64,000 nt of DNA from Nitrospina sp. GTDB lineage: Bacteria; Nitrospinota; Nitrospinia; Nitrospinales; VA-1. The notes beneath the pieces were generated by a model. That model was given only the letters and a program-made list of their open reading frames with translations. It was not told where the DNA came from and did no database searches. Positions 1-64,000 of the stretch are shown one piece after another. The position numbers and the translations under genes are program-made. How positions within the stretch are numbered: the stretch's first letter is position 1; each line of letters starts with the position of its first letter. The stretch spans positions 1 through 64,000 of the forward strand of contig JABIAY010000075.1 of assembly GCA_018653085.1 (NCBI GenBank), given 5' to 3'.

Positions 1-1
1 C

Positions 2-64
2 AAAGAACTCAGAGAGGCAATGAAGAACTTGAATTTTAAAGAAAATATTATTAAAGTGGCGTAA
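2..64 (+). CDS. C-terminal end of an upstream CDS running in from the left edge (..KELREAMKNLNFKENIIKVA*)
   Basis: Open frame 2 from the window edge to TAA at 62-64; too short to identify. Confidence 0.4.
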   Translation, partial: KELREAMKNLNFKENIIKVA

Positions 65-213
65 GGCATTGTTCAATTTCAACTGACAATGGGACTACGC
101 CGGCAAAAAACATTGAAGATGTCAGAGTTTTTTGGGAAGACAACCCACTTTGGAGCGGGGAATCCGTATATCCGGTAGGCACCAAGCCTTATTTTGAGGA
201 ACACCGAAAAGTT

Positions 214-927
214 GTGATTGAAGACTGCAATGAGGGAAAACTTAATCAAAAATTATTTCCGTCTGGAACTAATCGGCGAAGAGTACTTGATTTAGGTTGT
301 GGCCCAGGGTTTTGGACGGTTGAGTTTGCTCTGCAAGGTTGCAAAAATTTGATCGCGGCAGACCTCACCCACAAAGCCCTTGAACTGACACGAGAAAGAT
401 GTCGGGTTTATGGGACCCCGGCTGTAATATGCCAGCAGGATGCCGAAAACTTGGGGTTCCGAGACGCAGTGTTCTCACATGCGAATTGCCCCGGGGTTAT
501 TCACCATACCCCAAACACAGACGCCTGCGTTCGCGAGATTGCTCGAATCCTTGAAGCGAATGGAACAGCGATCATCTCAGTTTACTACAAAAATATATTT
601 TTGCGATTCTGGCCTTTCATAAATTGGGCAGGAAAACTTATCTACAGGCTTGGGGGAAAGTTAAAAGGGCGGGGAAGGGAAAGTATCTTTGCTCTGGATA
701 ACACGGACGATATTATCAGGTTGTATGATGGTCAAGAAAATCCTGTCGGAAAAGGTTACTCAAGAAATCAATTTATCGAAATGCTGACCCCTTATTTCCA
801 AATAGAGGAAATTTTTCTTCAATTTTTCCCAGCAAGAACACTTCCGTTCAAGATCCCTCGCTGGCTTCATAAGTTTTTGGCCCGCAACTTTGGATTCCTT
901 ATTTGTGCATCGCTGAGGAAACTTTGA
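214..927 (+). CDS. SAM-dependent class I methyltransferase; true N-terminus probably upstream of the GTG at 214
   Basis: VLDLGCGPGFWTVEFA motif I, IIAADLT-type acidic residue, HHTPNTDACVREIARILEANGTAIISVYYKN; same frame is open upstream to position 55 and encodes VFWEDNPLWSGES. Confidence 0.85.
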   Translation: MIEDCNEGKLNQKLFPSGTNRRRVLDLGCGPGFWTVEFALQGCKNLIAADLTHKALELTRERCRVYGTPAVICQQDAENLGFRDAVFSHANCPGVIHHTPNTDACVREIARILEANGTAIISVYYKNIFLRFWPFINWAGKLIYRLGGKLKGRGRESIFALDNTDDIIRLYDGQENPVGKGYSRNQFIEMLTPYFQIEEIFLQFFPARTLPFKIPRWLHKFLARNFGFLICASLRKL

Positions 928-1006
928 GCTGTTTTGTTTGCCTGCCAACTACAAGGATTTCTCCAGGGTAGATATATCTTTTAGTGGGCCGATAAGGCTT
1001 TGGGAT

Positions 1007-2104
1007 TTAGGGGCAAGAGGGCTCCCAATCCTCCAAGATTTCAACAATTCTTTTTGCCGCAAAACCATCCCAGAGCTCAGGGCAACTCCCCTTTTTATTT
1101 TCACATGCAAGGATCTGTGTTGCGGCATTTAAAATATCATCTCGTTTAGTCCCCGCCAAAACATTCGTCCCTTTTTCGATAGTGACAGGTCTTTCTGTAT
1201 TTTCGCGGAGGGTAAGGCAAGGAACTTTTAAAATTGTGGTCTCTTCCTGAATACCTCCCGAATCTGTTAAAACTAATTTGGAATTGGACATAAGTTGAAG
1301 CATATCCAGGTAAGGCACCGGTGGAATTAGAATCAGGTTTTCAATTAAATGGCTTAAGTGGAATTCTTTGATTTTCTTTTCCGTCCGCGGGTGAATGGAA
1401 AATACCACCGACAACTCCTGTGCCAGCCCCACCATGGCCTCTAAGATGCCTTGCAACACCTCTTTTCTGTCCACATTTGAAGGACGATGCAGGGTCAAAA
1501 CAATGTATTGTTTGGACTTCAAATCATGGGCATTCAGTATCTCACTTGAATTGGCCGCAAAATCTTGATATTTGAGAAGAGTATCGACCATAACATTCCC
1601 AACAAAGTGGGTTTTTTGAGGGTCAATTCCCTCCCTTGCAAGGTTTTTCATTCCACTTGCCTCTGTAACAAACAAAAGATCTGAAATCTTATCGGTAAGT
1701 ATGCGATTAATTTCTTCGGGCATACTCAGGTCAAAAGAACGTAATCCTGCTTCAACATGCACAACTTTTATGCCATGGTAAGCAGCCACCATGGCACAGG
1801 CCAGCGTCGAATTAACATCACCTACCACCAACACAGCGTGAGGTCTTTCCCGCAATAATACAGGCTCGAATTTTTGGAGAATTTGCGAAACTTGCTGGAT
1901 ATTGCTACCACCCCTGACTCCCAAGTTTACATCCGGGCTGGGTATATTCAGTTGATTAAAGAATGTCTGATTCATATTTTCATCATGATGCTGACCAGTA
2001 TGAATTAGCGCATAGGAAATTTTAGCAGACTGATCCATCTGCTCAATAATAGGAGCGATCTTTATAAAATTTGGCCTTGTGCCGACAATATTAAGAATTT
2101 TCAT
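1007..2104 (-). CDS. wecB: UDP-N-acetylglucosamine 2-epimerase (non-hydrolysing)
   Basis: MKILNIVGTRPNFIKIAPI, HTGQHHDENM, VEAGLRSFDLSMPEEINR, LTDSGGIQEE, LRENTERPVT motifs. Confidence 0.95.
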   Translation of the reverse strand: MKILNIVGTRPNFIKIAPIIEQMDQSAKISYALIHTGQHHDENMNQTFFNQLNIPSPDVNLGVRGGSNIQQVSQILQKFEPVLLRERPHAVLVVGDVNSTLACAMVAAYHGIKVVHVEAGLRSFDLSMPEEINRILTDKISDLLFVTEASGMKNLAREGIDPQKTHFVGNVMVDTLLKYQDFAANSSEILNAHDLKSKQYIVLTLHRPSNVDRKEVLQGILEAMVGLAQELSVVFSIHPRTEKKIKEFHLSHLIENLILIPPVPYLDMLQLMSNSKLVLTDSGGIQEETTILKVPCLTLRENTERPVTIEKGTNVLAGTKRDDILNAATQILACENKKGSCPELWDGFAAKRIVEILEDWEPSCP

Positions 2105-2425
2105 AAAATTTCTACCCCCCTAAATACCAACACTCGCGCAAAATGACATACTCTATTTCTACGGTTTTACGCAATTGGGAAGTTTCCTATTTTCCGAGAA
2201 GGGGAATCGATGACATCTGAAGATTACTTGGAATTTAAGATAAATGCGGATAAAAAACATGTTTGAAAGGCCATACATTCTTGGTTTTGATGCACTTCAC
2301 AATTTCAGGCCGTTTCGCCAGCCGGCTTTCTCATTTACACAAATTTTAAAAACTATAACTTTTAAGGATGATCGAGGACCAGTCGATCAAAGCCGAATTA
2401 TGTTCAAACTCCCTTTGCATTAGTT

Positions 2426-3427
2426 TTAATTTTTGTTGTCCATTTTATCTTGAGCCTCTTTCCTCAGCATTGTGGAATCAAGCTTACTTAAAAAAGACCT
2501 TATCCGCCATAATTCTCCCTGGACTTCCAAGTTTTGTTGAGAAAGGGTACCCAGCGCGGAAATCAGGAACGCGAAAAGAAAAAGAAAAAAACTGGTGATT
2601 GCCAAAAAGATAGAAGGTTCCGGGGTAAACAAGTTATAAACGGCCCAGAAAAAGAAAAATAACCCCACAAGCGTTAATATAGCGCTTGCGGTAAACATAT
2701 ACCGAAATGGAGCCGCCATTAGAGTGAACATAAGGTGGGTGCGAATTAGTCTATTTACATTCGAGGACGATTTGCGTTTTTTACTATTACTGGATGTTAA
2801 TTTATGGTCCTTCCACTCCAATACTGCAGGAATCTCACAAATGCGGTATCCAAAAGACATAGCTTTCTGGATAATTTCGAGATGTATTTCTTTTCCGTCT
2901 TCATTCAATGGGAGACTTAGAAATTTGTCCCGTTTATAACCACGGGTCATACCAGTATTCATTGTCACCTGTGAATTTGTTCCAGCGCGAATTAGCATAT
3001 TGCCCACAGAACTTAAAAAGACCCTTTTCAGCGGAACATTCTTATATCTGCCACCTGACAAGTGCGGCGAAGCAATAACTATGTCAACATCCTTTTCTTT
3101 GCCAAACTCGGTCACAACTCTGTGAACGATATCATCTCCCCAGGAAGAATCAATTTCTGTTGTAACAACCAGTTCACCCCTGGCCTTAGCCACTCCCGTT
3201 CGGAGCGCAAACCCTCTACCTCTGTTGTCTGCATAACCCGTTACATGCAATCTGTGATGATCTTGCGCCAAAGATTGGGCAATATCCAATGACCGATCAG
3301 TCGATCCATCGTTTACAATAATAAGTTCCCAATCGTCAGGCAAAGACTTAAGATTTTCCAGCATTAAAAGAATAGATTTTTCAATTATCGATTCTTCATT
3401 ATAAAATGGACATACAATTGATATCAT
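2426..3427 (-). CDS. Glycosyltransferase family 2 with C-terminal TM helices
   Basis: SIVCPFYNEESIIEKSI, IIVNDGSTDRS, ADNRGRGFALRTG; hydrophobic C-terminal segments. Confidence 0.9.
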   Translation of the reverse strand: MISIVCPFYNEESIIEKSILLMLENLKSLPDDWELIIVNDGSTDRSLDIAQSLAQDHHRLHVTGYADNRGRGFALRTGVAKARGELVVTTEIDSSWGDDIVHRVVTEFGKEKDVDIVIASPHLSGGRYKNVPLKRVFLSSVGNMLIRAGTNSQVTMNTGMTRGYKRDKFLSLPLNEDGKEIHLEIIQKAMSFGYRICEIPAVLEWKDHKLTSSNSKKRKSSSNVNRLIRTHLMFTLMAAPFRYMFTASAILTLVGLFFFFWAVYNLFTPEPSIFLAITSFFLFLFAFLISALGTLSQQNLEVQGELWRIRSFLSKLDSTMLRKEAQDKMDNKN

Positions 3428-3555
3428 TGTTTCACCAATTCGAACTTAGTAGTTTTGTCAAATAGTCAAAAATCAATTAGATTAGTAATCTAAAATAAAT
3501 TTCTTATTCAATTCCAGCGGAAAGGTAGCGATAGGGGGCAGGTATTGGAGGCTTG

Positions 3556-5079
3556 TTACTTAGTGTATACCGATGGGGTTCTTAAGACCCCTGCCAAGAG
3601 TTGCAGGCCCATGCGCCCTTTTCTAAAAAATTCTGCTATGTTTCTCAAACTTTTAGCTTGCCGAAAGATGTATCGCGGCCGGAAATAGAATTGGCGAATG
3701 CCTTCGTTGCTCAACTCTATCATTTGGTCTATGTTGACATGGTTTTCAATCAATTTGGGAGGGCGGAAGTTCGGAGCTGGTGATAAAGCATATTCTTTCC
3801 AGTAATCGTCAGGAATCAGACCTGTTGAAAGGGCTTCCTCGTACATTTCTGTTCCAGCGTAGGGGATGGTGACAGAAAATGTCGCATAATCCGCATCTAA
3901 TTCCAAAGCGAAGTCAATGGTCCGACGCATGTCGTCCAGAGTTTCATCCAGATTTCCGAACATAAAATAAGTTAAAACAGTCATCCCGGCATTTTTAGCT
4001 AGCTTGACTGCTTGTTGAGCCTGTTCAACTTTAATTTGTTTGCGCATTCGGTCGAGAACATGTTGGACTCCAGATTCGATGCCTAAATGAATTCGCCGAC
4101 AACCTGCCCGGTACATTAACTCATAAAGTTCGGAGTCCGCAGAACTGACTCGGTCCCGAACCGCCCATTGAACCGGAAGATCCGCATCGATAAGACCCCG
4201 GCAAATATCTTTCAGACGTTCTTTGGACCACGTGAAAGTATCGTCATAGATTTCGACCTCTCGAATACCCAGTTCAGATATTTTCTTGAATTCTTCGACT
4301 ACGCGTTCCGCCGACTGGCAAAGGGTCTTTTGAAAGTTGAGCTTGCAGAAAGTGCATTTATACGGGCACCCTCTGCTTGTTATCATGGTGGTATTATAGC
4401 TATTTTTCCCCAGAACCGAACCATATAGCTTTATGGGAAGAAAGGTTCTGTCTGGTATGGGAAGATCGTCCAGTTCCTTTTGAATATAATAAGTATCGGG
4501 CCCCTCTCTCAACCCATGTTTCTTTAAGTGGAGTCCGGGAAATTTATCATCTGTTTCCCCATTTGCAACTAAATTGCAAAGCCTTAGAAAAGGAATTTCA
4601 CCATCCCCCACAATGACACTATCCACAAATGGAATCCCCAATGTTTCTTTCGGAAAAATCCCCAGGTGAGGGCCTCCATAAGTCAGATGGGTGTGGGGAA
4701 GGGCCTGTTTAATTTTTTCTCCCACGGTATAAGCGGGGTACCAGAAGTCGGTCCAAGCCGATATGCCCACGACATCAGGTTGAAAAGCGGAGGCTTCACG
4801 AATTACATCATCTACTTGCAGTTGCTGAGCGACCGCATCTATGACTTTAATTTCGTGGTTCGTGTACTTTTTGAGGGTTGTTGCTACATACAGGATTCCC
4901 AACGGAGGCTTGTAGCCAATACCTTCAGAGGTTTCGTCAACCTGATGTAAAAAGGAAGTCACTCCACCTGCTGTAGGGGGTTGTATCAATAGCACCCGTA
5001 AAGAACGATTGGCCGTATCTTGGCAGGCAATATCTTGCGCCTCTCCATAGTTTCCTTTGAGTACTCCAGAAATCTGCAT
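3556..5079 (-). CDS. B12-binding domain radical SAM protein
   Basis: LLIQPPTAGG / GYKPPLGILYVATTLK B12-binding-like N-terminus; SRGCPYKCTFC CxxxCxxC motif; LGIESG. Confidence 0.92.
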   Translation of the reverse strand: MQISGVLKGNYGEAQDIACQDTANRSLRVLLIQPPTAGGVTSFLHQVDETSEGIGYKPPLGILYVATTLKKYTNHEIKVIDAVAQQLQVDDVIREASAFQPDVVGISAWTDFWYPAYTVGEKIKQALPHTHLTYGGPHLGIFPKETLGIPFVDSVIVGDGEIPFLRLCNLVANGETDDKFPGLHLKKHGLREGPDTYYIQKELDDLPIPDRTFLPIKLYGSVLGKNSYNTTMITSRGCPYKCTFCKLNFQKTLCQSAERVVEEFKKISELGIREVEIYDDTFTWSKERLKDICRGLIDADLPVQWAVRDRVSSADSELYELMYRAGCRRIHLGIESGVQHVLDRMRKQIKVEQAQQAVKLAKNAGMTVLTYFMFGNLDETLDDMRRTIDFALELDADYATFSVTIPYAGTEMYEEALSTGLIPDDYWKEYALSPAPNFRPPKLIENHVNIDQMIELSNEGIRQFYFRPRYIFRQAKSLRNIAEFFRKGRMGLQLLAGVLRTPSVYTK

Positions 5080-5255
5080 GGAACTTTAATTAAGTAGAGA
5101 TGATGCTCTCAACAACTCTAAGGTTAAGTGCTTGTTTTTAAAAGATTCAGCTCGCGAATAAACAGTAGCATGGCCCAAAACTCAAGTCAACACTTCTGCC
5201 AAAATCTATGCAATGCATTATATGTTATCGGATGAAAAAAATATTAGTTTAAGCC

Positions 5256-5272
5256 CTGCTTAATTTAAGCAG
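5256..5272. other. 17-bp palindrome CTGCTTAATTTAAGCAG just downstream of asnB; possible weak terminator or operator
   Basis: Inverted repeat read directly; no immediate U-tract on the minus strand. Confidence 0.3.
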
Positions 5273-5312
5273 ACTTCATCCAAGACAAATGGTTTCCGGT
5301 TGTTACCTAAGG

Positions 5313-7274
5313 TTAAACCAAGACCACAGAATTCCCTAAATCTTTCTTTTGCTTAACTGAACCTGAACTTGCCCAACCAGACTCACGATCAATGAAAATT
5401 CTGTGCCAGATTTCAAGTGCCACAAGGGCTAGCACCTGCTTGTCAAAAATAAATTCTTTCCCGATTGAATTTCGTAAAGTCTTTACCATTTCCCAGGAAA
5501 AATAACCTCTTTTACGTACACTTTCTTCTGAGAGGCATGTTTCGACAAAACCCCTGAGAGGTTCTTTGTGCAGAAAATTCCCTATTGGAATATAGAAATT
5601 TATTTTTTTTCTTCGGGAAAAATGCCCCGGCAAAAGTTGAGCAAGTTGATCCCGCAAAAGCACTTTATCCCTCAGGCCATTCAATTTTAGGTGGGAAGGC
5701 GACTTATAAAGAAATTCTACCAGGTCATGGTCTAAAAATGGAACTCGCGCTTCAACGGAATGCGCCATACTTGTTTTGTCAAGTTTGTTCAGAATACAGT
5801 CGGGAAGCCATCCTGAATATTGTAATTTCAAGAGAACATCTAAATAAGGCCTGTTATTTCTCAGGTCTCCCTCTCGATCGGTGGGGCCATTTATAAAAGG
5901 ATTCATTCCATCCCGGTAAAGTCTTTCCTTGTCTCTCGTATCGAACAAAGTGAGTAGGCTACGATATTCGGCCTCCGGTCGATTTTCCTGAACAAGCGAA
6001 AGATAATCAAATAAACGTAGCCGACCACGCTTGGCTAATCCTTCAGGATAAGAAAAAGCCAGGTTGATCAACCAAAATGGAGATCTTAGAACCAGAGGCT
6101 TGACCATCCTGTCTTGGATAATGTCGGGTGTCCATCGTGAATACTGCCGAGCCCAGTACATTACCTTATGAAATATGTACCCGGCCAGAGCTTCATCACC
6201 ACCATCTCCGGTTAAAACCACCTTAACGTGTTGGTGGGCCAGTTTCGACAAAAGATAAAGCGGTACTACGATCGCATCTCCAATAGGTTCATCCAGACTC
6301 TGAATAATGTCCGGAAATAAGGAAAAATCTTCCGGCCTGCATTTAATTTCATGATGGTCACAACCCAGTTTTCTGGCCACTTCTCTGGCGGCAGGTAATT
6401 CATCACCTGGCCAGTCAAATCCGACCGAAAAGGTTTTCACGGGGTCATTTGTCAATTGGCTCATAGCAGCAACAATAGCGCTGGAATCTATCCCCCCGCT
6501 TAAAAAAGCCCCTAAAGGAACCTCACTCATCATCCGTTTTCGAACCGACTCCTTAAACAACTCGGCAAAACGCTCATGATAGTATTCATCCGAATGGTAG
6601 GGTCCTGAGTAAAGTTGAGGGCTCCAATATCTATGCAGTTCCAAATTACCCTCTTTCCAAATTCCCCAATGACCGGCGGGAAATTTATGTATATCCACAA
6701 ACATTGTGCTGGGACCGGGAACATAACGAAGGGTCAAATAGTGGTCAATAGCCGCGAGATTGGGTTCCCGCGACACTTTCTCATATTCCAGGATGGACTT
6801 GATTTCAGAGCCAAAAAGGAATTCGCCATTTTCCGCCCAATAATATAAGGGTTTAATGCCTATGCGATCACGGGCTATAAAAAGAGTTTTCTGGGGGATA
6901 TTATAAATTACAAAAGCAAACATTCCGTTCAAGTGATTTACGCACTGGGGGCCATATTCTTCAAATAGGTGAAGGATCACCTCGGTGTCAGAATGGGTAC
7001 GAAACTTATAGCCTTTTTGTTGAAGGTCCTTTGTGAGATCTTTGTAGTTATATATTTCTCCATTAAAAAAAATTGCCAGGGTTTTATCTTTGTTGAATAT
7101 GGGTTGATGCCCATAGTTCACGTCAATGATACTGAGCCGACGCATGCCCAAGCCTACCCGCTCACCCATTAAGAACCCCTCATCATCTGGGCCGCGGGTG
7201 CTGACTACATCCGCCATGCGTCGCAATAGACGTTCATCCTGCTCAAACCCAATATAACCAAAGATGCCACACAT
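5313..7274 (-). CDS. asnB: Asparagine synthase (glutamine-hydrolysing)
   Basis: MCGIFGYIG N-terminal Cys, SGGIDSSAIVA PP-loop, LTGDGGDEALAGY, EARVPFLDHDLVEF. Confidence 0.96.
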   Translation of the reverse strand: MCGIFGYIGFEQDERLLRRMADVVSTRGPDDEGFLMGERVGLGMRRLSIIDVNYGHQPIFNKDKTLAIFFNGEIYNYKDLTKDLQQKGYKFRTHSDTEVILHLFEEYGPQCVNHLNGMFAFVIYNIPQKTLFIARDRIGIKPLYYWAENGEFLFGSEIKSILEYEKVSREPNLAAIDHYLTLRYVPGPSTMFVDIHKFPAGHWGIWKEGNLELHRYWSPQLYSGPYHSDEYYHERFAELFKESVRKRMMSEVPLGAFLSGGIDSSAIVAAMSQLTNDPVKTFSVGFDWPGDELPAAREVARKLGCDHHEIKCRPEDFSLFPDIIQSLDEPIGDAIVVPLYLLSKLAHQHVKVVLTGDGGDEALAGYIFHKVMYWARQYSRWTPDIIQDRMVKPLVLRSPFWLINLAFSYPEGLAKRGRLRLFDYLSLVQENRPEAEYRSLLTLFDTRDKERLYRDGMNPFINGPTDREGDLRNNRPYLDVLLKLQYSGWLPDCILNKLDKTSMAHSVEARVPFLDHDLVEFLYKSPSHLKLNGLRDKVLLRDQLAQLLPGHFSRRKKINFYIPIGNFLHKEPLRGFVETCLSEESVRKRGYFSWEMVKTLRNSIGKEFIFDKQVLALVALEIWHRIFIDRESGWASSGSVKQKKDLGNSVVLV

Positions 7275-7766
7275 ATTATTTACTCAATCAAAAATAAATT
7301 AGTCGTAAACTGCTAACAATTAATAGATGGTTTGCAAGCACCTTTCAATTTTCACCGGATTATATCAAAGATAAAAGAAAGTTTTTTAGGTTTACAACTA
7401 AAAATAGACATTTAATGTTAAAATGATTACTTGGATGCTTTGAGTAAAGAGAAAAGATGTGCGGTTATGAAGAAACCCAGGGGGTTATGTTCACCTATTA
7501 TATTCTGAAAAAAAAGTTGCCATAAGCTACCCGCCTGAGGCAATCAAGTTGTTTGCTGATGCGGTGCTGAAGAAGATGAGCCTAAAGTCCAATCCGGTTT
7601 GCATTAGCACAGGGATTCTATCGTCACGAAATTATTTGATACATTCTCAAAAGCAATTTGCTTTTAAATTACACTTTAGCTGGGAAACACAGGAAAATCA
7701 TTGCCGCACACCCTTCCTGATTCAATTTGTCCACATAAACTCTAGAAAAACTTTCCATCCAGCATT

Positions 7767-10298
7767 ATGACAGCACACCCCATAGAAAAACCTGCCCTCT
7801 TCAAGCAAGATTGGTTCCTGAATACAGTAATTGTCCCCATAGCTCTTCTAGTCATACTTCTTTTAGGCCATTACGGATTGTTTTTGGGGCATACATTTTT
7901 CAACGATCAGGATTCTGCCGGGATTTTTATTCACCATGCGGGCAATATTCAATCCGGGGGCTGGAGACCCGACATCGCCTTTGGTGTGAGCTATTTTTTC
8001 CATGATCCTGGAGCCTTTCATGTGTGGGCTCCACTGAGATGGTGGCAGGAATTATTTTCCAATCCTCGCACAGCTTATAATGCTTCAATCATAGGTCTAT
8101 TATGGTTCGCGTGCATTGCACAATTCTTTCTTTTAAATAGAACTGTTCCCGACTTGGGAAGGGTTAATTCAACTTTACTTTCAACCCTGATCGCTTTTGG
8201 ATCTCTGCGTCACGAATTATTTTTTCAGCGTACCTGGATAACGCTGTCAATAGGCACCGCATTGCTTTCACTTATTCTTTACGATTTCATGAAACGCCCC
8301 TCTATAAAATCTTACTTCCCCTATACACTAACCCTGTTCTTGACCCTCTTCCTGGGGAGTTCCATAAGCCTCCTTCAGTCAATTATCTTTTCCGTCTTCT
8401 TCTCCCTGATATATGTGTACTACCACCAACTTCATAAGAAGTTTCAGGATTTGCTGTTATGGGCACGGCGCATTTTCTTGTTGAACCTGGTAGCAGGGGC
8501 AACTATTTTCCTTCTTGGAGCGTGGGTATTTTACTCAGTTTTCATAGAACTGTCCTTAACAAGCTATGTACGAGACCCTGATTACAGCACTACCAGCTTT
8601 TTTGTCTCGTCACCATCCCTGATATATTTATTGCAGAGAATATTTGCTTATGCTCATGCAGGATTAATTTCGCCGTGGTCTGCAGCCCTTGGAATTAACC
8701 ATTCCGGGTTCAATCCAATAGGCGACTGGAATCATGTATCACCCGTTTTTCCCGTTATGCTGGCATTACTTGTATTTTACAAAAGCCGGAATTTCTGGGA
8801 ATTTTTTGCTAAAACCGTGGTCTTTGGTTTCTTTTTTTGGCAGGAACTGGAATTTTGGGCTCCGGGTGTTCTAAATATTGTTCAATCTACGATCAACCTT
8901 TACCCCCCTATCAAGTTTCAACCTGTCATACAAGTTTACCAGATAGTATTGATGGGTGTTCTGATCCGCCGCATACAAACCGGCGAATCCATCATCGGCT
9001 CATTAGGTTTGAAAGTTACAAAAGTTGTAGCGGCTTCTATCTCTCTCCTTTATATTGGCCTTGCAATTGTTGCTATCATGTCTTCTTCCACGCCCAGCAC
9101 TCTGAATTCGATATTGAATTCACTCTACCCTTGGGCGGCAACGTTGGTTCAAGCTCCCGAAAACATATCCCTAATCATGCCCAGTGTTATTTCTGAAAAT
9201 ATCCGCCTTTTTGGTGAAACAATGGGCTGGCGATCAATTACATTCTACACTTTGAGCTTTAGTATTATAGCCATATTCACAACAAGTCGCTGGCCTCAAA
9301 CCATGCGCATGGGAAAGGGTCAGTTTTTCACAAGTATTATTTTGATAAATAGTATTTTCTTTGCCTGGTCCATTTTCCCACTGAATAAGGAGCCTATGAT
9401 TTGGGACCAACAAGAATTAAATGGTGTAAAATTGGCCAACACTTTTAAGAAAACGGATCGATTGATGAGGGTTGGCATTGCCGGTTGCAAGAAAACCTTT
9501 AACCCAGACTGCATTAAAAATAAATATCTAGAGGGGGAGTTTGGCCCTCGACGTAAAATGACAGGCTATAGATTGTCTCCGATATTCGATTTTTCTGCCC
9601 CTAAAAGTTTTACTCAAAAAGATTCGGCAGACTTAATAACAACCTTTTTCGATTTGGAAAACAATAATACCAAGGGGCTATTGAGAACACTGGTAAACTA
9701 CCCTCCTTACACCCCATCATTTCTTTATGATTTCTCTGCCACGAATTACATACTATCCAAAGACCGTCTACCCGACACAAACCAACTGAAGGTAATTCAC
9801 GCGACCAAGCAATTTTACCTCTACAAAAACCTTCAAGCATGGGATTATTTTTATTTAGCAGAGCGCCTCAAAACCATCGAAAGCTATGAGGAACTTTATA
9901 ATGGAGAAAAAGGGACCGCCTATATTTGGAGTGACGATAGCAAAACCCGGATTCCCCAGAAGTTGCATGACCCTGAAAGCAAATTAAAGCTTGCCCGGTT
10001 CGAGTACGGGGAAATGGAGTTTCAATACAACAGCAATGAAAATGAGTTTCTTGTGGTGGCGGATGCATGGCATCCACAATGGCGGGCTCAAATTGATGGC
10101 AATGAAACCGAAATATTAAAAACCAACGGAATATTTAAGGGTGTATTATTACCGCCTGGGTCTCATAAGGTAAAATTTTTCTTTGACAACTCTGTTTACC
10201 GACCCGGGATCTGGATATCAATTTTTTCCTGGGTGCTTTTCGTTTGCGCATGGATATCGTTGACTCACAGAGAATCCAAGATTCAGAGAGTTGATTGA
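7767..10298 (+). CDS. Large multi-TM membrane protein, YfhO-like
   Basis: Many TM segments; C-terminal VVADAWHPQWRAQIDGNETEILKTNGIFKGVLLPPGSHKVKFFF as in YfhO-type proteins. Confidence 0.75.
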   Translation: MTAHPIEKPALFKQDWFLNTVIVPIALLVILLLGHYGLFLGHTFFNDQDSAGIFIHHAGNIQSGGWRPDIAFGVSYFFHDPGAFHVWAPLRWWQELFSNPRTAYNASIIGLLWFACIAQFFLLNRTVPDLGRVNSTLLSTLIAFGSLRHELFFQRTWITLSIGTALLSLILYDFMKRPSIKSYFPYTLTLFLTLFLGSSISLLQSIIFSVFFSLIYVYYHQLHKKFQDLLLWARRIFLLNLVAGATIFLLGAWVFYSVFIELSLTSYVRDPDYSTTSFFVSSPSLIYLLQRIFAYAHAGLISPWSAALGINHSGFNPIGDWNHVSPVFPVMLALLVFYKSRNFWEFFAKTVVFGFFFWQELEFWAPGVLNIVQSTINLYPPIKFQPVIQVYQIVLMGVLIRRIQTGESIIGSLGLKVTKVVAASISLLYIGLAIVAIMSSSTPSTLNSILNSLYPWAATLVQAPENISLIMPSVISENIRLFGETMGWRSITFYTLSFSIIAIFTTSRWPQTMRMGKGQFFTSIILINSIFFAWSIFPLNKEPMIWDQQELNGVKLANTFKKTDRLMRVGIAGCKKTFNPDCIKNKYLEGEFGPRRKMTGYRLSPIFDFSAPKSFTQKDSADLITTFFDLENNNTKGLLRTLVNYPPYTPSFLYDFSATNYILSKDRLPDTNQLKVIHATKQFYLYKNLQAWDYFYLAERLKTIESYEELYNGEKGTAYIWSDDSKTRIPQKLHDPESKLKLARFEYGEMEFQYNSNENEFLVVADAWHPQWRAQIDGNETEILKTNGIFKGVLLPPGSHKVKFFFDNSVYRPGIWISIFSWVLFVCAWISLTHRESKIQRVD

Positions 10299-10316
10299 AT
10301 GTGCTGGGGTTAACTT

Positions 10317-10450
10317 CATCAAGAGATGCCGTTGCCCAACCCACTCTTGGGACGATTTATAGCGAGGGGATTACACAAAACTATCAGGAAGCTATTAAAT
10401 GGCACAGGCTTACAGCGGGACAGGGAAATACTGATCTCCAGCAGGCTTTT
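10317..10450 (+). pseudogene. Sel1-like repeat remnant
   Basis: RDAVAQPTLGTIYSEGITQNYQEAIKWHRLTAGQGNTDLQQ matches the Sel1 consensus; isolated, about one repeat. Confidence 0.6.
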
Positions 10451-10487
10451 TTATTATCAAGAGAAATGAAATTGAGTGAAACCAGCT

Positions 10488-11585
10488 TTATTTAATAATT
10501 TGCTCCATTTTTATGAACATATTATCTCTCTGTACCAGGCGACCCAACCGGCATATTTCGTAGGCCAACACCCTGTTTTTAGGATCCCAGGGGAACTCCG
10601 AGAACCTGATTACAGGCTCATTTGATATTTCACTCGAGATTTCAGGTCCTCCAGGAATCTTTTCGGCACGATTCCTCGTGTAGAAATATCCTCCGTTTCG
10701 GGATGTCCGCTCTATTAATTCAAAGTATTCTTCAATTTGTTCCTTTTTCATCTCTTGAAAAGAGGAAGTGTTAATGGACAGGTCTATAAAATCATCAGGA
10801 ATCAAATGAATCTGGTCAGGAGTGAGGAATGTAAAACCTTTGTTTTCAGATAAAGGAGTTTTCGCTTCATGGGGCATAGTGATTTTCACATCTGGAAACA
10901 AATTCGATAAGAAAGCCATGGAAAGACATAATGTATTTGGTAGGTCAACTACTATAAAGTTCTTCTGGTGATTTGAATATATAATGGAGGCTAAATTTCC
11001 GTTTCCTGGACCAATTTCTAAAACCGTTTTTATTTCATTCCAATCAATCAATCCAGAGATAATATTAAACTGGTAATAAGTAACAATCAGATGGTCGCTT
11101 AAATTTAGCCCTGTTTTCTGGGTATATTGCTCCGCCAATTCTCTGACGTTGGATGCGACCCCGAGATTTTTTTTTAAATCCAGAAAATTAATCCGAAATG
11201 GACTGAGGTCCGGATCGGAAACATCACAATGATTCATTACCGCATCGTAAGCTGCACTAGTACTCATGGTCGCCATGAATTCTTCGGCGCCCATTAATTG
11301 GGCAAACTTTTGGAAAAGTTTTTTCTGAGCTATTGGCAGATACCACTTAGGATTTTTCAATAGTTTTCTAATTTTAACAAACAGATCCCATTTCCCTGGA
11401 GGCACATAATACCCTAAGCTTCCCGAAGTTATGACTCGGTCAGGCAAAATATCAATACTCATATTGTCGGTTTCGTATTGCCAATATTCAGATAATGAGT
11501 AATCAGGAATATCTCTAGCTTGGCGGGAGCCACGAAAGTCTCTCATTCTTTGAAGGATTTCCTTCGGAAGGATGAACTCATGCAT
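10488..11585 (-). CDS. Putative sugar O-methyltransferase
   Basis: MHEFILPKEILQRMRDFRGSRQARDIPDYSLSEYWQYETDNM; VLEIGPGNGNLASII SAM motif. Confidence 0.75.
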   Translation of the reverse strand: MHEFILPKEILQRMRDFRGSRQARDIPDYSLSEYWQYETDNMSIDILPDRVITSGSLGYYVPPGKWDLFVKIRKLLKNPKWYLPIAQKKLFQKFAQLMGAEEFMATMSTSAAYDAVMNHCDVSDPDLSPFRINFLDLKKNLGVASNVRELAEQYTQKTGLNLSDHLIVTYYQFNIISGLIDWNEIKTVLEIGPGNGNLASIIYSNHQKNFIVVDLPNTLCLSMAFLSNLFPDVKITMPHEAKTPLSENKGFTFLTPDQIHLIPDDFIDLSINTSSFQEMKKEQIEEYFELIERTSRNGGYFYTRNRAEKIPGGPEISSEISNEPVIRFSEFPWDPKNRVLAYEICRLGRLVQRDNMFIKMEQIIK

Positions 11586-11669
11586 TTAAATCAAAATCTC
11601 CTGAACTATGATCGAGGTGGGGAGAAAATTAACAACAAATATATCATACAATCGATCCATTGATTTTAA

Positions 11670-11697
11670 TGGTCAAGATGAGAGGATTTGAACCTCT
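11670..11697 (-). other. tRNA 3'-end fragment: T-arm, acceptor 3' strand and encoded CCA
   Basis: Minus strand AGAGG-TTCAAAT-CCTCT-CATCTTG-A-CCA; no matching 5' acceptor half (CAAGATG) seen upstream. Confidence 0.6.
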
Positions 11698-12277
11698 AAG
11701 GATCAAGTTTCTCTCTTGTGGTACTCCTCCAATCTGACCGAAGAAGACTCATTTGATAAAGGGAGTACCGTTTCCCATCAAACTTCAAAACATCTCGAAT
11801 GATCCCTTCCATGACAAACCCTCCCTTCACGTAAACAGTTATCGCCGCAATATTACATAGCTGCACACTTGCACTCAACCGGTGAAGTTTTTTTATATTG
11901 AAACCGTAATCCGCCATTAACTGGCACAATTCTTTTCCATAACCTGTTCCTCGAAATTTTTTATCTCCCAGAAGAACATGAGCGAGGGTTCCATGTTCGT
12001 GGTTTAGGCTAATATTTTTAAGCTCAAAGTGACCAATATGCTCACCAGAAGCAATATGGTAGACTGCCAAAAACTCGTGCGTGTTTGGAAGTTCACGGGA
12101 TTGACGATAGTCTTCAAATAATTGCGTTGTCACCGGAAATTTAAGCGATGCAGATGTCATAAAAAGTTCAAATTTATTTTCCGGCATCCATTTTGAGAGG
12201 TTTTCAGAATGGACGGGTCGATATTGCTTGACCCCTAAATTTTGCGTTTTCACTAAAAATTCTTCTGGATCACCCAT
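11696..12277 (-). CDS. GNAT-family N-acetyltransferase (RimJ/RimL-like)
   Basis: GTLAHVLLGDKKFRGTGYGKELCQLMADYGF acetyl-CoA loop; GGFVMEGIIRDVLKFDGKRYSLYQMSLL. Confidence 0.88.
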   Translation of the reverse strand: MGDPEEFLVKTQNLGVKQYRPVHSENLSKWMPENKFELFMTSASLKFPVTTQLFEDYRQSRELPNTHEFLAVYHIASGEHIGHFELKNISLNHEHGTLAHVLLGDKKFRGTGYGKELCQLMADYGFNIKKLHRLSASVQLCNIAAITVYVKGGFVMEGIIRDVLKFDGKRYSLYQMSLLRSDWRSTTREKLDP

Positions 12278-12286
12278 ATTTAGCCT

Positions 12287-13366
12287 CTAACTTGAAATTT
12301 CTTTCAGCACCATTGAAAGCTTCTCAATAAAAACTTTCATCTGCTCAACAGAACCTAAACCAACCCTTATATAGGGCTCAAGGCACAGTTCCTTAAACCC
12401 TCCTTTTATCATAATTTTTTCTCTGAACAACAGTTTAACTATTTCTTCTGCTCTTTTTCTACTACTAACATTAATCAATACGAAGTTGGCGTGACTCTCC
12501 TCCATATGAAGCCCTAGCTCAGGTATTTTTTTTTCAAGATAATGTTTTCCTGCAGATATCTGCCCTAAGTAATCATCTAAAATTTCAGGGTGGTATAATA
12601 GGTAACAACCAAAACTAACGGCAAATGAATTAACTTCGTACATTGGCCTTACCTTAAACAAATCACTAATTATTTGTTTGGAACTGGCAAGGTATCCTAG
12701 GCGAGCGGATGCCAGGCCCAAAGCCTTAGAAAATGTCCTGGAAACCACTAAGTTGTCGTAGTCACTTAAAAAATCCAGCATAGTTTGTCCGTAAAATTGC
12801 TGGTATGCCTCATCTATCAGAACCAATGCACCATATTTTCTTGCAGCCTCGATAATTTTATTTAAATCCTGTTGCGAAAAAACTGTCCCTGTAGGACTAT
12901 TTGGGTTGGGAATACAAACTAATCTTGTCGCTGAAGTAATCTTGTTGATAATTTTTTCTGGCGAAATAATAAAGCCCTTGCCATACACGCATTCTTCTAG
13001 CCGGGCCTGGAACATCTGCACGTAAACATAGTACATGGCATAGGTGGGGCTGATCAAAATCACTTCATCGCCTGGTTCCACATAGGCCTCAAACACACTT
13101 TTAATTGCCGCATCGGAGCCGGAAGAAAGATATATTTGGCCCAGATCTAATGCCAATGTTTCAGCTAATTTCGCGTAAAGAGGTTTTACATCAGGGTAGG
13201 AACTAACCAAATCAGGGGTAATCAAACTGCATAAATCTTGCAATACTTCTCCAGAAAAACCAATCACATTTTCATTTCTATCTAAAGAAAGATAGCTTGA
13301 ACGGTTGAAGCTTGCATTAGCAACCCGGTGGAGATCTGCAATATGTTTTTTTTGTTTGATGGGCAT
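12287..13366 (-). CDS. Aminotransferase class I/II, histidinol-phosphate aminotransferase-like
   Basis: LDRNEN, YLSSGSDAAIKSVFEAY, PNPNSPTGTVFS, LIDEAYQQF, RTFSKALGLASARLGY PLP-lysine motif. Confidence 0.9.
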   Translation of the reverse strand: MPIKQKKHIADLHRVANASFNRSSYLSLDRNENVIGFSGEVLQDLCSLITPDLVSSYPDVKPLYAKLAETLALDLGQIYLSSGSDAAIKSVFEAYVEPGDEVILISPTYAMYYVYVQMFQARLEECVYGKGFIISPEKIINKITSATRLVCIPNPNSPTGTVFSQQDLNKIIEAARKYGALVLIDEAYQQFYGQTMLDFLSDYDNLVVSRTFSKALGLASARLGYLASSKQIISDLFKVRPMYEVNSFAVSFGCYLLYHPEILDDYLGQISAGKHYLEKKIPELGLHMEESHANFVLINVSSRKRAEEIVKLLFREKIMIKGGFKELCLEPYIRVGLGSVEQMKVFIEKLSMVLKEISS

Positions 13367-13944
13367 TGTGAAAGAATTTAAAGACTAAACTAAATGCCTT
13401 ATTTAGGTGACACTATTCTTGTTGTTATAAGGGGTCTTTGATTCTGAAAATTCGTTTTTTTGTAACTAGTATTCTACTTGAGGAATTCGCCTGCATATTT
13501 TATTATCATTTTTATGAGAACCGTCTTCCGTAGAGAAGATTCCGATATCTACGCCGAGCGTGAACCATGGCACCTTCGTAGCTGAACGTTGAGGAGGCTA
13601 CCATGAGACAAGCTTATCACATTATGGATAGAGGCGCAGGAAGAGATGCCGAGCTATCGGGCTACGATGGCCAGTTACAGTGGGAAGGTCCAGATCCAGC
13701 GTGGGCCGATGGCAGGACAAAAAGATGGTTTTACATTGGACGGCCTCGGAATTTTACATAAGTCCGGCTTCCATAAATGTATGAATCTGGTGTCTTTGTT
13801 TTTGAGTGAATTGGGTGTAAGCTCTTACCGTGGCCCTTTGATTTGCCGATTTAGGAAAAGTGTTGAGTTTTTCACAGCTTGCCTCTTGGTCAATCACCAA
13901 AATTGCACTTACAAATTAACTTCAAGCCAAACTAAACAAATAAG

Positions 13945-14886
13945 ATGAATGCCACAAAAAAGGTCGCCGTTTGCTCCCGTTCTTTTTCACAAAATTCTAT
14001 TCTGCGCTCCGAATTGTTGGCAACGTATCAACATGTCACCTTCAATGATGCAGGCCTTCAATTAAAGGGCGACAGCCTGGTCGAGTTCCTAATGGGGCAT
14101 GACAAGGCAATAATCGCTCTTGAGGCAATGGATGAGTCAGTACTCTCCCGTCTGCCCAAGCTTCAGGTCATCAGCAAATATGGCGTTGGAATGGACAGAA
14201 TAGACATAGTGGCCATGCGTACTTATGGTAAGCGCCTAGGATGGACGGGCGGAGTTAACCGCCGCTCTGTATCCGAATTGGTGATTTCGTTCTCCATAGC
14301 TCTGCTACGCCATGTGCCTGCGGCTCATCGCGAAGTCCTTTCAGGATCCTGGAACCAGAAATTGGGCAGCTATTTGACAAGAAAGACTGTTGGCATAATT
14401 GGTTGTGGTCATATTGGCAAAGATTTGGTCTCCCTGTTGCAGGCTTTCGATTGCCCAATTTTGGTGAACGATATTCTGGATTTCCCCGATTTCTATGCGG
14501 CCCACGGGATCGAGGCGGTCAATCTGGAGGAGCTCTTAAAGCGATCCGACGTTGTTACCCTGCACGTACCTCTAGACGAAAGCACTCGTGGGATGCTTGA
14601 TAGCCAAAGGCTGGCACTGTTGAAGCCAAGCGCTGTTTTGGTCAATGCTGCCCGCGGAGGTTTGGTTGATGAAGTGGCATTGAAACGGATGTTGCAGGAC
14701 AAACGTTTGGCTGCCGCTGCCTTCGATGTATTCGCTGAAGAGCCACCTCGGGATCAAGAACTGCTGGCGCTACCTAACTTTCTTGCCACCCCACATATTG
14801 GTGGCAGTGCCCACGAGGCAATTTTGGCCATGGGGAGGGCAGCAATTGATGGCTTGGATAATAATAAAATTCCAGATATATTTTAG
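13945..14886 (+). CDS. D-isomer-specific 2-hydroxyacid dehydrogenase (phosphoglycerate dehydrogenase-like)
   Basis: VISKYGVGMDRID, TVGIIGCGHIGKDL, NAARGGLVDEVAL, FDVFAEEPP, PHIGGSAHEA. Confidence 0.92.
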   Translation: MNATKKVAVCSRSFSQNSILRSELLATYQHVTFNDAGLQLKGDSLVEFLMGHDKAIIALEAMDESVLSRLPKLQVISKYGVGMDRIDIVAMRTYGKRLGWTGGVNRRSVSELVISFSIALLRHVPAAHREVLSGSWNQKLGSYLTRKTVGIIGCGHIGKDLVSLLQAFDCPILVNDILDFPDFYAAHGIEAVNLEELLKRSDVVTLHVPLDESTRGMLDSQRLALLKPSAVLVNAARGGLVDEVALKRMLQDKRLAAAAFDVFAEEPPRDQELLALPNFLATPHIGGSAHEAILAMGRAAIDGLDNNKIPDIF

Positions 14887-15003
14887 GAAAACTTTCGATG
14901 GACAGATGTCTTGGCATTTTGTGCGATTAATTCTTTGAATCCATTATACGATGATTTATAGTGCCCTGTTTAGCAAGATGAAAAAATTAAAAGAGATGGA
15001 AAG

Positions 15004-15774
15004 ATGAAAGCGATAGGAATTATTCCTGCTCGTCTTGGGGCGACCCGCTATCCCAATAAGCCTATGGCTCTCATTCATGGTATGCCCATGGTGGGGCATT
15101 GTTATCACCGTACCCGCCTGACTCCAGGGATTGAAGCTACCTATGTAGCAACCTGTGACGAAGAAGTTGCTGATTATGTGCGTAGCATAGGCGGTTTGGT
15201 CGCTATGACCTCAACCAGCCATACCCGGGCTACGACGCGTACTGCTGAAGCGATGGAGCATATCGAGGTGGAAACCGGCGAGCGAGCCGATGTGGTGGTA
15301 ATGGTGCAAGGAGATGAACCTCTGATATCGATTGAGGCAATCGCAGAGACCCTTAAACACTTTGGCGATCCCGCTGTTGAAATCGTAAACATCATGTCAC
15401 GCCTTAGCACCTATGAGCAGTTTGTCGATAAAAATAATATAAAAGTGGTTGTAAATCATTGTAACGATGCTCTCTATTTCTCCCGCGAACCCATCCCTTC
15501 CTCTTGGCAAGGCCTGGAAGGTTTACCGATGTATATGCAGACCGGCATCATTGCTTTTCGCCGCAACGCTCTATTGCACTTCAACAATATGGATGAGACC
15601 CGGCTGGAGCAAATTGAATCCGTGGACATGAACCGGGTTCTAGAAACGGGTGGTCGAATTCGTATGGTCCTGACTGAAGCCGTCACCATTGGTGTCGATA
15701 CCCCTCAGGAACTCAAAGATGCTGAGAAACTGATGAATAACGACCCAACTCTAGCCCAATATCTGGTCCGATGA
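15004..15774 (+). CDS. KdsB-like CMP-sugar-acid cytidylyltransferase
   Basis: IIPARLGATRYPNKPM, VMVQGDEPLIS, ALYFSREPIP, GVDTPQELKDAE; diverged TSHTRATTRTAEA where KdsB has a DHxSGTER-type segment. Confidence 0.85.
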   Translation: MKAIGIIPARLGATRYPNKPMALIHGMPMVGHCYHRTRLTPGIEATYVATCDEEVADYVRSIGGLVAMTSTSHTRATTRTAEAMEHIEVETGERADVVVMVQGDEPLISIEAIAETLKHFGDPAVEIVNIMSRLSTYEQFVDKNNIKVVVNHCNDALYFSREPIPSSWQGLEGLPMYMQTGIIAFRRNALLHFNNMDETRLEQIESVDMNRVLETGGRIRMVLTEAVTIGVDTPQELKDAEKLMNNDPTLAQYLVR

Positions 15775-15879
15775 AAAAACATGGAATCCGGCCAACGGCA
15801 CCACTGAATCGATACTCCTGCTGAGTACTGAAGATGCAGAAAACTGCTTTGTCAATGGAACGTGTTTAGGGATTGACTC

Positions 15880-16917
15880 ATGACGAAATTAAAAGTAGGC
15901 ATAGCTGGATTTGGAATAGTAGGAAAACGCCGTAAGGACTGTATTGATCGTCATTCCAATTTACGTTTGGTTGCGGTATGCGACAAGACACTTGACGGAG
16001 AAGGCACATTCGCCGATGGTATTCGCTATTATAACAATTATCGGCGCTTGTTAACGGAAGATATGGACATCTTGGTCGTCTGCATGACCAACGATATTGC
16101 TGCGGAAGTGACGATTGCCGGCTTGGAGGTAGGTCTGCATGTTTTTTGCGAAAAACCACCAGGTCGCAATGTCGAAGACGTGGTAAAAGTCATCGCCGAA
16201 GAACGTCAGCATCCCAACCTTAAGCTTAAGTACGGTTTTAATCATCGCTACCATGAATCTGTTCAGGAGGCTCTCAGGATTTTAGACTCGGGAGAGCTTG
16301 GCAGTGTCATCAATATGCGTGGCGTATATGGAAAAGCAAAGCTTATTTCCTTCAACCAACCGGTCTGGCGCACCAAACGAGAGATTGCTGGCGGAGGAGT
16401 TTTGCTGGATCAAGGTATACACATGGTGGATCTCATGCTATTGTTTGGGGGTGTTTTCACCGAAGTGCACAGCTTTATCGCCAATAGCTACTGGGGACAT
16501 GATGTTGAAGACAACGCTTATGCTCTGATGCGAACACCGGGCGGTGTAATCGGGATGCTCAATTCCTCAGCAACGCAATGGCGGCATCGCTTTAATCTAG
16601 ATATCAACTTAGAGCGGGGTAGCCTTATTCTAGGCGGTATACTTTCTGAAACCAAGAGCTATGGTGCCGAGACTTTGACCGTAGTACGAGCCGATCCCGA
16701 CAACGATCGCGGTGACCCCATGGAACAGTTAACTCGTTACAACCAGGATCGATCATGGGATGAAGAAATCGCCGATTTTATCAAATGTATCCTGAATGAT
16801 AAACCCGTTCAAAACGGCAACTCTAAAGAGGCCTTGTGCACTATGCGGCTCGTTTTTAAAATCTACTATGCAGACCCCGCCTGGCGCAAAAGCTATGGGA
16901 TCCCAAACCCTGATTAA
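15880..16917 (+). CDS. Gfo/Idh/MocA-family oxidoreductase
   Basis: KVGIAGFGIVGKRRKDCI Rossmann motif; VFCEKPPGRNVED; GGGVLLDQGIHMVDLMLLFGG. Confidence 0.93.
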   Translation: MTKLKVGIAGFGIVGKRRKDCIDRHSNLRLVAVCDKTLDGEGTFADGIRYYNNYRRLLTEDMDILVVCMTNDIAAEVTIAGLEVGLHVFCEKPPGRNVEDVVKVIAEERQHPNLKLKYGFNHRYHESVQEALRILDSGELGSVINMRGVYGKAKLISFNQPVWRTKREIAGGGVLLDQGIHMVDLMLLFGGVFTEVHSFIANSYWGHDVEDNAYALMRTPGGVIGMLNSSATQWRHRFNLDINLERGSLILGGILSETKSYGAETLTVVRADPDNDRGDPMEQLTRYNQDRSWDEEIADFIKCILNDKPVQNGNSKEALCTMRLVFKIYYADPAWRKSYGIPNPD

Positions 16918-17075
16918 TTTTGTTCTAGACAATGCCCGTATCCATAACCATTTTATTGGTTCTGTCTTGTCGATTGGATAAAATAAGAGCACCCAAGACT
17001 CCAATTTGTCCTAGGACAAGAACCCGAATCAAACCTGATTTTCCGTTTAAAATTTGCTAGGAGGAGGATTTTGGC

Positions 17076-17840
17076 ATGCTTGAAGTCAATGAACTTCTGG
17101 AGTTGGCTAAATCCATTTCGACCAGGGCGGGCCTACGACTACTAAACAGCCTGGACCAGGGAAAAAAGGAGTATGTTTGTAGCAGTGAGCATCCAAAGGA
17201 GATCAAGGCGTTAGCCGATACTGTGTTGGAGAAGGACATTCTGCAAGCTCTTATCCCCAAAGGCCTTCCAATTTTGAGCGAAGAGTCTGGTTTTATCTCA
17301 GGGGAGCGAGAATCCAAATATTGGTTTATTGTTGATCCGCTCGATGGGACTTTCAATTTCGTTAAAGGACTGGGCCCATCCGCTATCTCCATCGCTCTCT
17401 GGCAAGATCAAAAGCCGATATTTGGTGTGATTTATAGTCTGACGGAGCGGCAACTCTTTTGGGGTGGAGTTGGCATTGGCGCCTACTGTGATGGCCAGAA
17501 AATACTGGTTTCTGATACCTTGAGTAAGGCGGAGGCATCTATTTGCACAGGATTTCCTGTGAGGTTCGAAAGCAAAAGTGATCTCGCCATACAAAAATTT
17601 TTGCGCATGGTCAGACAGTATTCCAAGGTTCGAATGCTTGGTTCCGCAGCAATTTCTCTCATAAATATTGCAAAGGGGGCTGCTGATGTGTATTCAGAAC
17701 AAAATATTATGATCTGGGATGTTGCGGCGGGTCTTGCAATTGTTGGAGGAGCCGGAGGGTCTGTCCATTTTAATCCGGGGACCATCGAACATTCATTAGA
17801 TGTCTACGCGAGCAATCGACACCTTTTTGAACCTAATTAA
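17076..17840 (+). CDS. Inositol monophosphatase-family sugar phosphatase
   Basis: LSEESG, FIVDPLDGTFNFVKG, GSAAISLINIAKGAADVY, IWDVAAGLAIVGGAGG. Confidence 0.92.
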   Translation: MLEVNELLELAKSISTRAGLRLLNSLDQGKKEYVCSSEHPKEIKALADTVLEKDILQALIPKGLPILSEESGFISGERESKYWFIVDPLDGTFNFVKGLGPSAISIALWQDQKPIFGVIYSLTERQLFWGGVGIGAYCDGQKILVSDTLSKAEASICTGFPVRFESKSDLAIQKFLRMVRQYSKVRMLGSAAISLINIAKGAADVYSEQNIMIWDVAAGLAIVGGAGGSVHFNPGTIEHSLDVYASNRHLFEPN

Positions 17841-18121
17841 ACCAAAAAGTTAGAATGCTTCCTAACCACCTGTTCTGGTTATAACCTTTTTTATAAGCAG
17901 GTGATCAAGGGAATTCCAAACTCTATTTCCAGCATGAGTGAAAATCTGCACCGACCAAAGAACTCCTTCGATCTCTCAATAAAAAAAGTTAACAGTACTG
18001 TCGAAATTGAAGCCCCCAGTGAGGGCCCAGTCATGCGCTACCTAGAAAACGATATGGAAAGATACCAGAGGCATAGCGATATCGATATCTGAACTAGTCC
18101 CTATGATCAGAACCTCGCGTG

Positions 18122-19048
18122 TCATTTCGGCCCAGCTTGATTAGAGGAATCTTTTAACTCGGCCCAGGCCTCGGCATGTTTCCTACCCATCAATGAACCA
18201 TCTACATCACAGACATTGCAGGGTTTGAAATTTCGATCTGCATCGTTCAAACGGTGCCGTATTGTCATCAACAACTTTGAAAACCATATCTCTATGAAGT
18301 CCTGCTTGTACAGGTTGCCGACGACCATTTTCTTACCCCAATCGTGGGTACAGAGCAGAACATCTCCAAGATAATCCATGACGAAACTGTAACCTGGATA
18401 AAAACAGGGCTTGGCTAGAGGTTCAACCAGAGAAGGACGCTTGAATTCCGCGTTATCCATCATTCCCGCCCGATTGGTCAGGGTGATTCCAAAATCCTGT
18501 TCCTGAGGAAGGTAGCGGTTCCGGATGACAAACTGATCGTCCTGGAGGCCAACGCTACGACACATATTTTCGAAACGGTCCGCATCCTCCTTGCCGTCAT
18601 AAACGCTAATCGACAGGGTTGAGAGACCACTGGTAAAGAGGCGGCCCAGCCTTTCTTCGTTAAGCACATCACCGTTGGTGACAATCTCGATCCGGGCCGT
18701 TGGAAGTTGATTTCTGAAAAGGGCTACATGCTCATATAATTTTTTATCTAGCAATGGTTCTACAAAACCCGAAAATATGACCAAACCAGAAAATTCGACC
18801 GCAGCCAGTTGGGTGCTTAGTTTCTCCGTCAAACCCAGAGGCATGAACTCCTCAACGTCAGGATAAGTGGGATCGCTGCGAGGGCAGAAAACACAGGTTC
18901 GGTTGCAGGTTCCAGAGGTACTCAGCTCCACTATGGAAGGAAGAGGCAGGCGGCGGTTTTCCAAGGCGAAACCACTGTCGACAATCGCCGACTTCCGCAA
19001 AATACCAGGATCAAAGAACTTGGGTGATGAAGTGTTTTGTTCATTCAT
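18122..19048 (-). CDS. Radical SAM/SPASM protein
   Basis: STSGTCNRTCVFCPRSDP CxxxCxxC; C-terminal CTHDWGKKMVVGN..FKPCNVCDVDG SPASM-like cysteines. Confidence 0.9.
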   Translation of the reverse strand: MNEQNTSSPKFFDPGILRKSAIVDSGFALENRRLPLPSIVELSTSGTCNRTCVFCPRSDPTYPDVEEFMPLGLTEKLSTQLAAVEFSGLVIFSGFVEPLLDKKLYEHVALFRNQLPTARIEIVTNGDVLNEERLGRLFTSGLSTLSISVYDGKEDADRFENMCRSVGLQDDQFVIRNRYLPQEQDFGITLTNRAGMMDNAEFKRPSLVEPLAKPCFYPGYSFVMDYLGDVLLCTHDWGKKMVVGNLYKQDFIEIWFSKLLMTIRHRLNDADRNFKPCNVCDVDGSLMGRKHAEAWAELKDSSNQAGPK

Positions 19049-19207
19049 TGTTCTTTAAAAATCTACTTATGTTTCCATGACCGAGCCAAATGAAAATGCC
19101 TTCATGAAAGGAGGCCTTTGCATTTGCAAATTAGATGCAAGTCGACAAGTTTGACCAAGAAAGGAAGGCTTTTAATAAAGTTTTTTATTCGTTTTTAGAA
19201 TGACTAC

Positions 19208-19975
19208 TTATTGATCAATTTTTTTATCCCTCACCTCTATTCCTTCCAGGCAGGATATGTCAAGCATTCTAATATCCACACTATAAGCCAAAAATAGAAA
19301 TCCATCCTTAACCAAAGAATCAAGTTTTTTTGGGTCCGCTTCGACCACATGGAGACCGCCAGGTTTATTGGCGGTCAACCCGGCATGCTTTATTTTTTTT
19401 ATCGCAGTAAGGACATCAGGGTGATCCAAGTCACCGGGAACTCCCATAGAAGCTGAAAGATCGTAGGGGCCAATGAGATATCCATCTACTTTTTCAGATG
19501 ATAAAATAGAATCAATATTATTTACGGCATCAATATTTTCAATTTGTGCAATGAGAACAGCGTTTTCCCCCAGCCAGTTTTTATACTCTTGAAATCTGGC
19601 ACCATAACCCTGAGCTCGCGCCAACCCCACACCCCTAGTTCCAGTAGGTGGATAATGAATAGCGGAAAATGCTTTATTAATATCTTCAAGCGACCGAACC
19701 ATAGGAAGGATTATTCCAACCGAACCCGCATCCATCACTCGTTTAATCTGGACCGGATCATTCGAGGAAAGCCTTACCAAAGGTGTATTACCGCATAAAT
19801 CAATGACCCGGATTAACTCTTCCGCCTCCTGAATATTAATCATACTGTGTTCTAAATCTATGGTTACCCAATCGAATCCTCTTCGGCTCATAATCTCTGC
19901 GATAGCAGGATGAGCTAAAGTTATCCACGATCCAACGGTAAGCATATTATTTTTTAATTTAGACTTTAGTTGCAT
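19208..19975 (-). CDS. HpcH/HpaI-family aldolase (upstream ATG at 20065 also possible)
   Basis: GSWITLAHPAIAEIMSRRGFDWVTIDLEHS, VRLSSNDPVQIKRVMDAG, GIILPMV, IAQIEN, GPYDLSASMG. Confidence 0.9.
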   Translation of the reverse strand: MQLKSKLKNNMLTVGSWITLAHPAIAEIMSRRGFDWVTIDLEHSMINIQEAEELIRVIDLCGNTPLVRLSSNDPVQIKRVMDAGSVGIILPMVRSLEDINKAFSAIHYPPTGTRGVGLARAQGYGARFQEYKNWLGENAVLIAQIENIDAVNNIDSILSSEKVDGYLIGPYDLSASMGVPGDLDHPDVLTAIKKIKHAGLTANKPGGLHVVEADPKKLDSLVKDGFLFLAYSVDIRMLDISCLEGIEVRDKKIDQ

Positions 19976-20281
19976 TTTACGGTGGGATAGTTTTTGAGAG
20001 GAGAATCCTAATTTGAAACCACATAAAGTTTTACTATTTTTTATTCGAAAAACACTTGCGAACAATATCAGACCCTGCTACCGCTAATCGAAAAACTCGT
20101 CCAAGCTATCTACCCGAACTAAATTCGCAAACTACTACCGGGGGCAAAGTTATCCTTTGAAGAATAGCCCATAAGATGCATGGAAAACAAGGGTTTTTCT
20201 GGGCCTTTGATTGCTGGTTTTTCATAAAAACGTCTCATCGGTTGACGTAGATGCCGATTTTAAAATGAAGGTTAAAAAAAA

Positions 20282-20291
20282 GGGGGGGGGG
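20282..20291. repeat. Homopolymer G10 immediately after an A-run
   Basis: Read directly: ..aaaaaaaaggggggggggcta.. Confidence 0.9.
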
Positions 20292-20489
20292 CTAAAGTTC
20301 TCCATGAGCGCGGATTTGCATATCGAGAAAAACGACTTGCAGAAATGTCTGACCTTGGCAGGCTTAAAAATACTTACAGCGAAATATGGGTAAAGCAGTA
20401 GTATTTTGTAAGCGAGGATTTTCCTTTCTCCAGATAGGTGTGCCCGCAAAAAACGGGAGGGGACACCAGAAACCCGTCTGTATTAAATA

Positions 20490-22670
20490 CTATGAAATAA
20501 AAATCCCTTCTCTACGCTTTATCATTTCAATCAGCATATCGCCTATTTCTTTTTGCATCATCCAGTCAGGCGGGCTTTCATTCTTGCCGAGAAAGTCTCT
20601 AATCAGCGTCCCGCTGACCGGGTGAATGCAGGAGGGCGGGTGCTCACAGGATAATCTCATCGCTTCGCATTTATCACAGTAAGCGGCCTCATCAAAAAAA
20701 ATTGGTTTAACTCCTATATCTCCAACCTCCTCAAAAAAACGAATGTTTGCTTCCTTCGGGTAAAAACCATTGACCCCTGTATGGTCTCTTCCCACAATAA
20801 AATGCGAGCACCCATAATTTTTTCTGCATATTGCCGTAAAGACGGCCTCTCTAGGCCCCGCATACCTTGAGAAAGAAAAGAATGCCCCTATCAACACCCG
20901 GTTCTTTGGATATAGATTAAGTTCGATCATACGCTGATATGCCATCAAAACCGGTTCATTTTTAAAGTCGTTTTTCCTTTTAGGGCCCACCACAGGGCTG
21001 ATAAATAATCCATCACAGAAATATTCATCCAGAGCCTTTTGCTGGATATATTCATGCGCCGCATGAACAATATTACGCGTATGAAAACCGGCTACTCGAT
21101 ACCAGTTTTTTTGCTCAAATATCATCCGTGTATTTTGGGGCGTAAAAATAAATGGCGCGACCTCCTGGGATTTACTGGAAAACCTGACCAAGTCAACCTT
21201 TCCTCCCAACAACGTATCTCCTGAATGCTTTAACTGTTTTACACCAGGATGCTCCGGGGAATTTGTTCCAAACATTCGCTTGGTCATAGATTCAAACTGC
21301 ATGGGAAATATTTCTTCAAGATGTAGCAAAGCAAATATTTCCCCAGAGTGAGCATTCTTTAAAGCAACAGAATCACCCTTTTGGAGTTTTCTAATCGAAT
21401 CGCCCCAGACCGGAAGAATAATAGGCAACGTCCAAATTGTACCTTCTGGAAGTAAATTATTATTTAATACACCTTCCACCTGCTCTTTAGTCATGAAGCC
21501 TTGCAAAGGGGAATAAACTCCCGTAGCAATCTGTTCGCAATCCGAAACTATTTTCTCATCTACTTCGAGAGTGGGCAGTTTAGACAGCTCTTTAATGTCA
21601 GGTTTTGTTTCGACTCTGGATACCAGCGAGCCACCATGGGCTTCGATCAACAATGATCTTTTTTCATACTTGGAAATATCTGTATCAAATTTATTAAAAT
21701 AATTGAACTGGTCCATTAATTTTGAAATCATATTGACACAACCTACAGGGTTGCTACCTATTGCCGTTTCCGCAGCCAAAACCAGGCCATCAGCCCCATC
21801 AAGCAGAGTATTGAAAATATCGTTCACTTCAGCCCGGGTAGGATTTGTTTGAGTCACCATAGATTCAAGGAGGTTGGTTGCCACATACACCTTTGTCTTG
21901 GTGCTTTTGGCTTTATCAATTATATGCTTTTGAAGAAGGGGGATGGATTCAATAGGCTCTTCACGGGACAAATCTCCCCGGTCTATTAGAACAGCATCTG
22001 ACGCATTGGCAATAGCCTCCAAATTTCTAATTCCTTCACGGCTTTCTATCTTGGAAATAATAAAGCTGCTCTTTGGCGTATGGTTCCGGATTGCCTGAAC
22101 ATCTTCCAGGTGATTGGCAAAAGAAAGTGCGAAATGCCTAATTCCAAATTCGATAGCAATCTTTATCGATTCTTCGTCTTTCCTAGTCAGGGGATTCATT
22201 CGTATCCGCCTATTTACCGAGACAGCTTTATTGCTTCCAATGGATCCTTCGGTGATAACCTTCGCCATCAAATGATCAGATTTTTTTTCAACCACCTGGA
22301 TCAACGCCGTATTAAAATCTATGGAAATCAGATCATAAATTTGAATAAGGTCTATTGATTCTTCAGGATAAAAACTTATATGCCTTGAATTACCGGCAAC
22401 CGATTGTCGGTCTATTTTTATCAATTCGCCTTCTTTAAGACATGCAGTACCGTTATACATTTTTCCGGTCCGGATTTGAGCACCCTCGGAATCTATACAT
22501 ATGGGAATTGAAGTGATTTCTTTTACGTACTGAATATGCTTCGGCAGGTCTTCGATCGAGGTATGAGACAAGTTGATCCGCAACAGAGAAACGGGGAGTT
22601 CATTCAATCGTTCCAAAACAGACTTTTTAAGGGAAGCCGGCCCAATTGTACAGAGAATTTCTTTGCTCAT
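20490..22670 (-). CDS. Fusion protein: pyruvate-kinase catalytic region (N-term) plus ATP sulfurylase / sulfate adenylyltransferase (C-term)
   Basis: N-term: CTIGPAS, RINLSHTS, IRTG, FIISKIESREG, IDRGDLS, VATNLLESM, PTRAEVNDI, AAETAIG. C-term: SPLQGFMTKEQ, GFHTRNIVHAAHEY, GRDHTGVNGFY, HPVSGTLIRDFL. One uninterrupted 726-aa ORF. Confidence 0.9.
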   Translation of the reverse strand: MSKEILCTIGPASLKKSVLERLNELPVSLLRINLSHTSIEDLPKHIQYVKEITSIPICIDSEGAQIRTGKMYNGTACLKEGELIKIDRQSVAGNSRHISFYPEESIDLIQIYDLISIDFNTALIQVVEKKSDHLMAKVITEGSIGSNKAVSVNRRIRMNPLTRKDEESIKIAIEFGIRHFALSFANHLEDVQAIRNHTPKSSFIISKIESREGIRNLEAIANASDAVLIDRGDLSREEPIESIPLLQKHIIDKAKSTKTKVYVATNLLESMVTQTNPTRAEVNDIFNTLLDGADGLVLAAETAIGSNPVGCVNMISKLMDQFNYFNKFDTDISKYEKRSLLIEAHGGSLVSRVETKPDIKELSKLPTLEVDEKIVSDCEQIATGVYSPLQGFMTKEQVEGVLNNNLLPEGTIWTLPIILPVWGDSIRKLQKGDSVALKNAHSGEIFALLHLEEIFPMQFESMTKRMFGTNSPEHPGVKQLKHSGDTLLGGKVDLVRFSSKSQEVAPFIFTPQNTRMIFEQKNWYRVAGFHTRNIVHAAHEYIQQKALDEYFCDGLFISPVVGPKRKNDFKNEPVLMAYQRMIELNLYPKNRVLIGAFFSFSRYAGPREAVFTAICRKNYGCSHFIVGRDHTGVNGFYPKEANIRFFEEVGDIGVKPIFFDEAAYCDKCEAMRLSCEHPPSCIHPVSGTLIRDFLGKNESPPDWMMQKEIGDMLIEMIKRREGIFIS

Positions 22671-22785
22671 AATTTTATATCTTTAAATACGTCCATGCCA
22701 TAAGGGCTATAGTATAAATGGCTCCGATAATTTCTGACAAAAATAAAGTATTAGCCATTCTGAGCAGGCCAGACATAAAAATTAG

Positions 22786-23694
22786 TCAAAGGCACCAATC
22801 CATATTTTTCTCATAGCCAAGACGGATTAGTTGATCCCCAGCACGCCTTTTTACAACCTGGACATCATGTTCGGAGAAATGAGTGCGCCAATCTCCCTTC
22901 CGGCCAGCTCTAAAATTCGCACCTCTTCCCACCTTGACTCTATCCGCCAAAGTATCCACCCCACCCCGAGTCTGCGCATCTGCAGCAACCATCATTTCTT
23001 GAATTTGATTGTCTGGAAAATCAATACCATAGAACAATAGAATTTTTTTGAACGCCTCGAAGGAATTATCCAGAAGATCTTCATAACGGATAACTAGAAA
23101 CCGGTCCGGCTCTTTCTCAACTACAGCCAACCAGTCGTCAATCCAGGCAACATACTGGTCAAGGGCGTAATCGATCGAGTGGCTGAACGCCTCACTCTGG
23201 GGCATTTCATTATAAAGTTTGTGATGAATAGTATTTGGATCCACTAAAATGTGGTGGAACCGACTGACGAGTTGGTCGCGAATATCTCGGTACGTAACCA
23301 AAGTCAACAAATTCATTTTTTGGATAATCGTCAGAAGCTCCGAAGATGCCCCCGCATGAGTCTTAAGGGCATAAAATCCAAATCTGGGGATATTGGTGAA
23401 GTAGGATTCATCCCAAACCCGGCCTGCGGCGATACCGCTCCTGTCAACAATTGGAGGCCTTTGAAAGCCGGGAATATTTAATAAAAAGGCATGAACCCAC
23501 GACGACCCTGATTTCGCCATCCCGGCTATAAAGAGAATACGGTGCGGATACTTATGATTCAAAGCATCTTTAACACCCAAGATCCCAACGCGAAAACAGT
23601 CCAGGCAACGAATCCATTCATACCGACGATACAATCCAACAAGAATCTTTCTTGCCAATGTAATAGGTTTCCAAGTCAACGATGTACTCATCAA
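22786..23694 (-). CDS. Sulfotransferase domain protein
   Basis: ILFIAGMAKSGSSWVHAFLL (PAPS 5'-phosphosulfate loop), TYRDIRDQLVSRFHH, RYEDLL, FRAGRKGDWRTHFSEHD. Confidence 0.9.
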   Translation of the reverse strand: MMSTSLTWKPITLARKILVGLYRRYEWIRCLDCFRVGILGVKDALNHKYPHRILFIAGMAKSGSSWVHAFLLNIPGFQRPPIVDRSGIAAGRVWDESYFTNIPRFGFYALKTHAGASSELLTIIQKMNLLTLVTYRDIRDQLVSRFHHILVDPNTIHHKLYNEMPQSEAFSHSIDYALDQYVAWIDDWLAVVEKEPDRFLVIRYEDLLDNSFEAFKKILLFYGIDFPDNQIQEMMVAADAQTRGGVDTLADRVKVGRGANFRAGRKGDWRTHFSEHDVQVVKRRAGDQLIRLGYEKNMDWCL

Positions 23695-23874
23695 AATCCA
23701 TTTCTCAAATGCTCAGTAATAATCACAGGTATTTATATTCATTGTTAAAATATTTTCGCATATTTTCACTCAACCACAATATCTCAAGCGCCTTCAAACT
23801 TCTGAACACCTCGGTTTCAAACCAGACACCAATTATTTAATTCGAGAGGAAAGTATCAGGTTTTACCGTTAAAC

Positions 23875-24426
23875 TCAATTCCTTCCTCTCGAAATATAAT
23901 CGAGTTCTTCCAGCTTATTAATCACCACTTCTAAACATTCTTCAAGATTTTGCTTGTGAGTTTTGACTTCAATATCTGGATTTAACGGTTCTTCATATGG
24001 ATCGTTTACACCTGTAAAATATTTAATTTTATCCTCTCTGGCTTTTTTATACATGCCTTTTACATCTCGGTCCTCGCAAGTTTCAACCGGACATTTAACA
24101 TAAACTTCGATTAAATCCTCAAACAAAGTTTTTATTTCTTCACGGGTTTTTCTATAAGCGGAAACAATCGCCACCATAACAGCCTGACCTGTCTTCGCAA
24201 TTTCGATAGCTTGTTTTGCAGCTCGAAGATTGTTGGCATGGCGATCTTCAATTGAAAATCCGAGATCCTTTGAAAATTTACTCCGAAACTCATCACCATC
24301 CAAAACTTTTACCGGAAAATCCGCACAAACAGAAAGTTCCTCTTCAATCGCCTTGGCCAATGTGGATTTTCCCGAACAGGGCAACCCAGTAAGCCAAAGA
24401 ACAAACGGTTTATTAAGTTGGTACAT
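23875..24426 (-). CDS. cysC: Adenylylsulfate (APS) kinase
   Basis: LWLTGLPCSGKSTLAKAI P-loop, VLDGDEFR, DLGFSIEDRHANNLR, VAIVSAYRKTREEI, KYFTGVNDPYEEP. Confidence 0.94.
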   Translation of the reverse strand: MYQLNKPFVLWLTGLPCSGKSTLAKAIEEELSVCADFPVKVLDGDEFRSKFSKDLGFSIEDRHANNLRAAKQAIEIAKTGQAVMVAIVSAYRKTREEIKTLFEDLIEVYVKCPVETCEDRDVKGMYKKAREDKIKYFTGVNDPYEEPLNPDIEVKTHKQNLEECLEVVINKLEELDYISRGRN

Positions 24427-24446
24427 GATTTTAGCCTGTCAAAAGT

Positions 24447-25970
24447 CTATGATTTTTTTAGGAACTGCAGGGTTTGAAAAAATTGTGTTTTTATTTCATT
24501 CCGTGTCAAACCTGCCACCCACGGAACAGACCAGAGGGAAATTCCTACGACAAGAGCATAAATTAATAGTGCCATACTACCTTTAAAAAATAAGTTCATG
24601 GCAACCATCGAACCAAGGAAATTTGCGCCCTCAAATGAAAGCTGGCCCAACACCAGCACCCCGGCCAACGCCAGAACCTGATATACCCAATCGAACTTCC
24701 AACCATAATGGCGCGCAATCCACCAGAGGACTAGGTTAGAGCTAACCACACAAAGGATAACCATTTTCAATGCCATTCCCAGGGAACCCAATTCCAAACC
24801 TGGCAATTTGGCATCAACCGGTGCCTGGATAAAGTATGACACAGGAATAGCAACTATTATTACCAAACCTTCCAGGACTACCTTAGGTCGCGTTTTCCCT
24901 ACTGCCAACAGGAAGGACCCGCCGATAAGCCCCAGGGATTGGTAGATCGGATATAGAAACATAACCGAAAGCGCCGGGACACTTCCCAAATAAGAAGACC
25001 CCAAAAATAGTCTTACGATTTCCTCGCTCCAGGGAATTAAAAAACCGCTGACCAAGGTTGCCGCCATATACAAAAAACGACAAACCTTCTGGTGCAATTT
25101 ACACATCCGCTCAAGATCATTATTTTCATGGGCCTCAGCAATCTCTTTCCAATAAATCCTGAGCAGGGAGGTGGTAGCCAAAAGACTCACCACTGCCAAT
25201 TGATAGCCTATTCCATAAAACCCTTGTTCTTCACTGCCACCAAATGCCTGCAGAAACCATCGATCAGCAAATAGAGAGCCAAACCCCAACCATGAATAAA
25301 GAATAAGCGGAGCGCAGAAGTTAAAATATTCATTCCACACTTTTTTACCATCAAACTCTTCATCTTTCAGCCTATTACCGCAAAGGACATGAAAAGCCAC
25401 GCATGTGGCTATCAGATACTCAATAAAAATCAAGCCAAATAGAACGTACAGGGAGAGATGCTGGGTCCAAAAAAGAACCACTACCAGAAGAAAATGCGTC
25501 ACAACGATGGAAAGATTGAAAATTTGAACTTTGTGGGTTAATCGAAATGACTCTCCAATGTTGCTCATGGTGACCCAAGCATTGTCCTTCATGAAGACAG
25601 CCACAAACGCAAGCAGAATCATCCCTTTTTCCTGGCCGATCCAAATTTGATAGATCCATTGCTCAGGGAATAACAATCCAATGAATATAAGGGGCAGGAG
25701 AAATTGCAACCCCTGCCATATAAAATAACTTGCGACAAACTTTCTCCCGCGAGGCTTTCGACACATAATTGTGTAAAAAGCATGGGTTGACCCCATATCT
25801 AGAAACACTTTAATACCAACAAAAGTCCCTAAAAGAAAAACAAAATCGCCATAGCTTTGCGGCCCCAGGCCTCTCCCGATCAACAAACCCGTGACAAGCG
25901 ACAAGAGGCCCCGAAGGGCATTTGAAAAAAATGAAATGGCAAAACGAGATCTTACAGAAAATTTTAGCAA
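24447..25970 (-). CDS. Polysaccharide-type flippase / oligosaccharide exporter (MATE/Wzx-like)
   Basis: Multi-TM; SLVTGLLIGRGLGPQSYGDFVFLLGTFVGIKVFLDMGS, typical Wzx-like N-terminus. Confidence 0.85.
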   Translation of the reverse strand: MLKFSVRSRFAISFFSNALRGLLSLVTGLLIGRGLGPQSYGDFVFLLGTFVGIKVFLDMGSTHAFYTIMCRKPRGRKFVASYFIWQGLQFLLPLIFIGLLFPEQWIYQIWIGQEKGMILLAFVAVFMKDNAWVTMSNIGESFRLTHKVQIFNLSIVVTHFLLVVVLFWTQHLSLYVLFGLIFIEYLIATCVAFHVLCGNRLKDEEFDGKKVWNEYFNFCAPLILYSWLGFGSLFADRWFLQAFGGSEEQGFYGIGYQLAVVSLLATTSLLRIYWKEIAEAHENNDLERMCKLHQKVCRFLYMAATLVSGFLIPWSEEIVRLFLGSSYLGSVPALSVMFLYPIYQSLGLIGGSFLLAVGKTRPKVVLEGLVIIVAIPVSYFIQAPVDAKLPGLELGSLGMALKMVILCVVSSNLVLWWIARHYGWKFDWVYQVLALAGVLVLGQLSFEGANFLGSMVAMNLFFKGSMALLIYALVVGISLWSVPWVAGLTRNEIKTQFFQTLQFLKKS

Positions 25971-26227
25971 GCGACTTTAGACCTCAAGCGTTTGACAAGT
26001 TTCTTTAGGCAAGGATATTCAAAAATGATTGAACCATTCTCTCTCTGATATCAATACAGAAATTTCCAAGCATGCTTAACTTGGTTGTTGGCAGTGGGCT
26101 GGCGGGAATATCTCTAATAGGTAGCAAAGCCTCCAAATTAACTCACTTTTGAATTCCACCCGGATGAAATACTTTTCAAGCCAACTAATAATTCAAAACA
26201 TCAAAGGTGTCACTGATACTTAGCACC

Positions 26228-28207
26228 TCACCTGCCCTTCCTCAATTTGACCATGGAAGGGTTATCGGTAGAAATACCAGAAAGGAAATTCTTGTTTATG
26301 ACCTTTCTCAACGAAATATATTTAGCCATAGGCCTACCCTTTGCCAGGGAAAACAAGTTAGATATTTTCCAGACCAAATACTCTAGCAAAATATTAACGC
26401 CGTATTTAACACCATGTTTTCTAATTACGTTCACCCAAACAAGAACAACTGAAAGGAACCTGAGTCTCCAAAAAAAACGAGGATAATAAATTGGAATGTA
26501 ACGAAGCATGTCTTTACGAAAAAACAACAAAAACAGGGATATCTGGTTAATTATAGCACTGGGTTCATTTTTTTCATGGCCCTCCATACCTGCATCCTGG
26601 CCTTTGACCAGGCCACTCTGGTAATTACTTTCACCTTTCATCACTTCAATTTGTTCCATTGCTCTTTGAGGATAGGCAAAATAACCGCTATCCCTTTTTA
26701 CAGCACTCCCTTGTAATTTTCTTAGAACTGGCAGACCATGTGCCTCGCCTACAACATTTTGATAGCTTCGAACTCCCCATTTTTCGATAAACGCATTTCG
26801 GGTTCTGTTTTGTATATCAAAATACCATTTTTCCAGGAGAAGCCTGGGGTAACCAGTGAAATTAATATAGCTCTCTCCATCTCTGGCATCGCGGTCGGAT
26901 ATTTGCAGTAAATATTTTTCTTCGTCCTCAATGGATGGCCCTATTAACCCCTTTCTCCGAGCATACTCATATAATGGAGTGCCAGGAAGGGCTTGTGCAA
27001 AGTTTAGACCCAACTTGTTTGGGTCAGTATATTCAGAGTTTTGCGCATAAAAACTGGCAAACGCCATAGTTTCCTCAATAGTTTCTTGAGACTCACCTGG
27101 CATTCCCAAAACAAGTTGCAAACAAGTATGAATTCCATTGGCAGGCAACCATTTCACGACATTTTTATTTTGCTCAACGGTCGTCACCTTCCCCATAACA
27201 TCCAGCATTTTTTGACTGCCACTTTCCATCCCAAAATACATGGAAGAACAACCTGCACCCTTCATCTTCTTTGTCCACTCCAGAGAAATAGTAGACACTC
27301 TCATTCCACTCACCCGCCAAACCAAATCTCGTTTCTTAATCTCGTCTAGAAATTCTGCGAGCCATTTATGATCAGAGCCAAAATTTTCATCTCCAAAATC
27401 TATAAAACCCACGTTGTATTTAGCAATAAAAAAATCGATCCGCTCCATCAAAGTTGGAACCGGAATATAACGAATACCCGGGTCCCAGCGATGGCAAAAC
27501 GTGCATTTGGCCACACACCCTTTGCTCGCAACCATTGTGGCGATGGACTTACCTTTTTTTTGAGGTTTGTCAGATCGCGAATCTTTCGAAAAGCTAATAC
27601 CATACAGGGGGGAGCTTTCTTTTGGACGGATGAAAAATTCCATCTGGTTAAGGTCTTCCAGAATGGACCAATCAATATTATAGACCTGATGAACTTCCAC
27701 TGGTTCAGCATAGGGGGTTACAATCAGATTTCCATCATCGCTTAAAAAAGCCAAGCCATTAACATTTTCGAAGTCGGCTTTAACTTTTGTTCTTAACCAG
27801 CAATTGACAAAACCAACCATTGTTTTTTCGCCTTCACCGGTGCAAACAAAATCTATACCAGTTTTATGGAGCAGGACTTCGGCTGATGCCCCCAGGTTTC
27901 CCCCCATGATAATAGTAATATCGGGAAGGCTCTTTTTTAAGTCTAAAGAAAGTTTTTTAGTGTACCCGTATGCGGTCGAAACCACTGCACTGATGGCAAG
28001 AATATCCGGATTTTCATCCTTTATATGCGCAATAACCTGATCATACTCAGGGCGAAGCAAATCAATATTATAAAAGTGGGTATTTTCATAACCCTCTCTT
28101 TTAAGAGCACTGATTATTGACAAGCTACCAATTGGAGGGAACGAGTCCGGTTCCGGCCTGATCGGAGTTGTCACAAATAAAATTTTTGGGTTTACATGGT
28201 CTCGCAT
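26228..28207 (-). CDS. B12-binding domain radical SAM protein
   Basis: FVTTPIRPEPDSFPPIGSLSIISALKREGY; MVASKGCVAKCTFCHRW CxxxCxxC; FGMESGSQKMLDVMGK. Confidence 0.92.
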   Translation of the reverse strand: MRDHVNPKILFVTTPIRPEPDSFPPIGSLSIISALKREGYENTHFYNIDLLRPEYDQVIAHIKDENPDILAISAVVSTAYGYTKKLSLDLKKSLPDITIIMGGNLGASAEVLLHKTGIDFVCTGEGEKTMVGFVNCWLRTKVKADFENVNGLAFLSDDGNLIVTPYAEPVEVHQVYNIDWSILEDLNQMEFFIRPKESSPLYGISFSKDSRSDKPQKKGKSIATMVASKGCVAKCTFCHRWDPGIRYIPVPTLMERIDFFIAKYNVGFIDFGDENFGSDHKWLAEFLDEIKKRDLVWRVSGMRVSTISLEWTKKMKGAGCSSMYFGMESGSQKMLDVMGKVTTVEQNKNVVKWLPANGIHTCLQLVLGMPGESQETIEETMAFASFYAQNSEYTDPNKLGLNFAQALPGTPLYEYARRKGLIGPSIEDEEKYLLQISDRDARDGESYINFTGYPRLLLEKWYFDIQNRTRNAFIEKWGVRSYQNVVGEAHGLPVLRKLQGSAVKRDSGYFAYPQRAMEQIEVMKGESNYQSGLVKGQDAGMEGHEKNEPSAIINQISLFLLFFRKDMLRYIPIYYPRFFWRLRFLSVVLVWVNVIRKHGVKYGVNILLEYLVWKISNLFSLAKGRPMAKYISLRKVINKNFLSGISTDNPSMVKLRKGR

Positions 28208-28607
28208 TTAATTCCCACTAAAAATCAATTCAAAAATCTGAATCAAACCCTCAAACCTCTTTCGTTGCCAAAAATCTTTCCAAAATACTCAATATTTGGA
28301 GGCACTAATTTCAAATAGTTTTAAACCTGACCATTACCCTCCGGCCTGTCTTTTTAATCAGGCAGACTCATTTTCTTATGTTAGCGTAACTTATAAATTC
28401 TGATTAACAATAAAATTGCGAGTGGCGTAGGGACTCGAATTAAACAAATAAAGGTGAAAGCTCAAACAATTAACATGCCGGGCATTTTCCAATTACCTTA
28501 AACACAATTTAAGTTGCGGGCTCGGTCCCAAGAAGAAAGAATTCTTATAAGATTCTCAACTTCAACCCAGTCTTATCAGGATTTAACGGAGGTGTCTACC
28601 ATAAGGT

Positions 28608-30359
28608 TTAGGCTTTGCTGGCTTTTAATATTTCTCCCTTCCACTCGCCAATCCATTTCTCGCTGGTATGAGCAAATTGGCGACAGAACTTATTTTTTGC
28701 TTCCTGAACTTCGGGAGACATCCACCACGACAGAGGATCCTGATAAATTTCATTCACCTTAGCGGCGGCAGATTCGGGACTTTCATGGAAAATGCCAGAT
28801 CGTCGTAAATCATCAAAATAAGGTTGAGCCAAAGATCGCAATTCATTTTGCTCAGGATCCCAGAAAAGAAGCGTGGGATAATTTGCTGCAAAGGTTTCCA
28901 GGTAAGTCGTAGAATTATAGGTTGATATACACAATCGGCTTCGATTGAGGTCAAAGAACATAGGTTTTTTTCCTCGATAAACTTTTAGCGAAGGGAACAC
29001 ATCCGCTAATCTCTTTACCTCATTCCAGCCCAAATCAATAGGATTGCACCTCATCGATAACAGTCTGCGGGCTTCTGGAGAAATTGCGGCAACAAATCGC
29101 TCCTGTTCTTTAAGATAATCAGGCATTCTGGGAACAGTCATCATCATATAAGAATATCGAGTACGGGACAATCCTAACCAAAGAATTCCGCCCTTCGGAT
29201 CAACGCGTATTTTTTTCTTTATGCCTGCCAATTTTCCAGATGATAGTGGAATGGCCTTTGGTTGATCTTCTGGCTTCCACCCCCATGAAAAATATTTATC
29301 AAAAATATGAAATTCGTGTCTCTCCAGCCACGACCAGCGATGCATTCCATATCCCCCTCCATATTGACTGCCTATTATCTTGACCCCCCTTTCAGCCTGA
29401 CTGGCTGACCAGAATTTAAACCCTTCATTGGCCGGCCCAAAGGTGCTTAGAATAATTTTTGGGTTTCCTGGAAATGCTTTTAGTGATTTTTCAAGGATTT
29501 CGGCAAACGATTCCAAATAACCGGTAGGAAATTGCGTGGGAAGGAGTTTTCCCAACAAAACTTCAAACTGATTTTTTCCGGCAGTTAACTTCAACTTTTC
29601 GCGCAACCCCCAGTTCACAGGGCTCTCATGAACATCAACTTTGGGACCAAGAAGCCAGGGAATTTGGCCAACGGAGAGTTGCAATTTTGCCAAGTCCCAC
29701 GGGTTCAAGTAACTGGAAACAATAACGACACGATTCCAGCAACTTGGAAGCCGCCGGGAATACCACCCAAGCAACTTTTTTGCGGTACTTTTTATATAAT
29801 CTGCTTGATATGAAAACGCTTCTTCATCAAATAAATTATGGAGATTCGGTATATTTTTTATCTCATAAGGGATGGTCCCCATTGATTTTACTAATCTGCT
29901 TAACAAGCGATGATTCCAGACATCCCCAGTAGCCAGTTTTCGGCAGTGGAGATAGTCTCTTGGCACAATATCACCAGCCCCGTCAGGCGCAATCCAGGTG
30001 TTAGTAACCAGCCCCGATTCTTCAACAGATTTCAGCAAAATAAATTTTTCATAAAGATCACCTATAAAGAAACTCAACCAGGGACCCACCAAAGTGCGCC
30101 AGAATCTCAACGAATGATTTTTGGAATGGGCTTCATTTAGAGCCGCCGTCAGAGAGGACAAAGAACGTTCATACACTTCATCTAAATACCTGTAGTCCTT
30201 ATACATTCTAGCCCGATCAACCCAAGGATGAGTTGTCATCTCAAAATCCAGTTTAGACCAAATATGTCTTTTCTCATAAGCCGTGCACCATTCCCCGAGA
30301 AAACAAATTTTTTCTTCTGCTTTCCAAAACCTTTGATCTGAAGTTGTAGCCAAAAACAT
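28608..30359 (-). CDS. LIC12162-family putative transferase
   Basis: MFLATTSDQRFWKAEEKICFLGEWCTAYEKRHIW N-terminus; GGYGMHRWSWLERHEFHIFDKYFSWGW; RLCISTYNSTTYLETFAANYPTLLFW. Confidence 0.75.
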   Translation of the reverse strand: MFLATTSDQRFWKAEEKICFLGEWCTAYEKRHIWSKLDFEMTTHPWVDRARMYKDYRYLDEVYERSLSSLTAALNEAHSKNHSLRFWRTLVGPWLSFFIGDLYEKFILLKSVEESGLVTNTWIAPDGAGDIVPRDYLHCRKLATGDVWNHRLLSRLVKSMGTIPYEIKNIPNLHNLFDEEAFSYQADYIKSTAKKLLGWYSRRLPSCWNRVVIVSSYLNPWDLAKLQLSVGQIPWLLGPKVDVHESPVNWGLREKLKLTAGKNQFEVLLGKLLPTQFPTGYLESFAEILEKSLKAFPGNPKIILSTFGPANEGFKFWSASQAERGVKIIGSQYGGGYGMHRWSWLERHEFHIFDKYFSWGWKPEDQPKAIPLSSGKLAGIKKKIRVDPKGGILWLGLSRTRYSYMMMTVPRMPDYLKEQERFVAAISPEARRLLSMRCNPIDLGWNEVKRLADVFPSLKVYRGKKPMFFDLNRSRLCISTYNSTTYLETFAANYPTLLFWDPEQNELRSLAQPYFDDLRRSGIFHESPESAAAKVNEIYQDPLSWWMSPEVQEAKNKFCRQFAHTSEKWIGEWKGEILKASKA

Positions 30360-30463
30360 AATAATATATTGAGGTTAAAGGGATTTTGTTCCGGAATACG
30401 CCACTAACTTAATAAAATTCAGCTGCAGGGGAGGGGTAATTACAGAAATAAAAGATCAGAAAA

Positions 30464-31675
30464 TCAAAATTCCTGCAGGGCCTTAAATTTTTCATTAATG
30501 ATTTCTTTCATCGGCTGGAGCATTGTTTGAGCAATTAATTTATTACCCTCTGACGTAAGGTGCATCTTATCCGTGAATAGTTTGAATTTTGCTTTATAGT
30601 CATTATTCAGTTTTTCAAATTCCACACTCACATCAATCAAAGGAATATTGTTTTTGTGGGCCAGGTCTGTTTGAATCCTCCTGATATTTTTCAAAAACAG
30701 GACAACACCATCCCACCGGCCAGCCATATTCAGGTCCTTGTCTGAAAAGTTCTTTATTTCTTGTGTTGCATTTTCAAATTCTGGGGCAGGGAAAATGATG
30801 ATCGCAGGTATTACCCCATCTGCTTTTGCAAGGGTAATCAATTCCTGGATATTGCTTTCATATTCCTCCTGCCAACCATTTTTACCTGCTACAGTTATAT
30901 ACCTTTTTTTCGCTTCTTCAGTGGGGCCCTGCGCTATGGTCCGGTTGTACTGACTAAAACGGTAATACAATCTTGTGCCCGCCCAGATCAGAGCAAAATC
31001 AGCAAAAGGAACTTTACCCATTTTCATTTGTGAAGTGAATGCATGCCCATGGGGGTCCTTGGGTTTCCAGTAGGAATACATGAACTCTTCATAATCATTC
31101 CAACCTGAATAAATCGTGATTATATCAGGATCAAAATCTCTGACTAAATGCTTGTAATTAAGGAGCAAGTGAATACTACGGTATCCATTTACCCCATTAT
31201 TAATCACCCGTATTTGGGGCTCACCAATCATGTCTTCTAACTGCTGAGGATAGGTCCCAGCGTTAGATGTTTCTGCGCTAAAAGTGGTACTACCCCCGAA
31301 AGAGAATATTCTCACTTCACCCTCAGGTTTTTCTTTAGGCAGGTCACTGCTATAGCGAAATCCATTACTGTCTGTTTGAACGTCGTACCACGTCTTGAAT
31401 CTGGGTGCGTTGGATACCTTTTGGCGGCTTTCCCTTTTAACATTTATATTAGGAGCCTGCAAAAAACCCATGTTTGGGTCCTCTACGTAATACCAATGGT
31501 GGTGCGGTCTGGAATAAAATGTTTCCCCATTTTTCTTTACGAAATAATAAACAGGAACAGCAAGTAAAAACTCGCATAAAGCGAGCCCTAAAATGCTAGC
31601 AACGAAGACTAGCCCGATTTTTTGCAGTTTATCTTTCATACAGGGATTATTGTAGGTTCGCTTGAGTCCCCTCAA
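30464..31675 (-). CDS. Membrane-anchored SGNH/GDSL hydrolase-like protein
   Basis: N-terminal TM; IFSFGGSTTFS, INNGVNGYRS, IITIYSGWNDYEEF, FTDKMHLTSEGNKLIAQ. Confidence 0.8.
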   Translation of the reverse strand: MRGLKRTYNNPCMKDKLQKIGLVFVASILGLALCEFLLAVPVYYFVKKNGETFYSRPHHHWYYVEDPNMGFLQAPNINVKRESRQKVSNAPRFKTWYDVQTDSNGFRYSSDLPKEKPEGEVRIFSFGGSTTFSAETSNAGTYPQQLEDMIGEPQIRVINNGVNGYRSIHLLLNYKHLVRDFDPDIITIYSGWNDYEEFMYSYWKPKDPHGHAFTSQMKMGKVPFADFALIWAGTRLYYRFSQYNRTIAQGPTEEAKKRYITVAGKNGWQEEYESNIQELITLAKADGVIPAIIIFPAPEFENATQEIKNFSDKDLNMAGRWDGVVLFLKNIRRIQTDLAHKNNIPLIDVSVEFEKLNNDYKAKFKLFTDKMHLTSEGNKLIAQTMLQPMKEIINEKFKALQEF

Positions 31676-31729
31676 TTCTCAATCATCTGGGGAAAGCGGT
31701 TGTTATTTTGAATTAAATTATGAAAGGCC

Positions 31730-32743
31730 TCATTGAGGAGCCCTATAAAAACTTTTGGAGCAGGCATTACAGGGTGAGAGACTATAAGTGCCTTCTGCAA
31801 ACTCTTTCCTCAGGCTTCGAAGTTGTTTTCCGTTAAAAATTTCTTTTAATGGTGTTGAATTAATATTCCCCACAACAACTCCATACCCGTAAAAATTACA
31901 GCACGGCAGAACGTCTCCGTCCGCCCGAATGATCAGTTTCCTCCATGGTTCATTGCAGGCAAAGTCGGTTACCTGAATTGATTTCTCGGGAATCAAATCG
32001 GTATTGTGGTCATAATAAGCAGAAAACCCCTGGATTTCTATGTAATCGACCAAGGGAGAAAATTTTTCCACGAACAAGTCGCGCTCATGAGCATTTAATT
32101 GGCTGTTTACAAAGCTTGCGCGGATGGCAGGTAAAACCAGACCCATGGAATTTTTATACTCCACCAAGGCTTCCAGGTTCTTCACCACACGGGCAAAGTC
32201 TCCGCCAGGCCTTACTTTGTCATACGTTTCAGAAGTCGCCGCATCTATAGAAAAAAGAATGCGTGTGAGCCCTGCGCTGACAAGTTCTTTTGCTAAATCC
32301 AAGGTGAGAAAGGTCCCATTAGTGGTGATGAACAAGTCCATGAATTGATGCTCTTTGGCATACGCAATCCTTTCGGGAAGATCTGGAACGATCAGAGGTT
32401 CATCATTGACGCAAAAAGAAATGGATGGACAATTGTTTTTTTCGCCCTCTTCGATGATTTGGTTAAACAGAGAGCGGGGCATAATTTTCACATCTGGATC
32501 GAACTTCTTTTTTTCCTCAGGAAAGCCATGAATGCAGGAAGGACATTTCAAATTACAGCTGTATGACTGTTCCAGCATAAGATAGAGGGGGAACTCCGGT
32601 TCATACTTGTATTCGCCCGCAAGTTTATAGTTTTCCCTGTATGTTCGATAGCGCTCCCCGTACAAACTCAACAGGGTTCTTTCTGTGGCCTCGAGGTTAT
32701 TATCGTAGGTATTTAGTAGCTGGTCTTGAGAGAGCATCTTCAC
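31730..32743 (-). CDS. Radical SAM/SPASM protein
   Basis: LEQSYSCNLKCPSCIHG CxxxCxxC; CNEPWRKLIIRADGDVLPCCNFYG; SPCNACSKSF. Confidence 0.92.
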   Translation of the reverse strand: MKMLSQDQLLNTYDNNLEATERTLLSLYGERYRTYRENYKLAGEYKYEPEFPLYLMLEQSYSCNLKCPSCIHGFPEEKKKFDPDVKIMPRSLFNQIIEEGEKNNCPSISFCVNDEPLIVPDLPERIAYAKEHQFMDLFITTNGTFLTLDLAKELVSAGLTRILFSIDAATSETYDKVRPGGDFARVVKNLEALVEYKNSMGLVLPAIRASFVNSQLNAHERDLFVEKFSPLVDYIEIQGFSAYYDHNTDLIPEKSIQVTDFACNEPWRKLIIRADGDVLPCCNFYGYGVVVGNINSTPLKEIFNGKQLRSLRKEFAEGTYSLSPCNACSKSFYRAPQ

Positions 32744-33882
32744 TCGTCTCCAGAAGGGCTGGACACGAAGGCTTTAGGCCGTCTCCCGCTTTGCGAAACC
32801 ACTTGTCCATCCTCAACCACATCAAGAATTCCTTTAAACTTTCCTACCTGCAGTTCCCGCCCATTTATTTTAATGGACCGTTCTTCCGTCAACACATTGT
32901 CCGTACAGAGATTGCAGGCAGCGTAATTTTTTAGTGCCGTTTGCTGCTTGAAAGCATTTCTTAAGGAACTAAAACTCTCTCCATGCCATATTTCATAAAG
33001 GCTTTGCTCGTTAGCATCTCCCATGACCTTTTTTCTGTCGTAATCAACCTTACATTGATGCACCTTTCCATCATGCGCAATCGTCATTCTTGCCCAAGGG
33101 GTGGGGCACAAGTACCCGGGGTCATGATTCATTTCCATGAGTTCCAAATCGCGTGCTTCATCGGCAATACAGTTGACGCGGTCAGCGATATTCTCCCACG
33201 CTTCTAAAAAGGCATCTGGATCATTTTTGATAGCAGACAAAATGGATTGAACTCGTATCAAAGGTTTTTTCAAACCCCTTTTATCGCGATAATTTTTCAT
33301 GTGAGCAACTTTATCTACAGTTTCATGAAATTTTGCCGGAGCCCGGATTTTTTCATAAACCTCCCCTAGCCCATCTGCAGAAAAACTGATCCAATCCAAA
33401 CCCGCATCCACAAGTTGCTCTGCCAGCTCTGAGGTCAGCAATTCACCATTTGACAACATTGCCACCTCTTTGACCCCAGACTCTTTCGCATATTTGACCA
33501 TATCAAGAATCCGGTTATTCAACAGAGGTTCCCCCCGCCAGCTAATTTTCACTGAGTAGGATTTCCCCTCGATGGCCTGATCAATAATTCTTTTATAAAG
33601 ATCAAATTTCATGATCCCTTTCTTCCCAGGCTCCAGATAAGTCGTGTAACACATGGGACATTTCATCTGACAATTGCTGGCGGATTCAATATCAATATGG
33701 GTAGGAAAGCGAGGCGTAATACAAAACTTAGGGAATACTCTGAATTTTACGCGGTCGATAAAGTGAGCAACAATATTCCCCTGCCGCAAAAAATAGACGA
33801 GTGGATTTCCGGATAACCTGAAGTATCCGGGTTCAAATATAAAATGTTTTTTTACAGTTTTCAGCCACTCAAAAATGTTCAT
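32740..33882 (-). CDS. Radical SAM/SPASM protein, overlaps the next CDS by 4 bp
   Basis: ESASNCQMKCPMCYTT CxxxCxxC; CPTPWARMTIAHDGKVHQCKVDY; YAACNLCTDN. Confidence 0.92.
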   Translation of the reverse strand: MNIFEWLKTVKKHFIFEPGYFRLSGNPLVYFLRQGNIVAHFIDRVKFRVFPKFCITPRFPTHIDIESASNCQMKCPMCYTTYLEPGKKGIMKFDLYKRIIDQAIEGKSYSVKISWRGEPLLNNRILDMVKYAKESGVKEVAMLSNGELLTSELAEQLVDAGLDWISFSADGLGEVYEKIRAPAKFHETVDKVAHMKNYRDKRGLKKPLIRVQSILSAIKNDPDAFLEAWENIADRVNCIADEARDLELMEMNHDPGYLCPTPWARMTIAHDGKVHQCKVDYDRKKVMGDANEQSLYEIWHGESFSSLRNAFKQQTALKNYAACNLCTDNVLTEERSIKINGRELQVGKFKGILDVVEDGQVVSQSGRRPKAFVSSPSGDE

Positions 33883-34073
33883 AGGTCAAACATAGCTTAA
33901 AAAATAAGGCTTGGCAGAGAAAATCAGCCAGAAAAGCTTACGATTAAGGATTATATCATACCTGACTACAAACCCTGACAGACACTAATATATCAAGAGT
34001 ACCAGGGTTGGTCTTAACCAAAACCCCCCACATTAATACCTCCAAATTATACCGTGTATTGTGATTTTAACGG

Positions 34074-35324
34074 CTATAAATGGAGGAAATTGAGGTAATT
34101 CTGCACTTCTTCATTAAATACATCCGGGTAGCGCCTTGTCATGAATTGAGAACCCACTTCTGCATTGCTCCAGTGATAGGTGCCTGTCAAGAGACCATAG
34201 AGATATTTCAAGTCGATATATATTTCAGACCGGGGAGCCATCTGGGGAGATTTTTCTTCAATCCTGCAAGCAGGGTTTTCTGCGTTACAATTCATCACGA
34301 ACCATTCTTCCTGCAACTTCAGACAAAACCAGTAATCTTCCTGATAGGTAAATTTTTTGACCGCATTTTTATATGCCGTGGACAACATCTCGCTAAACGG
34401 AATACTTAAAACATCCAAATCGTTAAAAAAGACCTCATAATGCATTGGCTTTTCACTTAAACCCAAAGTAAAGGCCTCTAATTCTTTAACATCGTAAGGA
34501 TCACTTCGCACAGCACTGGGTTGAAGAGATTTGGTATCGACCCAGGCATTTCCTCCATCCTGTAGAATCATGGCGGTTGAGTCGAACCCGCTTACTTCAA
34601 CAGCATCAGAGACCCCCCGGTAGGGGTTGAGATTATGCAAGTGGCCTCCAAGATAATATTTTCCAGCAAACGGAATCGTAGCTTCGGGCTCAAGCGCATC
34701 ACGAAGTTGCAAGTACCTGTCGAAGAATTGTTGCCTTTTCAGCGAAGCTTTTTCTATCAGCGTTGGACCAATGTCGTAGTAAGTATGTGGATAGGGGCCG
34801 GCCCCAGCATAAGGAAGAAGCGCTATTTGAATTGATGGGGCAATTTCATTGATTCGGTTAATCTGGCTCTCATTGAAAAAGTTGTCATTCATGTTCACCA
34901 CCGAGTGTCCGTTATGCTGGAGGACCAACGCGCTGTCCACATCAAACCATGCCCGTTCATTTGGTATGAGTGAAAGCCGAGTTCCCCCAATAGAGGATTC
35001 TGAAACGATCTCGTGCGGGATTTGGTCGATGCCCATTCTTTTGGCAAGCATATTTTTCTCAAAAGGGGCAACTATAATTTTCGTTTCCGGGTACTTCTTC
35101 AGATAGAGTTTTAAAAATTTTGGATCATAATGGTCTGGGTGGATATGTGAAATATAAATGAGGTCTGCCCGGCCAATTGTCTCAACCGGGTTTTCCATTC
35201 TAGGATAGTGGTACCAACTGCCATCGTACGCCCCATCTGAAAACCAGGGGTCACACAATATTTTCACATCTTGAGTCTCAAGAAGGACACAAGCAGAATA
35301 AATATATGTTATTTTTACGGACAT
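34074..35324 (-). CDS. MBL-fold metallo-hydrolase
   Basis: ILCDPWFSDGAYDGSW, LIYISHIHPDHYDPKF (HxHxDH), LLPYAGAGPYP. Confidence 0.85.
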   Translation of the reverse strand: MSVKITYIYSACVLLETQDVKILCDPWFSDGAYDGSWYHYPRMENPVETIGRADLIYISHIHPDHYDPKFLKLYLKKYPETKIIVAPFEKNMLAKRMGIDQIPHEIVSESSIGGTRLSLIPNERAWFDVDSALVLQHNGHSVVNMNDNFFNESQINRINEIAPSIQIALLPYAGAGPYPHTYYDIGPTLIEKASLKRQQFFDRYLQLRDALEPEATIPFAGKYYLGGHLHNLNPYRGVSDAVEVSGFDSTAMILQDGGNAWVDTKSLQPSAVRSDPYDVKELEAFTLGLSEKPMHYEVFFNDLDVLSIPFSEMLSTAYKNAVKKFTYQEDYWFCLKLQEEWFVMNCNAENPACRIEEKSPQMAPRSEIYIDLKYLYGLLTGTYHWSNAEVGSQFMTRRYPDVFNEEVQNYLNFLHL

Positions 35325-35367
35325 CCCTCAACTTTCCTATTGCCAGGGGAACTTTGCCGGCCTCGGA

Positions 35368-36426
35368 TCAATCTTGAACCAGATCGCTCCATTGAAAAAT
35401 ACTGTCTGGAGCAATATCCTTCGCGGCCTTATATTTTAGAACTTTCTCAATCTCCTTGGGGCTGATACCCGTACCCGGACGCTTCCAGGTAATATCCTCA
35501 AAGCTTATCTGTTGACCGGCTTTAATTTCACGTTTCGCAACCAGGCTTCGACGCGCATTGGTTCTTGCCGCTTCTTCGGTAACAATGGAATGCTTCTCGT
35601 GATCTCCCAGTAGTTGAAAAAAACTATCAAGATTAGCCTTAAATTTCTTAAGGTCTTCCTTATCCATTGCATGATAATGATCATTTCCGGGAAGGGTTTT
35701 GTCGTGAGTAAAATGTTTTTCAATAATAGATGCTCCTAAAAGAACGGCTATCTCGAGATTCTTCATATCTCCGGGCAAGGTGTGGTCTGAATAACCAACG
35801 GGGTATTTGGGAAAGTGTTTCTTCATATCCTGAATCATCGCAAGGTTGGCGTCTTCATCCCGAGTGGGGTAATTAAGGATGCAGTGAAGCAGTGCCAGCG
35901 GATTACCTCTTGACTCGACCCATTCAGTAGCTTCTTTGATTTCATCCAAATTAGATGCCCCTGTTGAAAGAATAATGGGCTTCCCAAATTCGCAAATATA
36001 TTGAATGAATGGTTTATTAGTAATATCAGAAGAGGAAATCTTGAACACATCCATCAAATCATTCAAAAACCCGGCAGATTCCAAATCAAAAGGAGTACTC
36101 AGGAATTCTATATTCGCCTTATCACAATAATTTTTTAGTGCTACAAATTCATCTTTCCAGAATTTATCGTATTTCCTGAACAGTTCATACTGGCTCTTGG
36201 TAGGTTCTTTGCCGAGGTCCCAATATGCCGGAGAATTTTTTGAGACGAGAGTATCCGCTTTATAGGTTTGAAACTTAATAGCATCGGCACCCCCTTCTTT
36301 TGCTTCATCAATCAATCTCTTGGCCAAATCCATGTTGCCTTCATGGTTGACTCCCGCTTCTGCAATAATAATTGGCCTGACGATTTGAAGCTTGTTGATG
36401 AGTGCAAAATTAAAAAGGTTTGTCAT
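35368..36426 (-). CDS. neuB: N-acetylneuraminate synthase family (NeuB) protein with C-terminal SAF-like domain
   Basis: IIIAEAGVNHEGNMDLAKRLIDEAKEGGADAIKFQTYKAD, STPFDLESAGFL, KISSSDITN, ILSTGASN, GYSDHT, IEKHFT, NARRSLVA. Confidence 0.93.
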   Translation of the reverse strand: MTNLFNFALINKLQIVRPIIIAEAGVNHEGNMDLAKRLIDEAKEGGADAIKFQTYKADTLVSKNSPAYWDLGKEPTKSQYELFRKYDKFWKDEFVALKNYCDKANIEFLSTPFDLESAGFLNDLMDVFKISSSDITNKPFIQYICEFGKPIILSTGASNLDEIKEATEWVESRGNPLALLHCILNYPTRDEDANLAMIQDMKKHFPKYPVGYSDHTLPGDMKNLEIAVLLGASIIEKHFTHDKTLPGNDHYHAMDKEDLKKFKANLDSFFQLLGDHEKHSIVTEEAARTNARRSLVAKREIKAGQQISFEDITWKRPGTGISPKEIEKVLKYKAAKDIAPDSIFQWSDLVQD

Positions 36427-36518
36427 TTATTTTCATGACCCAAGTCATCTATTGCAATAGCAAATAATTTTCTTTTGGCTAAAAACATTTTACTGAATAA
36501 ATGTGTTTTTTTGAGTAT

Positions 36519-37232
36519 TCAAGGTTTATTGGCACTCTCGCTCTTCTTAAAAGCTTGCGCGGCTTCAACAATTTCGTGAGCCTCCATCTCTAGGTTCACA
36601 TCCAGCCTCAACAGCTTTTCATAGTCTTGGGGAGTATCCAAATCCACCCTTATTTCAGGGTAATGAAGACGTTTGTCTATAGGGTCAAAGGTACCTATAT
36701 TGAACATTTCGGGGCGAGACCGAATATAGGTAGACACATGCTCTCTGTCATAAGGCTCCTTCGCCTCCTTATGCAATCTTTCAAGAATTGCAAAGGGCAT
36801 GATCTCAGCACCTATGCCATCCGGATATCGATTATTAACCGGCACATTATTGTAAGCGTAATCGTAGTGACCCGACTTAAAAAAAGTAATCAAATGATCT
36901 ATTTCTGAACTGGAAATAAAAGGACAGTCCGCAGATATTCTTATAACATTTGTTGCCTTCCATTTTTGGGCAGCCTCATAGAACCTTTCTATCAGGTCCA
37001 CTTCGCTTCCTCGGAAGATATTGGCACCAAGAGTCGTCAAATAATAAGCTAGGGGATCATTCTCTTCTGTTTGCGGGATAGCAAAGACCAGTCCGTGGAT
37101 TTCGCGTGCCTGGCTCGCCCTGCGAAATACCCACTCAATTACAGGGCAACCCTTCAAATGAAGCATACTTTTATTGGGTAGCCGGCTGGAGCCCATCCGC
37201 GCTTGAACAATGGCGATAAATTTGTCAGTCAT
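36519..37232 (-). CDS. SpsF-like cytidylyltransferase
   Basis: FIAIVQARMGSSRLPNKSM, RGSEVDLIERFYEAAQ, VIRISADCPF, RVDLDTPQDYEKL. Confidence 0.85.
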   Translation of the reverse strand: MTDKFIAIVQARMGSSRLPNKSMLHLKGCPVIEWVFRRASQAREIHGLVFAIPQTEENDPLAYYLTTLGANIFRGSEVDLIERFYEAAQKWKATNVIRISADCPFISSSEIDHLITFFKSGHYDYAYNNVPVNNRYPDGIGAEIMPFAILERLHKEAKEPYDREHVSTYIRSRPEMFNIGTFDPIDKRLHYPEIRVDLDTPQDYEKLLRLDVNLEMEAHEIVEAAQAFKKSESANKP

Positions 37233-37334
37233 TCGTAGCTCTAAATTGGGGTCTTAGGAGCAGGGCCAAGCTCCTATTGACCCAAGTTACTAATATTGTG
37301 CCGAAAAGAAACGAGTCGAGCGCAGGAGCCTGCT

Positions 37335-38957
37335 TTAGCTATCTAGAATACTTTCAATAAGCCTCAACACCTTGTCCTTGTTTTTTTGGAACCGAAACGG
37401 CTTAATACGATCAAAAAGTGTCCTACGGTAATGGGTATCCTCAACCATTTTTTTAAAGGCTTTAAAAAGTTTGGCCTCGGTGTCTCCACCTTTATAAAGA
37501 CCCAGCGGGACAAACCCTCTTTCCGGCCTTGCAAACGAGTGCATTTTCTCCCTTTCATGGTGACTCAAGACAATGGAAGGTATATTCATATGAGCCAATT
37601 CGTAAGTGGTTCTTCCGTTTGCGGCAATAGCAATTTGAGCCTGTTCCATAATATGAGACATTACTCCTGTAACATGGATGTATTCTGCCTGCTCTTTGGG
37701 AAGAGACTTGATTTCATTTTCCAATTCCTTGATATGGGAATAGCCACCCCCTGTAACAAGAAAAATTTTAATCTTCTTGTCAGCACAATAACCGGATATC
37801 GTTCTAAAAATTTTTCGTGTAAAATCGCTGGGATCTGCGGCCCCAAAAGTCACCAAAATGGTATCCACTTTCTTTTTAAATCGATTGGGCCGAGCCTCAT
37901 TGAATTCCTCCCGCAGAAAAAAATATTTCTGCCCCCAGAGAATATTTTTCCCCTCGATTTCCGGCTTGTCATACAATTCATTAATGGTTAAATCAGCATG
38001 ACAGGCACCGGACCCCAAATCCTCAAAATTGATTACCTTGATACCCAGTTTGCGAATTTTCAGGATATAGCCCCGGTTTGTTTTAAGGATGTCATTAATG
38101 ACAAGGTCGGGCTTTAAATCAATAACACGTTCTGTTATTTCTTTTTGGTTGTACACTTCAAGCCAATAATCCCCCCCGGCCAAGCGGGTCACGGCATCGC
38201 GGGATTTTTCGTCACACACAAAATAAACCTCATGATCGGTGATCTCGTGAGCAAGGGTAAGGGCTCTATAAATATGACCCATGCCAATTTGCTCATCCCC
38301 CCTGACCCTGAAAACAATCCGCTTTCTTTTGAGGAGTTTCTCGCAAACCCACCAGTCCTGATAGCTTCTTATCTCTATCAAGTCAGGGCTGATTTCATAT
38401 GTCACAGGCTTTACTTTGCCCGCTCCAAATCCTCTCTGGGCGAGGGAGGTTGAAATAATTTTGAATGCTTGAGACTCTATAAGAAGCTCTGGCTCAGAAT
38501 CCTCTGTCAAAAACTCGTGAAAATTTCTTTTGCTTGTTTTGAATGCGCGGGAAATTTCCCGCTTTACCGGAATTAAAAATTTGGTATCTCGGAGAGATTT
38601 GTATTTCCGCAGAGCTTTTTGGATATCTCGTTCTTCTAGTAGCGGCACATATGGGGAGAGCAGTATCAATTCTTTATATTGCGCTGAAAGCTGGGGAAAA
38701 AGAAAACCCAGGCTTTCAACCGTATTCTGGGTTTTTAATCTCAGTTTTTTTTTATAGCTGTATTGAATGCTGTTTCTTTTGCATATGAGACAGATTTCCT
38801 CAGAGTCTGTGACAACATAAATATGCTCCCCCGGAACAAGCCTCCTTGCCCTGTCAATGGCTCGCTGTATCAAACTTGTCCCGGCCAGTTTTTTCACCAG
38901 ATCATCGGTGAATGCAACGTTTTTTTTAACAGCTGGAATAACAATGGCCGTATTCAT
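37335..38957 (-). CDS. Fusion: degenerate NeuA-type cytidylyltransferase-like N-terminus plus PseG-like glycosyltransferase/hydrolase C-terminus
   Basis: N-term fold-like MNTAIVIPAVKKNV..LAGTSLIQRAIDRAR..IYVVTDSEEI; C-term FRVRGDEQIGMGHIYRALTLAHEI, LVTFGAADPSDFT, IAIAANGRTTYELAHMNIPSIVLS. Confidence 0.8.
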   Translation of the reverse strand: MNTAIVIPAVKKNVAFTDDLVKKLAGTSLIQRAIDRARRLVPGEHIYVVTDSEEICLICKRNSIQYSYKKKLRLKTQNTVESLGFLFPQLSAQYKELILLSPYVPLLEERDIQKALRKYKSLRDTKFLIPVKREISRAFKTSKRNFHEFLTEDSEPELLIESQAFKIISTSLAQRGFGAGKVKPVTYEISPDLIEIRSYQDWWVCEKLLKRKRIVFRVRGDEQIGMGHIYRALTLAHEITDHEVYFVCDEKSRDAVTRLAGGDYWLEVYNQKEITERVIDLKPDLVINDILKTNRGYILKIRKLGIKVINFEDLGSGACHADLTINELYDKPEIEGKNILWGQKYFFLREEFNEARPNRFKKKVDTILVTFGAADPSDFTRKIFRTISGYCADKKIKIFLVTGGGYSHIKELENEIKSLPKEQAEYIHVTGVMSHIMEQAQIAIAANGRTTYELAHMNIPSIVLSHHEREKMHSFARPERGFVPLGLYKGGDTEAKLFKAFKKMVEDTHYRRTLFDRIKPFRFQKNKDKVLRLIESILDS

Positions 38958-38958
38958 T

Positions 38959-40137
38959 TTAAGCTCGCAACTCTTTCAAGACGTCCTGGGTAGATTGTAA
39001 TATGTAATCAAGATCGGAATCCAAAAGGCTATGATGGAAAGGGAAAGAAACCATATTATCGAAAAAATTATCTGCGTTGGGACAATCGGCATCTCCAAAA
39101 CCGGCTGTTTGATATAGCGGATACCTGTTCAGCGGATAATACTGCACCACGCATTGGATTTTTTTATCTCCCGCCATCCTTCTGATAAACTCATCTCGCT
39201 TCCCATTTGTCAACTTAGCGGCAAGAAGATGATAGTTATGACGAGATGAAGGAACACGGTGGAACTCTAACTCCGGGAAGTCCGCCAAAGCATCAATAAA
39301 TCTTATGGCTCGTTCACGCTTTTTTTGATTGATGACATTTATTCGATCCAGTAATTTCAAACCTAAAGCGCACTCGACTTCGCCAATACAATAATTATTA
39401 GGCCAAAAAACTCGACCATTTATTTGCGGGAAATCGACATTCCCCATTGCGGGAATCCAATAGTCATTTCGTTTGGCCAAAAAGGAACAATGCCCATTAT
39501 GCCGCAATCCGGGAACGAGAGCGGCAAGCTCCTTATCCCTGACCATAAGCGCACCTCCCTCACCAAGAGTTGAAATATTTTTATGAGAATGGAAGGAGAG
39601 CACACCAAAATCACCATAGGCTCCTGCCATTTTACCCTCAACTTCAACCCCCAAAGCTTGAGCCGCATCTTCTATCACCAAAAAATTATGCCGTTTGGCC
39701 ATTTCCATAATCTCCGCCATGTCAGCCCCGTACCCGTAAAGATGGGCGACAACTACGGCTTTGGTCTTTGAGGTTACTTTATCCGCAATTGTCTGGGCTG
39801 TGACCACACGCTTATGCGGATCAATGTCTGCCCAAACGATTCGAGCACCACTTTTAGCAAAGGGATAAGCGGATGAAGTAAAGGTATGAGAAGGAATGAC
39901 AACCTCATCTCCCTTGTCAAAGCAACAGAGTTGCGCCGCCAACTCAAGTGCCGCCGTGGCATTACAAACACCAAAAGCATGACGTCCTCCAATATACCGG
40001 CACAACTTTGCTTCAAATTCATGGAGATTTTGCCCTTGAGTCAGAGGATTGGCATTTCGCATAGCCTCCAACACGGCATCTTCTTCTTCTTTGGTATAGG
40101 TGTGCGCGCGAGCACTGAAATGGATTTTAAATTCCAT
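38959..40137 (-). CDS. DegT/DnrJ/EryC1/StrS-family PLP aminotransferase (KdnA-like candidate)
   Basis: NATAALELAAQL, EVVIPSHTFTSSAYPF, VVVAHLYGYGADM, VIEDAAQALG, FGVLSFHSHKNISTLGEGGAL. Confidence 0.9.
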   Translation of the reverse strand: MEFKIHFSARAHTYTKEEEDAVLEAMRNANPLTQGQNLHEFEAKLCRYIGGRHAFGVCNATAALELAAQLCCFDKGDEVVIPSHTFTSSAYPFAKSGARIVWADIDPHKRVVTAQTIADKVTSKTKAVVVAHLYGYGADMAEIMEMAKRHNFLVIEDAAQALGVEVEGKMAGAYGDFGVLSFHSHKNISTLGEGGALMVRDKELAALVPGLRHNGHCSFLAKRNDYWIPAMGNVDFPQINGRVFWPNNYCIGEVECALGLKLLDRINVINQKKRERAIRFIDALADFPELEFHRVPSSRHNYHLLAAKLTNGKRDEFIRRMAGDKKIQCVVQYYPLNRYPLYQTAGFGDADCPNADNFFDNMVSFPFHHSLLDSDLDYILQSTQDVLKELRA

Positions 40138-40143
40138 GATGTC

Positions 40144-41250
40144 TTACATGGACCTGAAAATTTCTATAACTTTCTCTTTTGTCAGTATACTCTTAAAGTC
40201 GTCTCCCAAAGCATTGGTCAACGGTTTCTCATGAATTATAGTGGCTTCATACAACAAGTCATATTGTTCCTCGTTAAGATTTCGGCAAACCCCTCGTGGA
40301 ACAGGAATATTTTGTTTTTCCACCATTCGCCAGAATTCTTCCAACTCACGGGGATAGAATTCCTCCATGGCGGTCATGGCCACACAATTTGCTATTCCAT
40401 GGTGCATGCCAAGCACCACTGATAACCCTGCCGAAAAGGGATGGAGAACACCAACATAAGTAGTCCCAACCGCACAACCTCCGAAGTAGGATGCCACCAT
40501 TAGCTTTTCCCGGTTCCGTGCGCTTTTTATCTCATCGCTCAAAAAAACCTCCCGGCAAAATTTGATTGCCTGGTCGGAAAATGCGTCTCCCACAACGTTT
40601 CGGTAATGCCCACTCAAAACTTCCATGCAATGAATATAAGCATCCATTCCAGTATAGAAATATTGGTCGCTGGGTACGGTTTCAGTTAAATCAGGGTCAA
40701 GGATGAGTTGATCAAAGACGGTATGATCACTGTTCATTCCCAATTTCAAACCTTTTTCCTTATTGGTCAGAACACAAGTACGAGTAGCCTCAGCACCCGT
40801 GCCCGATATTGTGGGAATACCCACCTTATAAACCCCCGGAACTTTTACCAGATCCCACCCTTGATAATCCTCGGCTTTCCCCCCATTGGTCAAAAGGTTG
40901 GAAACAGCTTTAGCGATATCCAAGGTGGTTCCTCCGCCAATTCCAATCACGGCAAAAGGATCACTTATTCCCTCTTCCAACAGTTTGGCAACTTTCAGGT
41001 TCACATAGTCTGTAGTCGGCTCATTTTGAGAGTCAACAAATATCACCTTATCGTCCTCGGACTGAGCGAAACACCCCAAACTTCCTGCATTCTTCTCGAA
41101 AAACTGATCCACAAAATACACAGCGCACTTATTTTGGCCCCTTTGACGTTGGCTCAAAATGGTCTCCAATTCCTTAATGGCACCGGGTCTAAAAAAATAT
41201 CGGAGCACATTCCTGGAGTTTTTAATTCCTGTCTCTAAAATTTCAAACAT
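40144..41250 (-). CDS. Iron-containing alcohol dehydrogenase, KdnB-like (Kdo 8-oxidase type)
   Basis: VIGIGGGTTLDIAKAVSNLLTNGGKAEDYQGWDLVKVPGVYKVGIPTISGTGAEATRTCVL, LGMNSDHTVFDQLILDPDL, YTGMDAYIHCMEVLSG; recalled KdnB resemblance, not aligned. Confidence 0.85.
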   Translation of the reverse strand: MFEILETGIKNSRNVLRYFFRPGAIKELETILSQRQRGQNKCAVYFVDQFFEKNAGSLGCFAQSEDDKVIFVDSQNEPTTDYVNLKVAKLLEEGISDPFAVIGIGGGTTLDIAKAVSNLLTNGGKAEDYQGWDLVKVPGVYKVGIPTISGTGAEATRTCVLTNKEKGLKLGMNSDHTVFDQLILDPDLTETVPSDQYFYTGMDAYIHCMEVLSGHYRNVVGDAFSDQAIKFCREVFLSDEIKSARNREKLMVASYFGGCAVGTTYVGVLHPFSAGLSVVLGMHHGIANCVAMTAMEEFYPRELEEFWRMVEKQNIPVPRGVCRNLNEEQYDLLYEATIIHEKPLTNALGDDFKSILTKEKVIEIFRSM

Positions 41251-41252
41251 AA

Positions 41253-42599
41253 TTAAGGATGAACCCCAAGGTCCTCACAATGATAGGTTGCTCCCGACCC
41301 CAAAATTAACCGGAGGTTGTCTGGCCACTGAGTTCCTTCTCCAAAAAAAGCCCCCTTGATTTGCTCACAGGTAAGGTTTTTCACCTTGCTGAGATCGGCC
41401 CTATCTAAATTTGCCTCAAATAAGTTGGCCTCCATCAGGTTTGCCGTACCAAAGTTTAGGCTCCTAAATGTCCCCCCCCTAAGATCAGCTCCGCTAAGGT
41501 TACTTGCGCTCAAATCAACTTTGGCGAATCCAGCTTGGCTTAGGTCCGCTCCCCTTAGATCTGCCCCGTTATAATTGGTCCCTGTGCTACCAGACTGCTT
41601 CAAATTAGCTCCCAGAAGGTTTGCCCCTTGAAAGTCGGCATTGTTCAAGTTTGCACGACTCAAATCTGCCTGACTGAGATTGGCTTTTCTAAAGCTTGCT
41701 CCAGCAAGAAAACTACTCCCAAGATCTACTCCCTTCAATGTAGCTTGATCAAAATTGGCCGGGCCAAAAGCGGAGTTATTATAAAAATACACCCCATGGA
41801 GGTCCGCCCCAGTTAGATCCGCTCCCCTAAAACTCGTCTGATTGAAAGTAGCCCGCCTTAAGTCAGCACCCGTCAGACCAGCCTGGTCCAGGACCGCCCT
41901 ATCTAAATTTGCATCGCTCAAGTCAACTCGCTTCAAATTGGCCGCACGCAAATCAGATTCAGCAAGGTTGGCATGTGAGAGATCAGCCTCACTCAAGTCT
42001 GCCCCTGTCAGGCTGGCACCAGCAAGGTCAGCCCTATAAAGTACTGCTTGCCTGATATTAGCATGATCAAGTTTAGCCCTAACGAGTATGGCTCTTTCGA
42101 GGTTGGCCCTCCCCATATCTGCCCACTGGAGATGAGCTCGACTGAGGTTAGACCCACTAAGATCAGCTTGCTGGAGATTGGAGTGGTTCAACTGAATTCC
42201 AACCAGTTCGGCTCCAGCGAGATCAACCCCTTGCAACTTATCCTTTTTATCGGCAATAGCATCTTTCAGCTCTCCATTTATTTTTGGAAAGGGCTGTCGT
42301 GGCCCTAAAAGGGAATGATAAACACTGGTTGGCTCCAGAAATCTTGGTTTCGCTATTGTTTTCATCGCTTGAATTCGCGCAACATTTTTCAAAGCTGATT
42401 TTTTTTGATCACCCTCTAACTGCAAGATAACAGATCGAACCTTGCCCTCAACAATTCCAGTTTCGTTTACATGCCCATACAAAGCTATAAGAAAAAAAAC
42501 AAGATAAACACTAACGAGACAAAATAGTATGAAGATGGGGAGTTTAGCCGGAGAGTTAATTGAGTCCCTTTTAAGTTTTTCCAGCAAGTAAATAGTCAC
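41253..42599 (-). CDS. Pentapeptide-repeat protein with N-terminal TM helix
   Basis: Long run of A(D/N)LxX repeats (ADLSGSNLSRAHLQWADMGRANLERAIL..); N-terminal FILFCLVSVYLVFFLIALY. Confidence 0.95.
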   Translation of the reverse strand: MTIYLLEKLKRDSINSPAKLPIFILFCLVSVYLVFFLIALYGHVNETGIVEGKVRSVILQLEGDQKKSALKNVARIQAMKTIAKPRFLEPTSVYHSLLGPRQPFPKINGELKDAIADKKDKLQGVDLAGAELVGIQLNHSNLQQADLSGSNLSRAHLQWADMGRANLERAILVRAKLDHANIRQAVLYRADLAGASLTGADLSEADLSHANLAESDLRAANLKRVDLSDANLDRAVLDQAGLTGADLRRATFNQTSFRGADLTGADLHGVYFYNNSAFGPANFDQATLKGVDLGSSFLAGASFRKANLSQADLSRANLNNADFQGANLLGANLKQSGSTGTNYNGADLRGADLSQAGFAKVDLSASNLSGADLRGGTFRSLNFGTANLMEANLFEANLDRADLSKVKNLTCEQIKGAFFGEGTQWPDNLRLILGSGATYHCEDLGVHP

Positions 42600-42769
42600 T
42601 TTTATCCGTTTAGGAACGTTTCTCGTTTTCGCTAAAACTTATCGTCAGCACCCATTTATTTTAAGTTCTTAGGGAAACATAAAAAAAGTAGCACTCAAAT
42701 CATCAAAACGAATCTTTTTCCCAAATGAATATAGGTTGATGGGGGCGGGGAAACCCGCAATGCTTTTTC

Positions 42770-43507
42770 TCACCTTAAAGCTGAATAGGCCTCTTCATCG
42801 ACCCACCACTGCAATATTCCCCCAACAGGGCTCACCTGTTTAGCGGGATAATTTTCCGCACACACATCTTCTCCAATAATATCTTTAACAATAGAAGCCT
42901 TTTCTTTACCAGTAACCAAAAACGTGACCCGTAACGCCTGGTTAAAAATTTTCGGAGTCATAGTTATTCTTTTTTGACCACTCTCAGGATGAGCCGTTAC
43001 CGCACAAAGACCAAGGTCTCGATAAGAAGAGTTTGCGTGGGGAAAAATAGATGCCGTATGACCATCGAGCCCCAAACCAAGAATAACCCAGTCAAAAGAG
43101 GGAATACCTTTCTCACCTGACCCAAAATGGCCCCGCATCTTTTCTCCATACTGAACAGCTTCAGTTATGGGGTCGGCCTCGCCTTTAATACGGTTAATAT
43201 TTTTCTCTGGAATAGAGACATGATCGATCAATAATTCTTGAGCCATCCGGAAATTGCTTTCCATATCTTCAGGAGGAACACATCGCTCGTCACCCCAAAA
43301 CAGGTGAACTGAGCTCCAAGGGATAGACTGTCGGAACTCTTCACCGGCCAAACACCGATATACCACTGTAGGGGTACTACCACCGCAAAGTGCGACACTA
43401 AACTTATTCCCCGACCGAGTAGCTTGCTGAGCCCCTTCTTTCCAATCTTTTGCAACTGCTATTGCCAGCTTCTCTCGGTTCTGAAAAACTCGGATTTCTG
43501 GTTTCAT
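42770..43507 (-). CDS. pgl: 6-phosphogluconolactonase
   Basis: VALCGGSTPTVVYRCLA, VHLFWGDERCVPPEDMESNFRMA, WVILGLGLDGHTASIFPH, RITMTPKI. Confidence 0.92.
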   Translation of the reverse strand: MKPEIRVFQNREKLAIAVAKDWKEGAQQATRSGNKFSVALCGGSTPTVVYRCLAGEEFRQSIPWSSVHLFWGDERCVPPEDMESNFRMAQELLIDHVSIPEKNINRIKGEADPITEAVQYGEKMRGHFGSGEKGIPSFDWVILGLGLDGHTASIFPHANSSYRDLGLCAVTAHPESGQKRITMTPKIFNQALRVTFLVTGKEKASIVKDIIGEDVCAENYPAKQVSPVGGILQWWVDEEAYSALR

Positions 43508-43566
43508 CCTTATAGCTTGAAATATTTCATCAAAGTTATACAGACAGATTCATTCAGCCCACTTCT

Positions 43567-44361
43567 TTATTTTGGGCCCGGAAATAATTCAGTTGTTTTT
43601 CCCGTCAACCCGTAAACAAAAACGCCTATCCATTCATGCAAGGCACGGGAAAAAACTGCCATATGACCCAAACTAAAATCGAATCTTAGCTGATCATCAT
43701 ATCCAAAGTCCACCGGATACGGAATGACTTCCCAACCGGCCTGCCTATAAACACCAACAGACCTCGGCATATGAAATGCAGAGGTAATGAGAACCCATTT
43801 TTCACCAGCCTTTGGTTTGATCAACTCATAACTTGCCACTCCACCCTGAAACGTGTTGTGTGACTTAGATTCAAAAATCACCCGACTTGCGTCTAATCCC
43901 ACCTGCTCAAAGATCATGCGCGCAGTCCCTTCAGGTGTTGGCACCTGACTGTCAACCGATCCAACCCCGCCTACAAACAGAAGCTTTGCCTCCGGGTAAC
44001 GCTTCGCCAAGGATATAAATGTTATTAGACGTTCAGAACTCCCGTTTAGAGATGGCTGGCCCCAGGTTTTAGAAATTGTACTATTTTCAGAGCCCGCTAA
44101 AACAACAACTCCATCCAATTCTTCCGGCAACTTCAAAGAATGTGAAAATCGGCTTTCCAGAACGAACAAAAGCCCCTGCCCAAATGGCCTGAAAGAAAGC
44201 ACAAAAATAACTACCACTGCCACTGAAAGCAACCAGCGTCCAGCAATGTTTTTTTTTGTCCAAAGAAGAACCGTACCAAGAGCCAAAAGAAACAGCAATA
44301 TCCTGCTTGGGGAAAAAATCCACCAAAGCAATTTTGAAAAAAACCAGAATAGTGTGTCCAT
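43567..44361 (-). CDS. YdcF/ElyC/SanA-family (DUF218) membrane protein
   Basis: LDGVVVLAGSEN, LLFVGGVGS, ESKSHNTFQ, WVLITSAFHMPRSVGVYRQAGWEVIPYPVDF. Confidence 0.88.
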   Translation of the reverse strand: MDTLFWFFSKLLWWIFSPSRILLFLLALGTVLLWTKKNIAGRWLLSVAVVVIFVLSFRPFGQGLLFVLESRFSHSLKLPEELDGVVVLAGSENSTISKTWGQPSLNGSSERLITFISLAKRYPEAKLLFVGGVGSVDSQVPTPEGTARMIFEQVGLDASRVIFESKSHNTFQGGVASYELIKPKAGEKWVLITSAFHMPRSVGVYRQAGWEVIPYPVDFGYDDQLRFDFSLGHMAVFSRALHEWIGVFVYGLTGKTTELFPGPK

Positions 44362-44566
44362 GAAAAATCTTAGCCTGAAAAAACGCTATATGCCTGCCAA
44401 TAACTGCCTAACAGTAAACAAAAAAACCTTGTCGAAATCAATTGCAAATGCATCAGGTGTTTTCAAGGATTGAGCCTGCACAATAGCTCCATTGCAAAAA
44501 TGAGATAGCATTAAAAAATGCTATCCATCACTGATATTCAAAAAAAAACAAAGGTGAAGCTATGGC

Positions 44567-45814
44567 CTACCTTTTTTGAATGATTTTTGATATATCTATT
44601 GCCCTACCTAATCGTTCAATCTCTTGAGCATCTTCAGGAAAAGAGGTTCGCCATTTCTGCCGATCATTACGAACTTGTCGCAGGTGGAGTTCGATATTCT
44701 CTGAAGTGATGAGAGTACCAAAGTCAGGGTGGACTGTTCGCCCTGGTTCTTGATGACCAAAAACACGATCCAATACCAAGTCCCCTAACTCTTTTTTGTA
44801 ATGGCTAGATTCCCAGTACCACTGCATTTCGGTATTAGCATCGCCAAGCGGAGGTACTTTCTCTGTCGTGTATGAATTGTAGCCCGAAAAATCCCAAATT
44901 GGAAGTAGCTCTTCACCTGATTTGGCAGCCTCTTGTTCATTGATTTGTACCAGCTGGAGTTTCCATTGCTCAAAGGTTTGCCAAAGACCCTTCACAGCTA
45001 TGGCTTCAAACTGGCGGGCATGCGAGGGGGATATAACAATATGAAGGCCTAGCTTCTGTTGGTAAACCATAGCGATGAGCTGTCGGTAAACCTGCCAGAG
45101 GTCTCGTTTTGCTGTTGCGAAATTAAAGTTGTTATACAAATTGTTGAGGTAGCAATTTTCACTAAATATGAATTCGTAGTGGTGTCCACCTTTCCCCTGG
45201 ATGACATTGTATTTTTCAGTATTATTGCTCATTCCATTGGGGAAGTAGTCACTAGTTTTACTCTGTTTGAAAAAAGTGTCTATGCTACTTCTGAATGCAT
45301 CCAGGGATGCAATAGAAGAGAAGATATCGTAATTGCTACCCTGCGGATATCCCTCCACATCTACTGCCAACCGACGTTCATCAAAATCTTGTTTATCGTC
45401 TTGGGAGACAGCGTTAAACATAAAAAAGTCTAGCATCAGCACTACCTGCTTCAGTGGCTGAACGGCCTGCGCATGCTGCAAGTAGCGAAATATCTCATAG
45501 ATATTGGCACTAGATATGGCAAGGTTGTAGACAGGATGATCACTCCAGCCAGGGTGCAGTGGATCAATCCCAGCTTCGGCACGAGACGTGCCAAGAATGA
45601 TTGCTGTTGGCTTTAACCTTTGCACAGCAATTGCCTTTGACATTCGGAGATGTGATAAAAAATGGGGTTTGTTGGCATTGATTCCCTCAATACGTGGTCC
45701 ATCAAAAATATCGAATGGGTCCATAAAACGGTTGAAAGCGAACACCGTCATAAGGCTTATGGGAATTAGCCATGCAATAGCTTTTAGATAGCTCGAGAAA
45801 AGCGTGTGTCGCAT
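44567..45814 (-). CDS. Hypothetical membrane-anchored protein paired with MBOAT (upstream ATG at 45859 possible)
   Basis: N-terminal TM (LKAIAWLIPISLMTVFAFNRF), AIILGTSRAEAGIDPLHPGW SGNH-like motif; abuts the AlgI-like gene. Confidence 0.7.
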   Translation of the reverse strand: MRHTLFSSYLKAIAWLIPISLMTVFAFNRFMDPFDIFDGPRIEGINANKPHFLSHLRMSKAIAVQRLKPTAIILGTSRAEAGIDPLHPGWSDHPVYNLAISSANIYEIFRYLQHAQAVQPLKQVVLMLDFFMFNAVSQDDKQDFDERRLAVDVEGYPQGSNYDIFSSIASLDAFRSSIDTFFKQSKTSDYFPNGMSNNTEKYNVIQGKGGHHYEFIFSENCYLNNLYNNFNFATAKRDLWQVYRQLIAMVYQQKLGLHIVISPSHARQFEAIAVKGLWQTFEQWKLQLVQINEQEAAKSGEELLPIWDFSGYNSYTTEKVPPLGDANTEMQWYWESSHYKKELGDLVLDRVFGHQEPGRTVHPDFGTLITSENIELHLRQVRNDRQKWRTSFPEDAQEIERLGRAIDISKIIQKR

Positions 45815-45827
45815 CGAATATTTAAAG

Positions 45828-47390
45828 CTAAAATTGGAAATAAAGAAACTCGCTGACACGTGTCAGCCCAAGTACTGCAAGGGTGAATACTACAGCTGTG
45901 AACAACGCCCATGGTAGTGTGGGACGCCATTCCATCCATCGGTAGCGCAAGCAGGCAATCTCATCTTTGTAGGTCTCAATGGCAGGGCGGTAGCGACGCA
46001 TAATTTGCTGGGTGTTAGGCAAAAGCGTCGCAACAAAGAACAAGAAAATAACCCATAAAAAAGCTGACCTAGGATCAACTCCAATAATGTTATTAGGGTA
46101 TATGCCCCTGAAGACGACACCCTGATCCACTAACCACTGTTCTGCATTACCTAGTCTGCCTATCAATGAAATGGACAAGGATATTTCGTGTACCCCTGCC
46201 ATTGCTGCTAACATATTACTTGCCCCGTTCACACTTTCAGAACGAAAAGGCACCCATGCCACCACCACAGCCAACATGGTAATGGCCCACCCAATGTAGC
46301 CGCCTGATTTTGTTCTTCTTCTATTCCTGAATAGTTTCCGCCACCCATGATTGACCACCAGATACAATCCATGAAGTCCGCCCCACAGTATAAATGTTCC
46401 CCCTGCTCCATGCCAAAGACCACCGAGCAACATCGTTATCATCAAATTGATAAGGCGGCGGGATTCGCTTTTACGATTGCCGCCAAGGGGAATATAGAGG
46501 GAATCGCGTAAAAAACGAGACAGGGTAATATGCCATCGTCGCCAGAAGTCAATGATGGAGGTTGCCTTGTAAGGGGAGTTAAAATTAAGTGGAAGGCGAA
46601 TACCAAACATTCGTGCAAGTCCAATTGCCATATCCGAATAGCCGGAAAAATCAAAATAAAGTTGAAAGCTAAAGGCTAGTACCCCTCCCCAGGCCTCGAA
46701 AAAGGTCAGAGCCACACCCATCTCGGCAGCTTCAAACATGGGTGTTGCATAAACAGCAACACCATCTGCCAGAACCACCTTCTTGAACAAACCTATTGCA
46801 AAAATGGTGAAGCCGGCAGCGAGGTGTTCTGCGCGTAAGCGGTAGACAGCATCTAACGCAAACTGTGGCAACATCTCCTTATAGCGAACGATAGGTCCTG
46901 CGATTAGCTGTGGGAAAAAAGTTACAAAGAGGCAATAGTGGAGAAAGCTGTAGTCCCTGACCTCGCCCCTATAGACATCGACCAGATAGGTGATTTGTTG
47001 AAAGGTAAAGAAGGAAATAGCTAATGGAAGAACGATCTCATGTAGGAATATGTCTGCGCCTGCAAGTAAATTGAAATTTTCAATAAAGAAGTTGGCATAC
47101 TTGTAATAGCCCAGCAATCCAAGGTTAACAGTAATACCAAGGATCAGCAGAGGTTTTTTACGCGAACTATTTGGTACGTCTCCAAGTGATACTCCTACCC
47201 CGTAATTGAGTAGGATGGAGAACAGTATCAGGCCAAGATAGGCCGGGTTCCACCAGCCATAGAAAAATAATGACGCGCCCACTAACCATGCAATGGCCAT
47301 CCGATGATGGCCTTGCCTGCCAGTCCAGTGAAAAACCAGAAGGGTGAGAGGCAGAAAGAGAAAAATAAATTCGTACGAATTAAATAACAT
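45828..47390 (-). CDS. MBOAT-family O-acyltransferase (AlgI-like)
   Basis: PLAISFFTFQQITYLVDVYRG, FFPQLIAGPIVRY, FDFSGYSDMAIGLARMFGI, NFNSPYKATSIIDFWRRWHITLSRFLRDSLYIPLGGNR, LLGGLWHGAGGTFILWGGLHG. Confidence 0.95.
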   Translation of the reverse strand: MLFNSYEFIFLFLPLTLLVFHWTGRQGHHRMAIAWLVGASLFFYGWWNPAYLGLILFSILLNYGVGVSLGDVPNSSRKKPLLILGITVNLGLLGYYKYANFFIENFNLLAGADIFLHEIVLPLAISFFTFQQITYLVDVYRGEVRDYSFLHYCLFVTFFPQLIAGPIVRYKEMLPQFALDAVYRLRAEHLAAGFTIFAIGLFKKVVLADGVAVYATPMFEAAEMGVALTFFEAWGGVLAFSFQLYFDFSGYSDMAIGLARMFGIRLPLNFNSPYKATSIIDFWRRWHITLSRFLRDSLYIPLGGNRKSESRRLINLMITMLLGGLWHGAGGTFILWGGLHGLYLVVNHGWRKLFRNRRRTKSGGYIGWAITMLAVVVAWVPFRSESVNGASNMLAAMAGVHEISLSISLIGRLGNAEQWLVDQGVVFRGIYPNNIIGVDPRSAFLWVIFLFFVATLLPNTQQIMRRYRPAIETYKDEIACLRYRWMEWRPTLPWALFTAVVFTLAVLGLTRVSEFLYFQF

Positions 47391-47759
47391 GAAGACCGGA
47401 CAATATTTCCTGTACAGACCGTTTCGCAGACCGTTTCAAGGTTACATTATAATGGATAACAGCTCATACTAAAATTCTCTTTTTTTATCCCTTGTCTTAA
47501 CCTTAGGCTCTTAACACAAAAAAGATTATTACAACACGGGCCTCCCATAAACTGGAACAGGTAAATGCTTTATGTGCAGAACGGGTTTTGAGCTTTTCTC
47601 ATTTAGAAATAAGGGTAAATCCGAAGGAGTTTCTTGGCGAGAACAACTGGTCTTCCCACGTTTTTATGTGCTCATTTGATTGGTTTGTGTACTAGCTGGC
47701 TAAAGTCGAGATTTACTAAAGAGAAACCTTTAGAATAATCAAGGAGGTAAGAAGAAAAC

Positions 47760-47837
47760 TGGCGTCCCCAGCGGGATTCGAACCCGCGTCGCCGGCGTGA
47801 AAGGCCGGTGTCCTGGGCCAGGCTAGACGATGGGGAC
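47760..47837 (-). tRNA. tRNA-Glu (anticodon TTC), 3' CCA encoded
   Basis: Minus strand GTCCCCATCGTCTAGCCTGGCCCAGGACACCGGCCTTTCACGCCGGCGACGCGGGTTCGAATCCCGCTGGGGACGCCA folds as a cloverleaf. Confidence 0.95.
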
Positions 47838-47863
47838 TTCCAATTTTATAAGGGAAAAAGAAA

Positions 47864-47936
47864 TGAGCCGCGAAGGGATCGAACCTTCGACCACTTGATT
47901 AAAAGTCAAGTGCTCTACCAACTGAGCTAGCGGCCC
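47864..47936 (-). tRNA. tRNA-Lys (anticodon TTT)
   Basis: Minus strand GGGCCGCTAGCTCAGTTGGTAGAGCACTTGACTTTTAATCAAGTGGTCGAAGGTTCGATCCCTTCGCGGCTCA. Confidence 0.95.
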
Positions 47937-48092
47937 CTTCTTAATTCAAAAGCAAGGTGGTGAAATTAACAAACCCATATTAACATGTCAATGCATTTAT
48001 TTGGCTTGATTTTATACCTAAGGCCCAATAATATCTAACCTTAACCTGTTTTATCCCTAAATTGACAAATACTGCTCCATAAAGAGGCTCTC

Positions 48093-49010
48093 TTGGAAAA
48101 ATCTGAAAAAATCTGGATGGATGGGAAAATGATCCCCTGGCACGAAGCCAATGTCCATGTCCTCACCCATACCCTGCATTACGGGTTCGGGGTTTTCGAA
48201 GGCATTCGTTGCTACAATTCCAAAAATAACGGATCGGCCATTTTCCGCCTGCAGGAACATATCGACCGGCTGTTTCAGTCTGCCATCATTCTCGGTATTG
48301 AGGTGCCTTTTTCCAACAAGGACCTTTTTGACGCGACACTCAGTGTCGTCAGGGAAAATAAGCTGGAGGAATGCTACATCCGACCCATCATATTTCTGGG
48401 CGATAACAAAATGGGACTCAACCCGAAAGGAGTCGATGTCCGTTGCGCTATCGCGGCCTGGCCCTGGGGCACCTATCTGGGAGAAGATGGCCTGGACAAG
48501 GGCATCCGTGTCCGCCTGTCTTCCTTCACACGGCACCATGTCAATGTCACCATGACCAAAGCCAAAGCCTGCGGTTACTACATCAACTCTATCCTGGCCA
48601 AGGCAGAGGCCGTTCGAGACGGCTACGACGAGGCGATTCTTCTCGATCCCTCAGGCTACGTTTCAGAAGGATCGGGAGAAAATATTTTCATCTATTCCAA
48701 GGGGAAATTACACACCCCGGATTTATCCTGCTCCAATCTGGATGGAATCACCCGCAACACGGTAATCGAAATCTGTGATCATCTGGGCATCGCCCTGGAA
48801 GAGAGAATCATCACCCGCGATGAGCTCTATATCGCCGAAGAGGTCTTTCTATCCGGAACCGCCGCCGAGGTCACACCTGTCCGCGAGGTGGACAACCGTG
48901 TCATCGGATCGGGCAAAAGAGGCCCCATCACCGAACAGGTACAGAAAACATTTTTTGAAGTGGTTCGCGGTGCCCATCCCAAATTCCAGGAATGGCTCAC
49001 CCGGGTTTAA
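48093..49010 (+). CDS. ilvE: Branched-chain amino acid aminotransferase
   Basis: EKIWMDGKMIPWHEANVHVLTHTLHYGFGVFEGIRCY, YIRPIIFLGD, SGYVSEGSGENIFIY, FLSGTAAEVTPVREVD. Confidence 0.95.
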   Translation: MEKSEKIWMDGKMIPWHEANVHVLTHTLHYGFGVFEGIRCYNSKNNGSAIFRLQEHIDRLFQSAIILGIEVPFSNKDLFDATLSVVRENKLEECYIRPIIFLGDNKMGLNPKGVDVRCAIAAWPWGTYLGEDGLDKGIRVRLSSFTRHHVNVTMTKAKACGYYINSILAKAEAVRDGYDEAILLDPSGYVSEGSGENIFIYSKGKLHTPDLSCSNLDGITRNTVIEICDHLGIALEERIITRDELYIAEEVFLSGTAAEVTPVREVDNRVIGSGKRGPITEQVQKTFFEVVRGAHPKFQEWLTRV

Positions 49011-49110
49011 CACGGTTGCTTTTCCGGAAAATAAGACCCTGCCATTTCAGTTTCGAATTTTATAAGTTTCTGACAAAATACTTGTCAGCAATCGCTGGAG
49101 ATTTTGAGTT

Positions 49111-49491
49111 ATGCCGATTTACGAATACGAATGCGATAAATGCGGAGCCCAATTTGAGGCCATGCAGGCGATTTCCGCAAAACCTTTAAAGACCTGTAAT
49201 GGCCTGGGTTGTGACGACAAAGATAACGGAAAAGTCCGTCGTCTGGTCTCCGCATCCGGGTTCATTCTTAAAGGTTCAGGGTGGTATACTTCTGAGTACC
49301 CGTCCGAAGCACGCAAGAAGGGCTGGGAATCAGAAAGCAAGCAGGGCAAAGCAGATACCCCGGCAGACGCTCCCGCCGCAGGAGCCGCTGAAAGCCCTGC
49401 CCCCACTAAACCTGCAACCCCGGCTAAAAAACCCCAGCAAAAAAGTCCTTACTCAGGGGGAAAAGCCAAAAAGGCCAAGGGTTCCAAATAA
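49111..49491 (+). CDS. FmdB-family zinc-ribbon protein with Ala/Pro/Lys-rich tail
   Basis: MPIYEYECDKCGAQFEAMQ, KVRRLVSASGFILKGSGWY; low-complexity C-terminus. Confidence 0.9.
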   Translation: MPIYEYECDKCGAQFEAMQAISAKPLKTCNGLGCDDKDNGKVRRLVSASGFILKGSGWYTSEYPSEARKKGWESESKQGKADTPADAPAAGAAESPAPTKPATPAKKPQQKSPYSGGKAKKAKGSK

Positions 49492-49497
49492 ACCGGA

Positions 49498-50595
49498 GTG
49501 GGCACGATGAACGACCCCGAACATCTGCACCAGAATATTTTTTGTTCCATCATAGACGGGGTTCTGCTCGTTTCCTCCTCGCTGACTATTCAGGAGAGCA
49601 ACCTGACCGTGGAAGATATGTTTCACCGCTCCCGCGACTCCTTCATCCACCGTAACCTTGAAGAACTGTTTCCCCGGCAACAACATGTCCTCGATAAAGT
49701 CCGTCAAGTCCTGACGACAGGAGCCTGCTACCACGATGTAGAGGCTCAAGGCATGCGCCACACCCCCACTTCCCGGTTCCCGGTCAACCTGACCCTGTCG
49801 CCCTTTTTAGAGGCGGACGATTCTATTCAAGGCGTGGTCATCCTGATCAAAAACATGAGCCTGATTCGCGAACTGGAAGAACGACAGAGACCGGCAGACC
49901 ACCTCAATAACCTGGGAGCCGTCGCCATGGGCATGGCCCATGAAATCCGCAATCCTTTAGGCGGCATCCGCGGGTCGGCCCAGCTACTGCGTCAGGAAAT
50001 CAAAGACAGCTCACATCAGGAATATCTCGATGTTGTGGTGTCCGAAGTGGACCGGATCGACCGGATGGTGAAAAGAATGATGGACCTGACCCGGCCTCTG
50101 AATCTGAGAATGGCAAGCACCAATATCCATAAGGCCCTGGAAGACATTCTGATGCTGGAAAAAGACACCCTCACCCGAAAAAAGGGTCGGTTTGAGCAAA
50201 TTTATGATCCCAGCCTGCCACCCATTGAGGCCGATGAAGACCAGTTGAAGCAAGTGTTTCTCAACCTCATCAAAAATGCCATCGAAGCGTCCCGAAAAGG
50301 GGGAAAGATCCAGATCGTCACCCGGGTCAGTTCAGGGTATGCGATCAAGGCCGCCTCTTCCCCCATCCCGCAACAGAATATCGTAGTCGAAATCATCGAT
50401 TCCGGCTCGGGCATGGACGAGCCAACCCAGAAAAAACTGTTCACCCCCTTTTACACCACGAAAACGAAGGGAAGCGGCTTGGGACTTGCCATTTGTCTGA
50501 AAATCGTTGAAGACCACAATGGAAAAATAAAAATTACCTCCGAAAAAGGTTTAGGCACCACAGTGCAAGTATTTCTTCCTATCCGACAGAAATGA
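49498..50595 (+). CDS. NtrB-like two-component sensor histidine kinase
   Basis: AVAMGMAHEIRNPLGGIRGSAQLLRQE H-box, NLIKNAIEASRKGG N-box, DSGSGMDEPTQKKLFTPFYTTKTKGSGLGLAI G-boxes. Confidence 0.93.
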   Translation: MGTMNDPEHLHQNIFCSIIDGVLLVSSSLTIQESNLTVEDMFHRSRDSFIHRNLEELFPRQQHVLDKVRQVLTTGACYHDVEAQGMRHTPTSRFPVNLTLSPFLEADDSIQGVVILIKNMSLIRELEERQRPADHLNNLGAVAMGMAHEIRNPLGGIRGSAQLLRQEIKDSSHQEYLDVVVSEVDRIDRMVKRMMDLTRPLNLRMASTNIHKALEDILMLEKDTLTRKKGRFEQIYDPSLPPIEADEDQLKQVFLNLIKNAIEASRKGGKIQIVTRVSSGYAIKAASSPIPQQNIVVEIIDSGSGMDEPTQKKLFTPFYTTKTKGSGLGLAICLKIVEDHNGKIKITSEKGLGTTVQVFLPIRQK

Positions 50596-50607
50596 TAAGA
50601 TAGAAAC

Positions 50608-52059
50608 ATGACAGAAGAACAAAATAAAATATTGATCGTAGATGACGAGAAAAATATTCTCTGGGTCTTGAAAAAAGGCCTCGAAAAGAAAAACTACCTC
50701 GTGCATACCGCCTCGTCCGCAGAGGAAGCTCTGACACAACTGGCAGACAACCAATACCTGGTGATGTTTTCGGACATTTTTATGGAAGAAACCAATGGAC
50801 TCGAACTTCTCGAACAAAGCCGAAAGCTTTTTCCCGATTTGAAAGTGGTGATGATGACCGCCCAGGACACCATGAACAACACTATCGAGGCCATGCGGCT
50901 CGGAGCCTACGACTACATCACCAAACCGTTTGATTTCGATGAAATCTTCCGTTTGATCGACCAGATAGAAACAGCCCGGTCCATTTCTGCGCCAGCCTCT
51001 GCCTCGTCCACTCAGAATCAGGAAGTCGGCATGCAAGACTCCACTTCCGCGATTATTGGCAAGAGTAGACGTATGCAGGAAATCTTCAAGACCATTGGCA
51101 AATCCGCAGGCTCCGACCTCTCCGTACTGATTACCGGGGAAAGTGGAACCGGCAAAGAAATGGTCGCCAGCACATTGCATCAATACTCGCACCGCAAAGA
51201 CCAGCCCTTTATTTGCATCAACTGCGCCGCCATCTCCCGCGAACTTTTAGAATCGGAACTGTTCGGCCACGAACGCGGCGCTTTCACCGGGGCCGTAGAA
51301 ACCAAAATGGGGAAATTTCAGCAGGCCAATGGAGGCACCCTGTTTCTCGATGAAATCGGCGATATGGAACTGCCCCTGCAAGCCAAAATCCTCCGCGTCC
51401 TGCAAAACAATGAATTCTACCGGGTAGGTGGGAAAGACCCGATCACCGTTGATGTCCGGGTCGTTGCCGCAACCAATCAGAACCTGGAAGACATGATGAA
51501 CCTGAAGCAGTTTCGCGAAGACCTGTATCACCGCCTCAACGTCATCCATATTGACATGCCGCCGCTCCGGGAACGGTTGGAAGATGTGCCCCTTCTCGCC
51601 AATCATTTTATTGCGCGTTACACAAAAACACTCGCGCGCGGAAAAGTCTACCTCTCTCCCGATGTCGAGCACATTCTGAGCCGTTATCACTGGAGCGGAA
51701 ACATCCGGGAACTTGAAAACGTGATCAAGCGTGCCTTGATGCTGGCTCTTTCCGGCCCCATCCTGCCGGAACACCTGCCTCCCCACCTGCAGGAAAATGA
51801 TGCCGCCAACGATGACGGACAATGGGATGAACGCCTGGACCAGTTGATTCAGGACTTTCTTCTGCATAACAATTCAGAGGAAGGAACGCTTTATGAAACA
51901 CTCATTCAAAAAGTTGAAAAACACCTCTTTGAAATTCTTTTAGACAAACACTCCGGCAAACAGGTCGCAACCGCCAAGGTACTGGGCATCAACCGTAACA
52001 CCCTTAAAAGAAAAATCGACAGCATGAAAATTTCCCCTAAAAAACACAAACCCGTCTGA
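50608..52059 (+). CDS. Sigma-54-dependent response regulator (NtrC family)
   Basis: ILIVDDEKNILWVLKKGL receiver, ITGESGTGKEMVAS Walker A, ESELFGHERGAFTGA (GAFTGA), FLDEIGD, C-terminal Fis-like HTH. Confidence 0.96.
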   Translation: MTEEQNKILIVDDEKNILWVLKKGLEKKNYLVHTASSAEEALTQLADNQYLVMFSDIFMEETNGLELLEQSRKLFPDLKVVMMTAQDTMNNTIEAMRLGAYDYITKPFDFDEIFRLIDQIETARSISAPASASSTQNQEVGMQDSTSAIIGKSRRMQEIFKTIGKSAGSDLSVLITGESGTGKEMVASTLHQYSHRKDQPFICINCAAISRELLESELFGHERGAFTGAVETKMGKFQQANGGTLFLDEIGDMELPLQAKILRVLQNNEFYRVGGKDPITVDVRVVAATNQNLEDMMNLKQFREDLYHRLNVIHIDMPPLRERLEDVPLLANHFIARYTKTLARGKVYLSPDVEHILSRYHWSGNIRELENVIKRALMLALSGPILPEHLPPHLQENDAANDDGQWDERLDQLIQDFLLHNNSEEGTLYETLIQKVEKHLFEILLDKHSGKQVATAKVLGINRNTLKRKIDSMKISPKKHKPV

Positions 52060-52071
52060 TCTGCCCTTTCC

Positions 52072-53022
52072 ATGCTAAGCAAATGCATCTTCTCCGTTAA
52101 AGCCCCTGCCGGACCCCCGGTTGAAATCATCCGCCACACTTTTAGCCCCTCGCAATCCGCCAAACCGACCCAACGCGTCTCACTGGTTACCGGACTGCAC
52201 GGCGATGAACTGGAAGGACTGTATATTTGCCACCGGCTAATAGAAACGCTGAAGAAACTGGAAGAACAAAACGCGGTTAAAGGAGAAGTACATATTTACC
52301 CGGCAGTGAACCCGCAAGCTCTCGAAACGGGAACCCGGCTGTGGCCCTTTTTTTCCACCGACATCAACCGCACCTTTGGTGAAAAAAATACCCGCTCTCT
52401 AGTCACTGAGGCTTCGAGAACCCTGTTGGAAGATTTAAAATCCAACTCCGATCTGGTGGTCGACTTCCATGCCAGCAACCTCCACCTTATGGAACTGCCG
52501 CAAATCCGCATTATCAAGAATTTTGAAAAAAAACTGGTCCCACTGGCCAAACTTTGTAATGTCGATCTGATCTGGGTCCACCCTCATGCAGAGATTTTCG
52601 AATCCACTCTGGGTTACAACCTGAACCAGGCCAAAGTTCCCACACTGGTCATCGAAAGCGGAATCTGCCTGCGTATCCACAAAAATTATTGCGAGCAGAT
52701 CGTTCTGGGCATCCTCAACCTGCTCCACCAAACCGAGGCGGTCGATTGCGGCGAGTTTTTAGCAGAAGTCGCACCAGCCAGAATAGTGCAACCCGATCAG
52801 GTGACTATGGTCCAGGCGCAAAATGCGGGGTTATTCGTCAAACAGACAGAAGTGGGACAAATATTAAAAGAAGGAGAAAAAATCGGCGACCTGATAGGCC
52901 CTGACCAGATGCCAGAAGACATCCGTTCTCCCTGCTCCGGCTTGTTATTCACCCTGCGGGAACATCCGCTCACCGGGAAAGGTGCGCCGCTGGCCCGTAT
53001 CGCCACCTCTATTGAACCATGA
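52072..53022 (+). CDS. M14/AstE-ASPA-family deacylase (zinc ligands intact)
   Basis: TGLHGDELEGL (HxxE), VVDFHASNLHLMELP, TLVIESG, SGSR-equivalent ETGTRLWP; C-terminal barrel-sandwich-like region. Confidence 0.88.
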   Translation: MLSKCIFSVKAPAGPPVEIIRHTFSPSQSAKPTQRVSLVTGLHGDELEGLYICHRLIETLKKLEEQNAVKGEVHIYPAVNPQALETGTRLWPFFSTDINRTFGEKNTRSLVTEASRTLLEDLKSNSDLVVDFHASNLHLMELPQIRIIKNFEKKLVPLAKLCNVDLIWVHPHAEIFESTLGYNLNQAKVPTLVIESGICLRIHKNYCEQIVLGILNLLHQTEAVDCGEFLAEVAPARIVQPDQVTMVQAQNAGLFVKQTEVGQILKEGEKIGDLIGPDQMPEDIRSPCSGLLFTLREHPLTGKGAPLARIATSIEP

Positions 53023-53978
53023 AAGAAAAAGTCCTCTCCATTCCAACTCCGTTCGGTGCCCCGTTGGTCCTTTATAAAAACACCTGGGGGAAATCCGATC
53101 ACTCCGAAACCCTTGCCATCGTCAGCGGCCTGCACGGCGACCATTTGAACGGAATGCACCTGAGTTCACGCCTGTCCCAGTTTCTCGATAATATAGTCGA
53201 AGGCAGTGACGCCAACTACACCCTCAATGGTCAGGTCATCATCTTCCCCGTTGTTAACTTGAACGCCATTCAATCCGGTTCCCGGTTATGGCCGTATGAT
53301 GGCATGGATATGGACCTGGCTTTTCCCGGCAACCCGGCAGGCGAAACCACCGAAGCCCTGGCCTCAGCCGTTCTCAAGCATACGGTCAATGCCGACTGGG
53401 GCATCATCCTGCAATCCGCTCTACCGCATTATGAAGATGCCCCGCATATCCAGACCTTGAAGATGGATGGAAGCATCAAAAAGTTGGCCCGCGATCTGAA
53501 AATAGAAACCGTGCGAAAATTGCAGCCATCGCCCCAAGTCAACTTGTCTTCTCACTGGCAGGACATGGTGAGCGTCACCCTGTCGTCCGGATCGCCCCGA
53601 ACCCTGAACCTGCCGCAATGCGAATCCCTTTTTCAAGGCATCGTCAACTTCATGCAGGCCGAAGGGATCCTGAAAGACAGAAGAAAAACAAAGTCCGATA
53701 AAAACTTTCCAACCCGGTTTTATCAGCCCGAAAATGAAGTCACCGTTCTTGCCGACACAGCAGGAATGTTTCTGCACGAAGTGAAAGTGGGAACCCTCAT
53801 CCAAGAGGGACAAACGATCGGGGAAATCAGAGACCTGTACAGCGGCAAACGATTGGAAGAAATCACCGCCCCGGCAGATGGGTTTCTGGTAACGCTCAGG
53901 CAATACCCCATCGTTTATGAGAAAGAATCCCTTGCCACCATCCTGACCACAAAAAAATCGTGGTGGGATATTTTTTAA
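53019..53978 (+). CDS. M14/AstE-ASPA-like paralog, predicted pseudoenzyme
   Basis: Collinear with previous CDS (SGLHGDHLNGM, FPVVNLNAIQSGSRLWPYDGMDMDLAF) with substituted zinc/catalytic positions; 4-bp overlap. Confidence 0.85.
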   Translation: MKEKVLSIPTPFGAPLVLYKNTWGKSDHSETLAIVSGLHGDHLNGMHLSSRLSQFLDNIVEGSDANYTLNGQVIIFPVVNLNAIQSGSRLWPYDGMDMDLAFPGNPAGETTEALASAVLKHTVNADWGIILQSALPHYEDAPHIQTLKMDGSIKKLARDLKIETVRKLQPSPQVNLSSHWQDMVSVTLSSGSPRTLNLPQCESLFQGIVNFMQAEGILKDRRKTKSDKNFPTRFYQPENEVTVLADTAGMFLHEVKVGTLIQEGQTIGEIRDLYSGKRLEEITAPADGFLVTLRQYPIVYEKESLATILTTKKSWWDIF

Positions 53979-54099
53979 TAGTAACCACAGGTGGACACGG
54001 GTTTCATGAAGGTTAGAACGAGAAGAGCGTCATAAGCCGAGCTAACCATTTGCTCGCCGGTTGAGCCATTGCAAGTTGCCACCGGCCGCTTGGCCGGAG

Positions 54100-54339
54100 C
54101 TAGACGTGGAGCAGGAAGAGGATCATACCGCCGAGGCAGAGGCCGCAACCCAGCACCGTCATGATAGTGCCGCGCAGGGTTCTGGGTTTGACAATATCCG
54201 TCTCTCTTCGACCGTAGCTTTTGGCCTCCTTCAAAGTGGCCTGATCTGCCCTCTCCCATCTACTACAGGTCTTGAGAAGAAAACTGCCCAAAACAAACAT
54301 CACCACCGCCCAAACCTGTTGAGCCACTAAAGAATCCAT
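54100..54339 (-). CDS. Small two-TM hypothetical membrane protein
   Basis: 79 aa with two hydrophobic segments (QQVWAVVMFVLGSFLL and TIMTVLGCGLCLGGMILFLL). Confidence 0.4.
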   Translation of the reverse strand: MDSLVAQQVWAVVMFVLGSFLLKTCSRWERADQATLKEAKSYGRRETDIVKPRTLRGTIMTVLGCGLCLGGMILFLLHV

Positions 54340-54399
54340 TACTCCTCCGATAGAAAGAAAAACCAGCCCTTGGCAGGTTGCTCAAAAAATCAACGTGCT

Positions 54400-54545
54400 T
54401 GTCATTCTGAACAAAGTGAAGAATCTCGCCTCTTGTTTCATAAGGAACGATCCTTCATCGCCAGAGCCGCCCTGAAGCCAAAAACGAGATCCTTCGCTTC
54501 GCTCAAGGATGACAGCGGACGAAGGGGCTCTCGAGGATGACAATT
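54400..54545. repeat. Imperfect inverted-repeat element of the TGTCATTCTGA..GAAGAATCTC type
   Basis: Left arm TGTCATTCTGAACAAAGTGAAGAATCTC (54400-54427) versus right arm GAGATCCTTCGCTTCGCTCAAGGATGACA (54486-54514), with a further degenerate GAGGATGACA copy. Confidence 0.75.
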
Positions 54546-54621
54546 TCGGGAGTTTTTCAGCACCCTGTTAGTATAACAATTACCGCTTTACAAACAAATA
54601 GTTCTGCAAGACAATACCTTT

Positions 54622-55359
54622 GTGGACAGCACCAAACCCCTTAAAGAACTGGTTATTAACCAGGAAAAAACCGGCTACCGTTATTCTATCGAACCGTTCC
54701 TGCTGGCCGATTTCATGTCCCTTTTGCCCGGCCAGTCGGTGCTGGATATCGGCACCGGTTGCGGCATCATTCCTATATTGCTGGCGCAGGGAGAACCGAC
54801 CCTCAAAATAACCGCCATTGAGATTCAAGATACGGCGCAGGCGCAAAAAAATATTCAGCAAAACGGCATGGACAAACAAATCTCTCTCATTCACGGTGAC
54901 TTTCTGGAGGAAGCACTGAAACCCGAATCTTTTGACCATATTGTTTCCAATCCGCCTTACCGGAAAATCCAGACAGGACGGATCAATCCCGATGCAGGAA
55001 AAGCCCTGGCCCGGCACGAACTGTCTCTCAGCATGAGTTCCCTGCTGGACAAATCTGCTCCCCTGCTGAAAAAGGGAGGCCAGATCAGCCTTGCCTACCC
55101 GCCTGAGCGGATGAGCGAAACCCTGCGAGAACTGGAATGTCGGAACCTGTATCCCCGTATCGCCCGTTTCATTCATGGCAATTTCCAGACTCCGGCAAAA
55201 ATCTTTCTGGTCTCTGCCCTTAAAGGAAAAAAATCCGATTTTACCGTCGCCCCGCCACTTGCGGTCTATAATGAGGACGGAACTTATTCAAAGGAGATGG
55301 GGCAAATTTATGCTTCCTTTAATTATACTGACCGGCCCAACGAATTCGGGGAAAAGTGA
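54622..55359 (+). CDS. TrmN6-like methyltransferase (NPPY motif), GTG start
   Basis: VLDIGTGCGIIPILLAQ, FDHIVSNPPYRK. Confidence 0.88.
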   Translation: MDSTKPLKELVINQEKTGYRYSIEPFLLADFMSLLPGQSVLDIGTGCGIIPILLAQGEPTLKITAIEIQDTAQAQKNIQQNGMDKQISLIHGDFLEEALKPESFDHIVSNPPYRKIQTGRINPDAGKALARHELSLSMSSLLDKSAPLLKKGGQISLAYPPERMSETLRELECRNLYPRIARFIHGNFQTPAKIFLVSALKGKKSDFTVAPPLAVYNEDGTYSKEMGQIYASFNYTDRPNEFGEK

Positions 55360-58300
55360 AACCGCTCTGGCCCTGGCCCGGAAGCTGGACACCGAAATCA
55401 TCAGTGCCGATTCCATGCAGGTCTATAAATATTTCGACATCGGCACCGCCAAACCCTCGCGGTCGGCAAGGGAGGAAATTCCTCATCACTTGATCGATAT
55501 TCTTGACCCGGATGAAGAGTTTAACGCTTTTGATTTTAAAGTACGGGCCCTGAAAATCATCCATGAACTCATGGATCGTGATAAAATTCCTATACTGGTT
55601 GGCGGCACCGGACTGTATATAAAAGTCCTGGCCGAAGATTACGATTGTGCAGAAGGAGGTTCTCCTGAAATCCGGGAAAAAATCCGGCAGGACATCCGCG
55701 ATCAGGGCGTTGAAGAAGTATACCGGGAACTTCAGCGCATAGACCCCGAGTACGCCGCAAAAATTTGCGCAACAGATTCCCTGCGCATCGAACGCGCTTT
55801 AGGAGTTTATCTGGATACCGGAAAACGTTTTTCAGAATTTCACGATGGCGACTCCCCGGCCCCAGGTCGGTTCCCCATCCACACTTTTATTTTGGAGAGA
55901 GAACGGGCGGAGCTGTATTCCCAGATCGATCAGCGGGTGGATAAAATGATCGAGGACGGATTAGCCAATGAGGTGCAAAGCATTTTAGAAAGTGGCTACA
56001 GCCCCGAACTGAAACCCTTCAAAAGCATCGGTTATGCACAAATGGTTCAATATCATCAAGGCAATTTGACTTTAGACCGCGCGGCCTATGAAATTAAAAG
56101 AGAAACCCGGCACTACGCCAAAAGACAGTTGACCTGGTTCAGAAAAATGAAAAACACCCAACCCCTGCCAGCAAACCCAAAAGACACTGCCGAATCCCTG
56201 CGAGATAAATTGCTCTCCCTCCTGCCCAAAGTGTCCGCCTGTTTTCTGGCACTTTTCCTGAGCGTTGCGCAAACAGGTTTCGCTGAAAACACAGACCAGC
56301 ACTATGAGGAAGCTAAAAATCTTTTTCAGAAAAAGGAATGGGCCAAAGCTAAAAACAGCCTTCTGGCCCTGCAAAACCATTCGCCCGATTCTGTGGAAGC
56401 CAAACGCGCCCGGTTTTTACTCGCCCTCATTCACCAGGAACAGGGAAAACCGGAAGAGGCCATAAAGCTTCTCGAACCATTGAGCAAAAATTATGAGGCC
56501 GTGGAAGACTACATTCGCTTCCATTTAATCCAGGCAGAGGTGCAATCCAAAAAATATAAGGAGGCTCAGGAAAATGCCCTGAAACTCCTTCAGCACAACC
56601 CCAAAACCCTTCTCTATCCCAGAGTTCAGTTGGTTCTTGCGGAGGCTCAAATTCAATTGGGGGAAAAAGAAGCAGGAATAAAAACACTGGAAGAAACCAT
56701 CCAGACAACTACCAGGAATTTCAAATACCAGAAATTTCGCGAATTTCTTCCTGAAATGATTTTCAAACTGGCCGAAATCCAGGAGCAGTCAGGAAAACAA
56801 ACAGAGGCTTATCTGAACTTTCGCCAACTTCACATCCAATACCCAAACCATGATCGAACGCCCACAGCTGAAACAGCACTCGAACGTCTTTCGGCTTTAA
56901 AAACGGTTAAAGAGATTCCTCTTACTTTGAGGGAACATACCGATCGCATCCAGGGACTGTTTGAGAACGTCCGCTATAAAGAAGCCATTCAGGAAATCCT
57001 GGAAATCCAGAAGAAGGACAACCTTGTACCGGGGCGATTTTATTTTTTCCTCGCCCAGGCACAGAGGGGATTGAGGGACCGCAAAAAAGCCAACGAAGCT
57101 TTGAATCAATTTCTGAAACTTTATCCCCACCACGCCAAGGTGCAAAATGCCAAGTTCAACATCGGCAGAAACCTTTGGAACCTCGGCCGACCCATGGCGG
57201 GAGCTAAATATTTCCTAAAAGTTACCAAGGAGGCTCCTTCTTCAGAACTTGCGGTGAAGGCACAGTTTTTTCTTGGAAAAATTTATGAAGAACAAAAAAA
57301 CTTTCCCGAAGCCCTGAAGAATTACAAGGCCGCTTTGAAAAAATACCCGCAGGAATATTACGCGCATTGGGCCGGTTGGCGTTTGGGTTGGATTCATTAT
57401 CTCGATGGGAAATTCGAAAAAGCATTCAACCGATTTCAGGAAGCGGCTCACCGATCTCCTGATGGAGACTTTATCGAATACAACCTGTACTGGGGCGCCA
57501 AGTCCGCAGAAAAAATGGATAAAAAGGATGTGGCGCGCGATTTATACGCCAAAGTTGCTGAGTTTTATCCCTACACGTTTCACGGCATTCGCGCGAAAGA
57601 CAGGCTCCTCGCCCTTGGTGTCAACCCCCTCACACAAAATCAAACTCAACCTTCATCTGTGGAAGAAAAAGACCGTCAACTCGGCCGACCTCTCAGCACA
57701 CGGGAAAAGTTTCATTACACTCGGGCAAACGAACTGGCTAAACTTGGATTGACGCAGGAAGCACGCAATGAAATCGGCGAATTGCAGAAAACGGTGCGCA
57801 AAAATCTGACCGGGGTTTTGTGGCTTTCTCATCTTTATCATCAGGCTCAGGGCTATGCGGAATCCCTCAAGCTTTTGCATTTATATAAAGATTTCACCAC
57901 CAAACCCAAAGAAAAAAATCTTTCAGAAAAATTCTGGAAGCACTTCTTCCCTCTCGCTTATGAAGAAGCCATTTTGGAATATACCAAATACCGTAAGGTG
58001 GACCCCTTTTTCGTAAACGGAATCATCCGCCAGGAAAGCCTTTTTGACAGTCAGGCGCTCTCCCCTGCCGGGGCCCGCGGCCTCATGCAAATCATGCCGG
58101 CAACCGGGAAAAAGCTTTACCCGAAAACAAAGTTGAAAAAACCTTTTGATACCGATGCCCTCTTTGATCCTGAACTGAATATCCGGCTTGGAGTGAAATA
58201 CGTCAGCCAGTTGAATAAACGGTTCGGCAAAAACGGCATGCATATCCTGATTTCATACAACGCGGGGCCCCATGTCCTGAAAAAATGGTTGAAACGATTC

Positions 58301-58420
58301 GGACATTTGAGCGATCAGGATGTATTCATAGAATCCATCCCCTATCCGGAAACCCGCCGCTATGTCAAACATGTGCTGAGAAATCTGGGCATCTACAAGG
58401 CACTTTACTCTCCCTCCTGA
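55310..58420 (+). CDS. miaA: Fusion ORF: tRNA dimethylallyltransferase (MiaA) followed in-frame by TPR plus SLT lytic transglycosylase (the 55175 start in the ORF track lies inside the upstream gene)
   Basis: MLPLIILTGPTNSGKSETALALA, ISADSMQVYKYFDIGTAKPS, ILVGGTGLYIK, HYAKRQLTWFRK (MiaA); then VSACFLALFLSVAQTGFAEN, TPR units, and IIRQESLFDSQALSPAGARGLMQIMPATGKKL..SYNAGPHVLKKW (SLT). Confidence 0.9.
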   Translation: MLPLIILTGPTNSGKSETALALARKLDTEIISADSMQVYKYFDIGTAKPSRSAREEIPHHLIDILDPDEEFNAFDFKVRALKIIHELMDRDKIPILVGGTGLYIKVLAEDYDCAEGGSPEIREKIRQDIRDQGVEEVYRELQRIDPEYAAKICATDSLRIERALGVYLDTGKRFSEFHDGDSPAPGRFPIHTFILERERAELYSQIDQRVDKMIEDGLANEVQSILESGYSPELKPFKSIGYAQMVQYHQGNLTLDRAAYEIKRETRHYAKRQLTWFRKMKNTQPLPANPKDTAESLRDKLLSLLPKVSACFLALFLSVAQTGFAENTDQHYEEAKNLFQKKEWAKAKNSLLALQNHSPDSVEAKRARFLLALIHQEQGKPEEAIKLLEPLSKNYEAVEDYIRFHLIQAEVQSKKYKEAQENALKLLQHNPKTLLYPRVQLVLAEAQIQLGEKEAGIKTLEETIQTTTRNFKYQKFREFLPEMIFKLAEIQEQSGKQTEAYLNFRQLHIQYPNHDRTPTAETALERLSALKTVKEIPLTLREHTDRIQGLFENVRYKEAIQEILEIQKKDNLVPGRFYFFLAQAQRGLRDRKKANEALNQFLKLYPHHAKVQNAKFNIGRNLWNLGRPMAGAKYFLKVTKEAPSSELAVKAQFFLGKIYEEQKNFPEALKNYKAALKKYPQEYYAHWAGWRLGWIHYLDGKFEKAFNRFQEAAHRSPDGDFIEYNLYWGAKSAEKMDKKDVARDLYAKVAEFYPYTFHGIRAKDRLLALGVNPLTQNQTQPSSVEEKDRQLGRPLSTREKFHYTRANELAKLGLTQEARNEIGELQKTVRKNLTGVLWLSHLYHQAQGYAESLKLLHLYKDFTTKPKEKNLSEKFWKHFFPLAYEEAILEYTKYRKVDPFFVNGIIRQESLFDSQALSPAGARGLMQIMPATGKKLYPKTKLKKPFDTDALFDPELNIRLGVKYVSQLNKRFGKNGMHILISYNAGPHVLKKWLKRFGHLSDQDVFIESIPYPETRRYVKHVLRNLGIYKALYSPS

Positions 58421-58421
58421 C

Positions 58422-59396
58422 ATGAAATCAAAAGTCCATTTACAAAAATTAGAAGAGTATTCGCTCACCAGAGTGGAACAGTTTGTCCAGAACTCGCTGG
58501 AAGTCCTGGACCCTGAGGCATCCATGTTCCATCCGGACCATAAGGTCCTTTTGAAACCCAACCTTTTAAGAGGTTTCAAACCCGAACGCTGTGTCACCAC
58601 CCACCCTGTGGTGGTGGAGGCCGTGTGCCGCGTTCTCAAGGATCGATCCGTCAATCAAATCGTTATCAGCGACAGTCCTGCTCTGGGCAGTTTATCGGCG
58701 GTGGCTGACAAAGCCGGGTATGGCCCGCTGGAAAAAAAATACGGGGTTAAAATCCTACCCTTGACCGACCCCATCCCTTTTGAAAATGAAGAGGGCGTTC
58801 CGCATCTAAAGATAGCCGGTTGCCTGAAACAATATGACCGAATCATTAACCTGCCGAAGGTCAAGTCTCATTGCCAGATGACAATGACGCTGAGCATTAA
58901 AAATCTGTTCGGACTGGTTATCGGCAAACGCAAACCGGTTCTTCATTGTCTGGTCAAAAACGACAAGATAAAGTTCGGGAAAATGTTGATAGACATAGCC
59001 CGGCATGTCGACCCCTGCCTTACAATCGTGGACGGCATTCAGGCCATGCAGGGGCAAGGTCCGCTCAATGGAACCGCCTACCCCCTTGCAGTGATGGGTG
59101 CATCAACAGACATGACTGCTCTCGACCGGGTTTTTGCCGATCTCTTAAACATACCCCTGGACAAGGTTTACGCCCTGCAAGCGGCGAGGCTCAAACAATT
59201 TGGTCAGTTTGATTTAGAGCATATAGAGATTTCAGGCCCTGCGGATTACAGGTCACTCGCTGTTGAAGATTTCGAACAGCCTTACCCGATAGATATTTCT
59301 TTCAATCCTGCTCACCTGCTCAAATCATTCTGCAAACAGTTTCATGAACTGGTAATCAAAGAACCCCGGCGAGCCGCCGGTGGCAGTGGGCAATAG
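58422..59396 (+). CDS. DUF362-family protein
   Basis: VLLKPNLLRGFKPERCVTTHPVVVEAV, IVISDSPALGS, INLPKVKSHCQMTMTLSIKNLFGLVIGKRK, IVDGIQAMQGQGP. Confidence 0.9.
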   Translation: MKSKVHLQKLEEYSLTRVEQFVQNSLEVLDPEASMFHPDHKVLLKPNLLRGFKPERCVTTHPVVVEAVCRVLKDRSVNQIVISDSPALGSLSAVADKAGYGPLEKKYGVKILPLTDPIPFENEEGVPHLKIAGCLKQYDRIINLPKVKSHCQMTMTLSIKNLFGLVIGKRKPVLHCLVKNDKIKFGKMLIDIARHVDPCLTIVDGIQAMQGQGPLNGTAYPLAVMGASTDMTALDRVFADLLNIPLDKVYALQAARLKQFGQFDLEHIEISGPADYRSLAVEDFEQPYPIDISFNPAHLLKSFCKQFHELVIKEPRRAAGGSGQ

Positions 59397-59559
59397 CCCG
59401 TCAAACGATTAAACATCCTTGCACGCAGTTTAAAACCGGGTTCTTGGCGGAGGAAGACATTAAAGTATTACCCCTTTGGGGCACGAGAGCTTAGGAAGAA
59501 TATCACGTGCGCTTGAGCGCCCAGTCAGCTTTACGGGCAATGCAGTACTGGCCCCACGC

Positions 59560-59874
59560 CTAGTGGTGGTGGTCGAAGTTGACGGAGCAACAGCCGAGGT
59601 CGAGGCCGGTCTCTTTTTTATTTAAAAAATATTTACCGGGATGGATAAAATTGATAACCTTGTTGCCTTCTCTCCGGGTTCCAACCAAACCGGAGGCTCT
59701 TAATATGGAAAGATGGTGGGAGGCTTGAGGTTGCCCCATGTGTAAAGACCGAACAATTTCAGAAACGCTCTTTTCTCCTTTAAGCAATAACTGGACGATT
59801 TTTAACCGTGTTTCATCTCCCAGTGCTTTCAGAATTTTGGCGCATTCCCCGGAGTCTGTGGTGTTCTCTCCCAT
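59560..59874 (-). CDS. ArsR-family transcriptional regulator (longer start at 59967 possible)
   Basis: ILKALGDETRLKIVQLLLKGEKSVSEIVRSLHMGQPQASHHLSILRASGLVGTRREGNKVINF; C-term LDLGCCSVNFDHHH. Confidence 0.92.
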   Translation of the reverse strand: MGENTTDSGECAKILKALGDETRLKIVQLLLKGEKSVSEIVRSLHMGQPQASHHLSILRASGLVGTRREGNKVINFIHPGKYFLNKKETGLDLGCCSVNFDHHH

Positions 59875-59940
59875 AAAACCAAGTATATGGGCTCCTTCTG
59901 TCGCGTTCAAGTCTAAACCCGTTCCCACTGTTGGAGAATT

Positions 59941-60498
59941 ATGAGCAAAGTAACGCTGGAACCACAAAAATGGGTGGAGCGCTATGCGGATATGATGTAC
60001 CGCTACACCCTTGTCCGGGTGAAAGATCCGGAGGTGGCTGAAGAACTGGTTCAGTCGGCGTTTTTCGCCGCGCTGAAGTCACAGAACTCCTTTGCCGGGA
60101 AATCATCGGAAAAAACCTGGCTGTTCGGAATCCTGAAACATAAAACTATGGATCATTTTAGAAATTCCAAAAAAAATATTTCCGTTGACCTGACTGCGGA
60201 GGAAAACCTGATTCATTTTGATGCCTCCGGGCACATGGTTTCCAAGCCAGGAAACTGGAACATAAACCCCGAAGAAGCGGCTGAAAACAGCGAACTCGCC
60301 CGGGTTCTGGCAAAATGCCTGAATGGGTTGCCGGAAAAATTTCACCGGGTATTTGTCCTGAAAGAAATAGATGGGATGAGTTCCGAAGAAATCTGTAACG
60401 AATTCGATATAAAACCGACCAATTTATGGGTCATCTTGCACCGAGCCAGAAATCAACTCAAGCTTTGCCTGGAGACGAACTGGCTCAAGACCAAATAA
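59941..60498 (+). CDS. ECF-type RNA polymerase sigma factor
   Basis: YADMMYRYTLVRVKDPEVAEELVQSAFFAAL (sigma2), TWLFGILKHKTMDHFR, LPEKFHRVFVLKEIDGMSSEEICNEFDIKPTNLWVILHRARNQLK (sigma4). Confidence 0.94.
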   Translation: MSKVTLEPQKWVERYADMMYRYTLVRVKDPEVAEELVQSAFFAALKSQNSFAGKSSEKTWLFGILKHKTMDHFRNSKKNISVDLTAEENLIHFDASGHMVSKPGNWNINPEEAAENSELARVLAKCLNGLPEKFHRVFVLKEIDGMSSEEICNEFDIKPTNLWVILHRARNQLKLCLETNWLKTK

Positions 60499-60513
60499 CA
60501 AGACAGGGTTTTT

Positions 60514-60792
60514 ATGTTTAAAGGAATGATGAAAGTATTTAAAATGTCCTGCGAGGATGTCTACCCGCTTATTTCAGAAAGCCGGGACCATCCCCTCCCT
60601 TTGTGTGGTCGGTTGCGACTGAAAATGCATCTTGCCATATGTGGGCTCTGCGAAACCTACCAGAAACAGCTGGAAATCCTTTGCAGGATAGCCCGGTCGC
60701 TGGGAAAAGATGAATCCAAAGCACTTGCAGAAACCGACATGAGCCCGAAAGTAAAAGAAAAAATTCAAAAATGGATCAAAGAAAAAATTTAA
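60514..60792 (+). CDS. Putative zf-HC2-like anti-sigma factor
   Basis: [42 protein letters not shown] (HxxxCxxC-like), directly downstream of ECF sigma. Confidence 0.75.
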
Positions 60793-60805
60793 GGAGAGAA
60801 CTGTT

Positions 60806-61210
60806 TTGGCAGAAAAAATCACAAAAACCGAAAGCGAGTGGCGGCAAATCCTGACCGAAGAGGAGTTTAATGTATGTAGAAAAAAAGGGACAGAGCGGGC
60901 CTTCAGCGGCAAACTCTGGGATTGCCATGACCGGGGAACCTATCACTGCACATGTTGCGACGCGCCCCTATTTTCCTCTATCACAAAATTTGATTCCGGC
61001 ACAGGGTGGCCGAGCTTTTACCAGGCCGTTGCTCCTGAAAATATCGCCACTGAAGAGGACACGCTCTTCTTTATGCGGAGGACAGAAGTGCTATGCAGCA
61101 AGTGCGATTGTCACCTCGGCCATGTCTTTGAAGACGGACCGCAACCCACAGGACTTCGTTACTGCATCAATTCCGCCTCTCTGGTTATGCGTAAGGCGGC
61201 ATCCCTCTAG
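60806..61210 (+). CDS. msrB: Peptide-methionine (R)-S-oxide reductase
   Basis: [60 protein letters not shown]. Confidence 0.96.
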
Positions 61211-61216
61211 TACCAA

Positions 61217-62170
61217 TTACTCGGCAGAGAAAACCCGGGTCTCAGGATGAAACGTGTACCAGGCAAACCAAAACCCCACAACAGAAGGCATCAGCCGGTC
61301 ATTTTCATCCCGGATGACCGCCGTCCTGGTTTTGCGATCATAAAAAATACGGATAGGTGTTTTGCCCAGAACATCCTTTACAGGGGACTTCACTTTTTTC
61401 AGCTCGGAAAAAGGATACGCTTTAGAAATCTTGCCTGACTTTATACCAATCACCTTTTCCTTTGGGTGATACTTCTTGTTCGTTGCGTTCACACCAAACA
61501 TCAGTCTCTCGCTGGTTTCGTAGCCCTGATAAGGGTCCCGGCCATAATTCCGGCGAAAGCCCGTATCATCAGATAGGACCAGGGTTTTCGGGTATCTGGC
61601 TTTCCAGCTCTCCCAGTTCGTATGTGTGGAGGGACGCAGTTTTAAACGGGCACCGGTTAGACTACCAGTCACCGCCTCCGATTTAATTTGCGACCAGAGG
61701 CTTTCCGTTTGATGATCATAAAGCAACATATCACTTTGGTAGAGCAGACCCGAAACCCCAAAACTAAGCTTGCGCCCGTTCACTTGGGCATCAAAAACCA
61801 TCCCGGTTCCGCAAAGGGGGCAATAAGTCACCACCACTGAAGTCCCACCAATACGATCATTGACGATTTCATGCCAGTTCAGAATTTTAATGGGATACGC
61901 CTTCGCCTGGCCATTCTGAATAATTCCCAGAATACGGTCCTGCTTTTTCAAAAACGCGGCTTCCTCTGCCGGTATAAATTTGGGGTGGAGAATAGCGGGG
62001 ATTCCGTCCTTGCCCGGTCCGCCATCATAAATATCATCAACAGGAATGCTGTGGCGAGAAGTATCAAATCCGCAAAGCGCGATGACAGTTATCAGGCCGC
62101 ATAATGAGTAAAGGATCGATTTCATTCTGCTTGGTCGGTTCATGCAGCAATCCCTTACACCGGCAACCAT
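61217..62170 (-). CDS. DUF3179 domain protein
   Basis: PVDDIYDGGPGKDGIPAILHPKFI, GIIQNGQAKAYPIKILNWHEIVNDRIGGTSVVVTYCPLCGTGMVFD. Confidence 0.92.
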   Translation of the reverse strand: MVAGVRDCCMNRPSRMKSILYSLCGLITVIALCGFDTSRHSIPVDDIYDGGPGKDGIPAILHPKFIPAEEAAFLKKQDRILGIIQNGQAKAYPIKILNWHEIVNDRIGGTSVVVTYCPLCGTGMVFDAQVNGRKLSFGVSGLLYQSDMLLYDHQTESLWSQIKSEAVTGSLTGARLKLRPSTHTNWESWKARYPKTLVLSDDTGFRRNYGRDPYQGYETSERLMFGVNATNKKYHPKEKVIGIKSGKISKAYPFSELKKVKSPVKDVLGKTPIRIFYDRKTRTAVIRDENDRLMPSVVGFWFAWYTFHPETRVFSAE

Positions 62171-62176
62171 AGGCCA

Positions 62177-63451
62177 TCAAACAGGGTCGCAGTGCAATTT
62201 TTCAGCCATCTGTTCTAAAGCCTCGGAAAACACGGCGTGAAGTTCGCTACGAATTTTTTTTGAATCGTATTCCACCATGGAACCACCGCCATTCAAAAAT
62301 TTCACCTGCGCATCAACCTTAAAACAGGCGGACCGTTTTTCTTCCTCTTCAGATGCCTGCAACAACATGAGTTCACAAAATTCAATGCCCGCCTCCACCG
62401 ATTGAACCAGTTGCGGATTGATTTGAAATCCCCGGCTCTGCAAGTGGTCACTGATCTCAAGTACTTTTTTAAACTCATGGCCGGCCTTTTCATAATTCTT
62501 ATCAAGCACAAACTGGATGGCTTTCATCATGGCCAGTTCTTTGTTGCCACGGAAATGAGAATGCGGAGCCGATTTGTTAAAATAACGGTTGTCCAGATCG
62601 ATCAACAGGCCGATGGCATTTTGTCGGGTCTTCTTACGTGACAATGGGTTATCCGGGGGAAGCTCCTTGTTGTCCGGATTGATTTGTTCGGAAATATAAA
62701 ACCATGCCAGCGTTTTTAGTGCCAGTGGCTGGGCCGCGGCTCCATTCAGGATGGCATGTTCAATATGGTTCAGGCCAACAAGCCGAAGGTCTTTTCCTCC
62801 CTGCATAATCAGGTTCCCCAGTCCTCCAAGGCGGCTGTTGCCATAACGGTAAAGTCCGAGACCGAAATAAGCATCGAAAAGTTTTGGGTTTAAAAACAGA
62901 GCCTTTTCAAGATGGTTATCGGCCTGGAACCCATTGACCAAGGCGGGAATAAGGTTGCCTTGCCCGTATTCAAAGATACCGATATAACCTTCCGCCGCAC
63001 CCAGATATAAATTCGCCTGAGCCCCTTGATCGGACGTCATGGAGGCAGAATCCAGGATATCATGAGCTAAATCCTTTACCCGCCTGCTGTGATACATGAA
63101 ATTTTTTGCTATTTTTTTGTCCTGATACTTACTGGTGAAAGCCAGCATATGGCAAAGCTCCCCCAGCAAACCCGCATAATTAAAATGGTACTTCATCAAT
63201 TCAACGCGGTTTTCCAGGGAAGGCACTGCGGACTCCAGGCGGTTGATCTCGCCTTGAAAGCGGGCGAACCATTCATCGAAATGGTAGTACATGGAATCTT
63301 TAAGTGCCAGAGGAGCCATTTCCTCGGCGGTCAAATCATTCGATGAGGTGTTGGTGACGAGCGGTTCCTGTGCCGTTGCAGGAGGCAAGGCAAAAAATAA
63401 AACTCCTGCCAGAAGAAAACAGATTTTTATCCTTGAAGTATACATAGGCAA
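62177..63451 (-). CDS. Secreted TPR-like hypothetical protein
   Basis: Signal peptide (ICFLLAGVLFFALPPATAQ); alpha-helical repeat content; abuts a TPR gene. Confidence 0.7.
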   Translation of the reverse strand: MPMYTSRIKICFLLAGVLFFALPPATAQEPLVTNTSSNDLTAEEMAPLALKDSMYYHFDEWFARFQGEINRLESAVPSLENRVELMKYHFNYAGLLGELCHMLAFTSKYQDKKIAKNFMYHSRRVKDLAHDILDSASMTSDQGAQANLYLGAAEGYIGIFEYGQGNLIPALVNGFQADNHLEKALFLNPKLFDAYFGLGLYRYGNSRLGGLGNLIMQGGKDLRLVGLNHIEHAILNGAAAQPLALKTLAWFYISEQINPDNKELPPDNPLSRKKTRQNAIGLLIDLDNRYFNKSAPHSHFRGNKELAMMKAIQFVLDKNYEKAGHEFKKVLEISDHLQSRGFQINPQLVQSVEAGIEFCELMLLQASEEEEKRSACFKVDAQVKFLNGGGSMVEYDSKKIRSELHAVFSEALEQMAEKLHCDPV

Positions 63452-63457
63452 ACGAAA

Positions 63458-64000
63458 TCACAAACTGGATTTTTCGGGACGGCGAAGGAGAAGCTGGCGA
63501 ATCTGCCCGACCCGCTGATAGTCCTCCACCTTCATAAACAATTTTTCAGCCCTTTTTAAATAAGGGAGCGCCTTGTCAGGGTCGGATAATTTTTCGCGAT
63601 ATAATTTCCCCAACATCAAATGTCCATCGGCAAAATCAGGTTTTATCCGCACCACTTCCCGAAATGCCGCGCAAGCTTCTTCAAACATTTCCAAATCCAT
63701 TAGAGACAAGCCAAAATAAAATTGCACCTGAACCGAGTCGGGCTTGAGAGCCACGGCCTGTCTCATATAATCCACTGCCTGGGAAACCTGCGAGTTCATG
63801 CGACAAGCAATACCCAGATAATAATAAACGTTGGAGTCTTGGGATTCGACATGAGTAGCCCGGGTTAAGACCTCCATGGCCAACGCCAACTCACCCTGCT
63901 TAATATAGGATGCACCCAGGGCAGTATAGGCGTGAATAAATTCCGGGCTGATGTCTATCGACTTTTTGAAAACCCATACAGCCTTATGCAGGGCATCAAT
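63458..64000 (-). CDS. TPR-repeat protein, 5' end beyond right window edge
   Basis: NVYYYLGIACRMNSQVSQAVDYMRQAVALKPDSVQVQFYFGLSLM..; frame stays open and TPR-like (FIHAYTALGASYIKQGELALAMEV) to 64000. Confidence 0.85.
   Translation of the reverse strand: MDALHKAVWVFKKSIDISPEFIHAYTALGASYIKQGELALAMEVLTRATHVESQDSNVYYYLGIACRMNSQVSQAVDYMRQAVALKPDSVQVQFYFGLSLMDLEMFEEACAAFREVVRIKPDFADGHLMLGKLYREKLSDPDKALPYLKRAEKLFMKVEDYQRVGQIRQLLLRRPEKSSL

Follow-up and report, generated by a model that had tools for sequence, protein, structure and literature searches.

What might be the use of joining, in one polypeptide, a pyruvate kinase (PK)-type barrel to an ATP sulfurylase? The question is raised by a single uninterrupted 726-aa frame, beginning with ATG, in the ORF listing of a 64,000-nucleotide stretch of Nitrospina sp. 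DNA (the window). The frame and its parts are these, with the source of each assignment in brackets:

20490..22670, minus strand: PK-barrel/ATP-sulfurylase fusion ORF, 726 aa (ORF, Pfam, NCBIfam, PDB, AlphaFold2, Foldseek)
21738..22661, minus strand: PK-type barrel with B domain, residues 4-311 (Pfam PF00224, E 3.7e-61)
21657..21695, minus strand: linker of low model confidence, residues 326-338 (AlphaFold2)
21186..21647, minus strand: PUA-like sulfurylase N-domain (PUA_2, PF14306), residues 342-495 (Pfam, E 1.2e-42)
20526..21149, minus strand: ATP-sulfurylase catalytic domain PF01747, residues 508-715 (Pfam, E 3.8e-65)

The original prediction, made from the sequence, was that one frame carries PK signatures followed by sulfurylase signatures, with the usual C-terminal domain of PK absent. 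Both parts stand: the 726-aa ORF contains all of the motifs quoted in that prediction, the NCBIfam and PDB sequence searches agree with Pfam on the domain order, and Pfam finds no match to the PK C-terminal domain anywhere in the fusion. The sulfurylase half is complete (residues 342-715 by Pfam) and its catalytic domain keeps all of the RN-HxxH, GRDH and SGTxxR motifs, with scores that fall below two NCBIfam cut-offs (372.8 against 387 for PRK04149, and 292.5 against 322.95 for sopT). An AlphaFold2 model built from 16 fusion sequences, with two plasmid-record rows left out, has two confident parts (mean pLDDT 87.8, pTM 0.81); Foldseek matches it to the M. thermolithotrophicus ATP sulfurylase (TM 0.93 of the target) and to pyruvate kinases as well, the best structural match of the sulfurylase half being 8a8d.

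Because the window genome is a draft, an assembly error or a missed stop at the join has to be considered, and one relative (G056, locus L026) does have the two halves in overlapping frames, with a degenerate sulfurylase site. We reject this explanation as next to impossible, since independent assemblies share the join and dN/dS is low on both sides of it. A second copy of the fusion in a related genome (G008) is 91% identical and its frame is open; comparison of the two Nitrospina copies gives dN/dS values of 0.095 over the PK region and 0.152 over the sulfurylase region, and both halves are under purifying selection. The same fusion was recovered by a genome-collection scan and a plasmid search at no fewer than 16 other loci in many phyla: Elusimicrobia, Mesorhizobium, Methylococcaceae, Omnitrophota, Nitratireductor, two other Alphaproteobacteria, two Parcubacteria, Salsipaludibacter, Staskawiczbacteria, Pirellulales, Chloroflexi, Lacipirellula, Ensifer and Sinorhizobium. 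The Lacipirellula fusion sits on a complete chromosome, the fusion is also present on two complete rhizobial replicons, and Mesorhizobium, Nitratireductor, Ensifer and Sinorhizobium each have it as an uninterrupted frame. The frameshift, misassembly or stop in relatives that might have undone the prediction was therefore not found.

Two further observations concern these relatives. G008 carries 19.5 kb of the window region (12420-31920) at 99.995% identity and, in addition, a second operon copy, with 81-84% DNA identity across the genes that align; the window-like region and the diverged operon are on contigs C45 and C47, and either the bin may mix two strains or a single genome may have both operons. 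In the same genus, a contig edge (G012:C299:15-668, L030) holds a His-type sulfurylase fragment with an in-frame TGA, which is possibly a decayed relative of the fusion.

The PK-type barrel belongs to a family of its own. A branch of 1.96 changes per site separates the family barrels from glycolytic PKs in the tree, with support of 100/100, and among the matches listed about half of the barrels are free proteins, mostly of 311-376 aa. Counts for the family rest on the genome-collection matches listed and are minimum values; two near-threshold matches (G037 and G111), whose frames of 492 and 474 aa have the length of a PK, were left out. The family is rare and patchy, being scattered among bacteria, archaea and phages, with carriers that range over Nitrospina, rhizobia, Planctomycetes, candidate-phylum bacteria, Thermoplasmata, SAR11 and phages. 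It is present in four of the 77 genomes of the window's phylum (G000, G008, G036 and G056) and one of the 141 other sampled genomes of the Mesorhizobium class, and was found in none of the 148 other sampled genomes of the Lacipirellula phylum. Phage records gave partial PK matches only, and viral contigs scanned with the full fusion yielded no match. At another contig edge (L143:1-2418, G100:C38) we note a trio of a second kind, made up of a divergent sulfurylase (317 aa), a divergent PK (438 aa, keeping IDRGDLS) and the start of a CysC-like gene.

Although scored as pyruvate kinase by Pfam, the family barrels are probably not glycolytic. A glycolytic role is rejected for the window genome and for most carriers, where a separate PK is present: the window genome has one of 479 aa, and most of the 33 carrier genomes have more than one PF00224 match. 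The window genome also has a CysD-CysN pair (named from sequence and gene pairing), which makes an assimilatory role for the fused sulfurylase unlikely there, and no PF01747 protein other than the fusion was found in it. With a separate PK and CysDN at hand, the fusion appears as an extra, dedicated module. In most fusion genomes it is the only PF01747 protein, and in the Chloroflexi genome G089, where it is the only PF01747 match, an assimilatory role is possible. Replacement of APS kinase by the barrel is unlikely, as 32 of 33 carrier genomes have a PF01583 match, weak in some. Neither PF01747 nor a convincing CysD was found in five SAR11 single cells and two alphaproteobacterial MAGs that carry the barrel, which is weak evidence because these genomes are partial; the barrel is the sole PK match in four of five SAR11 cells that were checked.

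The active-site residues of the barrel are of two kinds, and the following descriptions use PKM numbering (rabbit numbering plus one) except for the K+-site signature, which is in rabbit numbering. As the original prediction implied, the phosphoryl-transfer set is intact: in the alignment of the matches listed, R73, N75, S77, H78, D113, R120, K270, E272, R294, G295, D296 and T328 are kept in 41/41 family members. The PEP pocket differs. A293 is replaced by Asp and Q329 by Asn in all 41 members, as against Ala and Gln in 46/46 glycolytic PKs, and there are further changes of G298 to Ser (40/41), of position 118 to Gln (40/41), of 117 to Ala (37/41) and of 115 to Glu (39/41). Since A293, G298, E118 and Q329 are among the PEP-site contacts of PKM2 in a docking study (PMC11207066), these four changed positions would lie on the substrate side, and because pocket positions differ in every family member, PEP as the substrate is an assumption. 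The signature of the PK K+ site is either T113/K114/E117/T120 or L113/Q114/K117 (PMC8835810), and the barrels, with Ser/Thr113, Glu114 and Gln117, conform to neither; the mismatch is compatible with activity, because residues other than the usual ones at 117, Gln included, are present in a Crenarchaeota PK branch.

The sulfurylase half has a comparable substitution. In the A. vinosum ATP sulfurylase, for which the roles of the motifs have been described, Gln199 hydrogen-bonds the sulfate of APS (PMC3779200). In our alignment, His takes the place of this residue of the QxRNxxHxxH motif in all fused forms (18/18), the unfused ones having Gln (14/14), and the fused sulfurylases form one clade in the tree with support of 97/95. 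The substituted residues of the window protein are:

21981..21983, minus strand: Asp230, in the place of PK Ala293 (PKM); Asp in 41/41 family members
21873..21875, minus strand: Asn266, in the place of PK Gln329 (PKM); Asn in 41/41 family members
21081..21083, minus strand: His530, in the place of the sulfate-binding Gln199 of the A. vinosum sulfurylase; His in 18/18 fused forms

The genes next to the fusion in the window point to sulfation. The order is flippase, CysC, sulfotransferase and fusion, all on the minus strand:

24447..25970, minus strand: polysaccharide flippase-like protein (PF01943, just under the Pfam cut-off)
23875..24426, minus strand: APS kinase CysC, 183 aa (apsK equivalog, 188.6 against a cut-off of 138.7 bits)
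22786..23694, minus strand: sulfotransferase (PF00685), upstream neighbour of the fusion (Pfam)

The APS kinase domain is thus not in the fusion protein, CysC being a separate gene; its product keeps the APS-binding motifs DR..N and FTGV, and both it and the sulfotransferase score as ordinary family members. The region also has NeuB, cytidylyltransferase, aminotransferase and radical-SAM genes, a content of the sort that a surface-glycan cluster would be expected to have. Just downstream of the fusion (19208-20065) there is a gene for an HpcH/HpaI-type aldolase, of a family that acts on pyruvate-type substrates. It was considered as a pyruvate-using partner and set aside: in the second copy of the operon another gene occupies that position, on a contig that ends soon after.

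The association with such genes extends across the family. A CysC-like, sulfurylase, sulfotransferase or mini-nucleotidyltransferase gene lies within 8 kb at 38/43 family loci as compared with 0/46 glycolytic PK loci, a count that is inflated by the fused sulfurylase domain; CysC-like genes are found at 26 of the 43, sulfurylases at 20 (mostly the fused domain itself), sulfotransferases at 18 and mini-nucleotidyltransferases at 4. For free barrels alone, and within 4 kb, the comparison is 14/22 against 0/46 (p 3e-9, a value that overstates independence as the loci are partly related). The CysC-like gene is often 0-25 nt from the barrel gene, and a genome found afterwards (G211) conforms to this, its barrel being directly followed by a CysC-like gene. 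Unfused barrels beside CysC-like genes show that the pairing goes beyond the fusion. The barrel, whether fused or free, very probably belongs to a sulfation-type donor module.

Not all of these neighbours are like those in the window. Outside Nitrospina the CysC-like proteins mostly lack the APS-kinase motifs, and several score below the apsK cut-off; at L027, L048, L050-L052, L056, L058, L059, L063, L153 and others, for example, FTGI is replaced by LIGY or similar. As judged from these motifs, the loss suggests that these kinases act on something other than APS, or bind it in another way. At L042 the fusion is followed by a PAPS-reductase-type gene. Two viral contigs combine a PK barrel with a mini HxGH nucleotidyltransferase (111-123 aa), one with a sulfotransferase (L119:3842-5865) and the other with a CysC-like kinase (L130:5538-8984), and in SAR11 single cells L068 (1615-1974) and L070 the same mini-nucleotidyltransferase has a CysC-like kinase as its neighbour, some 6 kb away from the PK barrel. 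A cation/proton-antiporter-like gene is near the barrel or fusion in six loci (L041, L044, L066, L073, L120 and L121).

The reading that we put forward, tentatively and with a slightly greater chance of being wrong than right, is that the fusion is the donor-synthesis enzyme of a surface-glycan sulfation module, its PK half remaking ATP from PEP and the ADP of CysC. The sulfurylase half would adenylylate sulfate (ATP + sulfate -> APS + PPi), the neighbouring CysC would convert APS to PAPS with release of ADP, the adjoining sulfotransferase would spend PAPS on a glycan, and the PK-type half would, most likely, move phosphate from PEP to the CysC-derived ADP, replenishing locally the ATP that both activation steps consume; what we infer here is that either half is catalytic, that PEP and ADP are substrates and that the target is a glycan. 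The invariant phosphoryl-transfer residues, the purifying selection, the tie to sulfation genes and the presence of a separate PK and CysDN argue for this reading, as does the closeness (often 0-25 nt) of CysC-like genes, the expected ADP producers, to the barrel; sulfurylase and APS kinase coupled to PK and PEP do work in vitro, as an assay (PMC10322725). Against it are the changed PEP pocket, the His in place of the sulfate-binding Gln, the many CysC-like neighbours elsewhere without APS-kinase motifs (though the window's CysC keeps them) and some barrel genomes, partial ones, that show no known sulfurylase, and it is not easy to see why phages, or cells that also have a glycolytic PK, should need to recycle ATP locally. 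The original prediction that ATP regenerated from PEP could drive APS formation is plausible, with CysC (23875-24426) in the operon as the step that would supply ADP, but the sulfurylase product is PPi rather than ADP, so that PK can neither recycle it nor directly pull APS formation, and the use of PEP is assumed.

The altered residues might instead reflect an on-pathway kinase with a substrate other than PEP or pyruvate, using another donor or a small-molecule acceptor, which we regard as a lesser though real possibility. The donor could be, for example, PPi from the barrel's own sulfurylase half (PPi + ADP -> ATP + Pi), although PPi use is not known for a PK fold; alternatively the barrel would phosphorylate a small molecule, to be adenylylated by the nucleotidyltransferase and 3'-phosphorylated by the CysC-like kinase, and the product would be a PAPS-like donor that carries another group. 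The uniform change of the PEP-pocket positions in 41/41 members (pocket list of PMC11207066), the His of the 18/18 fused sulfurylases, the CysC-like neighbours without APS-kinase motifs outside Nitrospina, and the persistence of the barrel where a mini HxGH nucleotidyltransferase replaces the sulfurylase (SAR11 and phages) all agree with such a kinase; the ordinary appearance of the window's CysC and sulfotransferase does not, and the PAPS-reductase-type gene at L042 points to APS/PAPS. In its fuller form, this would be the kinase of an unrecognised PAPS-like donor route, from PPi or another donor or on a small-molecule substrate, that acts with a CysC-like 3'-kinase and a nucleotidyltransferase, the latter being either a sulfurylase whose sulfate site is altered or, in SAR11 and phages, a mini HxGH enzyme, so as to place sulfate or some other group on surface glycans, which we consider rather unlikely. 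A barrel with no catalysis of its own, regulating the sulfurylase as a PEP/ADP sensor or as a scaffold, has a precedent in fungi, where the APS-kinase domain of the sulfurylase is regulatory (PMC2275785), and would fit the changed pocket. We judge it improbable: free barrels with no attached sulfurylase are common and paired with CysC-like genes, and a pure sensor, which the original prediction had offered, is disfavoured because the phosphoryl-transfer residues are invariant (41/41).

No description of a PK-sulfurylase protein was found in the literature searched, most subscription journals being beyond its reach. The original prediction named no characterised protein with this domain order, and we have found none, but the architecture is not unique, given its recurrence at 16 or more other loci. 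With its pairing, fused or neighbouring, next to sulfation genes, the barrel looks like an undescribed part of the machinery for sulfation (or a similar modification) of cell-surface sugars. Sulfate activation is strongly uphill, and the known remedies are GTP hydrolysis by CysN, pyrophosphatase and APS kinase; a PK-type partner, if our preferred reading is true, would be a further one, or else the sign of a nucleotide donor other than PAPS. As the family barrels are probably not glycolytic, metabolic reconstructions would also be affected, for instance those of SAR11 cells with no other PK match.

Among known systems, the methyl phosphoramidate pathway of Campylobacter, with a small-molecule kinase, a nucleotidyltransferase, a CysC-like 3'-kinase and a transferase, resembles the barrel module in logic; it is CTP-based and its kinase has a different fold. 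The barrel shares with pyruvate kinase (EC 2.7.1.40; PF00224) its fold, the B domain and the full phosphoryl-transfer residue set, and departs from it in its long branch, its PEP-pocket positions, its K+-site signature and the absence of the C-terminal domain. The other half has both domains of Sat-type ATP sulfurylase (PF14306 and PF01747) and the RN-HxxH, GRDH and SGTxxR motifs, but the fused forms differ from Sat in their His for the sulfate-binding Gln, in forming their own clade and in scoring under two NCBIfam cut-offs. Sulfurylase has been described in fusions with APS kinase, inorganic pyrophosphatase and APS reductase (PMC2275785), and here too it is joined to a pathway partner; an N-terminal PK-type barrel is a partner that PMC2275785 does not mention. 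The trio of sulfurylase, APS kinase and PK is the same as in the in vitro PAPS systems and assays that use PK and PEP (PMC10322725; PMC9885120), but those were assembled by experimenters from ordinary enzymes, whereas the module described here is possibly an evolved one, with a putative use of PEP.

Follow-up and report, generated by a model that had tools for sequence, protein, structure and literature searches.

In the analyzed window, a stretch of 64,000 nucleotides from Nitrospina sp., a single open reading frame on the forward strand (55310-58420) extends from an ATG at 55310 to a TGA stop codon at 58418-58420 and encodes 1036 aa, with no stop in between. Pfam assigns to this frame an IPPT domain at residues 37-279 (E 2.6e-83), followed by TPRs and then by an SLT domain at residues 888-1004 (96.7 bits, E 8.8e-28). 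The sequence AAGGAG lies ahead of the ATG, at 55291-55296; another ATG at 55175 merely extends the open frame upstream, and homology begins at 55310. The frame is preceded by a gene for a small-domain methyltransferase (Pfam MTS, 54622-55359), which ends 50 bases into miaA in a different frame, and is followed by a DUF362 gene (58422-59396), which begins directly after the fused stop. These three genes look like one operon. A tandem pair of AstE/AspA-type deacylase genes, the second being the weaker match, is located at 52072-53978.

Residues 1-279 (55310-56146) constitute the MiaA catalytic domain, a tRNA A37 dimethylallyltransferase, which was recognized by Pfam, by the NCBIfam MiaA equivalog model TIGR00174 (303.9 bits against a cutoff of 148.65, model positions 1-283 of 288) and by a Foldseek match to E. 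coli MiaA (2zm5/3foz, TM 0.81 on target). The domain contains the P-loop GPTNSGKS and has its C-terminal boundary at ...KRQLTWFRK. Residues T11, K15, S16, D34 and Q37, together with KRQ/TWF, are invariant in 20 aligned fusions. Judged by these features, the MiaA half looks functional, and dimethylallyltransferase activity is predicted for it. The fused gene is the sole miaA in the window genome, and its product is far from the size of a stand-alone MiaA (~300-360 aa), as the frame encodes 1036 aa versus 310-362 aa in unfused relatives.

The second half resembles a lytic transglycosylase. The predicted mature Slt begins with a helical/TPR superhelix (residues 326-887, 56285-57970), delineated by Pfam TPR matches and by a structure model whose pLDDT is mostly about 90 in this part. 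It continues into the SLT catalytic domain (residues 888-1004, 57971-58321; Pfam and alignment), in which E909 (58034-58036) falls, in the alignment, on the glutamate that is exchanged in the E503Q structures of P. aeruginosa Slt. Both E909 and the YNAGP motif (Y983-P987) are invariant in 20 aligned fusions. With these two elements the protein has the SLT domain expected of a family 1 lytic transglycosylase; the signal peptide of that family is not N-terminal here but internal, behind MiaA. Foldseek matched the Slt half to Slt70 (TM 0.58 on target), and this half, too, looks functional from its conserved residues. In the structure model, both halves are mostly confident with intact domain folds, and residues 307-327 are of low confidence. 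An NCBIfam lytic transglycosylase model (NF047373) matched below its cutoff, with an alignment starting at residue 311, within the hydrophobic segment.

The window genome is a draft of 78 contigs, and an assembly or sequencing error might have joined two genes. We searched the genomes of the family and the order; the order comprised 65 genomes, 60 of which contain a contig reaching across the junction. The junction is open in all 61 loci from these 60 Nitrospinales genomes, which cover four families and 36-100% identity to the window, and no genome of the order with an assembled junction lacks the fusion. Many of these genomes are independent assemblies, the named records comprising Nitrospina and other Nitrospinales/Nitrospinaceae MAGs. 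A stop codon between the domains, which the sequence-only reading had advised seeking in orthologs, occurs in none of the 61 junction-spanning loci, and a sequencing error or missed stop at the junction is ruled out by these open loci. As the stop-free junction recurs in 60 genomes from many independent projects, the chance that an artifact created the joined frame is negligible. The MiaA-Slt fusion in the window is therefore confirmed as genuine, and the initial proposal of MiaA and Slt in one frame with an embedded signal-peptide-like segment is borne out by Pfam, NCBIfam and the 61 loci. In one of the five remaining genomes (G002), a contig end interrupts the locus, and no MiaA match was obtained in the other four (G007, G011, G021 and G052). 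A full fused-Slt ortholog was likewise not found in these four, so that both halves are missing together (gap or loss); a different Slt-like paralog (L213) is present in G052. One genome (G006) has two fused miaA-slt copies (L023 and L087) on separate contigs, both open, which reflects either a mixed bin or a duplication.

Outside the order, the two genes are separate. Ten further genomes of the class encode a complete MiaA that ends normally, with an open frame of 310-362 aa. An slt ortholog lies directly downstream of miaA in seven of these 10 genomes, several of which have it overlapping the end of miaA in a different frame, and slt is located elsewhere, away from miaA, in the other three (G047-G049). 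The outgroup Slts have their own N-terminal signal peptide, and most of their genes begin with an ordinary ATG, some with a Shine-Dalgarno-like sequence. Separate genes in relatives, which the sequence-only reading had regarded as evidence against a true fusion, are thus found in other lineages of the class but not within Nitrospinales. Because the outgroups have overlapping or adjacent miaA and slt, we infer that the fusion arose when such neighboring genes were joined, the stop codon of miaA and the start codon of slt being lost. In a MiaA tree, 57 fused rows lie together on one side of a single branch (SH-aLRT 99); the fast tree-building method and several long branches restrict what can be read from it. 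This topology agrees with a single fusion event. Another phylum, the one with the Syntrophobacterales locus L196, contributed 142 genomes with a MiaA, and none of the long frames checked among them is a C-terminal fusion. Three long MiaA frames (G094, G097 and G164) were rejected as fusions: their extra frame is upstream of MiaA in GC-rich DNA, and the C-terminus is normal.

At the junction, the MiaA C-terminal strand and helix occupy residues 280-307 (56147-56230; alignment and model), with the strand modeled at residues 283-287 and the helix at 294-304. This segment (D-x-P-E-x-L-x-x-K-I/L-L) resembles the usual tail of unfused MiaA, and its basic end appears to serve also as the internal signal's n-region. 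It is followed by a hydrophobic core at residues 308-320 (VSACFLALFLSVA, 56231-56269), which was defined from an alignment of 61 sequences. The aligned core is free of D, E, K and R in all 61 and is preceded by at least one K or R. The c-region QTGFA (56270-56284) comes next, and signal peptidase I is predicted to cut after A325 (Ala at -1, a small residue at -3 and an unrestricted -2). The distance from KRQ[LI]TWF[RK]K to the LP motif is 29 residues in 59 of 61 sequences. The linker core is under purifying selection, and the junction evolves as a coding sequence does, with dN/dS values of 0.12-0.29 in genera g1, g9, g16 and g7 and saturation in g4. In genus g7 (G027-G034), the hydrophobic core is fast-evolving (dN/dS 0.79), unlike in the rest of the order. 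We also considered a lipoprotein processed by signal peptidase II and rejected it: a lipobox-like motif is present in only 16 of 61 sequences, at the start of the core, and 15 sequences have no Cys there.

A secreted Slt could also be made separately from MiaA, or from the fusion, if a second ribosome started or restarted near the junction. The sequence-only reading had proposed the in-frame TTG at 56210-56212 and GTG at 56231-56233 as such starts. Their positions are right (L301 and V308, respectively), yet neither codon is conserved, TTG being found in its column in six of 61 loci and GTG in four, and no Shine-Dalgarno-like sequence precedes any of the window's internal candidates. No start codon near the junction is common to all 61 loci; nine loci (in g4, g7 and g14) lack any ATG, GTG or TTG between MiaA and the onset of the core, and eight have none up to mid-core. 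The best case for such initiation is residue 280, the commonest start-like codon, which is present in 40 of 61 loci (35 ATG and five GTG), including the window, with ATG common in g1, g9 and g16. A start at this residue would make the signal peptide 46 residues long, with an extended n-region. Synonymous-site conservation, which might betray a hidden start, shows no consistent rise across genera. Given the unconserved codons, the nine start-free loci and the missing Shine-Dalgarno-like sequences, internal initiation is not the conserved mechanism, and the starts suggested earlier are not supported. We regard internal initiation as an improbable source of the secreted enzyme, although lineage-specific use of codon 280 may occur.

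We then asked whether the hydrophobic segment is better described as a cleaved signal or as an anchor. A first scan for small-x-Ala in the c-region, with shuffled c-regions as the control, was positive in 57 of 61 sequences; this result is weak because shuffled c-regions also average 43.6 of 61, and the scan, being too loose, was replaced by a blind test in which the last Ala of the c-region was taken as -1. Among the 59 sequences of this test, with counts that ignore kinship, a small residue is found at -3 in 51, at -2 in 20 and at -4 in 28; Pro is common both at -4 and at -6. Small residues at -3 and -1 with a free -2 are the signal peptidase I pattern. A strict small-x-Ala site is present in 53 of 61 sequences and at least once in 14 of 15 genera, and a looser site in 60 of 61 sequences and all 15 genera. 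The strict pattern is found in 13 of 14 sequences of the window's genus. Genus g7 is the weakest, with a strict site in three of eight sequences and V/T-x-G otherwise in the five that fail. In control sets, small-x-Ala was counted in 0 of 29 MrdA signal anchors, five of 12 TolA/TonB-like anchors and 20 of 30 TolB signal peptides. The window genome encodes two S26-family signal peptidases.

The main rival is an uncleaved bitopic protein, in which a permanent signal anchor would keep MiaA in the cytoplasm joined to Slt in the periplasm and might link tRNA modification with wall turnover. Tethering of MiaA to the membrane had been raised earlier, and it fits as an alternative insofar as the basic N-side and the uncharged core suit an N-in topology. 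The whole order retains the fusion, and bitopic proteins whose N-terminal domain in the cytoplasm is large are familiar, among them ToxR, CadC and GspL. However, an anchor needs no small-x-Ala at -3/-1 with an unrestricted -2, yet the c-region keeps one; the MrdA anchors from the same genomes have no strict site (0/29), and the homologous outgroup Slt has a normal signal peptide. The conserved small-x-Ala site thus appears to favor cleavage over tethering, and we consider a permanent anchor unlikely, if still the most serious competitor.

Our preferred reading is a natural polyprotein of two enzymes, in which MiaA would stay in the cytoplasm and Slt would be exported by the internal signal and cut off by signal peptidase I (probability roughly 0.62). 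Behind it stand the fused frame, its order-wide conservation, the constraint at the amino acid level, the lack of conserved internal starts and the signal features observed here; translocation, cleavage and the fate of the hydrophobic stub are what we infer from them. One mRNA frame starting at 55310 would be translated into a MiaA-Slt precursor, the MiaA part of which would fold in the cytoplasm. The native MiaA C-terminal helix, with its basic end, would serve as the n-region for the former Slt signal peptide, the Slt start codon presumably having been lost in the ancestor of Nitrospinales, at the joining of the neighboring genes. The internal signal would then insert into the Sec translocon in an N-in/C-out orientation and deliver the TPR/Slt half to the periplasm, where cleavage by signal peptidase I between A325 and E326 would yield a soluble Slt. 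MiaA would be left with a short hydrophobic C-terminal tail and would be either membrane-bound or trimmed later. There is a slight chance of some other fate, namely that another protease cuts the junction, or that the protein stays cytoplasmic with its Slt half acting elsewhere; the uncharged core in 61 of 61 sequences and the invariant SLT catalytic residues argue instead for export of an active enzyme.

Fusions across compartments are rare because the product must be sorted to two places, and this one, which supplies the sole MiaA of the window genome, has persisted while a whole marine order of nitrite oxidizers, Nitrospinales, diversified. Nature thus provides a clean case for testing whether a signal peptide can function, and be cut, behind a folded cytoplasmic enzyme of 300 residues. 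More tentatively, a membrane-tailed MiaA, obligatorily co-produced with the wall hydrolase across the order and released from a polyprotein split by signal peptidase, might place A37 modification at the membrane and tie it stoichiometrically to Slt export. The fusion is also a warning for annotation: predictors of N-terminal signals would miss the exported Slt, and the name 'MiaA' alone is readily given to the product.

No description of a MiaA-Slt fusion was found in the literature searched. A lytic transglycosylase-epimerase fusion, XAC4296, has been reported in Xanthomonadaceae (PMC9143381); it likewise joins a lytic transglycosylase to another enzyme domain and is confined to one lineage, but its partner is an epimerase rather than MiaA, and the text of that paper does not mention a signal peptide. 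Compared with ordinary MiaA (TIGR00174; E. coli 2ZM5/3FOZ), the Nitrospinales protein shares the whole domain, the P-loop, IPPT, the C-terminal strand and helix, and a score over the cutoff; ordinary MiaA ends ~35 residues past KRQxTW, whereas the fusion continues for ~730 residues more. With the Slt70 family (1QSA; P. aeruginosa Slt 6FBT), it shares a helical superhelix followed by a C-terminal SLT domain with the catalytic Glu in RQES; it differs in that the fused Slt has no start of its own and an internal signal peptide, and identity in the fold alignment is only 16-19%. A precedent for the arrangement is FbcH (cytochrome b/c1) of Bradyrhizobium japonicum, a polyprotein whose internal signal peptide is cut by signal peptidase. 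As in FbcH, two proteins are encoded in one bacterial frame with no conserved internal start, and an internal n-h-c signal carries small residues at -3/-1 (53/61 strict, 60/61 loose); cleavage is predicted for the Nitrospinales fusion. The two halves of FbcH are subunits of the same membrane complex, whereas MiaA and Slt are unrelated enzymes that differ in compartment and pathway. The principle is known from FbcH, and what is new and unusual here is an internal-signal polyprotein that joins unrelated enzymes of two compartments.
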